Position numbers and translations under genes: made by a program. This document shows, piece by piece, positions 1 to 36,006 of a stretch of 36,006 nt of DNA (positions are counted from its first letter, which is position 1; each line of letters begins with the position of its first letter). Under the pieces are notes generated by a model that worked only from the letters and a program-made list of their open reading frames with translations, searched no databases and had not been told where the DNA came from. The DNA lies in the NCBI GenBank assembly GCA_025358205.1, contig JANYKG010000003.1, positions 1-36,006 on the forward strand, written 5' to 3'. Source of the DNA: Armatimonadota bacterium. Lineage in GTDB: Bacteria; Armatimonadota; UBA5829; DTJY01.

Positions 1-39
1 CCCGAGATGATGGAGAAGATCGGCAGCTCGCTCGAATAG
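1..39 (+). CDS. 3' end of an unidentified gene
   Basis: An open frame enters from the left edge and ends in PEMMEKIGSSLE followed by TAG. It is too short to identify. I read it as coding because the following 100 bases look intergenic and contain a hairpin, and the next plus-strand start has a good ribosome binding site. It could also be chance. Confidence 0.3.
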   Translation, partial: PEMMEKIGSSLE

Positions 40-74
40 GCTGTGAGCGCGAAGAGCCGGTGCGTCCGACATCT

Positions 75-977
75 TCACGGCTCAACTAACTCTCCATGCA
101 AATGTCTTGCATGGACATGCTCTGTCAAAAGGAGAACTCCGATGAAGTCTTTGCTACTTGGTTCCGTCATCGCGGCCAGCGTGTTTGGCATGTCGTTTCG
201 GAACCCGGCAAGTTTTATTTTGTCTTTCATGCCCAGTTCCTCAATCTGCTCCATGAACTTCGGCGGCACTCCGTCCGGTGTGGGTTTGTCTCCCACTATC
301 ACAAACCGTACATCCGGACGCTGAGCGGCAATCTTTGCCGTTGCCTCCACAAAATAGGACAGACCTTTGCGCGCGATGAAGGCCGCAGCAGCGCCGACGA
401 GCGGAACGTTTTCATCCACACCAATCTCTCGTCGAAATGCCGACTGGTCGGCGGCTTTTGGGTCGAACTCGCGAAGGTCTATTCCGGTTGGAATGGAGAC
501 CACCCTTTCCGGCGGCAGACCGGTGCGCTCTATGACATACTCTCGTATCGCCTCACCCGAAGTAGTGATCATGTCAGAGAGCCTGCAGTAGAGGAGTCTG
601 CTCTCGAAAGATTTCTTGATATTTGAATGGTTGTGTCTTGTCCTTACAGTCATGATGGATCCGGCAAGTTTGGCTGCGATCAGACCGGTCCAAGCATCTC
701 GTGAGCTGTGCGCATTCACGATATGCGGGCTAAACTCCTGCATGAACACTCTCAATGCTTTTATGCCTGCGATATCAAACGCGCCTGCCATACCGGTGGT
801 GAATGTGTTTACACCCCACTCATGCGCCCGCTCTGCTATTTTGGTGTTCGGCTGGCAGGCAAGAGTCACGGAGTGGCCGCGGTTTATCATCCCGCGGGCC
901 TCTGAAAGAATACGCATCTGCTGCCCGCCCCATCCGGTAGCCGCTTCCATATGCAGGATTCGCCACTGACTGTTCAA
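75..977 (-). CDS. GT4 glycosyltransferase, C-terminus lost
   Basis: This is a family 4 (GT-B fold) glycosyltransferase, probably adding a sugar to LPS core or another surface glycan. The N-terminal Rossmann half is intact (ILHMEAATGWGGQQ, NAHSSRDAWTG), as is the start of the C-terminal half (SIPTGIDLREFDP, FVIVGDKP, GFRNDMPNTLAAM). After that last motif the family normally continues with the sugar-nucleotide binding segment (an EGLPxxLLEAMA-like block) and about 100 more residues. Here the frame instead runs into unrelated sequence at about 165-180 and stops at 75. I chose the TTG at 977 because GAGGTGA sits 5 nt upstream; an ATG at 1016 would overlap the upstream gene. The protein as encoded is about 300 residues and very likely non-functional, or the junction is an assembly artefact. 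Confidence 0.75.
   Translation of the reverse strand: MNSQWRILHMEAATGWGGQQMRILSEARGMINRGHSVTLACQPNTKIAERAHEWGVNTFTTGMAGAFDIAGIKALRVFMQEFSPHIVNAHSSRDAWTGLIAAKLAGSIMTVRTRHNHSNIKKSFESRLLYCRLSDMITTSGEAIREYVIERTGLPPERVVSIPTGIDLREFDPKAADQSAFRREIGVDENVPLVGAAAAFIARKGLSYFVEATAKIAAQRPDVRFVIVGDKPTPDGVPPKFMEQIEELGMKDKIKLAGFRNDMPNTLAAMTEPSSKDFIGVLLLTEHVHARHLHGELVEP
93..115. repeat. perfect 9-bp hairpin in the gap
   Basis: TCCATGCAA and TTGCATGGA are perfect inverted arms around a 5-nt loop. The hairpin lies between the end of the left-edge reading frame and the start of the truncated secreted-protein gene. No T-run follows, so it could be an operator or a weak terminator; the sequence does not decide. 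Confidence 0.45.
142..186 (+). pseudogene. 5' fragment of a secreted-protein gene
   Basis: A strong ribosome binding site (AAGGAG, 7 nt upstream) precedes ATG, and the first codons read MKSLLLGSVIAASVFG, a typical signal-peptide start with a basic residue and a hydrophobic core. From roughly codon 11-16 onwards the plus strand is simply the reverse complement of a glycosyltransferase coding region, so the rest of this gene is missing. The frame stays open to 324 but that part is antisense. This is one side of a junction between two unrelated sequences, natural or from assembly. Confidence 0.5.
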
Positions 978-1012
978 TTGGTCACCTCTTCCGCAGCACG
1001 GTGTATCACGAC

Positions 1013-2242
1013 TCACAGTCTGTTCATGAAGGCTATCATATTTTCGGCGCGCTTATCCCAGGTTCGTTCTCGCACATCCAACGCTGCTTGTTCCGCCAAT
1101 TTCTGCGCCAGAACCGGATTCTCCTGGAGCCGTCTGATTCCATCAGCCAGCGCCTCGGGATCTTCGGCCGCAGTCAGCAGGGCATTGTGTCCATCCGTCA
1201 GTATTTCGCGTATGGACGGCAGATCGGAGGCGATTATAGGGCGCCCGGAGGCCATGTACTCGAATATTTTCAGGGGAGAGGTGAAGTAATCTGATATCTG
1301 CGAATGACGCAACGGCAACACAAAGGCATCGGCATCTTGCAGGTAGTCAAATCGCCTTGCCGGCTCTATGTATCCATCGAATATGACCGTGTCTGAGACA
1401 CCCATCTGTTCAGCGATCAATCTGTGGCGCGCCACTGCTTCGTCTGTGCCGCCAACAATTCTGAACACGGCATTGGAGAGGTGTTTCATCGCCGCAATCA
1501 TCACGTCTACGCCCTTCCAGTGATGCAGGCTGCCCAGATAGAGTATCACGAATCGCTTATCCGCTATTTGTACAGATTTTCGCTCATTGTTTGGCTCTAA
1601 CTGCGTGGAGTCTATGGCGCTAGGGGCTATCAACACATCCGCCTTGATATGGTAAGTCTCCCTCAGCATGTCGGCCAGGCGATTGGTGAGGCAGATGATT
1701 CCGTCCACATTCGTGCAGACATATCGTTCCAGGTCGGTCAGCTTGCGGGTCTTACGATTCTGCACGGTTCCGCTTCGCTCCAGATTATCGCGGAACGTGA
1801 TGGCAAATACCTCATGCGCCTCATACACTATTGGAGGGAGGTTCAGTACGCGTTTAGCTTTCAAGAGGAACCTGGCCAGCTTCAAGTTGCGCACCAGTAT
1901 CACATCAGCTTGACCTTCGCGGGCTTTGGTTGAGATGATTCGGAGCAGGCAAGCCCAGTGATGCAGACGGTTCGTGTGTACTCTCACATTGCCGATTCCC
2001 CAATGGAAGCGCGGTGTCAATAGGAGTCGAAGGTTCTTCGGGATTTCAATTCCGTAGTACCGAAGTACACACTCAGATGGTGACATGCTGCGCATGCCGG
2101 GCTGGTTCATATACTCCCCGCTTCCGCTTGCTATCAGGCAGACATCCGCCTGACGTGCCAACGCGGCGCAGTTCTGCAAAACCTGCAACGCCGGAGCGGA
2201 TCTGGATATTAGCGAGTCGGAATAAGCGTATATGATCTTCAT
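1013..2242 (-). CDS. GT4 family glycosyltransferase
   Basis: A 409-residue GT-B glycosyltransferase, cytoplasmic or membrane-associated, predicted to transfer a sugar from a nucleotide donor onto LPS or another cell-surface acceptor. Visible motifs are ILYLGSLHHWKGVDV at the start of the C-terminal domain and SPLKIFEYMASGRPIIASD, which contains the nucleotide-sugar binding acidic residue of the GT1/GT4 superfamily. The frame is open up to 2443, but the upstream heptosyltransferase-like gene ends at 2341. I therefore chose the ATG at 2242 (MKIIYAYSD), which aligns with usual family starts even though its purine-rich GGGAGGGG lies rather far upstream. It is the second to last gene of the LPS run. 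Donor and acceptor cannot be read from sequence. Confidence 0.85.
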   Translation of the reverse strand: MKIIYAYSDSLISRSAPALQVLQNCAALARQADVCLIASGSGEYMNQPGMRSMSPSECVLRYYGIEIPKNLRLLLTPRFHWGIGNVRVHTNRLHHWACLLRIISTKAREGQADVILVRNLKLARFLLKAKRVLNLPPIVYEAHEVFAITFRDNLERSGTVQNRKTRKLTDLERYVCTNVDGIICLTNRLADMLRETYHIKADVLIAPSAIDSTQLEPNNERKSVQIADKRFVILYLGSLHHWKGVDVMIAAMKHLSNAVFRIVGGTDEAVARHRLIAEQMGVSDTVIFDGYIEPARRFDYLQDADAFVLPLRHSQISDYFTSPLKIFEYMASGRPIIASDLPSIREILTDGHNALLTAAEDPEALADGIRRLQENPVLAQKLAEQAALDVRERTWDKRAENMIAFMNRL

Positions 2243-2340
2243 TTTGGAAAAATGCAACCCCTCCCGGCGCACAATGGAGAATTCAACACATGGCGCCATT
2301 ATTCCTATGCGCTTTGGGGTGTGATGGCGAAGATACTGGG

Positions 2341-3336
2341 CTAGGATATCAAGGCATGCACTGCGGCGAAAACCGATTCCGGGGACATTTGCTCCATGCA
2401 TTCGCGTTCGGTAGGGCATGTGGTCTGCAGGCAAGGGCTGCATTGCGTACCCACGCGGACTATCCTAAAGATTCCGCCCTGAGGGCCGGTTTTATCGGAG
2501 TCGGTCGGTCCGTACAGACCAACCACGGGCGTCTGCATCGCGGCGGCCAGGTGCAGCACACCGGAATCTACGCCCACAAACACCGTCGCCCGTTCCAGCA
2601 GCGCGGCCAGTATGGGCAGCGAAGTGCGTCCGTTCAGGTCAATTGCGTTTTTCGTTCGGCTGGATATCCCGCACCCGACGGAGATGCCTACGACCAGTGA
2701 CTTACCGCCTGTTTCCTCGGCAAACTTGTCTGCCACGGTCGCGAATCCATCGTCCGTCCAGCGTTTCACTTCTCGTCGGTCGGATGTGCCTGGCGACAGA
2801 ACCGCAAACGGCTCATCCTGCCCTATGCCTTCCGACTTGAGTATTTCGGTTGCCATCTCGCGTTCGGCAGCTCCGGGGTGAATCAGGCCGGCATAATCGC
2901 ATTTGACTATCGGACATCCCACTACTTCCACCAGTTTGAGGTTGCTCTGGATGCAGGGCGGACGGGATCTGGGTACGAGGTGGGTGGCGAACATTCCTGA
3001 GACTTTTCCGTCAAAACCGACTCTGGTTTTCGCACCGCTTAGGCCCGCCAGGACTGACATGCCGAATGAGGTGGAGAATACTATGGCCATGTCGGGTTTC
3101 TCGTGCCGGAGCGCCGCCGCCAATTCAAAACCGGTGCCGATGGGTCTCCGCCGTCGCTCGATCACCCTGTCTACCAGGCCAGACATGCGGATGAGATCCC
3201 TTAGGTGTGGTCTGGCGATGCTGATGATCTCCGCTTCCGGAAAGTGCGATTTCAGATTGTGTATCGCGGGAAGTGAGAACAGCAGATCGCCTACCTGGTT
3301 TAGATGGAAACAGGCTATGCGCCTAGGTTGATCCAA
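2341..3336 (-). CDS. GT9 heptosyltransferase-like (WaaF-type)
   Basis: A 331-residue glycosyltransferase family 9 protein of the ADP-heptose:LPS heptosyltransferase type, which builds the inner core on Kdo-lipid A at the cytoplasmic face. The N-terminus MDQPRRIACFHLNQVGDLL carries the family's N/SxxGD nucleotide-site pattern. Later come SPGTSDRREVKRW, the VGVDSGVLHLAAAMQTPVVGLYG donor-binding block, and a cysteine-rich tail (CSPCLQTTCPTERECM) typical of many GT9 proteins. It sits 17 nt after another GT9 gene, and the pair resembles a WaaC/WaaF inner-core set. Whether the sugar is really heptose is inferred, since no ADP-heptose synthesis gene is in the window. Confidence 0.85.
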   Translation of the reverse strand: MDQPRRIACFHLNQVGDLLFSLPAIHNLKSHFPEAEIISIARPHLRDLIRMSGLVDRVIERRRRPIGTGFELAAALRHEKPDMAIVFSTSFGMSVLAGLSGAKTRVGFDGKVSGMFATHLVPRSRPPCIQSNLKLVEVVGCPIVKCDYAGLIHPGAAEREMATEILKSEGIGQDEPFAVLSPGTSDRREVKRWTDDGFATVADKFAEETGGKSLVVGISVGCGISSRTKNAIDLNGRTSLPILAALLERATVFVGVDSGVLHLAAAMQTPVVGLYGPTDSDKTGPQGGIFRIVRVGTQCSPCLQTTCPTERECMEQMSPESVFAAVHALIS

Positions 3337-3353
3337 AGGTGGTTAACCCCGTG

Positions 3354-4406
3354 TTACTCTGCTGCCGATTCCGCTGCCAGCCATGCGCCGGATTCTGACA
3401 ACACATCATCTGGTGTAATGTCGCACATGCAATCGAAGCGCTTGCAGGTCGGACGCCTGAAACAAGGCATGCACGGTAGATTCTTAGCCACAATGGACAA
3501 AGTATCCTTCTTCCCCAGATAGTTCCATAGGGTCGGACCAAAAAGTCCTATCAACGGCCTGTTCAATGCGTTGGCGATGTGGAACAGCCCGGTGTCCACA
3601 GAGATTACAAGGTCACTCTGTTCAAGCACCGCTGCCGCCTGTTTGATCGTTGTCTTGCCTGCCGCGATTGTCGGATGTGTGTGCATTAAGGTCATGATCC
3701 GAGCAATCATGCCTGCATCAGCAGGCGAACCCATGAATATGGTTTGAGCGTTGTGTTCCTGCGCGAGCCTGTCTGCCAGACTAGCCCATCCTTCTTCTGT
3801 CCAGTGTTTTTGCGGCCAGGTGGTGGCCGGGCACAGTGCCACTGTCTTGCGACCGTCCCGGGTGATTAACTCGTGTGCAAGTTCGCGGTCTGCCTGTGTC
3901 AGCGGCATGTGCATTTCCAGCGCACCGGGCTTTACGCCCAACTGCTCCAGCATGTCGCTGTAGAGTTGTATGCCTCGCGCATCCCGGTTGGCGATGTGCA
4001 GCACCCTGTTGTAGAGTCGGCTCGCCCCTTCGCGCGCATTGTCATACCCCACACATGTTCGCGCCCCGCTGAGTCTGGCGACAAACGCGCTTTTCAACAA
4101 GCCTTGAAAGTCTATCGCTGTGTCAAATCGTTGTTGTCGCAGTTCTCGTCTCAGCCGCACAATGGAGGCTAGAGATCCAGCCGCCTTACCGATACGCCCG
4201 CTGGTCGAGTGTTGCCACACGATGACTTCATCCAAATATGGGTTGCCTGTCAGCACATCCTTTGATTTCGATTCTACGACCCACGCTATGTAAGCGTCGG
4301 GAAACGCCGTGCGCAGAGCTTGTGCGACCGGTGTGGTCATCATTACATCACCGATGGCGCTGAGGCGTACTATGAGTATTCTCTTGCACTCGCCGGGTAT
4401 CAGCAT
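3354..4406 (-). CDS. GT9 heptosyltransferase-like (WaaC-type)
   Basis: A 350-residue glycosyltransferase family 9 protein. It begins MLIPGECKRILIVRLSAIGD, the classic heptosyltransferase start, followed by DFQGLLKSAFVARLSGA, which resembles the WaaC acceptor-side segment. Further on are LCPATTWPQKHW and SVDTGLFHIANALNRPLIGLFGPT for the ADP-sugar site, and a CMPCFRRPTCKRFDCMC cysteine cluster near the end. It overlaps the end of lpxK by 7 nt, so it is probably translationally coupled to it. This fits a role right after Kdo transfer: the first core sugar on Kdo. The WaaC-like assignment is more tentative than the GT9 family call. Confidence 0.87.
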   Translation of the reverse strand: MLIPGECKRILIVRLSAIGDVMMTTPVAQALRTAFPDAYIAWVVESKSKDVLTGNPYLDEVIVWQHSTSGRIGKAAGSLASIVRLRRELRQQRFDTAIDFQGLLKSAFVARLSGARTCVGYDNAREGASRLYNRVLHIANRDARGIQLYSDMLEQLGVKPGALEMHMPLTQADRELAHELITRDGRKTVALCPATTWPQKHWTEEGWASLADRLAQEHNAQTIFMGSPADAGMIARIMTLMHTHPTIAAGKTTIKQAAAVLEQSDLVISVDTGLFHIANALNRPLIGLFGPTLWNYLGKKDTLSIVAKNLPCMPCFRRPTCKRFDCMCDITPDDVLSESGAWLAAESAAE

Positions 4407-5512
4407 GGTTCGTCGCGGATAGCGTCCTCCAGCATGTTCCAGAATCCGGTCTCATCTGAGAGTTCCAGCCTGATTCTCAGTGAGTAAGCATCAGCAGCGA
4501 AGTCGTGTCCTTGTAGTTTCACGGCATCCTTGTCTGTGGTGATGATCATCTCGGCTCCATTGTCCACCGCGCTACGGTTGACGCACGCGATATCCTCCGC
4601 CCAGTAGCAGTGATGATCGGCGAACTGCTCTCGTGCCGTCAGCGACGCGCCCAGGTCTTTGATCGAACGTTCAAATCCTGACGGATTCGCGATGGATGAC
4701 AGCGCTAGAACCTTGCGACCTCTCAGCGTACTTACGGGCAGTTCGCGTGTGCCGTCCAGTGAAACTAGTGTACACGGCATGAATTTTCCATAGAAGATTG
4801 CGGCATCAGAGTGAGTCCTGACCGTGGCCGTCATCTCATCACGGCGTTTGGAACTCCAGTCACCGGTCGCCAGCACGCAGTCCGCCCGCGCAAGCCCTGA
4901 GAGCGGTTCCCGGAGTCTGCCTGCGGGGAGCAGCCTGCCGTTGTCGAATCCTCCGTCTGAGTTGACCAGCACGATATTCAGGTCGCGGTAGAGTTCACGT
5001 ATCTGAAACCCATCGTCCAACACCAGCACATTCGCGTTCATATCCTGGATCGCGGCGGCGCCACTCAATCGGCGGTTTTTGCACACCAGCACCGGCACGC
5101 CGGGGAGCGACTTTGCCAGCATCACCGGTTCGTCACCAGCTACCTCTGCGGTGAGCAGGACGTTACGGCTGTCCGAAACCGCCCCAAACTTGCCGTGAAG
5201 CCGACCGCCGTATCCGTAACTCAGAGCCGCCGGTCTCAGTCCTCTATCCACCAGGCCCTTGCACACGTACTGCGTGGTGGGCGATTTCCCTGTTCCGCCG
5301 ACCGTGATATTCCCAATGCTTATAACCGGCACGGACAACCGCCACTGTTTGCGCAACCCCAAGTCATGAGGCAGCACGCAGGCCTTTTGTCCGACCCAGT
5401 GTACACCGGAGAGCGCATTCAGCCCCGATCTGGCCAGCGTGGCGCGCATGTCCTTCCGGTCACTGTAGATAGCCCATTCCAGAAATTTTACGACGCGGCG
5501 GTTTGGAGCCAT
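4400..5512 (-). CDS. lpxK: tetraacyldisaccharide 4'-kinase LpxK
   Basis: LpxK phosphorylates the 4' position of the lipid A disaccharide at the inner membrane, giving lipid IVA. The 370-residue protein has the P-loop GNITVGGTGKSPTT (residues 67-80; Ser replaces the usual Thr after the Lys), GDEP at 126-129 and VLVLDDGFQ at 162-170, all diagnostic of the family. An amphipathic N-terminal segment precedes the P-loop, as usual. The start codon directly follows the waaA stop codon (TAGATG), and the gene overlaps the next glycosyltransferase. Its place after waaA is consistent with one lipid A/core operon. Confidence 0.95.
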   Translation of the reverse strand: MAPNRRVVKFLEWAIYSDRKDMRATLARSGLNALSGVHWVGQKACVLPHDLGLRKQWRLSVPVISIGNITVGGTGKSPTTQYVCKGLVDRGLRPAALSYGYGGRLHGKFGAVSDSRNVLLTAEVAGDEPVMLAKSLPGVPVLVCKNRRLSGAAAIQDMNANVLVLDDGFQIRELYRDLNIVLVNSDGGFDNGRLLPAGRLREPLSGLARADCVLATGDWSSKRRDEMTATVRTHSDAAIFYGKFMPCTLVSLDGTRELPVSTLRGRKVLALSSIANPSGFERSIKDLGASLTAREQFADHHCYWAEDIACVNRSAVDNGAEMIITTDKDAVKLQGHDFAADAYSLRIRLELSDETGFWNMLEDAIRDEPC

Positions 5513-6811
5513 CTATTCCACCGCCTTCCGCATCATATGCTGCGTTATGATCTCCGCGCATCGCAGAGACGCGCCTCCATTCTCCGCCGCCAGTTGCCTA
5601 CACTTATTGTCTATAGCCTTCCTGCGCTCAGGATCGCTCAACAGCTTCGATCCCAGTGCCGATAGTTCATCCGCATCTTTGATCTCGAACCCGACGCCTG
5701 CCGATATTGCCATCTCGGCTATGTCGCGGGTCTTGAAGGTGTGAGGCCCGAAGAAGACCGGTTTTCCCTGAAGTATCGGCTGTACTATGCTGTGACCGCC
5801 CTTTGGCACCAGTGTCCCGCCCACGAAAGTGATGTCGCCGACAGCGTAGACTCTCGCCAGTTCGCCGAGTGTGTCCAATATCAGCACATCGGTATCCGGC
5901 GAGAACACTTTTTCACGCGAACGCTGGGCGCATACCATGTTCTTGCTTTCGGCCATTGCTCGTATCTCCGCGCCGCGTTCGGTTTGCCTGGGAGCGAGAA
6001 TCAAGCGCAAATCCGGCATCAAGGCGCGCATAGACTGGAAGGCGGACAGTATCGGTTCATCCTCGCCTGGGTTGGTGCTTCCTGCTACGAACACCGGTGA
6101 CTCGGCGCCAATGCCCAAGTCCGTCTTTTGCGTGAGTACGGCTTCTTCGGTAATGTGTGATCCCTCTTGGTCAAATTTCGTGTTGCCGGTGACTCGCACT
6201 GCATCCGGGTGCGCGCCCAGTGACCGAATCCTTTCCGCGTCATCCTCGGTCTGCATGCAGCAACGGTCAATGTTTGCATAAGCCCATGCGCCTAGCCACC
6301 GCCATATCGGGCCGCTGTTCATGGCCTTATCGGTTATGCGCCCGTTTGCGAGCGCCATTGGGACGCCTCTGCGCCGCGCAGTCGCGAGCAGGTTTGGCCA
6401 TATCTCGGCTTCCATCAGCACCAGTGCATCAGGCCTGATTCGGGAGAACGCGCGGTTGATGAATAGAGGGTAGTCCATGGGAAGATAGCTGACTGCATCG
6501 GCAGCCTTGGCGGACTTACGCGCTATGTCGTTACCGGTCTTGGTAATGGTGGTCAGTAGTATGAAAGCGTCCGGCATGATGCGCCTTATTTCATCCTGGA
6601 TGGTGAGCGATGCCACCACTTCGCCGACCGAAACCGCGTGTATCCACACCAGCTTCCTATCTGCCGGTCTGTTGCACAAAATGGGCATGTACCCCAGGCT
6701 CTCGCGCCAGGACTCGCGTGATTGGCGCGAGACTAGCACCCGCCAAAGGTAGTAAAGCACCCACACAGGGAAGAGCAGTACAATCACAATGTTGTAGATG
6801 ACGTTTACCAC
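5513..6811 (-). CDS. waaA: Kdo transferase WaaA (KdtA)
   Basis: A GT30 enzyme that transfers Kdo from CMP-Kdo to lipid A precursor at the inner membrane. The 432-residue protein starts with one membrane anchor (residues about 5-25), then WIHAVSVGEVVAS with the expected catalytic Glu (about residue 64). It continues with the family's LMEAEIWPNLL, VAGSTNPGEDEPIL and VGGTLVPKGGHSIVQPILQGKPVFFGPH blocks. Its length matches the family. It begins 6 nt after the DUF374 acyltransferase gene and abuts lpxK. In E. coli LpxK acts before WaaA; gene order here is the reverse, which is common. Whether it adds one Kdo or more cannot be seen. No CMP-Kdo synthesis gene is in the window. Confidence 0.95.
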   Translation of the reverse strand: MVNVIYNIVIVLLFPVWVLYYLWRVLVSRQSRESWRESLGYMPILCNRPADRKLVWIHAVSVGEVVASLTIQDEIRRIMPDAFILLTTITKTGNDIARKSAKAADAVSYLPMDYPLFINRAFSRIRPDALVLMEAEIWPNLLATARRRGVPMALANGRITDKAMNSGPIWRWLGAWAYANIDRCCMQTEDDAERIRSLGAHPDAVRVTGNTKFDQEGSHITEEAVLTQKTDLGIGAESPVFVAGSTNPGEDEPILSAFQSMRALMPDLRLILAPRQTERGAEIRAMAESKNMVCAQRSREKVFSPDTDVLILDTLGELARVYAVGDITFVGGTLVPKGGHSIVQPILQGKPVFFGPHTFKTRDIAEMAISAGVGFEIKDADELSALGSKLLSDPERRKAIDNKCRQLAAENGGASLRCAEIITQHMMRKAVE

Positions 6812-6817
6812 AGTGGA

Positions 6818-7474
6818 CTAACTGCCTTCCTTTGCCAGCGCCTGCGCCTCTGCCTGCATTTTGTCCAGGGCTTCCTTGATGATTAGTCTGGGCGACGGGT
6901 CTGCCTTGTCGTCCGGTACGTAGATGGGATCGCCGAAGACTATCGCACCACGCGCGAAAGGCATCGGCACCGCATAACTGTCCCAGGCGTTCAGGATCTT
7001 CCGTCGGCTGATGCCAACGCCAACCGGTATTACGGGACATTGTGCGCGATGCGCAAGAAACACGATGCCTTCCTGCACTTCATTCGGCGGACCCAACGGC
7101 CCGTCCGGTGTGATGGTGAGTATTCCGCCTTCCTCAAGTCGCTTGGCCGCCAGCAGCCCGGCCTTGACCGCACCGCGTCCGGTGGAACCACGGATAATCT
7201 TGAACCCGCATCGGCTGACAACATGCGTCTGAATCTCGCCGTCTATGGAGAGTGAAGTGATGGCCCAGAACCCCATGCCGCGAACAAAGAATATCGGCAG
7301 GAGGGTGCGTCCGTGCCAGACTGCCATGATGAAGCCCTTGCCTTCTTTCTGAAGAGCGCGCACTTTGTCGAATCCAATAACTTTCAAGCGGCATGTGTGG
7401 CCTATAAACTGCATCACCAGCCACGCCATGAACGCTGTTATCCTGAGTCCCGATGCACTCCTAAGCAGCTTCAT
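6818..7474 (-). CDS. DUF374 lysophospholipid/lipid A acyltransferase-like
   Basis: A 218-residue DUF374 protein, a branch of the glycerolipid acyltransferase superfamily. Visible motifs are AVWHGRTLLP (catalytic-type His 54), SLSIDGE (76-80), IRGSTGRGAVKA (94-105) and ITPDGPLGPP (121-130), with a hydrophobic N-terminal stretch. It sits exactly where lpxL/lpxM would be expected, between the lipid A exporter and waaA, overlapping the exporter stop by ATGA. I infer that it adds a secondary acyl chain to the lipid A precursor. The family context supports this but the substrate is not shown by sequence. Confidence 0.85.
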   Translation of the reverse strand: MKLLRSASGLRITAFMAWLVMQFIGHTCRLKVIGFDKVRALQKEGKGFIMAVWHGRTLLPIFFVRGMGFWAITSLSIDGEIQTHVVSRCGFKIIRGSTGRGAVKAGLLAAKRLEEGGILTITPDGPLGPPNEVQEGIVFLAHRAQCPVIPVGVGISRRKILNAWDSYAVPMPFARGAIVFGDPIYVPDDKADPSPRLIIKEALDKMQAEAQALAKEGS

Positions 7475-9267
7475 GTCTTGTCACCATTCGACCCGGATTT
7501 GCTCTGTATTGTGTACAGTTCCGCATAAAGACCGCCTTTGGAGAGCAGTTCCTGATGGGTGCCGGATTCCACGATGCTTCCGCTCTGCATTACCAGTATC
7601 TTGTCTGCGTTTACGATGGTGGACAGTCGGTGCGCGATCACCAGCGTAGTGCGAGACTGCATCAGCCTTTCAAGAGCCTCCTGAACTATGGATTCCGATG
7701 CCATGTCGAGTGACGAGGTAGCCTCATCCAGTATCAGCAGCTTGGGGTTCTTGAGCAGTGCGCGCGCGATGGCCACTCTCTGCCTTTCTCCGCCGGAGAG
7801 CCTGGTTCCGCGCTCACCTACAAGCGTGTCATATCCCTCAGGCAACTTCTCAATGAAGCCGTGGGCGTTTGCAGCTTTGGCGGCTTCAATGATCTCCGCG
7901 TCGGATGCACCGAGTCTACCGTATTCGATGTTTTCACGTATGCTGGTACTGAACAGCATTGTCTCCTGCGGGACGATGCCTATCTGTTGACGTAACGAGA
8001 CTAGCGTTGCGTCGCGAACATCCACTCCGTCTACCAACACTGCGCCGTCGGTTACTTCATAGAAGCGGGGGATCAGGTTTGCGATCGTGGATTTGCCCGA
8101 ACCGCTTGGACCGACGAGCGCAATCTGCTGGCCGGGTTCAGCCTCAAACGACACATGATTCAGGATCAGCTTGCCTGCGTTGTATGCGAAGGATACATCG
8201 CGGAACTCCACTCGTCCTTCTATCGGTGGAAGAGTGGTGGCGTTTTCTGCATCCCGCACATCGGGGATCTCGTCGAGTACGTCGAATATCCGTCGAGCGC
8301 CGGCCATGGTCTGGTGGTACGTGACGTTGATCCTGCCGACATTCCGGGATGAATCGGAGATGTTCTTGAGAAGCATCAGGAAAGTCATCATGGCCCCGGT
8401 GTCGAAACCAGGGACGGATTTTGCAGCAACCATCCTGCCGCCGTACCAGAGGACGAACGCTATGCCGATGACCCCCAGCAGTTCCAGTGTGGGAGCCATC
8501 GCCGCGCTCCGCCGAACGCTCTTCATGGCCGCCCCGTATGTGCTGTTGTTTTTATCGGCAAATCGGGATGTCTCGTACTCTTCCATCGAGAATGACTTTA
8601 CTATGCGAACGGCCGAGAGGGTTTCCTGTACCACGGCAGCCACATCGGCAAGTCGGATCTGAAGCAGTTCTGTGACGCTTCTCATGCCGCGGCTAATCTT
8701 CAATACACTGTAGGTCATAAACGGCATGACGACCAGCGATACCAGAGCCAACTGCCAGTTCTTGTAGAAGAGCGCCACAACGGAAGTGGCTATCCCGATA
8801 GGCGCTGAGACTGCGTCTATGATCTGGTTCGCCGATGCTTGGATCAAACCCACGTCATTGGTCATTCGCGACATGAGGTGTCCGACTTTGGTTCTCTCGA
8901 AGTAACTCATTGACAGGGACTGAAGGTGTCCGTACAGTTCATTTCTGAGGCGAACTGCGATTTTCTGAGTCGCCGAGGATATCAGATAGGTTTGTTGGTA
9001 TGAAAATAACCATTTCAGGGTGTATATGCCAACGATTGACAGCGCAACTGTGTCCAGCTTTCTCTGCTGGCTGCCGATGGCTGCTCGAACAACATCGCCG
9101 ACGAGAAACGCGAAAAGAAGATCAATGCCCTTGATAGCCAGCGTACATATCAATCCACCGCAGAAGAGCTTCCAGTGCGGCTTGTAATATCCTATGAGAC
9201 GCTGTTGTTCTGTGCAGCTCGAACCGGCGCCTTTCTTCGGTTTATCAATCTTTCGGGGCTTAATCAT
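7471..9267 (-). CDS. msbA: MsbA-like lipid A exporter (ABC)
   Basis: A 598-residue half-transporter with an N-terminal six-helix type IV ABC exporter domain (about 30-320) and a C-terminal ATPase. ATPase landmarks are GPSGSGKST (386-394), Q-loop PQETMLFS (about 433-440), signature LSGGERQRVAIARAL (490-504), Walker B LLILDEATSSLD (510-521) and the switch histidine in IAHRLST (about 546). MsbA flips completed lipid A core across the inner membrane, which fits its position between lpxB and the acyltransferase gene. It overlaps both neighbours by 4 nt (ATGA). Many exporters share this fold, so the lipid A substrate rests on context. Confidence 0.9.
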   Translation of the reverse strand: MIKPRKIDKPKKGAGSSCTEQQRLIGYYKPHWKLFCGGLICTLAIKGIDLLFAFLVGDVVRAAIGSQQRKLDTVALSIVGIYTLKWLFSYQQTYLISSATQKIAVRLRNELYGHLQSLSMSYFERTKVGHLMSRMTNDVGLIQASANQIIDAVSAPIGIATSVVALFYKNWQLALVSLVVMPFMTYSVLKISRGMRSVTELLQIRLADVAAVVQETLSAVRIVKSFSMEEYETSRFADKNNSTYGAAMKSVRRSAAMAPTLELLGVIGIAFVLWYGGRMVAAKSVPGFDTGAMMTFLMLLKNISDSSRNVGRINVTYHQTMAGARRIFDVLDEIPDVRDAENATTLPPIEGRVEFRDVSFAYNAGKLILNHVSFEAEPGQQIALVGPSGSGKSTIANLIPRFYEVTDGAVLVDGVDVRDATLVSLRQQIGIVPQETMLFSTSIRENIEYGRLGASDAEIIEAAKAANAHGFIEKLPEGYDTLVGERGTRLSGGERQRVAIARALLKNPKLLILDEATSSLDMASESIVQEALERLMQSRTTLVIAHRLSTIVNADKILVMQSGSIVESGTHQELLSKGGLYAELYTIQSKSGSNGDKT

Positions 9268-10559
9268 TTTCCGTTCCGTGTATCGCTTTTCAGCATATCA
9301 AGCGCAATATGAGCGGTTTTGTCTACCGCGCCTGGTTCGCCGAGCAGACTTCTGACTTCCGCCAGTCCGCTGATCATATCCTCTCTCGCCGGAGAATTAT
9401 GTACCAGTTCCATGGTCAGCGCGGCCAGCGGCTCGGGCTTCATGCCTTCCGCCACCAGTTCATGGCATAGTCGCCGATTCAAGATGATATTCGGCATCCC
9501 GATGAGCTTCTTCCGTCCGCCCTTGAGCTTATATTCGAGAGTGGTGAGCCAGTCTCCTCGATATGCGATAACCATCGGGCATCCGAGTATCGCGGCTTCT
9601 ACCGTCGCGGTTCCTGAGCCGACCACAGCGGCCCTTGAGTGTGCCAGCACATCATAGTTCATGCCGGAAAGCAGGCGGATGAGAATGCTCGTCTCGGGCC
9701 GAGCGATGTCGCTCGTTTTCATCAGCTTGCCGGTGTTGCGTTCCAGTCGCAAAGACCCGCCATGCGGCCTGTGGTGCGGTTCTTGGGTCTCCGAAATGTG
9801 CGTATCAACTTCCAGCCAGTCAATCTCACCGATCTCGTCTGCCAGGCTGACCGGGTCAACTGATTGCGCACACGGTATTACAAACTGCAGATCCGGCATG
9901 ATGTTTGTCATCTGCGCGGCGCAGGCCAGCATGGGCGGCAGGTTATGCTCCAGTTCCTGTGGGCGACTGCCGGGGAGCAATCCCACGATCGGCTTATCCG
10001 CATCAAAGCCGAATCGCGAACAGAAATCTTGTCGCGACAACGTTGGTTTTACGATGTCCAGCAGGGGATGCCCAAAGAAGTCTGCGCTCAGTCCGTGCAG
10101 TCTTAGTCTTTCCGCCGACCATGGAAATGGTGTAACGAACCTGTCCGCCACGCCGATCAACCGCTCGCAGTTCTGGTTTCGGTTCCAGGACCCTGGCGGA
10201 AAGTAGTACAGCGCCTTGATGCCGCGCTCGTGAAGAAATCGTCCCAACCGTGCGTTGAACGCGCCAAAATCTATGAGTACCACCAGGTCGGGACGTCCGG
10301 CGTCGAGAACCCTTTTCATCTGGCGCAGGACGGCGAGCAGCTTGGGCACAAGCTTCAATGACTGAGCCAGGCCGATTGCCGCCCAAGATGTGCTGTCAAA
10401 TAGCAGTTCCACGCCGGCCTCGCGCATCTTCCGCCCGCCGATTCCGCTGATACGCAGGGCAGGAGACATCCGCTTAAGAGCGGCAGCCAGGTATGCGCCC
10501 TGCAGGTCGCCGGAAGCCTCGCCAGCGGAGATTACGACGCGTGGACCGTTCTCTGCCAT
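9264..10559 (-). CDS. lpxB: lipid A disaccharide synthase LpxB, with insert
   Basis: LpxB (GT19) condenses lipid X with UDP-2,3-diacylglucosamine to make the lipid A disaccharide. Family marks are VISAGEASGDLQGAYL (9-24), VLIDFGAFNARL (94-105), GLLPGSRPQELEHNLPPML (193-211) and VGSGTATVEAAILGCPMVIAYR (313-334). Two oddities stand out. The usual SPSVWAWRxxR segment reads YYFPPGSWNRNQN (118-130). There is also an extra stretch at about residues 255-297 (PHHRPHGGSLRLERNTGKLM and following) where I expect direct passage to the donor-binding block. At 431 residues it is longer than the typical 380-390. It follows lpxA with no spacer. Confidence 0.9.
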   Translation of the reverse strand: MAENGPRVVISAGEASGDLQGAYLAAALKRMSPALRISGIGGRKMREAGVELLFDSTSWAAIGLAQSLKLVPKLLAVLRQMKRVLDAGRPDLVVLIDFGAFNARLGRFLHERGIKALYYFPPGSWNRNQNCERLIGVADRFVTPFPWSAERLRLHGLSADFFGHPLLDIVKPTLSRQDFCSRFGFDADKPIVGLLPGSRPQELEHNLPPMLACAAQMTNIMPDLQFVIPCAQSVDPVSLADEIGEIDWLEVDTHISETQEPHHRPHGGSLRLERNTGKLMKTSDIARPETSILIRLLSGMNYDVLAHSRAAVVGSGTATVEAAILGCPMVIAYRGDWLTTLEYKLKGGRKKLIGMPNIILNRRLCHELVAEGMKPEPLAALTMELVHNSPAREDMISGLAEVRSLLGEPGAVDKTAHIALDMLKSDTRNGK

Positions 10560-11363
10560 TTAGTCCCGGTGTTCCATCTGTCTGCCGCCGTATCCGAACT
10601 TGACATTCCGCACGAAGCCAAGCAGATAGTCGCGTTCAGCGCTCGGTTCAATCTCAGCTTCGATGGTCTCGATAGCCTGCGAGAGGTTCAGCTTTGAGCG
10701 GTATAGAATTTTGTAAGCCTGCCGTATGTCTGACCGAACCTTGGCTGGTATCCCGCTGCGCCTGAGGCCTATTATGTTGAGATCAAGCACCTTGCTTGGC
10801 CTGCCGTCCGCAGTCATGAACGGGGGGATGTCCTGCACCACCTTGGAATGACCGCCTACCATGGCGAGTTTGCCGATGCGCACAAACTGATGCACGCCCG
10901 TCATGCCGCCAAACACTGCTTTGTCTTCGATCAGGACGTGGCCGCTGATGCCCACGTTGTTTGCCATCATTATGCCGTTGCCCAGTTCGCAGTTGTGGCC
11001 GACGTGGCAGTAAGCCATCAGCATGTTGTCGTCGCCGAGTATCGTGGTGTTGTCTTCACCGGTAGCGCGATGAATGCTCACGTATTCGCGGAGTATGTTG
11101 CGGTTTCCTATGACGAGATAGCTTCTCTCTTCCTCAAATTTGCTGTCCTGCGGTTTGCCGCCCAGCGCAACGCCAGAGGATATTCGGCACTCTTCACCGA
11201 TGGTGGTCCACTGACGCACTATCGTGTAGGCTTCTATTACGGTGTTCTTCCCGATCTTCACATCAGGGCCTATCACGCAGAAAGGTCCTATCTCTACGCC
11301 GTCGTCCAGTTCGGCTCTAGGGTGAACAACCGCTGTTTCATGGATGATTACTTCGTCCGACAT
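10560..11363 (-). CDS. lpxA: UDP-GlcNAc acyltransferase LpxA
   Basis: LpxA catalyses the first step of lipid A synthesis, 3-O-acylation of UDP-GlcNAc in the cytoplasm. The 267-residue protein is a left-handed beta-helix of hexapeptide repeats (for example VEIGPF, VKIGKN) with the LpxA-specific LGGKPQD segment and the catalytic histidine in YCHVGHNC (His123, matching E. coli His125). It continues with VHQFVRIGKLAMVGGHSKVVQDIPPF and a C-terminal helical domain. The frame can begin with GTG at 11369, but I prefer ATG 11363, which lies 5 nt after AGAGG. The gene follows fabZ by 13 nt and is immediately followed by lpxB. Confidence 0.95.
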   Translation of the reverse strand: MSDEVIIHETAVVHPRAELDDGVEIGPFCVIGPDVKIGKNTVIEAYTIVRQWTTIGEECRISSGVALGGKPQDSKFEEERSYLVIGNRNILREYVSIHRATGEDNTTILGDDNMLMAYCHVGHNCELGNGIMMANNVGISGHVLIEDKAVFGGMTGVHQFVRIGKLAMVGGHSKVVQDIPPFMTADGRPSKVLDLNIIGLRRSGIPAKVRSDIRQAYKILYRSKLNLSQAIETIEAEIEPSAERDYLLGFVRNVKFGYGGRQMEHRD

Positions 11364-11376
11364 GTCCACCTCTTTT

Positions 11377-11862
11377 CTACTTTACGAGAACAGGCTCTTC
11401 CGGCGTTTTGGCTGGTTCATCAGTGGCCTTGGAGTCTCTTTCGACCAGCGCAAAGATGAACTCACCTTCCGCTACCACCTGGTCATTCACTCTGCCTGTG
11501 ACTTTGACCTTGCCGACTGATCCGCGGTTCTTGAGCAGTTCCACTTCTGTGATCAGCACGTCGCCGGGCAGCACGGGCTTGCGGAAACGCACGTTGTCCA
11601 TGCCGCCGAAGTATGCGAGCTTGCCGTTATTCCCGGACATGGTCAGCAGCAGCACGCCGCCTACCTGTGCCATGGCTTCCAGTACCAGCACGCCCGGCAT
11701 TACCGCATGACCGGGGAAATGTCCCTGAAAGAACTCCTCATTGGCCGTAACGCATTTCAGCCCCACAGCGCGTTTGCCCGGTTCCAGTTCCAGTATCCTA
11801 TCCACCAGCAGAAACGGATACCGGTGCGGCAGGATTGCTCTTATTTGCTCTATGTCAAGCAT
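11377..11862 (-). CDS. fabZ: 3-hydroxyacyl-ACP dehydratase FabZ
   Basis: FabZ dehydrates 3-hydroxyacyl-ACP in fatty acid elongation and so competes with LpxA and LpxD for the same 3-hydroxyacyl-ACP pool. The 161-residue hot-dog protein shows [14 protein letters not shown], then [20 protein letters not shown] with the catalytic His48 and Glu62, and [11 protein letters not shown]. About 20 residues of charged, Pro/Glu-rich tail follow the fold, longer than usual. A strong AAGGAGGA precedes the ATG. It sits between lpxC and lpxA; in some phyla fabZ is fused to lpxC, but here they are separate with a 27-nt gap. Confidence 0.95.
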
Positions 11863-11889
11863 ACTACATCCTCCTTACTTTCCTTTGTC

Positions 11890-12702
11890 TTAAAGTGACA
11901 TAATCTTCTTTGCCAGCGAGATATTCAACGCATGGCTGGATCTGAGAGCGGTGATGTTGGCATTGACTCTACGTCCCATCAACGATAGATCGCCTATCAG
12001 GTCAAGCGTCTTGTGCCTCACAAACTCGTTTTCAAATCTTAGTTGAGTGGAGTAGTGGTCTTCATACGCCACTATCACATTATTTTCTGATCCGCCTTTG
12101 CCCAACCCTGCAGCGCGGATCATCTCAATTTCATCGGATGTGCAGAACGTTCTGGCAGGCGCGATTTCTGCCATGAACGTTTCGGGGTCTATGGTAAGAC
12201 TCAGCGCTTGTTCGCCGATCATGGGATGCGAAAAAGAGATTAGCTCCGTGACTCTAAAGCGCGAGTCGGGATCGGCTATTAGGCACTTCGCACCGTCTAG
12301 AACCCAGACCGGCTCCGGGAGCTCCACGATCTCTGCGCGCGCGTCCTGCTCCATAATTCCAGCCTCGACTATCAACTGTGCGAATGGCAGTGCGCTGCCG
12401 TCCGCAGCGGGTATCTCTGGCCCTTCGACCCGTATGAGAACATTGTCTACCCACATACCTGCCAGCGCCGCCAGCAGATGCTCTACCGTATGGATATCAG
12501 CAGAACCGCACTGAATGGTCGTGCCTCGATTTGTGTCCTTCACGTTCGAGGCCAGTGCGCGTACTTCATCGTTCCCCACGACAAACACCACGCCTGTGCC
12601 AGCGTCTGCGGGCAGAAGGTCTATCCGGCACTCTTCGCCGGTGTGCAGGCCGATACCGTGCATTGAGGCGCGTGCCTTCAGTGTGCGCTGCAAGGGGATC
12701 AT
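11890..12702 (-). CDS. lpxC: UDP-3-O-acyl-GlcNAc deacetylase LpxC
   Basis: LpxC is the zinc deacetylase and committed step of lipid A synthesis. The 270-residue protein has GIGLHTGE near the start, HTVEHLLAAL with catalytic Glu74 and zinc ligand His75, HKTLDLIGDL with zinc ligands His230 and Asp234, and the general acid-type His257 in SSHALN. These match E. coli Glu78, His79, His238, Asp242 and His265. Its length is about 35 residues below E. coli LpxC, the usual size in many non-proteobacterial versions. Its ATG overlaps the lpxD stop by one base (TAATG), which suggests translational coupling. Confidence 0.96.
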   Translation of the reverse strand: MIPLQRTLKARASMHGIGLHTGEECRIDLLPADAGTGVVFVVGNDEVRALASNVKDTNRGTTIQCGSADIHTVEHLLAALAGMWVDNVLIRVEGPEIPAADGSALPFAQLIVEAGIMEQDARAEIVELPEPVWVLDGAKCLIADPDSRFRVTELISFSHPMIGEQALSLTIDPETFMAEIAPARTFCTSDEIEMIRAAGLGKGGSENNVIVAYEDHYSTQLRFENEFVRHKTLDLIGDLSLMGRRVNANITALRSSHALNISLAKKIMSL

Positions 12703-13730
12703 TACTCCACCTGATCTTCCAGGTCTTTGACCCGTTTTTCCAGGTTCCTGATGGTTTTTAGAAGGGCAGGAAGCTTAGCCTGAGCAGCCTGAATACGGAT
12801 CTGCTCTTTGTGATCGCGAATCGGGAACCCGGAAACAAAAGACCCCGGCGCTATCTCTCCCGATACTACCGCCCGTGCGCCGACCATTGCATCGTTGCCG
12901 ATTATTGCGTGATCCACAACGCCCACCTGTCCTGCCAGCAACACTCTGTCGCCTATCTGAACGCTGCCGGATATCCCCACCTGGCCTACTATTATGCAGT
13001 TCTCGCCAATATGTACGTTGTGCGCCACGTGGACCAGGTTATCTATCTTCGTCCCCCGGCCTATGATGGTTTTGCCGGTTCTCGCTCTGTCAATCGTGCA
13101 ATTCGCACCGATCTCAACATCGTCGCCTATGACCACTGTCCCGATCTGCGGGATTTTCACGTGCTTGTCAGCTACTCTGGTGTATCCGAACCCGTCTGCG
13201 CCGATCACGGTACCGCTGTGTATGGTCACGCTGTTACCTATCTGCACTGAGTCGAATACCGTCGTGAAAGGGTAGAGAATGCAGTCATCGCCGATGCGAA
13301 CATTGTCGCCCACATAGACGAACGGGTAGATGAAAACGTTTTTACCGATGGTAACGCTCTGCCCGATTTGTACATTGCGGCCTATGGATGGGTTGTCGCC
13401 TATGACGGAGCCGACGCCGACAGTGCAGTCGGGGCTGATACCTTCCGGTCGTTCTTTGTGCGGGGCATATATCGTCAGAATCTGGGCGAAAGCGTGGCGG
13501 GGATTCTGTACCCTGATGAGCGGCTTGCTTTGGCGCTCGGCTGAGGCAAATGTGACAACGGCAGACGCCTTCGATCCGATGGCTTCATCCAGGAGTCGCT
13601 GTGACTCAGCGAAGACTATCATCCCGTCTTTCGCGTCCTGTATATCAGCCGCGCCGGATATCCGCACATCGGGATTGCCGATCAGTTCACCGTTCACCAT
13701 GTCGGCAAGTTCATTTAGCGATTTCTGCAT
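12702..13730 (-). CDS. lpxD: UDP-3-O-acyl-glucosamine N-acyltransferase LpxD
   Basis: LpxD adds the N-linked hydroxyacyl chain in the third step of lipid A synthesis. The 342-residue protein has the N-terminal uridine-binding domain (about 1-95), then a hexapeptide-repeat beta-helix with GTVIGADGFGY, IGANCTIDRA and NLVHVAHNVHIG (His237, matching E. coli catalytic His239). It ends in a C-terminal helix, RNLEKRVKDLEDQVE, that probably forms a short coiled coil in the trimer. It lies 30 nt after an uncharacterised lipoprotein gene and is coupled to lpxC. Confidence 0.95.
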   Translation of the reverse strand: MQKSLNELADMVNGELIGNPDVRISGAADIQDAKDGMIVFAESQRLLDEAIGSKASAVVTFASAERQSKPLIRVQNPRHAFAQILTIYAPHKERPEGISPDCTVGVGSVIGDNPSIGRNVQIGQSVTIGKNVFIYPFVYVGDNVRIGDDCILYPFTTVFDSVQIGNSVTIHSGTVIGADGFGYTRVADKHVKIPQIGTVVIGDDVEIGANCTIDRARTGKTIIGRGTKIDNLVHVAHNVHIGENCIIVGQVGISGSVQIGDRVLLAGQVGVVDHAIIGNDAMVGARAVVSGEIAPGSFVSGFPIRDHKEQIRIQAAQAKLPALLKTIRNLEKRVKDLEDQVE

Positions 13731-13760
13731 AGTCCGGTTCCGTTGGAAGCGCTGGCGCCG

Positions 13761-14375
13761 CTAGTTTGGCAACGCATGATTCTCGGTCTGCTGATGGTCT
13801 GTGCCCAGTGCCTCGGATTCAGCGATGCACAGTGCGTTTAGAGACCTCAGTTGTTCTTTTGCCTCTTCGAGTTTGGTTGCATATTCCCGATTGCCGGTCT
13901 CACCGCTGGCTGCTATCCGCGATTCCAGAACAGCTATTTTCAACTGCAGGTTCACAAACTGGACGCGATATTTCAGCCTTACCGCAGGATTGATCTCAGG
14001 CTCGGGTTTCAGCGGTGGCGGAGCAAGTCCTGATATCGGTTCTACCGGCGCTGTTGCGCCTGACTCGAAAATCCGGGGCTGTTTGCACAGCCCCGACTGG
14101 TAATCATTCCAATACTTGCGGTTGTCAGCAATTTTTGCTACAATCGCGTTTGCCACAGCGTGTGACGGCATCCGGCTGTCCTGAGACTTTTTACCGACTG
14201 TACGGCCAACCGCCAATGGCTTTGCTGCTTGCGATGCTCGCACAGTTCCGAAGGCCGCGTTTGCCGGGTGGCTCACTTCCCGAATCCCGGTCCAAGTGGC
14301 TCCGTTCCTTCCGCAGCCCGCTGCAAATATAACAAGTGTGGCTGCAAACACGCCGACCAACGGCACTATTCGCAT
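13761..14375 (-). CDS. predicted lipoprotein, unknown function
   Basis: I do not recognise this 204-residue protein. It starts MRIVPLVGVFAATLVIFAAG followed by Cys21, a good lipobox, so it should be a lipid-anchored exported protein. The middle is Pro-rich (PEPINPAVR-like region around 120-140). The C-terminal 65 residues (VNLQLKIAVLESRIAASG, KLEEAKEQLRSLNALC) are heptad-like and probably helical or coiled-coil. It begins 4 nt after the skp-like stop and ends 30 nt before lpxD, a place where bamA-skp-lpxD normally run together. I infer a possible envelope role from context only. Confidence 0.7.
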   Translation of the reverse strand: MRIVPLVGVFAATLVIFAAGCGRNGATWTGIREVSHPANAAFGTVRASQAAKPLAVGRTVGKKSQDSRMPSHAVANAIVAKIADNRKYWNDYQSGLCKQPRIFESGATAPVEPISGLAPPPLKPEPEINPAVRLKYRVQFVNLQLKIAVLESRIAASGETGNREYATKLEEAKEQLRSLNALCIAESEALGTDHQQTENHALPN

Positions 14376-14379
14376 GGCT

Positions 14380-15042
14380 TTACTTTTTGTTAATCCTCTT
14401 CAGCACATCGTCCGTGATGTCTAGTGAGCAGTAAACCACAATCACAGCATCCGTAGATGACTTGTTGAAAACAACCGTAATGCCCTTTTCCTTGGCGATG
14501 GCGGCTACTGCCACATTCAGATCCTGAATGAGCTGCGAACTCAGGTCCATGCTTTGCTTGGTAAGATCGGCATCGTATTTTGTGCCGTCGTCCTTATGCT
14601 CCTGCTCCGACTTTTTGATCTGGTCGCCAAGTTGGGCAAGTCGCAGTTTATCTGCGTCGCTCGGCGGCGATTTCTGCTGCAAAGCGGCAAATTCCTGCTC
14701 ACGCTGCTTGGACAATGCCAATATCTCGTCTATCTTTTTCAGATCAGTGTCGAGGGGTTTTGCCTTCAGTTTCAGTTCCACAAGCTGCGCGAACTCTTCC
14801 GATGTAAGCAGCCTGTTCGCAACGCGCAAATCCAACTTCATCTGAGCCTGCTGCGCGGCCAACTTGAGGTCGCCTTCCAGCGTCTTCTTCTTCTCGTATC
14901 CGTCAAAGGCTTTTCCGAAATCCACTATGGCGAATACGGGAACGGTTGATTTGGCATCGGCAGCCATGCCCGCGCCTGCCGCCAGCGCGCCCAATACCAA
15001 CCCGGTGATTATCACGGCGAGTACGCCTCGGTATCTCTTCAT
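14380..15042 (-). CDS. skp: OmpH/Skp-family periplasmic chaperone
   Basis: Skp (OmpH) is a trimeric periplasmic chaperone that carries unfolded outer-membrane proteins to BamA. From the ATG at 15042 the protein is 220 residues. It has a signal peptide (MKRYRGVLAVIITGLVLGAL, cleavage near AGMAADA), then the family's start VFAIVDFGKAFDGYEKKKTL. A long charged helical hairpin (about 50-175) and the closing strand KGITVVFNKSSTDAVIVVY follow. GGAG lies about 11 nt upstream of this ATG; an ATG at 15078 has no visible binding site. Skp is usually about 160 residues, so the helical arms are longer here. It follows bamA after a repeat-containing gap. Confidence 0.88.
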   Translation of the reverse strand: MKRYRGVLAVIITGLVLGALAAGAGMAADAKSTVPVFAIVDFGKAFDGYEKKKTLEGDLKLAAQQAQMKLDLRVANRLLTSEEFAQLVELKLKAKPLDTDLKKIDEILALSKQREQEFAALQQKSPPSDADKLRLAQLGDQIKKSEQEHKDDGTKYDADLTKQSMDLSSQLIQDLNVAVAAIAKEKGITVVFNKSSTDAVIVVYCSLDITDDVLKRINKK

Positions 15043-15136
15043 TGTCTTCGTAACTCCTTTCGGTTTGCGGCCCTTCATGGGCCGTTTCAGAACCGTTCGA
15101 TTATATCAGATCGTCTGATCCTCAGCAAGGCTGCCC

Positions 15137-15206
15137 GCGATATTCACAAATGAGTGTGAATATCGCTCTGAATGCCCGACGTAATGCGTTTCACGCATTA
15201 CGTCGG
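15137..15206 (+). repeat. double-hairpin repeat, copy 1 (bamA 3' side)
   Basis: Hairpin A is GCGATATTCACA / TGTGAATATCGC (12 bp, 6-nt loop). The 10-nt linker TCTGAATGCC follows, then hairpin B, CGACGTAATGCG / CGCATTACGTCG within a 13-bp stem (5-nt loop). The element ends directly at the bamA stop codon. It is the most divergent of six copies in the window but keeps the linker and the TATTCA/TGAATA core. On the bamA transcript it would fold as two strong stems before skp. No T-run follows, so it is not a standard terminator. Confidence 0.8.
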
Positions 15207-17189
15207 CTAGAATGCGTGACCTATGCTGAAGTGTGCGCGAGATCCCTCATTTCCGAAACCGTAGTCCAGTCTCAGCGGACCGAGCGGGGTCACGACTCTT
15301 ATACCGACTCCATAGCCCAGATTGCCTTTGAATGTCTCATGCTGGGCGAATGTCTTATCATTCTCATTCTCGGCAATGAGCGGCTGGAGAATGGGCTGAC
15401 CGCCTGGTCCTAGTTTGAACGCATAGTGGAAAACTTCTGGAGTCGTATCAGTTTTTGGCACGTCTACGATTTTCTGCAATGCAGGTGTTTCGCGGTAGTA
15501 ATCGGGAGCACCCCACGCATCGCCGTAGTCAGCGAAGACTACGCCTGTCAGGCTTGGCGCCAGCGGTATGCGGTACTCAGCGCTGGCGAGCAGCATGTAC
15601 TTGCCCCAGAATCTGTCTTCTCGATAACCACGAAGGCTTTCCGCGCCGCCCACAAAATTCTGCTCGGAGAACGGTGTGTCACCGCTGAGAGCGCCGGCCA
15701 TCAATCTGATGGCTATGCGCTTTCTCTTCTCGTTTAAGTCCTGCCTCCGTCCACCCTTACTTAGAAACCTGCGTACATCTATGCTGTACTTTGCGAATGA
15801 ACCTTGCGCGTTATTCGGTAGCATGGAAGTGGTGTTCCATGTGTAGAATTTATACTCGGTCTGGCCAAACTCAAGTGCGCCGGAGTTGTAGCCGCCGTTG
15901 AACGGATCAAGTATAGAATCGCGGGTGTCATTGGTGTATCTGGTTTGGCCGCTGGTTATTGTCGCGCCCTGACTCAGATTCTTCCTGTTGAACAATGTCT
16001 GATTCTCAACGCTGACATCCATATTATTCTGAATGCCTGCATCCACGTTCTCATGTCGAAAAGTAAGGAATCCGCGGTTTGTGAATCCCATCGGCCTGCT
16101 TATAGTGGCGCTGCCGCCCTTGCGTCGTTCGTCATAGTCGTTCAGGCCGCCGGTGGAGGTGCCGCCCAACGCCTTGTTGCTGAAGCGGTACATCAGCTTA
16201 TTATAAAGATTCACGCTTAACGATGTGTTCTTCTTGTCCAGCCACGGCTCCATGAAGCCTGCCTCATAGCTGGAACCACGGATGCTGTTCTGCTCCCAGG
16301 TCAGATTGAGCTTCTGCGCGTGGCCTCTGAAGTTATTCTCAGTCATCTTCACCTGGCCGACGAGCTTCTGCCTGGAGCTATAGCCCAGTCCCAGCGACAC
16401 TTCGCCCGTCTTCTTTTCTTTTACCGGGATGATAATGTTCACTTTTCCCAGATCGCTACCCGGCTCGGTTTTGTATGCAGACACGCTTTCAATCTCGAAT
16501 ATGTCCAGGTCGTAGATGTGCTGCAGGTCTGCCTGCATGATATTGCCATTATACACATCGCCGGGTTTTTGCCGCATTTCTCGGAGTATCACGTACTCCT
16601 TTGTCTTCTTGATGCCAATGACCTTGATTTTTTCTATACGCACTTCGTTGATTGGGATCTTCAACACGCCGGTTGCTGGATCCAAACCGATGTCCTCAGT
16701 TACCAACGCAACGTAGCCTTGATCTTTGTAGAGGGATTCAATTGCCGGTACGTCTTTTTGCAGAAACGTCTGAGTGTTGAGAACTGAGCCAACCGTGGTG
16801 AGCATGAGGCTCTTCAGCTTCTCAGTTGTGATCACGGTATTACCCGTAATACTGATCTCTTTGACAACAGGATTTTCCACCACATTGAAGATGGCGCGAA
16901 TCCCCGCGTCAACGGACTCCGTGCCGACGGTGACGCCGGCCTGGAAATAGCCCATGTTCTCTATGGCTTGCTTTGCTTGCTGCATAGCATCTTCAGAGAA
17001 CGCGGCGCCGATTTTTAGCGGTATAGCGCCAAGTATTGCCTCTGACGATACGTGATCGTTGCCATTGATCTTGATGTCAACAACTTGTTTTTCCTGCGCA
17101 ACCACGAGCGCCGGGATGACCAGAAAAAGCATCACCGCCGCCGCCGTCAATCGTCTTCGTATGGCGTTGGCATTTGGGGTAAACAGCAT
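15207..17189 (-). CDS. bamA: outer-membrane assembly factor BamA (Omp85), three POTRA
   Basis: BamA inserts beta-barrel proteins into the outer membrane. The 660-residue precursor has a signal peptide (hydrophobic 15-30, cleavage near VAQEKQ). Three POTRA domains follow: about 35-106, 107-183 and 184-258 (starting VVDIKINGND, VVKEISITGN, RIEKIKVIGI). The C-terminal 16-stranded barrel contains the loop 6 motif SLRGYRED (Arg520 region) and ends in the aromatic signal HFSIGHAF. Proteobacterial BamA has five POTRA domains; three is typical of several other phyla. AAAGGAA lies 8 nt before the ATG. It follows the sigma-factor gene by 64 nt. Confidence 0.95.
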   Translation of the reverse strand: MLFTPNANAIRRRLTAAAVMLFLVIPALVVAQEKQVVDIKINGNDHVSSEAILGAIPLKIGAAFSEDAMQQAKQAIENMGYFQAGVTVGTESVDAGIRAIFNVVENPVVKEISITGNTVITTEKLKSLMLTTVGSVLNTQTFLQKDVPAIESLYKDQGYVALVTEDIGLDPATGVLKIPINEVRIEKIKVIGIKKTKEYVILREMRQKPGDVYNGNIMQADLQHIYDLDIFEIESVSAYKTEPGSDLGKVNIIIPVKEKKTGEVSLGLGYSSRQKLVGQVKMTENNFRGHAQKLNLTWEQNSIRGSSYEAGFMEPWLDKKNTSLSVNLYNKLMYRFSNKALGGTSTGGLNDYDERRKGGSATISRPMGFTNRGFLTFRHENVDAGIQNNMDVSVENQTLFNRKNLSQGATITSGQTRYTNDTRDSILDPFNGGYNSGALEFGQTEYKFYTWNTTSMLPNNAQGSFAKYSIDVRRFLSKGGRRQDLNEKRKRIAIRLMAGALSGDTPFSEQNFVGGAESLRGYREDRFWGKYMLLASAEYRIPLAPSLTGVVFADYGDAWGAPDYYRETPALQKIVDVPKTDTTPEVFHYAFKLGPGGQPILQPLIAENENDKTFAQHETFKGNLGYGVGIRVVTPLGPLRLDYGFGNEGSRAHFSIGHAF

Positions 17190-17253
17190 GATTCGAGTTC
17201 CTTTCTCTATTTCGTACCTATGATGAATCGGGTTATCTCATGAGCTCCGCAGC

Positions 17254-17934
17254 CTATCCCGCTACGTAGTGGGACAAACGCTTTCTCAATGTCTCTCGCC
17301 CTCTGAACAGGCGGGTTTTCACAATCTCCAAGGTCAGTCCGGTTGCCTCTGTGATCTCTTTGTAGGACAGCCCATTCATGTCCCTTAGCGCCACTATCAG
17401 GCGGAAGTCCGGCGGAAGCGCCTGAATTGCTTCTTGGATTTTCTCATCCAGGTCCCGCCTTTCAAATATGCCGGCGGGGTCACTTGAACTATCTGCTATA
17501 TCAGGCTTTCGCGATGAACCATCCGCAGTCGTCTGGTCTAGCGAAATGCCTTCATGCTGGATCTTTCGATTCAATTCCTTGAACCGATTCTTGCAGCAAT
17601 TCACCGCTATTTTGCACAACCATGGATACACGGCATCCGTCGGTCCGGTGAATTTCGAAAAGGCCCTGTAAGCCTTTACAAAAGTCTCTTGTGTCAGGTC
17701 GGCCGCTTCTTCTTTATCGCCGATCAGGCGGTAAGTAAGGTTGTACACTCTCTTGTGGTACTCGCGAAGCGCCGCTTCGAAGCTCAACTTAGCTCCACTA
17801 CTCACGGAATTTCCACCGGTTTTCTGGTGTATCGGTTCGTCCGACAGATTGGAGCAAAGAGCGATTATCAGATCTAGCACATCAGTGCTCGCGCTCGGCA
17901 TGGAGCCGAATTCCGCGTCCACCGATTGAACCAT
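17254..17934 (-). CDS. ECF-type sigma factor
   Basis: A sigma-70 family protein of the extracytoplasmic-function type. Region 2 is FEAALREYHKRVYNLTYRLI and GDKEEAADLTQETFVKAYRAF. Region 4 is ALPPDFRLIVALRDMNGLSY and KEITEATGLTLEIVKTRLFR, the usual helix-turn-helix. Region 3 is absent, as in ECF factors. From ATG 17934 the protein is 226 residues with a roughly 55-residue N-terminal extension of no clear similarity. The frame is open to 18039, but that part would run through a dispersed repeat copy, so I chose the shorter start, though its ribosome binding site is weak. It lies between tamB and bamA with no adjacent anti-sigma gene, and I infer a link to envelope stress. Confidence 0.88.
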   Translation of the reverse strand: MVQSVDAEFGSMPSASTDVLDLIIALCSNLSDEPIHQKTGGNSVSSGAKLSFEAALREYHKRVYNLTYRLIGDKEEAADLTQETFVKAYRAFSKFTGPTDAVYPWLCKIAVNCCKNRFKELNRKIQHEGISLDQTTADGSSRKPDIADSSSDPAGIFERRDLDEKIQEAIQALPPDFRLIVALRDMNGLSYKEITEATGLTLEIVKTRLFRGRETLRKRLSHYVAG

Positions 17935-17995
17935 GGACACATGGTATACAATTACGCGTGTGCAAGCAATTATCCTCCAGACGAGTTGTCGGCCT

Positions 17996-18048
17996 GCATT
18001 ATTCATAAAACCGTGAATAATGCTTAGAAGGCCTTGCATAATGCCGGC
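17996..18048 (+). repeat. double-hairpin repeat, copy 2 (tamB 3' side)
   Basis: Hairpin A is a perfect 10-bp GCATTATTCA / TGAATAATGC around an 8-nt loop. The linker TTAGAAGGCC and a weaker second palindrome (TTGCATAATGC region) follow. The element sits 4 nt from the tamB stop codon and upstream of the sigma-factor start. Confidence 0.85.
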
Positions 18049-18052
18049 TAAA

Positions 18053-21000
18053 CTAGAACCGGAGTTTTCCTTCGACTCCCAGAGTCAGAGCCTTGGTTTC
18101 ATCCGTTTCCAGGCCAAACTCCAGCCCGGGTTTCCATCTGTAAGAAAGCCTCAGCCGATATGAACGGTCAGTATAATCAGGTCGTTGACCTAGCGCTGCT
18201 GAGTAGTCAAGGTATAAATTGCCGGACAGATGCTGTCCGACGGTCAGCATGAGCGGTTCCTGGTATCCCATCTCTAATGAGAACTCTGCGAGGCCAAGAG
18301 AGTTGGCAAGGTTTTCCTCCAACGGCTCGAATATCGAAGGCAGAACCGCCGATGAAAACACGCTAGACAGGTCATGCCCAAACTGACTGCTGTTGCTGTT
18401 GGCGAACAGGCTCTCCAACTCAGTCTGCCCGGCCATCATCCCCATCATCTGCTCCTGGGATAGCCCAGGTGGTGAAGAACTGAAATCCGGGTTCATTCTG
18501 TCCAGCGGTCCCTGCACGGACATTGTTACGGTGTATCGCCTGGACCGCCCAAACGCCGTCATCATAGTCATGTGCGATTGCGCTGTCATGTCCACATACA
18601 CGCTGGATTGCTGCGAGGGAATGTGGATGGTCATCATACTACCCGGCATGATCTTGAATCGGCGAGTTGGGAACAGCATACTGCCGCTGACAATCTCCAT
18701 GCTGCTGTCAATACTCGGCTTGGAGAGCGTGCCCGCGATGTTCATGTAACCTGTCAGAACCGTCTTCAAACGCGCGGCTGCGAACCGCACATCTTGTCCA
18801 ATCCGCACATTGAGATCGAACTTCGGGTCCAGTGGGAATGGCTCAGTCTGAGGTTGCTTCTTCAACGGTTTTCGCGGCAGCGCTACGGAGCCGTCACTGA
18901 TATCCGCCGTACCCGACACTGTTGGTGTGCGCCAGTTATTCGCGATTTTGATATCCGACTGCACCCGCATCCGCACGTCTTCGCCGTAAATGTTGGATAG
19001 GTTTCTGCCTGATATTCTCAGGTTGTCCGTCTTGACGCCGAGATCCAGGTTTGGATTCCAACCGGCGAAGGAGACTGTGCCTGCGATGTTGAATGTGCCG
19101 CCTTCCGCTGAGCTACCGGACAACTGGCTGATAGTGATCTTGTCGCCCGCCAGCGTCAGATGCGCGGTTATATCTTCCATCGGTGAGTTAAGGCGCGGTA
19201 TCCCGATGCGCCCCTTGGACCAGTCCAGCGTGCCTTCCAGTACCGGTGTGGCTGCCGTTCCGCTCAGCTTGACATGTCCGTTGAACGAGCCGTCCGTTCC
19301 GGTTTCCATGCTCAATCCGCTGAACTTGGAAAGAATCGCAAGACTATCACTGTTCAGATCAGCCTCCACAAGAAGCGGTACATCTCTGTTGAGGGCTAGT
19401 GTATGGAGATCAACGGGAATGTATCCCGAAACCTTGAGACCCTTATCTCCCGAGCGCAGTGTCAGGTCGCTGATGCTAATCTTGTCCTCTTTTACAGACT
19501 GCCCGTCATCACCGATCTTCTCGGTTCGCACAAGCGCCAACTTGGTTGTAAGCCGGTCGAACTTTGTTGCGCCCATGGCAGGGTCTGCGATGTCAAGGTT
19601 CATCTCCGCTGTGGGAGTACGGGTTGTTCCGCCCGCTACTAGTGTTACGTCAGCCTTGCCTGAAATGTTATCAGGCAGGCTAAGCCATTTGCCCACAGTT
19701 GCAATATCCACATTCTTGCCGGCAAGTTTTATGTCAACGGCATCCTGTGGGCCGATGCTACCCTGCGCGGCAATCTGCATATCTCCGTCCGTAGCCTGGA
19801 GATTCTGAATGATGCCCACGTCGTCTTTCCACGTGCCGCTGAGCGCGACTGTCTTGAACGTGTTCTCGCCGAATTTCATATCGGCCAGCGTTATGCCCAG
19901 GTGCAAATCAGGGATGACACTACCGTTTCTTAACAGTAGCGTGCCGTCAATCTGTGAGTCCAGGCGACCGGTGACGGGTTGTGGGAGCCGATCCAGGAAC
20001 TGCTTGAATCGTTCTGTGCCTGCGTCGGGATTCGCTGATAGCGCCTTGAGCAAGTGCTCAATCCGGCCGTTCTCTATGCGCGCAGACAGTGTGACGAGGT
20101 CTTGTCCGCCGTCATACGTGAGGCTGGAAATCGCATACTTGGAAGCCGCAGACGTGAGTTCAGCATTGGATACTGTCAGCATGCCGTCTTGAAGCGCAGA
20201 CTTGAAGCCAAAGTGAGAGAATGGTTGTCCGTTGACCGTAACTGCTGAAGATTCAACGCTCAGGTCTGCGGTCAATTTGTCCACGGTGCCGCCCAGTTTG
20301 CCGGTTACCACCGCGTCTCCGGTCAGCCGAGCGTACTTGCCAAGCGCTGCGGATAGGTCGCCCATTGCCAGGTGCGAGCTGTTCAGGCTGAGGTTTATCT
20401 CACCGCCGGCTGCCAAGCTTCCGGCCAGTGTGACGGCGGAGCCGCCCAACTTAGCGGTCACGTATTCTATGTCATATCCCAGTGAGTTGTAGGTGATTAG
20501 CAGATCAGTCTCATCCAGATCAATCCCCTGTAATGTTCCCCCGGCGATCTGTAGATTTGCGCGAACGATTGGGGCAGACAAGGCTCCAGCCATGGTAATG
20601 TCGCCGGAGAACTTGCCGCCCTGTGGTATGAATTTTCCGCCGTATTCAAGTATGCTGCCGACCTCGAAGGCGTCTGCCGTCAATGTAAGGCTGGCGGTTG
20701 GAGTCTTACCCATCAATTGAACTCGCCCTGAAAGGGTAAGCGATCCGGGGCATTGCTCTGTCTTCAGCCCTTCGGTGACCACCTCGCGTTTTGATGCCCG
20801 CACTATGCCTTCCACGCGTCCGATGTCCACGCCCGATATCATAAGGTTGTCCGTGCCTACGGTACCTGCAAAGGAAGGATCACGCGGAAGCCCGGTTATA
20901 CGTCCGTCAAACTCCCCGTGTCCGACCATTGAAGTGTTTCCGGTCAGCGCCGCAACCGCCCCGAGATTGATGTTCGCGCCGGACACTCGCAGGTTCAGTC

Positions 21001-22570
21001 TACCGTTCTTGCCGATCAGCCCGTATGCCGCGACCGCTCCGCCCATGGTACGCGCACTCACTTCGTTGACGACTATCCGGCCGTTCTTGTACGACGCGCT
21101 GATCTTCGGCTGTTCGATGGTAACGCCTCGGTAAGCAAGTGTAGTGGTTACTGCCGTGATTGAGATGGTCGTTCCCGCACTGCCGACCGATGCTGTGAAG
21201 TCGCCGTTCGCTGAGCCTTTTACTCCACTGCCTGCCATCCCCGGGATGTTGCGCAGATTCAGTCCGGTCGCCCGTCCGCTCACAACGGTTCCCGGTTGCT
21301 TGCCGATTCTAATGGTTCCAGCCCCGTCGAATGAGCCGCCGAGTGCGCCGGCATGTGCGCGGTTGACAGAGAAAACTCCGTCAGTATACGATCCCTGCGC
21401 GGAGAGTGAACGCGCTGAGACACCGCTCCACTTCATAGCTGGCACGCCGGCGTCAAAAGTCACCCGGTACTTGCTGGTTGGACCGGAGATGACTGCTTTC
21501 AACCGTCCGACGCCGGGCAGCGATAACTGTGTAGGCGATCCCTTGTACCCCGCGATAGAAAGGGCTTCCCTCAGGTTGACCATGCTGGATTCGACCGCCA
21601 GCGCCAGTTGCGGGTGTTTGAAATCAGTGACGGCGCCGCGCACGGTGAACGGCGTGCTCTGGAGTCGCGCATGCATATCCACAGAAACCAGGTTCTCGCT
21701 AATCAGAACACCGCCGGTGAGAGCCGTGATCGGGTGTTTCAACTCTTTGAATCGCATTGAGCCGTCGGACAGCCTGAGTGATGCGCTGTACTGCATGTGT
21801 GCGTCTCTTGGTGTCCTGTGGATGGCCACTTCACCATCCGCCCGTCCGCCGGAAATATCCAGGCCGACATGGAAGGGATATCGGGCTAGGTAGGTTGCGC
21901 TGGCATCGTGGATTTGTATGGTGGCGTCAATCACTTTGGTCACAAGCCCATATCCGCCTTTGACTTCAAAACGCTTGATTCGATCTGCCTGTCCTTTGCC
22001 CCAGATATCGAAAGCCACATCTGTGATCTGTGCATAGTCAATCACTCCGCTTACGTCGGATAGCTGGTTCCGCATGGGCTTGGCAGGGTCCGGCATATGG
22101 TCAACCAAGAGGACGTGCGCGGACGTTATCAGCGCTTTGCCGTCGAACTTAGGCTTCCCACCGGGCTTATGCTTGATAAGTTTGGTGTAGCTCCATGTGC
22201 CGTCGGGGTATCGCTCCAGGAGGACTTGCGGCTGCACGAATTCGAGGCGCCGGATGCTCTTGCTCGGGTCAATTCGACCCATGATGATGTCGCTCAGGTT
22301 GCACTCGATCTTGATCTGCTTCACGTGGACGACTTGCTTGTCGCCATCGTAGAGAGTCGCGCCGTTGATCACCACTCCCAGTGGATGAATCTCAGCAGCG
22401 CCGAGTTTCACCTTGCCGTTGACGCGCTGCTCTACGGCGGTGGCGAGCAGGCCGGGGATGCGGCGTGAGAACTCATCGCTCATGCGGCGGACATAGACAA
22501 ATGACCAGCACAGCAGCGCCAGCATGGGCAATATGGTTATGGCGGTGACAATACGCGGTGTCTTGCGCAT
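18053..22570 (-). CDS. tamB: TamB-like translocation/assembly protein
   Basis: A 1505-residue AsmA/TamB (DUF490) protein: a single N-terminal inner-membrane anchor (about residues 9-27) followed by a very long repetitive beta-strand region that should form a lipid- or protein-conducting groove across the periplasm. The C-terminal TamB domain (about 1190-1505) includes GYMNIAGTLSKPSIDSSMEI, SGSMLFPTRRFKI and SVYVDMTAQSHM, and ends in a strand-rich tail (LEFGLETDETKALTLGVEGK). TamB-type proteins serve outer-membrane assembly and phospholipid transport. Its start overlaps the lipA stop by one base (TAATG). It resides upstream of the sigma factor and bamA, consistent with an outer-membrane biogenesis operon. 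Confidence 0.9.
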   Translation of the reverse strand: MRKTPRIVTAITILPMLALLCWSFVYVRRMSDEFSRRIPGLLATAVEQRVNGKVKLGAAEIHPLGVVINGATLYDGDKQVVHVKQIKIECNLSDIIMGRIDPSKSIRRLEFVQPQVLLERYPDGTWSYTKLIKHKPGGKPKFDGKALITSAHVLLVDHMPDPAKPMRNQLSDVSGVIDYAQITDVAFDIWGKGQADRIKRFEVKGGYGLVTKVIDATIQIHDASATYLARYPFHVGLDISGGRADGEVAIHRTPRDAHMQYSASLRLSDGSMRFKELKHPITALTGGVLISENLVSVDMHARLQSTPFTVRGAVTDFKHPQLALAVESSMVNLREALSIAGYKGSPTQLSLPGVGRLKAVISGPTSKYRVTFDAGVPAMKWSGVSARSLSAQGSYTDGVFSVNRAHAGALGGSFDGAGTIRIGKQPGTVVSGRATGLNLRNIPGMAGSGVKGSANGDFTASVGSAGTTISITAVTTTLAYRGVTIEQPKISASYKNGRIVVNEVSARTMGGAVAAYGLIGKNGRLNLRVSGANINLGAVAALTGNTSMVGHGEFDGRITGLPRDPSFAGTVGTDNLMISGVDIGRVEGIVRASKREVVTEGLKTEQCPGSLTLSGRVQLMGKTPTASLTLTADAFEVGSILEYGGKFIPQGGKFSGDITMAGALSAPIVRANLQIAGGTLQGIDLDETDLLITYNSLGYDIEYVTAKLGGSAVTLAGSLAAGGEINLSLNSSHLAMGDLSAALGKYARLTGDAVVTGKLGGTVDKLTADLSVESSAVTVNGQPFSHFGFKSALQDGMLTVSNAELTSAASKYAISSLTYDGGQDLVTLSARIENGRIEHLLKALSANPDAGTERFKQFLDRLPQPVTGRLDSQIDGTLLLRNGSVIPDLHLGITLADMKFGENTFKTVALSGTWKDDVGIIQNLQATDGDMQIAAQGSIGPQDAVDIKLAGKNVDIATVGKWLSLPDNISGKADVTLVAGGTTRTPTAEMNLDIADPAMGATKFDRLTTKLALVRTEKIGDDGQSVKEDKISISDLTLRSGDKGLKVSGYIPVDLHTLALNRDVPLLVEADLNSDSLAILSKFSGLSMETGTDGSFNGHVKLSGTAATPVLEGTLDWSKGRIGIPRLNSPMEDITAHLTLAGDKITISQLSGSSAEGGTFNIAGTVSFAGWNPNLDLGVKTDNLRISGRNLSNIYGEDVRMRVQSDIKIANNWRTPTVSGTADISDGSVALPRKPLKKQPQTEPFPLDPKFDLNVRIGQDVRFAAARLKTVLTGYMNIAGTLSKPSIDSSMEIVSGSMLFPTRRFKIMPGSMMTIHIPSQQSSVYVDMTAQSHMTMMTAFGRSRRYTVTMSVQGPLDRMNPDFSSSPPGLSQEQMMGMMAGQTELESLFANSNSSQFGHDLSSVFSSAVLPSIFEPLEENLANSLGLAEFSLEMGYQEPLMLTVGQHLSGNLYLDYSAALGQRPDYTDRSYRLRLSYRWKPGLEFGLETDETKALTLGVEGKLRF

Positions 22571-23445
22571 TAGTGTTCCTGTGTGGCCGCTTCATCCGCG
22601 TGATACGAGCTTCGGACAAACGGCCCTGATGACACAAAGCTGAACCCGAGACCCTCGGCCACAATCTTGTATTCGTCAAACATGTCAGGGTGTACGTATT
22701 CTACCACAGGCAGGTTCACCTTTGATGGCCGAAGATACTGCCCGATTGTGATAATATCGCATCGGTGCGCCCTGAGATCACGGAGCGTCTGAACCACTTC
22801 GTCCTTGGTTTCGCCCAGTCCCAGCATCAGACCTGACTTGGTATATGTAGACGGCTTCAACTGCTTGGCGGTTTCAATTAGCCTCAGAGACCTGTCGTAA
22901 TTGGCTGAACTTCGCACCGTGTCGTACAGGCGCGGCACGGTCTCAATGTTGTGGTTCAGCACGAAAGGCTCGGCGTCCAGGATGGTCTGCAGCGCGCCCC
23001 AATCGCCGTTCAGGTCCGGGATTAGGACCTCTACTTTTGCGCTCGGAACCTTTGTTACTATACCCTGTATAGTTTTCGCGAACTGTTCTGCCCCGCCGTC
23101 CGGCAGGTCGTCGCGAGTAACTGATGTTACCACCACGTACTTCAACCCCATGCGGGCGGCTGCTTCTGCAACCCGGCCAGGCTCATCGGGATCAACGGGC
23201 ATCGGTTTGTCGCTGTGTACGCCACAGAACCCGCAGTTACGCGTGCATCTGTCGCCCAGTATCATGAAGGTCGCGGTGCCCTTGGAGAAGCACTCGCCGA
23301 TGTTCGGGCAACTCGCGCTCTGGCAGACGGTGTGAAGCCCCAGAGATTGCAGAAACCCCGCCATCTCTTCGTATGCGCCGTGTTTCGGCGCCTTCACCTT
23401 CAACCACTCAGGAAATCTGTTGCTACGGTTCTCACTCGTACTCAT
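22570..23445 (-). CDS. lipA: lipoyl synthase LipA
   Basis: A radical SAM enzyme that inserts two sulfurs into octanoyl chains on lipoyl domains. From ATG 23445 it has 291 residues. The auxiliary cluster cysteines are in CQSASCPNIGEC (41, 46, 52). The radical SAM cluster cysteines are in CTRNCGFC (67, 71, 74). The C-terminal GPFVRSSYHADE contains the conserved RSSY that ligates the auxiliary cluster. The frame is open to 23535, but that would translate a palindromic intergenic repeat and overlap lipB, so the shorter start is preferred. It pairs functionally with lipB just upstream. Confidence 0.96.
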   Translation of the reverse strand: MSTSENRSNRFPEWLKVKAPKHGAYEEMAGFLQSLGLHTVCQSASCPNIGECFSKGTATFMILGDRCTRNCGFCGVHSDKPMPVDPDEPGRVAEAAARMGLKYVVVTSVTRDDLPDGGAEQFAKTIQGIVTKVPSAKVEVLIPDLNGDWGALQTILDAEPFVLNHNIETVPRLYDTVRSSANYDRSLRLIETAKQLKPSTYTKSGLMLGLGETKDEVVQTLRDLRAHRCDIITIGQYLRPSKVNLPVVEYVHPDMFDEYKIVAEGLGFSFVSSGPFVRSSYHADEAATQEH

Positions 23446-23454
23446 ACTCGCTTG

Positions 23455-23497
23455 TCCGCCGAAGTTCGCTCCGCCGCGGCGGACGAACGAAGGCGGA
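23455..23497. repeat. GC-rich interrupted palindrome between lipB and lipA
   Basis: Mirror-symmetric blocks: TCCGCC, a GTTCG spacer, TCCGCCG, then CGGCGGA, GAAC and GGCGGA. The arms are nearly complementary over about 20 bases with a small mismatch region. It fills the short lipB-lipA gap. Flanking sequence is low-complexity CTCGTACTC-like. It looks like a mobile intergenic palindrome rather than a terminator, as no T-run follows. Confidence 0.6.
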
Positions 23498-23503
23498 TAC
23501 TCC

Positions 23504-24148
23504 TTACTCGTCCTCGTACTCGAAAACTCTCTCAAACGCGCGTACCACGCCCGTCTTCACCGCCGCCATCCCCGGATCACGACCGATCAGCTTCTGGATA
23601 GAAGTGACCTTCTTGCCCACCAGTCCGCACGGATGAATCAACGCCCAGTGCGCGAAATCCGGATTCACGTTCAGCGCAAATCCGTGATAGCTGATCCACC
23701 GGCGAACGGCAATTCCTATCGAGCATATCTTGTCGTCACCTACCCACACTCCGGCGTATCCCGGCGACGGATGTGCATCAATCCCAAAATCCGACAGGCA
23801 GCCTATGACCGACTGTTCTATGTTCCGCAGAAAGAGGTGCGCATCCTTTCCGTGATTGCGAAGATCGAAGATGGGATAGCCGACTAGCTGGCCGGGTCCG
23901 TGGTAGGTGATGTCGCCGCCCCGGTCGGTCTTGTGGATGCTGATGCCTGCCCGCGCGAGATCCTCCGGGGCTGCGATCAGGCTGTCCTGTCCGCCGCCGG
24001 TGCCCGTGGTCATCACCGGCGGATGTTCCAGCAGCAGGAGCGTATCGCCGATCTCGCCCTTGTGCCGCTGTTCTACTAATTCGCGTTGGAGGGCCAGGCA
24101 TTCCTCGTATCCTATGCAGCCGAGATCAACTATCCGCAGTGAAGCCAT
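23504..24148 (-). CDS. lipB: octanoyltransferase LipB
   Basis: LipB moves octanoate from octanoyl-ACP to lipoyl-domain lysines, supplying the substrate of LipA. From ATG 24148 it is 214 residues. It shows RGGDITYHGPGQLVGYP (76-92), GYAGVWVGDDKICSIGIAVR with the catalytic Lys140, YHGFALNVNPD, and HPCGLVG with the acyl-accepting Cys174. AGAGGAA lies 7 nt before this ATG. The frame is open upstream to 24214, but that overlaps the ribbon-helix-helix gene and adds a non-family leader. Confidence 0.95.
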   Translation of the reverse strand: MASLRIVDLGCIGYEECLALQRELVEQRHKGEIGDTLLLLEHPPVMTTGTGGGQDSLIAAPEDLARAGISIHKTDRGGDITYHGPGQLVGYPIFDLRNHGKDAHLFLRNIEQSVIGCLSDFGIDAHPSPGYAGVWVGDDKICSIGIAVRRWISYHGFALNVNPDFAHWALIHPCGLVGKKVTSIQKLIGRDPGMAAVKTGVVRAFERVFEYEDE

Positions 24149-24210
24149 GAATCGTTCCTCTGGCCTCAGTATAGGGGAGGGGATAATGTCAGTCAAGCGG
24201 AGGATTCGGA

Positions 24211-24480
24211 TCAAGGTTCCTGCGTATCAGCGAGTTGATCGTGTGAGTATATCTCTGCGAGATACTCGTCATGACGTTCTGAGACATCGGTATCGCCGGA
24301 TGCAACGATTCCGATGATACCCATGGCCCGACGGCGTACTTCGGGATTGCGAGACGGTCTCTGCAGGACAAGGTCCAGACCTCGGCGAACTAGCTCCGAC
24401 TCTGACACCCTTTCCAGCTTGGCAAGTATCGCCAGCTTCTCTGCCTGGGATTCGGTTATGTAGATTGTCTTGCGTACCAT
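24211..24480 (-). CDS. ribbon-helix-helix antitoxin-like protein
   Basis: An 89-residue protein starting MVRKTIYITESQAEKLAILA and continuing KLERVSESELVRRGLDLVL, a CopG/MetJ-type ribbon-helix-helix DNA-binding fold (beta strand, two helices). The tail contains SERHDEYLAEIY, a segment I associate with antitoxins encoded just before PIN-domain toxins. No PIN gene follows: 63 nt downstream is lipB. It begins 9 nt after the DUF433 gene. It may act as an autorepressor or be a leftover of a toxin-antitoxin pair. Confidence 0.75.
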   Translation of the reverse strand: MVRKTIYITESQAEKLAILAKLERVSESELVRRGLDLVLQRPSRNPEVRRRAMGIIGIVASGDTDVSERHDEYLAEIYSHDQLADTQEP

Positions 24481-24489
24481 TCTGGTCTC

Positions 24490-24729
24490 TCAATCGCCCG
24501 TGGGAAGGATCGCTTCCTGCCGCATTGCGTCGGCAGCGTATGCAAGCGCTGCTCTGATGTCGTCAGCAGTGAGCTGGGGATACTGCTGAATGATCTCCTC
24601 TGATCCCATACCCTCCGCGAGGCTCGCAATGACCATGGACACGGGAATCCGTGTTCCCTTGATACACGGATTCCCGTGATGGATGTCCGGGTCTACGATT
24701 ATTCGTGATTGCCAGCGTAACCTAGCCAT
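24490..24729 (-). CDS. DUF433 antitoxin-like protein
   Basis: A 79-residue DUF433 protein with IIVDPDIHHGNPCIKGTRIP, the family's hallmark, followed by VSMVIASLAEGMGSEEIIQQ and YPQLTADDIRAALAYA, a helix-turn-helix-like region. DUF433 proteins are commonly the antitoxin partner of a Mut7-C/PIN-like (DUF5615) toxin encoded immediately downstream. Here the next gene is a ribbon-helix-helix protein instead. GGAAGGA sits 7 nt before the ATG and a promoter is visible further upstream. Confidence 0.8.
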   Translation of the reverse strand: MARLRWQSRIIVDPDIHHGNPCIKGTRIPVSMVIASLAEGMGSEEIIQQYPQLTADDIRAALAYAADAMRQEAILPTGD

Positions 24730-24773
24730 TGTTCTATCCTTCCCGTTTGCCCTGATAATGACGACTCAACGAC

Positions 24774-24802
24774 AGTCTACAACCTTTTTCCCATATGGTC
24801 AA
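24774..24802 (-). promoter_or_regulatory. sigma-70-like promoter for the DUF433-lip direction
   Basis: On the minus strand a TTGACC -35 and TAGACT -10 are separated by 17 nt, about 45 nt before the DUF433 ATG. It is back to back with the plus-strand promoter at 24845. It could drive the whole DUF433-RHH-lipBA-tamB run. Confidence 0.5.
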
Positions 24803-24844
24803 TAAGACTAGGGCAGCCTCATGGTGACCAGAAGTGACAAGAAG

Positions 24845-24873
24845 TTGACAGGAGCCGGAAGCGGCTATATACT
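24845..24873 (+). promoter_or_regulatory. near-consensus sigma-70 promoter
   Basis: TTGACA (24845-24850), 17-nt spacer, TATACT (24868-24873). Transcription would start near 24880, leaving a leader of about 54 nt before the PHP-domain gene. Confidence 0.7.
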
Positions 24874-24933
24874 ACAGTCGTGGCAAGGCAGTATTGGCCA
24901 TTGAAGAATCCACCATATCAGGGGGACGATTGA

Positions 24934-27168
24934 ATGCGATATTCGACACTGCTGTGCTGTACTCTCTTATGCTTCGCTATGCCTCTCGTTTTTGGAACAG
25001 CCGCGTTCTGCGCGGAATGGTACCCCGGCGTCATCCACGTTCACACTACGTTCTCGGATGGTACCGACTGCGTGCCAGAACGTGTTGAGAAAGCGAAAGG
25101 TCTTGGCTACAAGTTCCTCATCATCACCGACCACTATGAGCAGATAGCCACAACGGACAAGCCTGTCGCCAGGTCGTATCAACGTGCGCTGAATCTTGAA
25201 GGTGTGGACTATGGATTCGAAGACTACGTTCGAAACTGTACGGAACAGACGAAGAATGGTGAGTTCGTGACAATTCCCGGCGCAGAAATACAAGCGATCT
25301 GGCAAGCTGAACCGAATACATATGACATGTCACATACCCTCGCTCTGGGTTCGCTGCAAGACTCCTCATCTGACGATCCCTACAACCTGTTGCCCATGGG
25401 ATCGGGAGAGATGCCGGCGCAGGCTGAGGTCATCTCGGGCGACCCTAACAAGTTGCTGCCGAAGGCGTTGACACAGGCCCAGATGGTCGCCCGCGTGAAT
25501 GACAAGATGCGGATGTTGTCTGTGGCGGCGCATCCTACTCTCATTTCCGATGTTCAGGCGAAATGGCCGCAATGGGAGCACGAACGTTGCCGGTACGATC
25601 TGCGAGAGCCCTCCGCGTATGGAGGCATTCGAGGTGTCGAGTTCTTCAACTGCGCCACTGTTCAGCAGAACCATGATGTACTCGCGTGGTATCTATCCTT
25701 AGTGAAGCAGAAGAGGGAATTGAAGCAGAAGTGGGACGTATTCGTCACGTCGGGGTGCGATAGCCATACCAGTCTCGAACCGGATACACCCAAGTCTCAG
25801 GGAGACTCCAATCGTTGGAAGCGCGTGACTTGGGTGTTTGCGGATAGCTTGAGCACGAATGGAATATTGAAGGCATTGGGCGATGGACAGTGCTATGCCG
25901 CGTCGAACGGAGCGTATATCAAGGAGATGAACTACCGCCCCGGCAAGTTAGTGCAGAAGGTTGACCGGCCCGCCTTCAAGTTCACAGTTTCATTCCCCAC
26001 GGCCATCACCGCGCCAAAAACAATCGTCATGTACTGCGACGGCGATGAAATCGTTGATTCCCGCCGGACGTTCAAGATCGGCCTACGCAACCTCTCGTAC
26101 GAGTGGAATGATACCGCTGCCTCCGTAGGAGAACACTGGTATGTGCTCTGGATAGATGGTTGCCTCGTAACGGCACCGCTTTGGATTGACGTCCAGGACG
26201 CTCTGGAGAGTTCCTCGTCAAACACCACTGAGTCCTCCGGCTACAATGACTGGTGTCCGCACGTCTTCGGTTCGAACGACACTATGGCGGAAGCCTTCGG
26301 GGGGCATGGCCGGAACATCGCGTTTATTTCCAACCGTAGCGGCAATACCTCTCTATATTTTGCAGACACTAAGAATGGGGTCACGCGCGAAGTTGAGCCG
26401 TTGCAGGGCATGGTTGAGCAGTTCGGCATTTCATCAACAGGCGATATTATTCTAGTCGACAAGGAAAAGCGAATACATCTTCTACTCAGGGAAACGGGTA
26501 ACCGTGGATCTGATCCGTTTGACAATGTCTATCGGCACTTCAAGACCAAGTTGACGGTTTCGACTGATTGCTTCCCTGCCTGGGACTCCAACAACTCATT
26601 GTTCTATGCTGACCCTGCTGGCAAAGTCCACCTGGCGGGATTCAGCATTCGAAAGAGACCATCACCTCTCAAACGTTTGGTCAAAAGCGGTGGTGACTTG
26701 GACAAGTTGCTTGGCCAGGTATTGAAAGATGAAACCACACTCGAGTGGGAGGAAATGCCAATCAGCGAACAGCGCACTTTCCTTACAGCCAGGAAGGATG
26801 CCAACGGTCTTTCGCAGCTCTGTGTGATTGATGCCAACGGCCAAGTGTCTGATTGGCTGACCACCGATCATTTCAATGCTGGCGAGGGCGATGTTGGCCG
26901 CGCGGGCATGTTAGTTCCTCTGGGGTCGGTGGGTCCAGTTGTCTTTACTGCCGAGAAAGACGGCAATTCCGATATATACCGATTGAGTTATGACGGAAAG
27001 AAAGTGAGTCAGGTTGTCAGATTGACGAGTGATCCCGCCAAAGACTGCAATCCTTGTTGGGCTTTCTACACGGAGAAGATATGTTTTGTGTCAGAGCGTT
27101 CGGGTAGTAAACGGATTTGGCAGATGGATTCAGACGGATCAAACCAAAGAATGCTCAATCTTGAGTAA
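24934..27168 (+). CDS. secreted PHP-type metallohydrolase with beta-propeller
   Basis: A 744-residue exported protein. The signal peptide spans 1-27 (cleavage near AFCA-EW). A PHP (polymerase and histidinol phosphatase) domain of the CehA/McbA type follows, with HVHTTFSDGTD (35-45), LIITDHYE (62-69), AAHPT and SGCDSHTS supplying the expected metal-binding His and Asp residues. Then comes a beta-sandwich-like stretch (about 330-425), a Ser/Thr-rich linker, and a TolB/PD40-like propeller with repeated units such as IAFISNRSGNTSLYFAD and FVSERSGSKRIWQMDSDGSN. I infer a periplasmic or extracellular phosphoesterase-like hydrolase with a binding propeller; the substrate is unknown. The ATG has AGGGGGA 6 nt upstream and a clear promoter. 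Confidence 0.82.
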   Translation: MRYSTLLCCTLLCFAMPLVFGTAAFCAEWYPGVIHVHTTFSDGTDCVPERVEKAKGLGYKFLIITDHYEQIATTDKPVARSYQRALNLEGVDYGFEDYVRNCTEQTKNGEFVTIPGAEIQAIWQAEPNTYDMSHTLALGSLQDSSSDDPYNLLPMGSGEMPAQAEVISGDPNKLLPKALTQAQMVARVNDKMRMLSVAAHPTLISDVQAKWPQWEHERCRYDLREPSAYGGIRGVEFFNCATVQQNHDVLAWYLSLVKQKRELKQKWDVFVTSGCDSHTSLEPDTPKSQGDSNRWKRVTWVFADSLSTNGILKALGDGQCYAASNGAYIKEMNYRPGKLVQKVDRPAFKFTVSFPTAITAPKTIVMYCDGDEIVDSRRTFKIGLRNLSYEWNDTAASVGEHWYVLWIDGCLVTAPLWIDVQDALESSSSNTTESSGYNDWCPHVFGSNDTMAEAFGGHGRNIAFISNRSGNTSLYFADTKNGVTREVEPLQGMVEQFGISSTGDIILVDKEKRIHLLLRETGNRGSDPFDNVYRHFKTKLTVSTDCFPAWDSNNSLFYADPAGKVHLAGFSIRKRPSPLKRLVKSGGDLDKLLGQVLKDETTLEWEEMPISEQRTFLTARKDANGLSQLCVIDANGQVSDWLTTDHFNAGEGDVGRAGMLVPLGSVGPVVFTAEKDGNSDIYRLSYDGKKVSQVVRLTSDPAKDCNPCWAFYTEKICFVSERSGSKRIWQMDSDGSNQRMLNLE

Positions 27169-27300
27169 CCGCGCTTACTGGACGTGCCGATGAGGAATGG
27201 CACGATGGTGGTGTGTGCGATTCAGACCAGCATAGCCAAGCCGTCGTGGCGCAGCGGCTCAAGGTTCGGAGTGGGTAGCATAAAAAAAGGAGATTGAAGT

Positions 27301-27969
27301 ATGCGAAAGCGAAACTTCTCAGCATTTCTAGTAGTGGTACTTCTGTTCGGCGTGAGTCTTGCGGCGATATGTGCTGCAAAACCGGCAAAGGACAACACCG
27401 CAGAGATGGTTGACTTCCTGCAAAGACACGCTAAGTGGGTGACGGTCGGCGAAGCGATTAGCTCCATGAAGAAGGAGGGCTATCGTCTGAGTTCGATGGA
27501 CTGCGGGCAACCATGGGAGTACACGGCCGATCTCAAAGGCAGCTTCAACGTGCGTGTGTACTCCGAGTCATTGTTCGGTCCTAAGTCCAAACGGCTTGGC
27601 ATAGATGTCGATCGCGACTCATTCCACTGGGAGAATGGCCGGTGGACGTCGGGCACTGGCTCTTCCGCGCATAAACAAAAGACTCTGGACAAGATACTGC
27701 GCAACTTCACTGTTGGTGAAGTACGGATACCACTGCCAAAGGTTGCCCACAATCGGCAGTCATACTACGCGTTTGGGAGCAAAGTGGTATCGGCTATTGA
27801 GAAGAAACTCGGCAAAGCCGAACACAAGGACTTCTCTTGGGATTATCCCTCGGGCGTCACTCCGGATGGCATGGGCGGCTGGGGCGCTACGTGGCGCATC
27901 GGCAAGAACGACCTCATGTTCTGCTACGCAGATGATGCAGATCTGCGCCTGTGTGTAATACCCCGGTGA
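27301..27969 (+). CDS. exported protein, unknown
   Basis: I do not recognise this 222-residue protein. It starts MRKRNFSAFLVVVLLFGVSL with likely cleavage after AAICAA, so it should be exported. The mature part begins with a helical region (TAEMVDFLQRHAKWVTVGEA) and has alternating aromatic/charged stretches (FHWENGRWTSGTG, GGWGATWRIGKNDLMFCYAD) suggesting beta structure. Two cysteines remain in the mature part. AAGGAG lies 8 nt before the ATG. The same leader region recurs, truncated, about 750 bases downstream. Confidence 0.75.
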   Translation: MRKRNFSAFLVVVLLFGVSLAAICAAKPAKDNTAEMVDFLQRHAKWVTVGEAISSMKKEGYRLSSMDCGQPWEYTADLKGSFNVRVYSESLFGPKSKRLGIDVDRDSFHWENGRWTSGTGSSAHKQKTLDKILRNFTVGEVRIPLPKVAHNRQSYYAFGSKVVSAIEKKLGKAEHKDFSWDYPSGVTPDGMGGWGATWRIGKNDLMFCYADDADLRLCVIPR

Positions 27970-27972
27970 CAT

Positions 27973-27987
27973 TCCGCTGAAAGCGGA
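27973..27987. terminator. short hairpin after the 222-residue gene
   Basis: TCCGCT-GAA-AGCGGA forms a perfect 6-bp stem 3 nt after the stop codon. No T-run follows, so intrinsic termination is doubtful; it may protect the 3' end. Confidence 0.3.
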
Positions 27988-28046
27988 GCGGTGCAGTACA
28001 CTTGCTGGAGGCCTGGAGTTGATATTATGAAGAAGGAGGTTCAAGT

Positions 28047-28136
28047 ATGCAGAAGCGAAGCTTCTCGGCACTTCTTGTGGTGGTGTCAGATTTGTATACT
28101 ATACCCTTACCATGTCAAAGGAGGTCTTGGTTATGA
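28047..28136 (+). pseudogene. truncated duplicate of the exported-protein leader
   Basis: AAGGAGG-TTCAAGT-ATG followed by MQKRSFSALLVVV closely matches the start of the gene at 27301 (MRKRNFSAFLVVV), including the binding site and upstream bases. After codon 13 similarity ends, and the frame closes after 29 codons with TGA overlapping the ATG of the next gene (ATGA). I read it as the stump of a tandem duplicate. It may still be translated as an upstream ORF coupled to the next gene. Confidence 0.6.
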
Positions 28137-28627
28137 ACAAAGCGGCAGTCGGTCTTCTGGTCATCATAGCTCTCATCGTTGGATTCAGTGGAGGATATCT
28201 GCTCAACCAACACAAAACGGCTTCCCAGCTTGCGCAGATGCAGTCAGCCCCGGCGAATACGGCGTCTCCCGCAGTAGAAACGCCTTCTGCCACACCTGCC
28301 GAGCAAACGGAGGATCCGTTTGTAGGAACCTGGCTGGAGACGAGAAACTGTGGGGGTGACATGAGTCACAAGGACCAGTATATCATCCAGAAGATGGGAC
28401 AATCCTACGTCGTGCGTCGGTCATATGGGTATTATCGACCGGACGGTGCTCTTCACCCCAACATGCAGAAGTTTCCTGACCAGAGATTCGTGATGTCCAA
28501 TCAGAATGGTGTGTTGGTGGACAATGTAGAACCCAGTCGAAGAATATCGGTTGATCCTGAGGGGGGACTGATCGTCAATATATGCTACGGTGAGGAGAAC
28601 ATACACCCACTGCGCATCTCGGACTGA
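28133..28627 (+). CDS. membrane-anchored protein, unknown
   Basis: A 164-residue protein with no family I recognise. One N-terminal transmembrane segment (MNKAAVGLLVIIALIVGFSG) is followed by a Ser/Thr/Pro/Ala-rich spacer (about 35-62) and a small probably beta-rich domain beginning DPFVGTWLETRNCGGDMSHK. The FVGTW start and the following strands resemble small lipocalin-like or stress-type domains, but I cannot support a family. ATG 28133 has AAGGAGG 8 nt upstream; the in-frame ATG at 28112 lies before that site and is less likely. Confidence 0.7.
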   Translation: MNKAAVGLLVIIALIVGFSGGYLLNQHKTASQLAQMQSAPANTASPAVETPSATPAEQTEDPFVGTWLETRNCGGDMSHKDQYIIQKMGQSYVVRRSYGYYRPDGALHPNMQKFPDQRFVMSNQNGVLVDNVEPSRRISVDPEGGLIVNICYGEENIHPLRISD

Positions 28628-28686
28628 CCGTCAGGTTGATTGTCATGTTGAGATTCAGGCTGATCGCCGGATGCTGGAGTCGGACC

Positions 28687-28709
28687 GTCGCGCTTGATGC
28701 GCTCGCGAC
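28687..28709. other. GC-rich hairpin between convergent genes
   Basis: GTCGCG / CGCGAC arms around an 11-nt loop, immediately beyond the comF stop codon and about 60 nt after the end of the plus-strand gene. It is well placed as a shared 3' structure for convergent transcripts but lacks T-runs. Confidence 0.35.
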
Positions 28710-28711
28710 TG

Positions 28712-29425
28712 CTAAGCCCCAAACGCCAGGCAGACTGCGTACACATTGTGCGCGCCGGCGGAGATCAGCGTGCGGCTGCACTCGCGGAGGGTGCTGCAGG
28801 TGGTGGCCACATCGTCTATCAGTAGGACAGTCTTGCCCTTGACACGCTCAGGCTCCGGGACGCTGAACGCGGACCGCAGATTGATAAGCCGTTCCCTTCT
28901 GGTAAGCTCCACCTGCGGGCGGGTGCGGCGGTGACGGATCACGGCGGAATCATCCAGCGGTATTCCGGTCATTCTGCTCAGGTTTTCGGCTAGCAGTCGG
29001 CTTTGGTTGTACCCGCGTACTCGTTCTCGCGTGTGGTGGATGGGTACCGGCGCAATGAAGTCCGCGCGCCTCCACGGGATGTCGCAGCGGGTGGTGAGGT
29101 ACAGGTACATCTGGTGTGCCAGCGGATCGGCCAATGCGCGCATTCCGCCGTACTTGAAGTCGTGAATCGCTTGCTTCAGCACTCCGCCGTAGTCGCCGGA
29201 CGCCCGCGCGGCGGTGAAAGACCGACTCCTGCCCCAGCATGTGCGGCATGTGAGGCCGTGGGTGGGGTGCCCGCAGCGCAAACAGAAGGGCCTCGGCACC
29301 GGGTCAATCTTTCCGATGCACGAGGCGCAGAGATAGTGGGGGTTCAACTCCCCGCATATTATGCATTTTGGCGGATAGATCAGGTCGTAAAGTCCATCTA
29401 CCGCCTCATGGATGGTCGAGTTCAT
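28712..29425 (-). CDS. comF: ComF-family phosphoribosyltransferase-like protein
   Basis: A 237-residue ComF/GntX protein. The N-terminus holds eight cysteines in two zinc-finger-like pairs of CxxC (21/24, 33/36 and 48/51, 60/63). The C-terminal phosphoribosyltransferase fold has the PRPP loop VLLIDDVATTCST (199-211). RERVRGYNQSRLLAENLS is characteristic. In competent bacteria ComF assists uptake of transforming DNA; elsewhere its role is unclear. Its ATG overlaps the stop of the PfkB kinase gene (ATGA). Confidence 0.9.
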   Translation of the reverse strand: MNSTIHEAVDGLYDLIYPPKCIICGELNPHYLCASCIGKIDPVPRPFCLRCGHPTHGLTCRTCWGRSRSFTAARASGDYGGVLKQAIHDFKYGGMRALADPLAHQMYLYLTTRCDIPWRRADFIAPVPIHHTRERVRGYNQSRLLAENLSRMTGIPLDDSAVIRHRRTRPQVELTRRERLINLRSAFSVPEPERVKGKTVLLIDDVATTCSTLRECSRTLISAGAHNVYAVCLAFGA

Positions 29426-30345
29426 TCTATCGCTTCGAAGTGCGCAATCTGCTTCAGTTCGCAGTACCTGTCCGCTATGTCACGCGGCGTGAGCGAGCCC
29501 AGCCTCTGCAGGCTGAAGTCCTCCACGTTGAACGAAGCCACAGTGGTTCCATATACCACTGCCTTGCGCAGATTCGGCTCGCTGATGTCATCCGTGGACG
29601 CGATGTATCCGATGAACCCGCCCGCGAACGAGTCGCCCGCGCCGGTGGGGTCTTTCACTTCCTCTAGCGGGTAGGAAGGCGCAGAGAAGAACCCATCCTT
29701 CGTTATCATCAGCGCGCCGTGCTCGCCCTTCTTGATGATGACTACCTTGGGGCCTATCTCCCGCAGCATGTTCGCGGCCTTGATCAGACTGTAGGAACCG
29801 CAGAGTTCTCGCGCCTCGGCATCGTTCATGAATGCGATGTCCACGCGCTTGAGAACCTCTAGCAACTGGTCCTTCTTGCTTTCGATCCAGAAGTTCATGG
29901 TATCGCAGACGGTCAGCTTGGGGTTTTTCACCTGATCGAGAACCTGCAGTTGCAGCTCGGGGTCTATGTTCGCCAGAAAAACGTACTGGGAATCCGCATA
30001 CTCTGCCGGAATGGTGGGCCGGAAGCGCTCAAAGACGTTCAGATTAGTGTCCAGCGTATGCGCCTGATTCATGTCAAACTCGTAGTAGCCGGTCCATCGG
30101 AACGTCTGGCCGGGCACCCTCTGCATACCGGTGAGATCAATGCCGCGTGAGGAGAGGAACTCGACGTGCTCATCCGGGAAATCCTCGCCGACCACGCCCA
30201 CAAGCCGCACGCCTGTGAAGTAGCTCGCCGCGATGGACGAGTAGACCGCCGCGCCTCCCAGTGCGTCCTTCACATCGCCGAACGGAGTTTTCACGTTGTC
30301 CAGAGCCATGCTCCCGACGATCAGAACTGGCTGAGTGTTTGCCAT
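29422..30345 (-). CDS. PfkB-family sugar/nucleoside kinase
   Basis: A ribokinase-fold kinase of 307 residues from ATG 30345. N-terminal LIVGSMALDNVKTPFGDVKD and GGAAVYSSIAASYF match the substrate side. KDPTGAGDSFAGGFIGYIAS carries the anion hole and catalytic Asp of the family near residue 245. The substrate is not evident; small sugars, fructose 6-phosphate or nucleosides are possible. The frame is open up to 30450, but the extra residues are low-complexity, and AAAGGAAG sits near the chosen ATG. Confidence 0.87.
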   Translation of the reverse strand: MANTQPVLIVGSMALDNVKTPFGDVKDALGGAAVYSSIAASYFTGVRLVGVVGEDFPDEHVEFLSSRGIDLTGMQRVPGQTFRWTGYYEFDMNQAHTLDTNLNVFERFRPTIPAEYADSQYVFLANIDPELQLQVLDQVKNPKLTVCDTMNFWIESKKDQLLEVLKRVDIAFMNDAEARELCGSYSLIKAANMLREIGPKVVIIKKGEHGALMITKDGFFSAPSYPLEEVKDPTGAGDSFAGGFIGYIASTDDISEPNLRKAVVYGTTVASFNVEDFSLQRLGSLTPRDIADRYCELKQIAHFEAIE

Positions 30346-30453
30346 ACCTGAATCTTCCTTTCCTGGGTGCGGGGTAGCGTATGATGAGTGAGGAGTGATG
30401 CGTGAACTGTCGCCCACATTCCACTCGGCGGTCGAAAGTTCACATACCATTCA

Positions 30454-31179
30454 TCACTTTCTTCCTGCCGCCAACACCTTCATTACGAATACCGGCAGAG
30501 TCGAGCACTTATCAATCTTTCTGGGGTTGCGCGCAAGGCGGTATATCCACTCCAGTCCGCTGCGCTGCATCCACACCGGCGCTCGTTTCACCCGGCCAGA
30601 GAGAACGTCGAACGTGCCGCCTACGCCCATGGATACCGGCACTCCCATAGCCTCCATGTATTGGCGAATCCACTTTTCCTGGCGCGGCTGGCCCATCGCT
30701 ACAAAGAGCATATCCGGCTTGCACTCGCGTATTTTCCGTACCAGTGCGTCCGATTCTTCCGGGGTGAAGAAGCCGTGATGGGTGCCGGCGATCTTTAGTC
30801 CGGGGTACTGCTGCTCAAGAGCATATGCGGCTTCCTCTGCGATGCCCGGCGCCGCGCCGAGCAGAAACGGCTTATGTCCGGTCTCAGCTCCACGCTCGCA
30901 GAGCGCCTGCACCAGGTCCACACCGGAGACCCTCTCAGCCAGCGGCGTACCGAGACGCCTGGCAGCCCAGAGAATGCCTGCGCCATCCGGTGTCACCAGA
31001 TCAGCAGTGTTGATGATCTCCATCAGATCAGGATCGCTCTGCGCCATCACCACAGCGGACGCGTCGGCTGTCACGACAATGTGCGGCGTTCCACTGAGGA
31101 TGAACTCCTCAATGATCCGAAGCGCTTCTGCCGAGTTAATTGCATGGACATTCACGCCCAATACGGTGCTTGTCTGCAT
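30454..31179 (-). CDS. WecG/TagA/CpsF glycosyltransferase (GT26)
   Basis: A 241-residue GT26 enzyme. Proteins of this family transfer ManNAc, ManNAcA or related sugars from UDP donors to undecaprenyl-linked intermediates. Conserved blocks are VVTADASAVVMAQSDP (the T-N/D-A-E/D segment), LVTPDGAGILWAARRLGTPL, ERVSGVDLV, FLLGAAPG, VAMGQPRQEKWI and GVGGTFDVLSGRVKRAPVWM. The donor sugar is not decidable. With galU, the aminotransferase and the nucleotidyltransferase nearby it suggests synthesis of a surface polymer. Confidence 0.92.
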   Translation of the reverse strand: MQTSTVLGVNVHAINSAEALRIIEEFILSGTPHIVVTADASAVVMAQSDPDLMEIINTADLVTPDGAGILWAARRLGTPLAERVSGVDLVQALCERGAETGHKPFLLGAAPGIAEEAAYALEQQYPGLKIAGTHHGFFTPEESDALVRKIRECKPDMLFVAMGQPRQEKWIRQYMEAMGVPVSMGVGGTFDVLSGRVKRAPVWMQRSGLEWIYRLARNPRKIDKCSTLPVFVMKVLAAGRK

Positions 31180-31202
31180 ATGAATATGTTACCTGTCAGC
31201 CC

Positions 31203-31257
31203 CATTATTCATGGAAAACGTGAATAATGCGGAAAAGGCCCTGCATTATGCATCTGC
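31203..31257 (+). repeat. double-hairpin repeat, copy 3
   Basis: CATTATTCA / TGAATAATG (9 bp, 9-nt loop), linker CGGAAAAGGCC, then the palindrome TGCAT-T-ATGCA. It lies 23 nt before the WecG-type gene start and downstream of the nucleotidyltransferase gene. A further weak hairpin (ATGCCG / CGGCAT, 31278-31303) follows in the same gap. Confidence 0.85.
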
Positions 31258-31330
31258 TGTATAATACAGGCTGGGAAATGCCGAGATCGTACGACCCCGG
31301 CATCCTGCATTCAATCTATGATTGTGCGAA

Positions 31331-32365
31331 TCAGTGGCGGACCGGGTCTACTATCACCCCGTCGAACACCGCCGCGTTTGATTTCACCTGGCATCCCGTG
31401 CCTACCACGCACCGTTCCAGCATGGTCTGCTCCATCACTCGCGCGCCCGCCCACAGGATGCTGTTCTGAACCACCGCGTCTTCTTCCACCACGCAGTTGT
31501 CGCCAAGCACGGAGTTCTCCAGCACCTTGGCGTTCTTCCCAATGCGGCAGTTGTTTCCTATCACCACAGGATAACCGATTTCCGCGCTTGGGTCTATCTC
31601 CACATTCTCGCCCATCCATACATAGTTCTTAACCTGAGGCAGCGAGAACTTGATTGTCACTCGTCCCTGAATGGCGTCCCGGTGCGTCTCCTGGTACTGC
31701 TTCAGGCTACCAACGTCCCGCCAGTAGCTGGATGTGAGATGTCCATAGAACCGCTTTTTCTGTTCCAGCAGCATGGGGAAAACGTTGTTGCCGAATCCGT
31801 ATTGTGTACCCTTGGGTATCAGCTCAAAGATATCCGGCTCAAACAGATAGACACCTGTGTTTGCCATGTTGCTGAAGATGACTTCGCCCTTTGGCTTTTC
31901 CACGAACTTGGTAATCTTGCCGCGCTCATTCAGCAGCACGATGCCGTATTCGGAGGGGTCGTCTACAAGCGAGAGCGCGATGGTACACAGCGCCTTGTTC
32001 TCGTGATGGTGCTTTGTCAGGCGTTTCAGGTCTATGTCCGCCAAATCGTCCCCACCGATGACCAGAAACGTGCTGTCGAAGAACTTCTCGCACCGTTTCA
32101 CGCTGCCCGCATCGCCCCAAAGCTGGTCTTCCCGGGAGTATTCCAGCTTGACGCCCCACTTGGATCCGTCGCCGAAATACTGCTCGATTTGATCCGCGTG
32201 GTAGTACACATTCACCATGATTTTAGTGAAACCGTATCGAGCGAGAAGCTCTATTATGTGCTCCATGACCGGCTTGTTCACGATGGGGACAAGCGGTTTG
32301 GGCAGATTTCTAGTGAGCGGATCGAGCCTTGAGCCAACTCCTGCTGCCAGTATCATTGCTTTCAT
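31331..32365 (-). CDS. sugar nucleotidyltransferase with hexapeptide tail
   Basis: A 344-residue NDP-sugar pyrophosphorylase. MKAMILAAGVGSRLDPLTRN then LPKPLVPIVNKPVMEHII are the nucleotide-binding signature; IGGDDLADIDL is the metal/substrate region. After about residue 235 a left-handed beta-helix with hexapeptide repeats (for example VVIGNNCRIGKNAKVLENSV) follows, as in GDP-mannose or glucose-1-phosphate nucleotidyltransferase-like proteins. The exact sugar and nucleotide cannot be read. It starts 4 nt after the aminotransferase gene. Confidence 0.88.
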   Translation of the reverse strand: MKAMILAAGVGSRLDPLTRNLPKPLVPIVNKPVMEHIIELLARYGFTKIMVNVYYHADQIEQYFGDGSKWGVKLEYSREDQLWGDAGSVKRCEKFFDSTFLVIGGDDLADIDLKRLTKHHHENKALCTIALSLVDDPSEYGIVLLNERGKITKFVEKPKGEVIFSNMANTGVYLFEPDIFELIPKGTQYGFGNNVFPMLLEQKKRFYGHLTSSYWRDVGSLKQYQETHRDAIQGRVTIKFSLPQVKNYVWMGENVEIDPSAEIGYPVVIGNNCRIGKNAKVLENSVLGDNCVVEEDAVVQNSILWAGARVMEQTMLERCVVGTGCQVKSNAAVFDGVIVDPVRH

Positions 32366-32369
32366 GAGA

Positions 32370-33479
32370 TCATCGCTCCTCGAAAAAACACCGTATGGAA
32401 GCAGCCGTATGCGCCAGTTGCTGGTCGGTCATCTCAGGGAAGACCGGCAGGGAAAGAACTTCGCGGCAGGCGCGTTCCGCTTCCGGTAGATCACCCGGCT
32501 TGTAGCCAAGATATCGGTATGCTTCCTCCACATGAAGAGGGCTGGGGTAGTAAACGCCCGTGTCTATCTCACGGGCTTTCAGATACTCTCTCAAAGTGTC
32601 CCGCTCCGTGCAGCGTATTGTGAACTGGTGGTACACATGTTTCGCGAACACCGATTCCGCGGGCAGTGTGATAGGCAGGTCGGCCAGCAACTCGCGGTAT
32701 TTGCCGGCATTCTTCCGCCTCGCTTCGTTCCACGCGGCGAGGTGTGGGAACTTGGTTCGCAAGACCGCCGCCTGTATCTCGTCCAATCTGCTGCAGTATC
32801 CCACATATCGGTAGGAGTATGTGCCGCCGCTACCGTGAAAGCGAAATGCGCGAAGTGTCTCGGCCAGCGCGTCATCGTTAGTCAGTATCATACCGCCGTC
32901 GCCCGCCCCCCCAAGGTTCTTCGTCGGGAAGAAACTGAGGGTCACCGCGTCGCCGAACGCGCCTATCGGTTTGCCATATGCCTGTGCGCCTATGGCCTGC
33001 GCACCGTCGTAAACTACCTTCAAATTATTCCGCTCGGCGATTTCCTCAATACGCTTTATGTCCGCAGGTTGGCCGTAAAGGTGAACCGGCAGAATCGCGC
33101 GTGTACGCTCGGTTATGCGCGCCGAGATCTTCTCGGGATCAAGGTTGAAAGTAACCGGGTCAATGTCCGCGTACACGGGCACGGCTCCCAGTTGGGCTAT
33201 CACTTCGGTAGTTGCCACGAACGTGAACGGCGTGGTGATTACCTCATCGCCGGGGCCGATGCCCAGCGCCTTGAGCGCCAGCCAAATCGCGTCCGTGCCG
33301 GAGTTCACGCCTATGCCGTGCTTTGCCCCGCCTGATTCCGCAATCTCCTGCTCAAGCGATTTGACGTTTTCGCCCAGTATGAATCTCCCGGACTCCAGCA
33401 CCGCGCGAACGGCTTCGTTCATTTCTTCGCTGATAGGCTGATACTGCGATTTCAGGTCAGCCATCGGGACTCTCAACAT
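32370..33479 (-). CDS. DegT/DnrJ/EryC1 aminotransferase
   Basis: A 369-residue PLP-dependent aminotransferase acting on nucleotide keto-sugars. GVNSGTDAIWLALKALGIGP binds the PLP phosphate, VVYDGAQAIGA (Asp158) contacts the pyridine nitrogen, and FFPTKNLGGAGDGGMILTND supplies the Schiff-base Lys187. ATG 33479 has GGAG 6 nt upstream. Its product would be an amino sugar for a surface glycan. No dehydratase partner is in the window. Confidence 0.93.
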   Translation of the reverse strand: MLRVPMADLKSQYQPISEEMNEAVRAVLESGRFILGENVKSLEQEIAESGGAKHGIGVNSGTDAIWLALKALGIGPGDEVITTPFTFVATTEVIAQLGAVPVYADIDPVTFNLDPEKISARITERTRAILPVHLYGQPADIKRIEEIAERNNLKVVYDGAQAIGAQAYGKPIGAFGDAVTLSFFPTKNLGGAGDGGMILTNDDALAETLRAFRFHGSGGTYSYRYVGYCSRLDEIQAAVLRTKFPHLAAWNEARRKNAGKYRELLADLPITLPAESVFAKHVYHQFTIRCTERDTLREYLKAREIDTGVYYPSPLHVEEAYRYLGYKPGDLPEAERACREVLSLPVFPEMTDQQLAHTAASIRCFFEER

Positions 33480-33517
33480 TGACTTCTCCAGCTTATATCG
33501 TTCCGTCCGCGTCCTAG

Positions 33518-33586
33518 CGCGGATTATGCATATCCCGCATAATCCGCGGCCTTCTGAGCATTATTCATGTTGTTCATGAATAATGC
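33518..33586 (-). repeat. double-hairpin repeat, copy 4 (galU 3' side)
   Basis: Read on the minus strand: hairpin A GCATTATTCATG / CATGAATAATGC (12 bp, 5-nt loop, 33558-33586), linker TCAGAAGGC, hairpin B CGCGGATTATGC / GCATAATCCGCG (12 bp, 7-nt loop, 33518-33548). It starts 3 nt after the galU stop codon. This is the most complete copy and defines the two-stem architecture. Confidence 0.9.
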
Positions 33587-33589
33587 GGG

Positions 33590-34438
33590 TTAGCGTCCGT
33601 TTTCAGAATCTCTTATTGCTTTTGCCACGCTCGGAGCAAGCTCCGGGTCCAGCAGACTGAGCGCAACGTATGCCTCGCACATCGTCTTGAAATTGCCGAT
33701 GTCGTGTCTGTGTTCCTCCGCAGTCAGCGGGGTACACCACACGCGTCCGCCTTCCGCCATGCCCAGCGCTATAGCGTCGGTTATCTGCATCTCTCCGTTC
33801 ACACCCGGTGGAGTTCGCCTTATCAGGTCGAATATCTCCGCGCCGAACGCGTATCTACCGCCCACTGCATATCGGCTGGGCGATACCTCGGGCTTCGGCT
33901 TTTCCACCAGCGCCGATATTTCAAACGGTTGGATACCTGGCTCGCAGACCGGTCTGACCATACCATACTTGTATGAGTCCGCCAGGTCTACCTTCTCCAC
34001 GGTTATTACGCCGAACGCGGGGTTCTCCGCATATGAGCGCAGCATCCGTTGAAGCGGGAAAGCGCGCTCTCGTGAAATTATCACCGAATCGCCAAGCGCC
34101 ACCGCAAAGTGGCTGTTGCCCACCGCCTCTTCCGCGCACAGGATGGCGTGGGAGAGGCCCAACTGCTTTTCCTGTACCACGTAGCGCAGTCTCACGCTGC
34201 CGTCGCAAGTTGTGTCGCCAAAGTAATCGCGTATCAGCGTCTTCTGCGGTGATATTATGAATATGATATCGTCTATGCCCGATGCGTGCAACTCCTCTAC
34301 TATATACTGGGCAGTCGGCTTGCGTCCCAGCGGCAGCATTTCCTTTGGCGCAATGTTTGTCAGCGGCTTCAGGCGCGTGCCGAATCCTGCTGCGGGTATG
34401 AGCGCCGTTCGAATATTGTGGCGGTCGGAGTTCGTCAT
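33590..34438 (-). CDS. galU: UTP-glucose-1-phosphate uridylyltransferase GalU
   Basis: GalU makes UDP-glucose from glucose 1-phosphate and UTP. The 282-residue protein shows TALIPAAGFGTRLKPLTNIA then PKEMLPLGRKPTAQYIVEEL, the GalU-type signature with PKEMLP. FAVALGDSVI and LVEKPKPEVSPSRYAVGGRY follow. ATG 34438 lies 6 nt after AAGGTG; a GTG three codons upstream overlaps that site. It feeds glucose and galactose donors to the nearby glycosyltransferases. About 200 nt of intergenic sequence separate it from the tRNA cluster. Confidence 0.92.
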   Translation of the reverse strand: MTNSDRHNIRTALIPAAGFGTRLKPLTNIAPKEMLPLGRKPTAQYIVEELHASGIDDIIFIISPQKTLIRDYFGDTTCDGSVRLRYVVQEKQLGLSHAILCAEEAVGNSHFAVALGDSVIISRERAFPLQRMLRSYAENPAFGVITVEKVDLADSYKYGMVRPVCEPGIQPFEISALVEKPKPEVSPSRYAVGGRYAFGAEIFDLIRRTPPGVNGEMQITDAIALGMAEGGRVWCTPLTAEEHRHDIGNFKTMCEAYVALSLLDPELAPSVAKAIRDSENGR

Positions 34439-34573
34439 CTGCCGCACCTTTTGCCATGGTTGCGCCGTTGGATAGGTGAGATGCGGATGAGGTCTGCATT
34501 GGGGTCAGCAGGAATGAACTGCCTGGGTTCGGTGGTCGAAATCAAAATTTGTATCCTCAAGGACACATGGCCC

Positions 34574-34638
34574 GCATTATTCATGAATAACGTGGATAAT
34601 GCTCTGAAAGCCCTGGATTATTCTCTTCATGAGTAATC
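34574..34638 (+). repeat. double-hairpin repeat, copy 5 (after tRNA-Thr)
   Basis: GCATTATTCA / TGGATAATGC (one G-T wobble), linker TCTGAAAGCC, then GATTATTC / GAGTAATC with one mismatch. It lies about 10 nt beyond the 3' end of tRNA-Thr, so it would be transcribed as the tail of the tRNA transcript. Confidence 0.8.
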
Positions 34639-34648
34639 AAGGCCAGAA

Positions 34649-34724
34649 TGGAGCCGACGATCCGGTTCGAACGGACGACCTGCGCATTACGAATGCGCTG
34701 CTCTACCAGCTGAGCTACGTCGGC
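34649..34724 (-). tRNA. tRNA-Thr (CGT)
   Basis: Full cloverleaf on the minus strand: acceptor GCCGACG / CGTCGGC, D arm GCTC...GAGC, anticodon loop with CGT, T arm with GTTCGAA, and an encoded CCA. Anticodon CGT reads ACG threonine codons. Last gene of the four-tRNA cluster. Confidence 0.93.
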
Positions 34725-34798
34725 TCGTATTATCGGGCATCGTTCGCGGTAAGAGGGAATCTGCCCGTTGCGATCTTCCCGATTCTTCATGAGAACAA

Positions 34799-34843
34799 AG
34801 TGCAAAGAGCAAATCGGTGGCCGGTGTCTTTGTACTCTGTACT
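34799..34843 (+). repeat. tRNA-spacer hairpin repeat, copy 1
   Basis: AGTGCAAAGA / TCTTTGTACT arms (one wobble) around 18 nt, followed by CTGTACT. It sits between tRNA-Phe and tRNA-Thr and matches the repeats in the other two tRNA spacers. Confidence 0.7.
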
Positions 34844-34848
34844 GTTTT

Positions 34849-34924
34849 TGGTGCCGGGACCCAGAGTTGAACTGGGGACACGTGGATTTTCAGTCCACTG
34901 CTCTACCAGCTGAGCTATCCCGGC
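34849..34924 (-). tRNA. tRNA-Phe (GAA)
   Basis: Cloverleaf on the minus strand: acceptor GCCGGGA / TCCCGGC, D arm GCTC...GAGC, anticodon loop CTGAAAA with GAA, T loop GTTCAAC, discriminator A and encoded CCA. Confidence 0.95.
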
Positions 34925-34934
34925 ACGGCTCTGC

Positions 34935-34987
34935 CCTGCACGATGCAGGACTCTCTGAGCATTATTCACATTCTGCGTGAATAATGC
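34935..34987 (-). repeat. double-hairpin repeat, copy 6
   Basis: On the minus strand: GCATTATTCAC / GTGAATAATGC (11 bp, 7-nt loop), linker TCAGAGAGT, then CCTGCA / TGCAGG (6 bp, 3-nt loop). It lies between tRNA-Asp and tRNA-Phe, 11 nt from the 5' end of tRNA-Phe. Confidence 0.85.
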
Positions 34988-35016
34988 GGACCAGAGTACG
35001 AAATACGTAAGAATAA

Positions 35017-35056
35017 AGTACAAAGAACCGCGCTGGTTGTCTTTGTACTATGTACT
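35017..35056 (+). repeat. tRNA-spacer hairpin repeat, copy 2
   Basis: Perfect 10-bp arms AGTACAAAGA / TCTTTGTACT around 13 nt, then ATGTACT. Located between tRNA-Asp and tRNA-Phe. Confidence 0.75.
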
Positions 35057-35059
35057 CAC

Positions 35060-35189
35060 AGTCTATGTACTTAAGAATCTGGCGGGGATGACGGGACTTG
35101 AACCCGCGGCCTCCTACGTGACAGGCAGGCGCTCTAAACCGACTGAGCTACACCCCCGCGGGTGCGGATAGTACGATAGTACATAGACT
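35060..35189. repeat. 12-bp inverted repeat bracketing tRNA-Asp
   Basis: AGTCTATGTACT at 35060-35071 and its exact reverse complement AGTACATAGACT at 35178-35189 flank the tRNA-Asp gene. In the precursor transcript these arms could pair and present the tRNA in a closed stem. Confidence 0.7.
35080..35157 (-). tRNA. tRNA-Asp (GTC)
   Basis: Minus-strand cloverleaf: acceptor GGGGGTG / CATCCCC with one G-U pair, D arm GCTC...GAGC with a slightly long D loop, anticodon stem CCTGC / GTAGG around CTGTCAC (anticodon GTC), T loop TTCAAGT, discriminator G and encoded CCA. Confidence 0.93.
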
Positions 35190-35191
35190 TT

Positions 35192-35252
35192 CAGTACAAA
35201 GATACGGACTTCCCGTTCTTCTTTGTACTTTGTATTTCCTATCTTTGTACTG
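35192..35252 (+). repeat. tRNA-spacer hairpin repeat, copy 3 (nested)
   Basis: CAGTACAAAGATA at 35192-35204 can pair perfectly (13 bp) with TATCTTTGTACTG at 35240-35252, or its 10-base core with TCTTTGTACT at 35220-35229. Two alternative right arms make it a possible switch or a duplicated arm. It lies between tRNA-Val and tRNA-Asp. Confidence 0.75.
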
Positions 35253-35265
35253 CTCTGTACTGTCC

Positions 35266-35341
35266 TGGTGGGCGAAGAGGGACTCGAACCCCCGACATCT
35301 TCCTTGTAAGGGAAGCGCTCTCCCAACTGAGCTATTCGCCC
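35266..35341 (-). tRNA. tRNA-Val (TAC)
   Basis: Minus-strand cloverleaf: acceptor GGGCGAA / TTCGCCC, D arm GCTC...GAGC, anticodon loop CTTACAA with TAC, T loop TTCGAGT, discriminator A, encoded CCA. It is the first gene after the cluster promoter. Confidence 0.95.
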
Positions 35342-35381
35342 ATGGATCGGGTCTGGTCGTCGCTGCTCGCCGCAGGAAAGA

Positions 35382-35410
35382 AGTATATCAAAACCGAATC
35401 GGTCTGTCAA
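35382..35410 (-). promoter_or_regulatory. near-consensus promoter of the tRNA cluster
   Basis: Minus strand TTGACA (35405-35410), 17-nt spacer, TATACT (35382-35387), about 40 nt before tRNA-Val. Strong consensus fits a stable-RNA promoter. Confidence 0.8.
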
Positions 35411-35494
35411 GCAAAAAACAGGCGTCTCCACCTGTCTTTGTGTACTCCTTCGAAAACGCCAAGCATTTTCGTTCCCAGTACCGGCAAGTCAACG
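35411..35494 (-). ncRNA. candidate small RNA (promoter + hairpin + terminator)
   Basis: A near-consensus promoter at 35501-35529 and the terminator at 35413-35435 delimit a transcript of about 80 nt. Before the terminator it holds a second stem, CGAAAATGC / GCGTTTTCG (9 bp with one wobble, loop TTG), followed by single-stranded AAGGAGTACACAAAG. This stretch contains a ribosome-binding-site-like motif and a variant of the tRNA-spacer half-repeat. I know no family that matches. A 30-codon ORF overlaps it, but its ATG would lie upstream of the expected start site. Confidence 0.45.
35413..35435 (-). terminator. intrinsic terminator with GAGA tetraloop
   Basis: On the minus strand ACAGGTG-GAGA-CGCCTGT forms a 7-bp stem (one T-G pair) closed by a GNRA-type loop and is followed at once by TTTTTT. 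It lies between two promoters and would end any transcript from the upstream one just before the tRNA promoter. Confidence 0.8.
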
Positions 35495-35500
35495 GGCATC

Positions 35501-35529
35501 AGTATACCATCGGCATACCGGACTGTCAA
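35501..35529 (-). promoter_or_regulatory. near-consensus promoter upstream of the terminator
   Basis: Minus strand TTGACA (35524-35529), 17-nt spacer, TATACT (35501-35506). The bases around the -35 (TTTTGCTTGACAG-CCG) resemble those of the tRNA promoter about 120 bases away, suggesting duplication. Confidence 0.7.
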
Positions 35530-35541
35530 GCAAAACGGGGT

Positions 35542-35574
35542 TCGATACTCGATCCTGGATTATCGATACTTGAT
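35542..35574. repeat. short direct repeat TCGATACTYGAT
   Basis: TCGATACTCGAT at 35542 and TCGATACTTGAT at 35563, one mismatch, 9 nt apart. Function unknown. Confidence 0.4.
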
Positions 35575-35770
35575 TGTTCCGTACCCGCTATCTCGTGGTA
35601 CACGCCAGCCGCGCGATCTCAATGTGCGGCGAAGAGTTAGCGCCAGCTGCCAGCCAGCCACCGAAGCCGCCGGGACGGCAGCGCTGCAAGGAACGATCTG
35701 TCCAAAAGAATGAAACCCCTCAATAGGGTTGAATAAGCAAGAAATCTCATCCTTCGCTATCAGAGGAGAC
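35575..35770. other. intergenic stretch without a recognisable gene
   Basis: Open frames here are short and give low-complexity Ala/Arg/Leu peptides. A GC-rich block at about 35605-35695 has several interrupted CCAGC/GCCAGC runs, and AACCC / GGGTT at 35715-35732 could form a weak hairpin. Together with 35342-35574 (two promoters, terminator, candidate RNA) this makes up the gene-free part between tRNA-Val and the insertion sequence. Confidence 0.4.
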
Positions 35771-35774
35771 AATC

Positions 35775-35869
35775 ATGCCTTCCGGCATCGCGCACGAGAA
35801 AGTTATCAGGAGTCAGATAAGCTAGGTGCCGTGGGATGTGGACGGGAATCGCATCAGGGCGGATGATGA
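35775..35869 (+). pseudogene. small broken ORF cut by the insertion sequence
   Basis: AGAGGAGA precedes an ATG reading MPSGIAHEKVIRSQIS, then an in-frame TAG. The same frame goes on as VPWDVDGNRIRADD and meets the end of the insertion sequence. It looks like a small gene with one internal stop and a truncated 3' end. No family recognised; chance cannot be excluded. Confidence 0.3.
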
Positions 35870-36006
35870 TCCTCCCCCGATTTTGTGGACACCCTAGCTA
35901 TGCAGCTTGACGCTGCTGAATCCACTGCTTCTCAAAGTCTGCCGGACTCATTGACCCCAGGCTCGAATGACGCCTCTGTCTGTTGTAGAACACTTCGATG
36001 TACTCG
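35867..36006 (-). mobile_element. IS3-family insertion sequence, one end
   Basis: The terminal inverted repeat reads TGATCCTCCCCCGATTTTG from 35867, beginning TG as IS3-family ends do, and lies just beyond the transposase stop codon. The element runs off the right edge, so its other end and any target duplication are unseen. Confidence 0.75.
35898..36006 (-). CDS. IS3-family transposase (OrfB), C-terminus
   Basis: The last 35 codons of an integrase-core transposase: EYIEVFYNRQRRHSSLG followed by SMSPADFEKQW and a short Gln-rich tail. YNxxRxHSSLGxxSPxxF is the standard C-terminal signature of IS3-family OrfB (rve domain, after the last DDE glutamate). The rest lies beyond the right edge. Confidence 0.93.
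   Translation of the reverse strand, partial: EYIEVFYNRQRRHSSLGSMSPADFEKQWIQQRQAA

Follow-up and report, generated by a model that had tools for sequence, protein, structure and literature searches.

GT4 glycosyltransferases adopt the GT-B fold and combine an N-terminal domain (PF13439) with a second domain (PF00534/PF13692). A different kind of described system is a draft-assembly contig whose end is chimeric or misjoined; it is characterized by a short unrelated tail at the edge, by gene halves lying at two contig edges and possibly by microhomology at the join. For MDA libraries, one study describes chimeric joins that are inverted in most cases, more than 70% of the junctions having been primed at 2-21 complementary nucleotides (PMC1855051). 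Another names chimeras among the faults of metagenome assemblies and calls joins between two organisms rare (PMC7111523), the latter counting against a chimeric tail; our literature search for the theme of misassembled contig ends gave no match. The locus analysed here resembles both systems. Its GT4 frame shares with the family the N-terminal domain and, of the second one, the first half, but lacks the last ~105 residues, the rest being located on another contig. With misjoined contig ends it shares the tail, the two gene halves and the possible microhomology, differing in that the source of the tail was not found in the genomes, phages and plasmids searched.

The stretch of DNA under study (the window, 36,006 nucleotides) is the complete contig C89 (1-36006) of the draft genome G000, which comprises 4,075,679 bases in 200 contigs and is 97.16% complete with 0.71% contamination. 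On its minus strand an open frame of 313 amino acids runs from position 1016 to 75 and starts as a GT4 glycosyltransferase. The N-terminal domain is covered almost entirely (PF13439 Glyco_transf_4, E 2.6e-21, profile positions 1-169 of 170), whereas the second domain is incomplete, with matches to positions 4-77 of 142 in PF13692 and 2-90 of 172 in PF00534, the latter stopping 3-4 residues short of a junction that lies 168 bases from the contig edge. We aligned the window half, together with a second half found on contig C83 (see below), with three relatives, namely a paralogue on C83, a relative from genome G003 (45% identical to the window half) and one from genome G031. The similarity to all three full-length relatives reaches ...NTLAAM, after which D follows in 3/3 relatives and T in the window. 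The Met codon of LAAM is the ATG at 168-170, and residues beyond it derive from the tail. The 5' part of the gene thus comprises 283 codons from the GTG at 1016 to 168 (minus strand), in agreement with an earlier note on this DNA that had called the frame family-like down to about 168. A scan of a contig database added two distant GT4 relatives with 32% and 25% identity.

The frames are open in both directions at the junction, as they would be if a naturally short GT4 gene ended near 168, head-on to a gene for a secreted protein. Half of the second domain is absent, however, the stop-to-stop frames of the three aligned relatives span 379, 383 and 384 amino acids, and a fitting missing end is present on C83, all of which makes a natural short form extremely improbable. 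The three relatives aligned, two of them from other genomes, are full length, and the short natural end that the earlier note had named as a counter-argument to truncation was not seen among them.

To locate the missing end, we took the G003 relative and searched the draft genome with its C-terminal 121 residues, obtaining 19 matches at E <= 10. The best match was the paralogue on C83 (16011-16364), and the second was C83:17160-17411 on the minus strand with 58% identity and an E value of 1.7e-27. As C83 is 17,416 bases long, the latter match sits at the very edge of the contig: including its stop codon the fragment occupies C83:17148-17416, i.e. the last 269 bases on the minus strand, and encodes 88 residues from the contig edge (TQALAMKRPVV...) to a TAG stop. 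Pfam assigns it to positions 95-142 of PF13692 and 111-172 of PF00534, so that 17 and 20 profile positions, respectively, are absent between the two halves. The halves do not overlap, the C83 half starting at TQALAM, 17 alignment columns past LAAM of the window. As the first two edge bases of C83 belong to the preceding codon, these 17 columns correspond to ~49 bp of unassembled sequence, assuming no length difference. The remainder of the broken gene is thus found at the edge of another contig, in matching strand and frame.

A second fragment near a contig edge, C114:198-434, cannot be the missing GT4 end because it covers residues 203-282 (40% identity), a portion already present in the window. 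The C83 paralogue, 46% identical to the window gene, lies in tandem directly after the orphan end (C83:16011-17416), and the single TAG inside the paralogue match 16320-17156 terminates the orphan end itself (C83:17148-17150). Given this tandem paralogue, the C83 fragment could in principle end a further paralogue instead; no other N-terminal orphan was found among the 7 own-genome matches listed, of 8 counted. A repeat was also considered as the cause of the break at the end of C83, but the end is not near-identical to the paralogue, the best stretch being 36 bases at 83%, in a DNA comparison limited to the paralogue and window positions 1-1030, so that another repeat may exist.

The arrangement of the two halves is best explained by one intact GT4 gene with two assembly breaks and a chimeric contig tail, a reading to which we assign a probability of roughly 85%. 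In the organism the gene would run on the minus strand from window position 1016 to 168, continue through ~49 unassembled bases and end in the last 269 bases of C83. Bases 1-167 would be an addition made by the assembler, most likely on the basis of a single chimeric read or a few that extended into a gap in coverage at the contig end. The truncation of the GT4 gene is therefore probably not biological, judged from the sequences, and the gene appears to be split across two contigs. The earlier note had held that the two genes meeting at the junction cannot both be intact; that the GT4 gene is damaged in the organism is not supported, its missing end lying on C83 in the right strand and frame. 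Of the two origins the note had offered for the junction, the chimeric join is favoured by the contig edge and by the GT4 C-terminus at the edge of C83, at the expense of an inversion or deletion breakpoint.

Both halves are present on different contigs of the draft, as they would also be had a fixed inversion or deletion truncated the GT4 gene and moved its end to another site, now on C83. Such a rearrangement requires two independent contig ends close to the breakpoint, at distances of about 170 and 50 bases at most, and strand and order of the halves fit simple adjacency. Moreover, the end of C83 is family-like up to its last codon and hence carries no reciprocal junction. Two contigs that end close to a common point, at distances of ~167 and ~49 bases, would be expected for an assembly break and would be a coincidence for a fixed rearrangement; since both contigs stop beside the same point, we regard the latter as very unlikely.

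The C83 half, which fits an intact gene, would also suit a population in which a minor strain carries a real rearrangement that the assembler followed at the edge, the GT4 gene being intact in the majority, and strain variety can fragment assemblies according to passages of PMC7111523. When the ends of C83 and C89 were compared, they had only words of chance length in common and no sequence bridge, a point that also counts against the proposed adjacency of the two contigs. A simple branch in an assembly is expected to yield contigs that terminate where the branch lies and share overlapping words there, but here ~49 bases are absent instead, no overlap is seen between the contig ends, and the search of the draft gave no convincing second copy of the tail. 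A minor strain is thus an unlikely source of the junction. Similarly doubtful is a real rearrangement, confined to part of the cells, in which a cell-surface glycosyltransferase would be inactivated by a head-on join with the gene of a secreted protein, the two meeting in a short sequence common to both.

The assembly fault being the preferred explanation, the tail (1-167, plus strand) is probably foreign to the GT4 gene. It comprises the terminal part of a frame lying upstream, with its stop at 37-39, then a stretch in which no gene is clear, a ribosome binding site and a signal-peptide-like start. GGAG at 131-134 precedes the ATG at 142-144 by 7 bases on the plus strand, and the ATG with the 13 codons MKSLLLGSVIAAS (142-180) resembles a signal peptide by eye, being certain only to 167, as the frame is antisense of the GT4 gene from about residue 10-13 on. 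The ribosome binding site and the secreted-protein start at 142 that had been noted earlier are hence borne out as far as GGAG and the signal-peptide-like MKSLLLGSVIAAS are concerned, whereas a homology claim for a secreted protein is unsupported because only 9-13 codons are left. A 25-residue stretch of this frame finds only itself in its own draft genome.

When the draft was searched with bases 1-170, the 16 non-self matches at E <= 10 were 14-32 bases long, and no convincing second copy emerged that could represent the tail's own locus. Ten of these matches (nine given loci and one on C80) are separated from their contig ends by more than 1 kb, and the frame that begins at a leader-like match on C56 has no evident signal peptide. 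The search was extended to the phylum (291 genomes including the window's own, 14 of which matched, with at most two candidates scored per genome), where 13 of the 290 other genomes matched at E <= 0.01 in 14 non-self rows of 22-44 bases. Contrary to plain chance, 10/14 of these rows fall within query bases 3-42, i.e. the end of the upstream frame. We translated eight stretches in the frame of the tail, seven from the phylum and one from the own draft, and only that of genome G163 has its stop at the corresponding position (MFEKIVSSLG* against MMEKIGSSLE*), the remaining seven continuing past the stop site in different-looking frames. From this similarity, G163 possibly harbours a frame distantly related to the upstream one.

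Comparison of window positions 1-1016 with 101 relatives (at most four candidates scored per genome) gave matches in four, and among the matches listed none but the window's own lay in the tail. When five family genomes were scanned with a degenerate pattern representing the upstream frame's end, one gave a match, namely the window itself, as many as with the reversed pattern used as a control. Likewise, the tail had no match in phages and plasmids and no exact 28-mer in viral contigs. The tail may stem from a gap in this draft or from another organism in the sample. A perfect inverted repeat, TCCATGCAA-5 nt-TTGCATGGA, spans 93-115 just upstream of the signal-peptide start and is possibly an operator; its inner 19 bases have one copy with three mismatches elsewhere in the draft.

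In the junction zone the stretch CATCGCGGCCAGC (168-180) is readable both as GT4 (minus strand, LAAM) and as signal peptide (plus strand, IAAS). Since our searches did not reveal the second parent sequence, the stretch shared by both parents, which the earlier note had put at about 20 bases, is bounded only between 0 and ~13 bases. The 4.08-Mb draft contains a single exact copy of CATCGCGGCCAGC, and site-specific inversion at this sequence was dismissed for lack of a second one. Copies with one mismatch number 33 including its own (19 forward, 14 reverse), compared to 6 and 7 for the reversed-pattern control, and the window contains seven copies with two mismatches versus 1.94 expected, a count reached in none of 100 shuffles. 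This excess putatively reflects codon usage for Leu/Ala runs. Foldback priming was considered as well, with GGTTCCG/CGGAACC (160-166/199-205) flanking the junction, but the 260 bases that contain this pair include two further 7-base pairs.

For annotation, the GT4 gene should be described as split across contigs C83 and C89 and not as a pseudogene, and bases 1-167 should be kept out of gene-neighbourhood inference, making the junction a matter of quality control. Because both halves can be fitted to full-length relatives with a gap of 17 alignment columns, C83 most likely precedes C89, and both contigs, in the orientation given, most likely form one glycosyltransferase cluster transcribed leftward, as read from the gene order. 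Downstream of the fragment C83 encodes, on the same strand, the GT4 paralogue and then two more frames that are glycosyltransferase-like by appearance. Upstream of the GT4 gene the window contains one glycosyltransferase-like and then two heptosyltransferase-like genes (1013-4406, minus strand), named by resemblance. In G003 the order is heptosyltransferase-like, GT4, GT4 and an rfaE-like kinase frame, with names again by resemblance, which is similar, not identical. The region 4400-22570 presumably constitutes a cluster of outer-membrane/lipid A type, with frames resembling LpxK, KdtA, MsbA, LpxB, LpxA, LpxC, LpxD, Skp, BamA and TamB.

At the right edge of C89 (35900-36006) a transposase-like fragment (Pfam rve_2, E 3.1e-6) is cut by the contig edge, transposase-like sequences being a common place for contig breaks. 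Four tRNA genes in a row (Thr, Phe, Asp, Val; 34649-35341, minus strand) are located ~0.6 kb from this fragment.

Follow-up and report, generated by a model that had tools for sequence, protein, structure and literature searches.

On the minus strand of the window, by which we mean the whole stretch of 36,006 nt that was analysed (contig JANYKG010000003.1, positions 1 to 36,006, of the Armatimonadota assembly GCA_025358205.1), four tRNA genes form a cluster headed by tRNA-Val and are preceded by two promoters, P1 and P2, with an intrinsic terminator between them (Table 1). A preliminary description had marked the block from P1 to the terminator as a candidate small RNA (sRNA) gene, and its near-consensus P1, its terminator with a GAGA loop and T6, and the 9-bp stem between the two were all confirmed; the terminator sequence occurs only once on its strand in the genome. 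P2 begins 1–2 nt past the T-run, equals P1 in quality and is followed by tRNA-Val 40 nt further on. The regions of P1 and P2 agree in 74% of positions over a length of 35 nt, and the P1 spacer is similar to that of the tRNA-Asn promoter (L003) of the same genome. The region folds at −31 kcal/mol (z = −2.6 against shuffles), and the predicted fold of the RNA is stable, with two hairpins. The AAGGAG that had been described as exposed is so for its first four nucleotides (AAGG unpaired with P of at least 0.97), but the AG that follows is predicted to be largely paired (unpaired P about 0.25).

Table 1. Features of the tRNA-Val locus, in positions of the window.
Feature	Position	Strand	Basis
P1, sigma70-type TTGACA-17-TATACT, extended -10 (TGG before -10)	35529-35501	minus	sequence; 11/12 consensus matches
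Predicted RNA, P1 to end of T-run, ~83 nt	about 35494-35412	minus	ends predicted from sequence and folds
9-bp stem CGAAAATGC-TTG-GCGTTTTCG, then AAGGAG	35473-35445	minus	sequence, fold
3' module of dispersed element: TGGGAACG, 9-bp hairpin, GAAGGAG	35445-35482	minus	genome copies, R1 match
Intrinsic terminator ACAGGTG-GAGA-CGCCTGT-T6	about 35435-35412	minus	sequence; stem kept in relatives
P2, TTGACA-17-TATACT, direct promoter of the tRNA cluster	35410-35382	minus	sequence
tRNA-Val (TAC), first gene of the cluster	35266-35341	minus	
tRNA-Asp	35157-35080	minus	
tRNA-Phe	34924-34849	minus	
tRNA-Thr	34724-34649	minus	

About 360 nt upstream of P1, where the contig ends, the minus strand (36006–35890) encodes what by eye resembles the C-terminal end of an IS3-family transposase. 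A repeat resembling CCGCATTATTCATGAATAACGTGGATAATGC, the second in this genome to be described here, forms a 51-nt inverted repeat around tRNA-Phe (34568–34618 and 34943–34993) and is found elsewhere in the genome (L048, L072, L092), once within a copy of the Shine-Dalgarno (SD) element treated below. Stretches of the TCTTTGTACTnTGTACT type recur, in either orientation, in the tRNA spacers (34825–35260).

The 4.08-Mb draft genome contains the strict promoter pattern TTGACA-N17-TATA(A/C)T at 47 places, against 0 for a reversed control, and at least 8 of the 47 stand directly before tRNA genes. An intrinsic terminator within 150 nt was present behind a single one of the 46 promoters tested, P1, while mononucleotide shuffles of the 46 gave an expectation of 0.2 for the whole set, and the proposed block of promoter, short RNA and terminator is supported in this respect. 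As is typical of sRNA genes, the unit has a promoter of its own (near consensus, with an extended -10, and kept in relatives) and its own intrinsic terminator at short distance. Two other strong promoters of the genome (L097 and L113, on contigs C122 and C192 of G000) are followed by similar non-coding stretches of the form AAGCAGT..GAncGGCC..AnTCnCAGT, which are possibly paralogous RNAs.

The search of related genomes for the block upstream of tRNA-Val was successful. The same order of P1, short RNA, terminator, P2 and tRNA-Val occurs in eight further genomes of this class of Armatimonadota, spread over four families: G002, G003 and G004 in the same family, G017 and G024 in f4, G018 in f5, and G016 and G022 in f3. 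These are draft genomes in which the boundaries of the unit were drawn by eye, and the RNAs predicted from their sequences measure 55–85 nt. P1 is recognisable in 9 of 9 genomes and near consensus in 8, the exception being G016 with a weaker -35 box (TTGATG); P2 is weak in G018. The distance from the end of the terminator to the -35 box of P2 is 0–3 nt in five of the nine genomes. Two further genomes, G023 and G010, have P1 and P2 without the terminator, and the unit was not seen upstream of tRNA-Val in G001, G006, G008, G012, G014, G019 and the f2 genomes examined. The unit is therefore dispensable, since several members of the class are without it at this position.

A class-wide scan for the terminator motif gave one copy at tRNA-Val in each of six genomes and four matches elsewhere; the match of G001 away from tRNA-Val was read and is no such unit. 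With a strict pattern of terminator plus P2, run on 291 genomes of the phylum, tRNA-Val matches were confined to this class among the loci read. Additional pattern matches in G002 and G004 were traced, from the one G004 locus read, to CCTGTTTTT repeats that precede promoters and have no hairpin, and the one locus read for the additional G026 match lacks such a unit. In a wider collection, the matches listed for terminator plus P2 were mostly from Clostridia, and alone among them L119 (JAUSEB010000164.1, an Armatimonadota bacterium, matching contig C138 of G024 in length and coordinates) has both P1 and tRNA-Val; L163 was set aside as T-box-leader-like by eye. In G004 (L294, 1490–1700) tandem copies of ACCTAGTAAnAATACCTGTTTTT, a possible regulator site, lie about 145 nt apart and shortly upstream of near-consensus promoters, and a similar pair is present in G002.

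The elements, their order, their recurrence and the terminator stem are read from the sequence, and the stem varies in a manner that keeps its pairing: pair 1 is A-U, G-U or G-C, pair 3 A-U or G-U, pair 6 U-A or U-G, and pair 7 G-C or G-U. Between G024 and G017, which belong to two genera, the terminator is 88% and the RNA body 68% identical, while the P1 spacer agrees in 4 of 17 positions and the upstream DNA in 45%. The RNA bodies are related within families only (89% identity between G002 and G004) and none is conserved between families. Most units fold with a small hairpin before the terminator, and its sequence and geometry differ between families. The expectation that both stems would be conserved thus held for the terminator, whereas the upstream stem has unrelated counterparts in the relatives, in sequence and in geometry alike. 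At gathering score Rfam recognised only the four tRNAs in the window, and down to E = 10 nothing within the unit, with one chance match outside it; on the relatives' loci it returned only tRNAs, plus a group II intron elsewhere. A literature search for Armatimonadota sRNAs or SD-targeting repeats returned nothing. Because the unit recurs in eight other genomes with a terminator stem kept through base changes, the cassette from P1 to the terminator probably yields a discrete RNA of about 80 nt, and an sRNA gene at this locus is plausible.

The upstream stem and its AAGGAG have a different background. By mismatch search AAATGCnnnGCATTTnCnnAGGAG is found at 14 places in the genome, against 0 in the control, and 12 of the 13 other copies lie 6–10 nt before the start codon of a frame of at least 120 codons, the remaining one preceding a frame of 33 codons. 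The genes behind the copies, named by eye from their translations, include fliW, flgG-like, NADH dehydrogenase-like and beta-lactamase-like genes and others. Most such copies are about 90 nt long and have a large hairpin ahead of the small one. A covariance model of the element (R1) matched 15–19 times in G000, 15–20 in G022, 12 in G008, 3 in G006 and 2–3 in G026, and in none of the other 286 of the 291 phylum genomes under stricter filters, which lose weak matches. Both sides change in 16 of 23 pairs, with 96% of cells paired, and slid controls are near zero, so the element constitutes a structured family; it had no match in Rfam. Downstream of full-length copies, at a distance of 2–15 nt, a frame of 50 codons or more begins in 23 of 32 cases, versus 4 in a mirror control.

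The copy in the window (R1 match at 35445–35508, E = 5.5e-5) is the 3' module only, without the large 5' hairpin of the element. It has no start codon at 6–10 nt, and the only GTG stands 13 nt on, inside the terminator. A small open reading frame or coding leader was rejected: no ATG follows AAGGAG, and the GTG frame runs through P2 and the tRNA. On comparison with the relatives' units, which are without it, the stem with GAAGGAG is a local passenger in the unit of this genome, outside the conserved design. The suggestion that AAGGAG pairs with anti-SD-like sequences is accordingly not supported, because the SD belongs to a local insertion, a copy of the dispersed element that at its other sites provides the SD of coding genes.

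The element is apparently mobile and REP-like, as suggested by one empty site, an AGG boundary and its patchy distribution. Its copies are dispersed, structured and non-coding, as those of REPs are, and they likewise have a fixed short target and, from one site, an empty counterpart in relatives. One copy in G026 occupies the space between rplX and rplE (genes named by eye; ..GTTAGG/TATCG...TTTTCA/AGGGAG), and at the same rplX-rplE position, the one site examined, the sister species G006 and G008 have the empty ..GTTAGGGAGTAACTTATG. Most copies follow (A)GG. Y1_Tnp genes occur in G000 and in those g6 genomes that carry the element, but genomes lacking it have them as well. We infer that the element survives mainly at the AGG of SD sequences, because it leaves the SD intact.

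For the unit as a whole we lean slightly towards a real P1 and a discrete terminated RNA, with the cassette serving the tRNA-Val operon in cis, as a tandem-promoter leader. P1 would drive an RNA of about 80 nt whose intrinsic terminator is set right against the -35 box of P2; most P1 transcripts would stop there and leave P2 in charge, read-through from P1 would add tRNA precursor, and the short RNA would be mainly a by-product, possibly with an extra activity in trans. Transcription, RNA size and mechanism are inferred here, and the cis mechanism is the least certain step. A role in cis is favoured because the unit was seen only with tRNA-Val and the terminator abuts the P2 -35 box in more than half of the genomes, and because the RNA body drifts and two genomes keep P1 without a terminator. 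From these two, G023 and G010, it follows that P1 can feed the tRNA directly. The order of promoter, terminator and gene would equally be expected if an ordinary sRNA gene lay by chance ahead of the operon. An independent sRNA acting in trans by base-pairing with mRNAs, encoded beside the tRNA operon, is possible though rather doubtful: it would account for the strong promoter, the separate terminator and the stable two-hairpin fold, for an RNA body that G024 and G017 share more closely than the flanking DNA, and for small hairpins that differ between G002 and G004 by compatible changes, but no seed or loop sequence is shared across families, the patterns used located the unit nowhere but at tRNA-Val, and it is lost in sister species.

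The similarity of the P1 and P2 regions would be expected if P1 were a functionless, decayed duplicate of P2 and the terminator an insulator that only blocks upstream read-through. We regard this as unlikely, as no evident source of read-through into the cluster lies upstream in the window and P1 is recognisable in all nine genomes although its spacer diverges, which suggests selection on P1. Alternatively, the RNA could act through its SD-like segment as a decoy, either of ribosomes or of some factor recognising the hairpin-SD element in mRNAs. About a dozen other genes of this genome have the same hairpin and AGGAG ahead of their start codons and AAGG is predicted to be unpaired, but the relatives' orthologous units all lack the segment, it resembles a fragment of a mobile repeat, the AG of its SD is mostly paired and no such factor is known, all of which makes this proposal improbable. 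More improbable still is a combination of these ideas, namely that the class governs its tRNA-Val operon by attenuation, through a terminated leader RNA between tandem promoters, which in this genome has captured a mobile SD-bearing element, so that the RNA could titrate ribosomes or a shared factor.

If transcribed, the cassette preferred here as a leader acting in cis would be a previously unlisted small RNA unit, held at one locus across several families in a phylum that has hardly been studied, and with it one could test whether a terminated leader can govern tRNA operons. The finding of the dispersed SD element may matter more than the sRNA unit: a covarying element at SD sequences implies that a mobile sequence can insert before many genes while supplying the ribosome-binding site. 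The closest known repeats are REPs, non-autonomous palindromic repeats related to IS200-IS605 (PMC2817692, on REPs and their associated tyrosine transposases). The hairpin with AAGGAG resembles them as a short, dispersed, oriented and non-coding hairpin beside a fixed motif (AGG), and Y1 transposases exist in the source genome. It differs from REPs as described there in that its copies lie mostly at SD sequences and number tens rather than hundreds, and that no transposase is known to be linked to the element here. The likeness concerns only the hairpin and AAGGAG piece and not the unit of P1 and terminator.

That unit is like sRNA genes with their own sigma70 promoter and intrinsic terminator in specifying a predicted short structured RNA that ends in a GC stem and T-run. 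It differs from typical intergenic sRNA genes in that its body is not conserved between families and in its strict link to the tRNA-Val promoter. The rrn operons of E. coli have tandem P1-P2 promoters before stable RNA genes, and the locus shares with this type two near-consensus promoters in such a position, with the difference that here an intrinsic terminator lies between P1 and P2.
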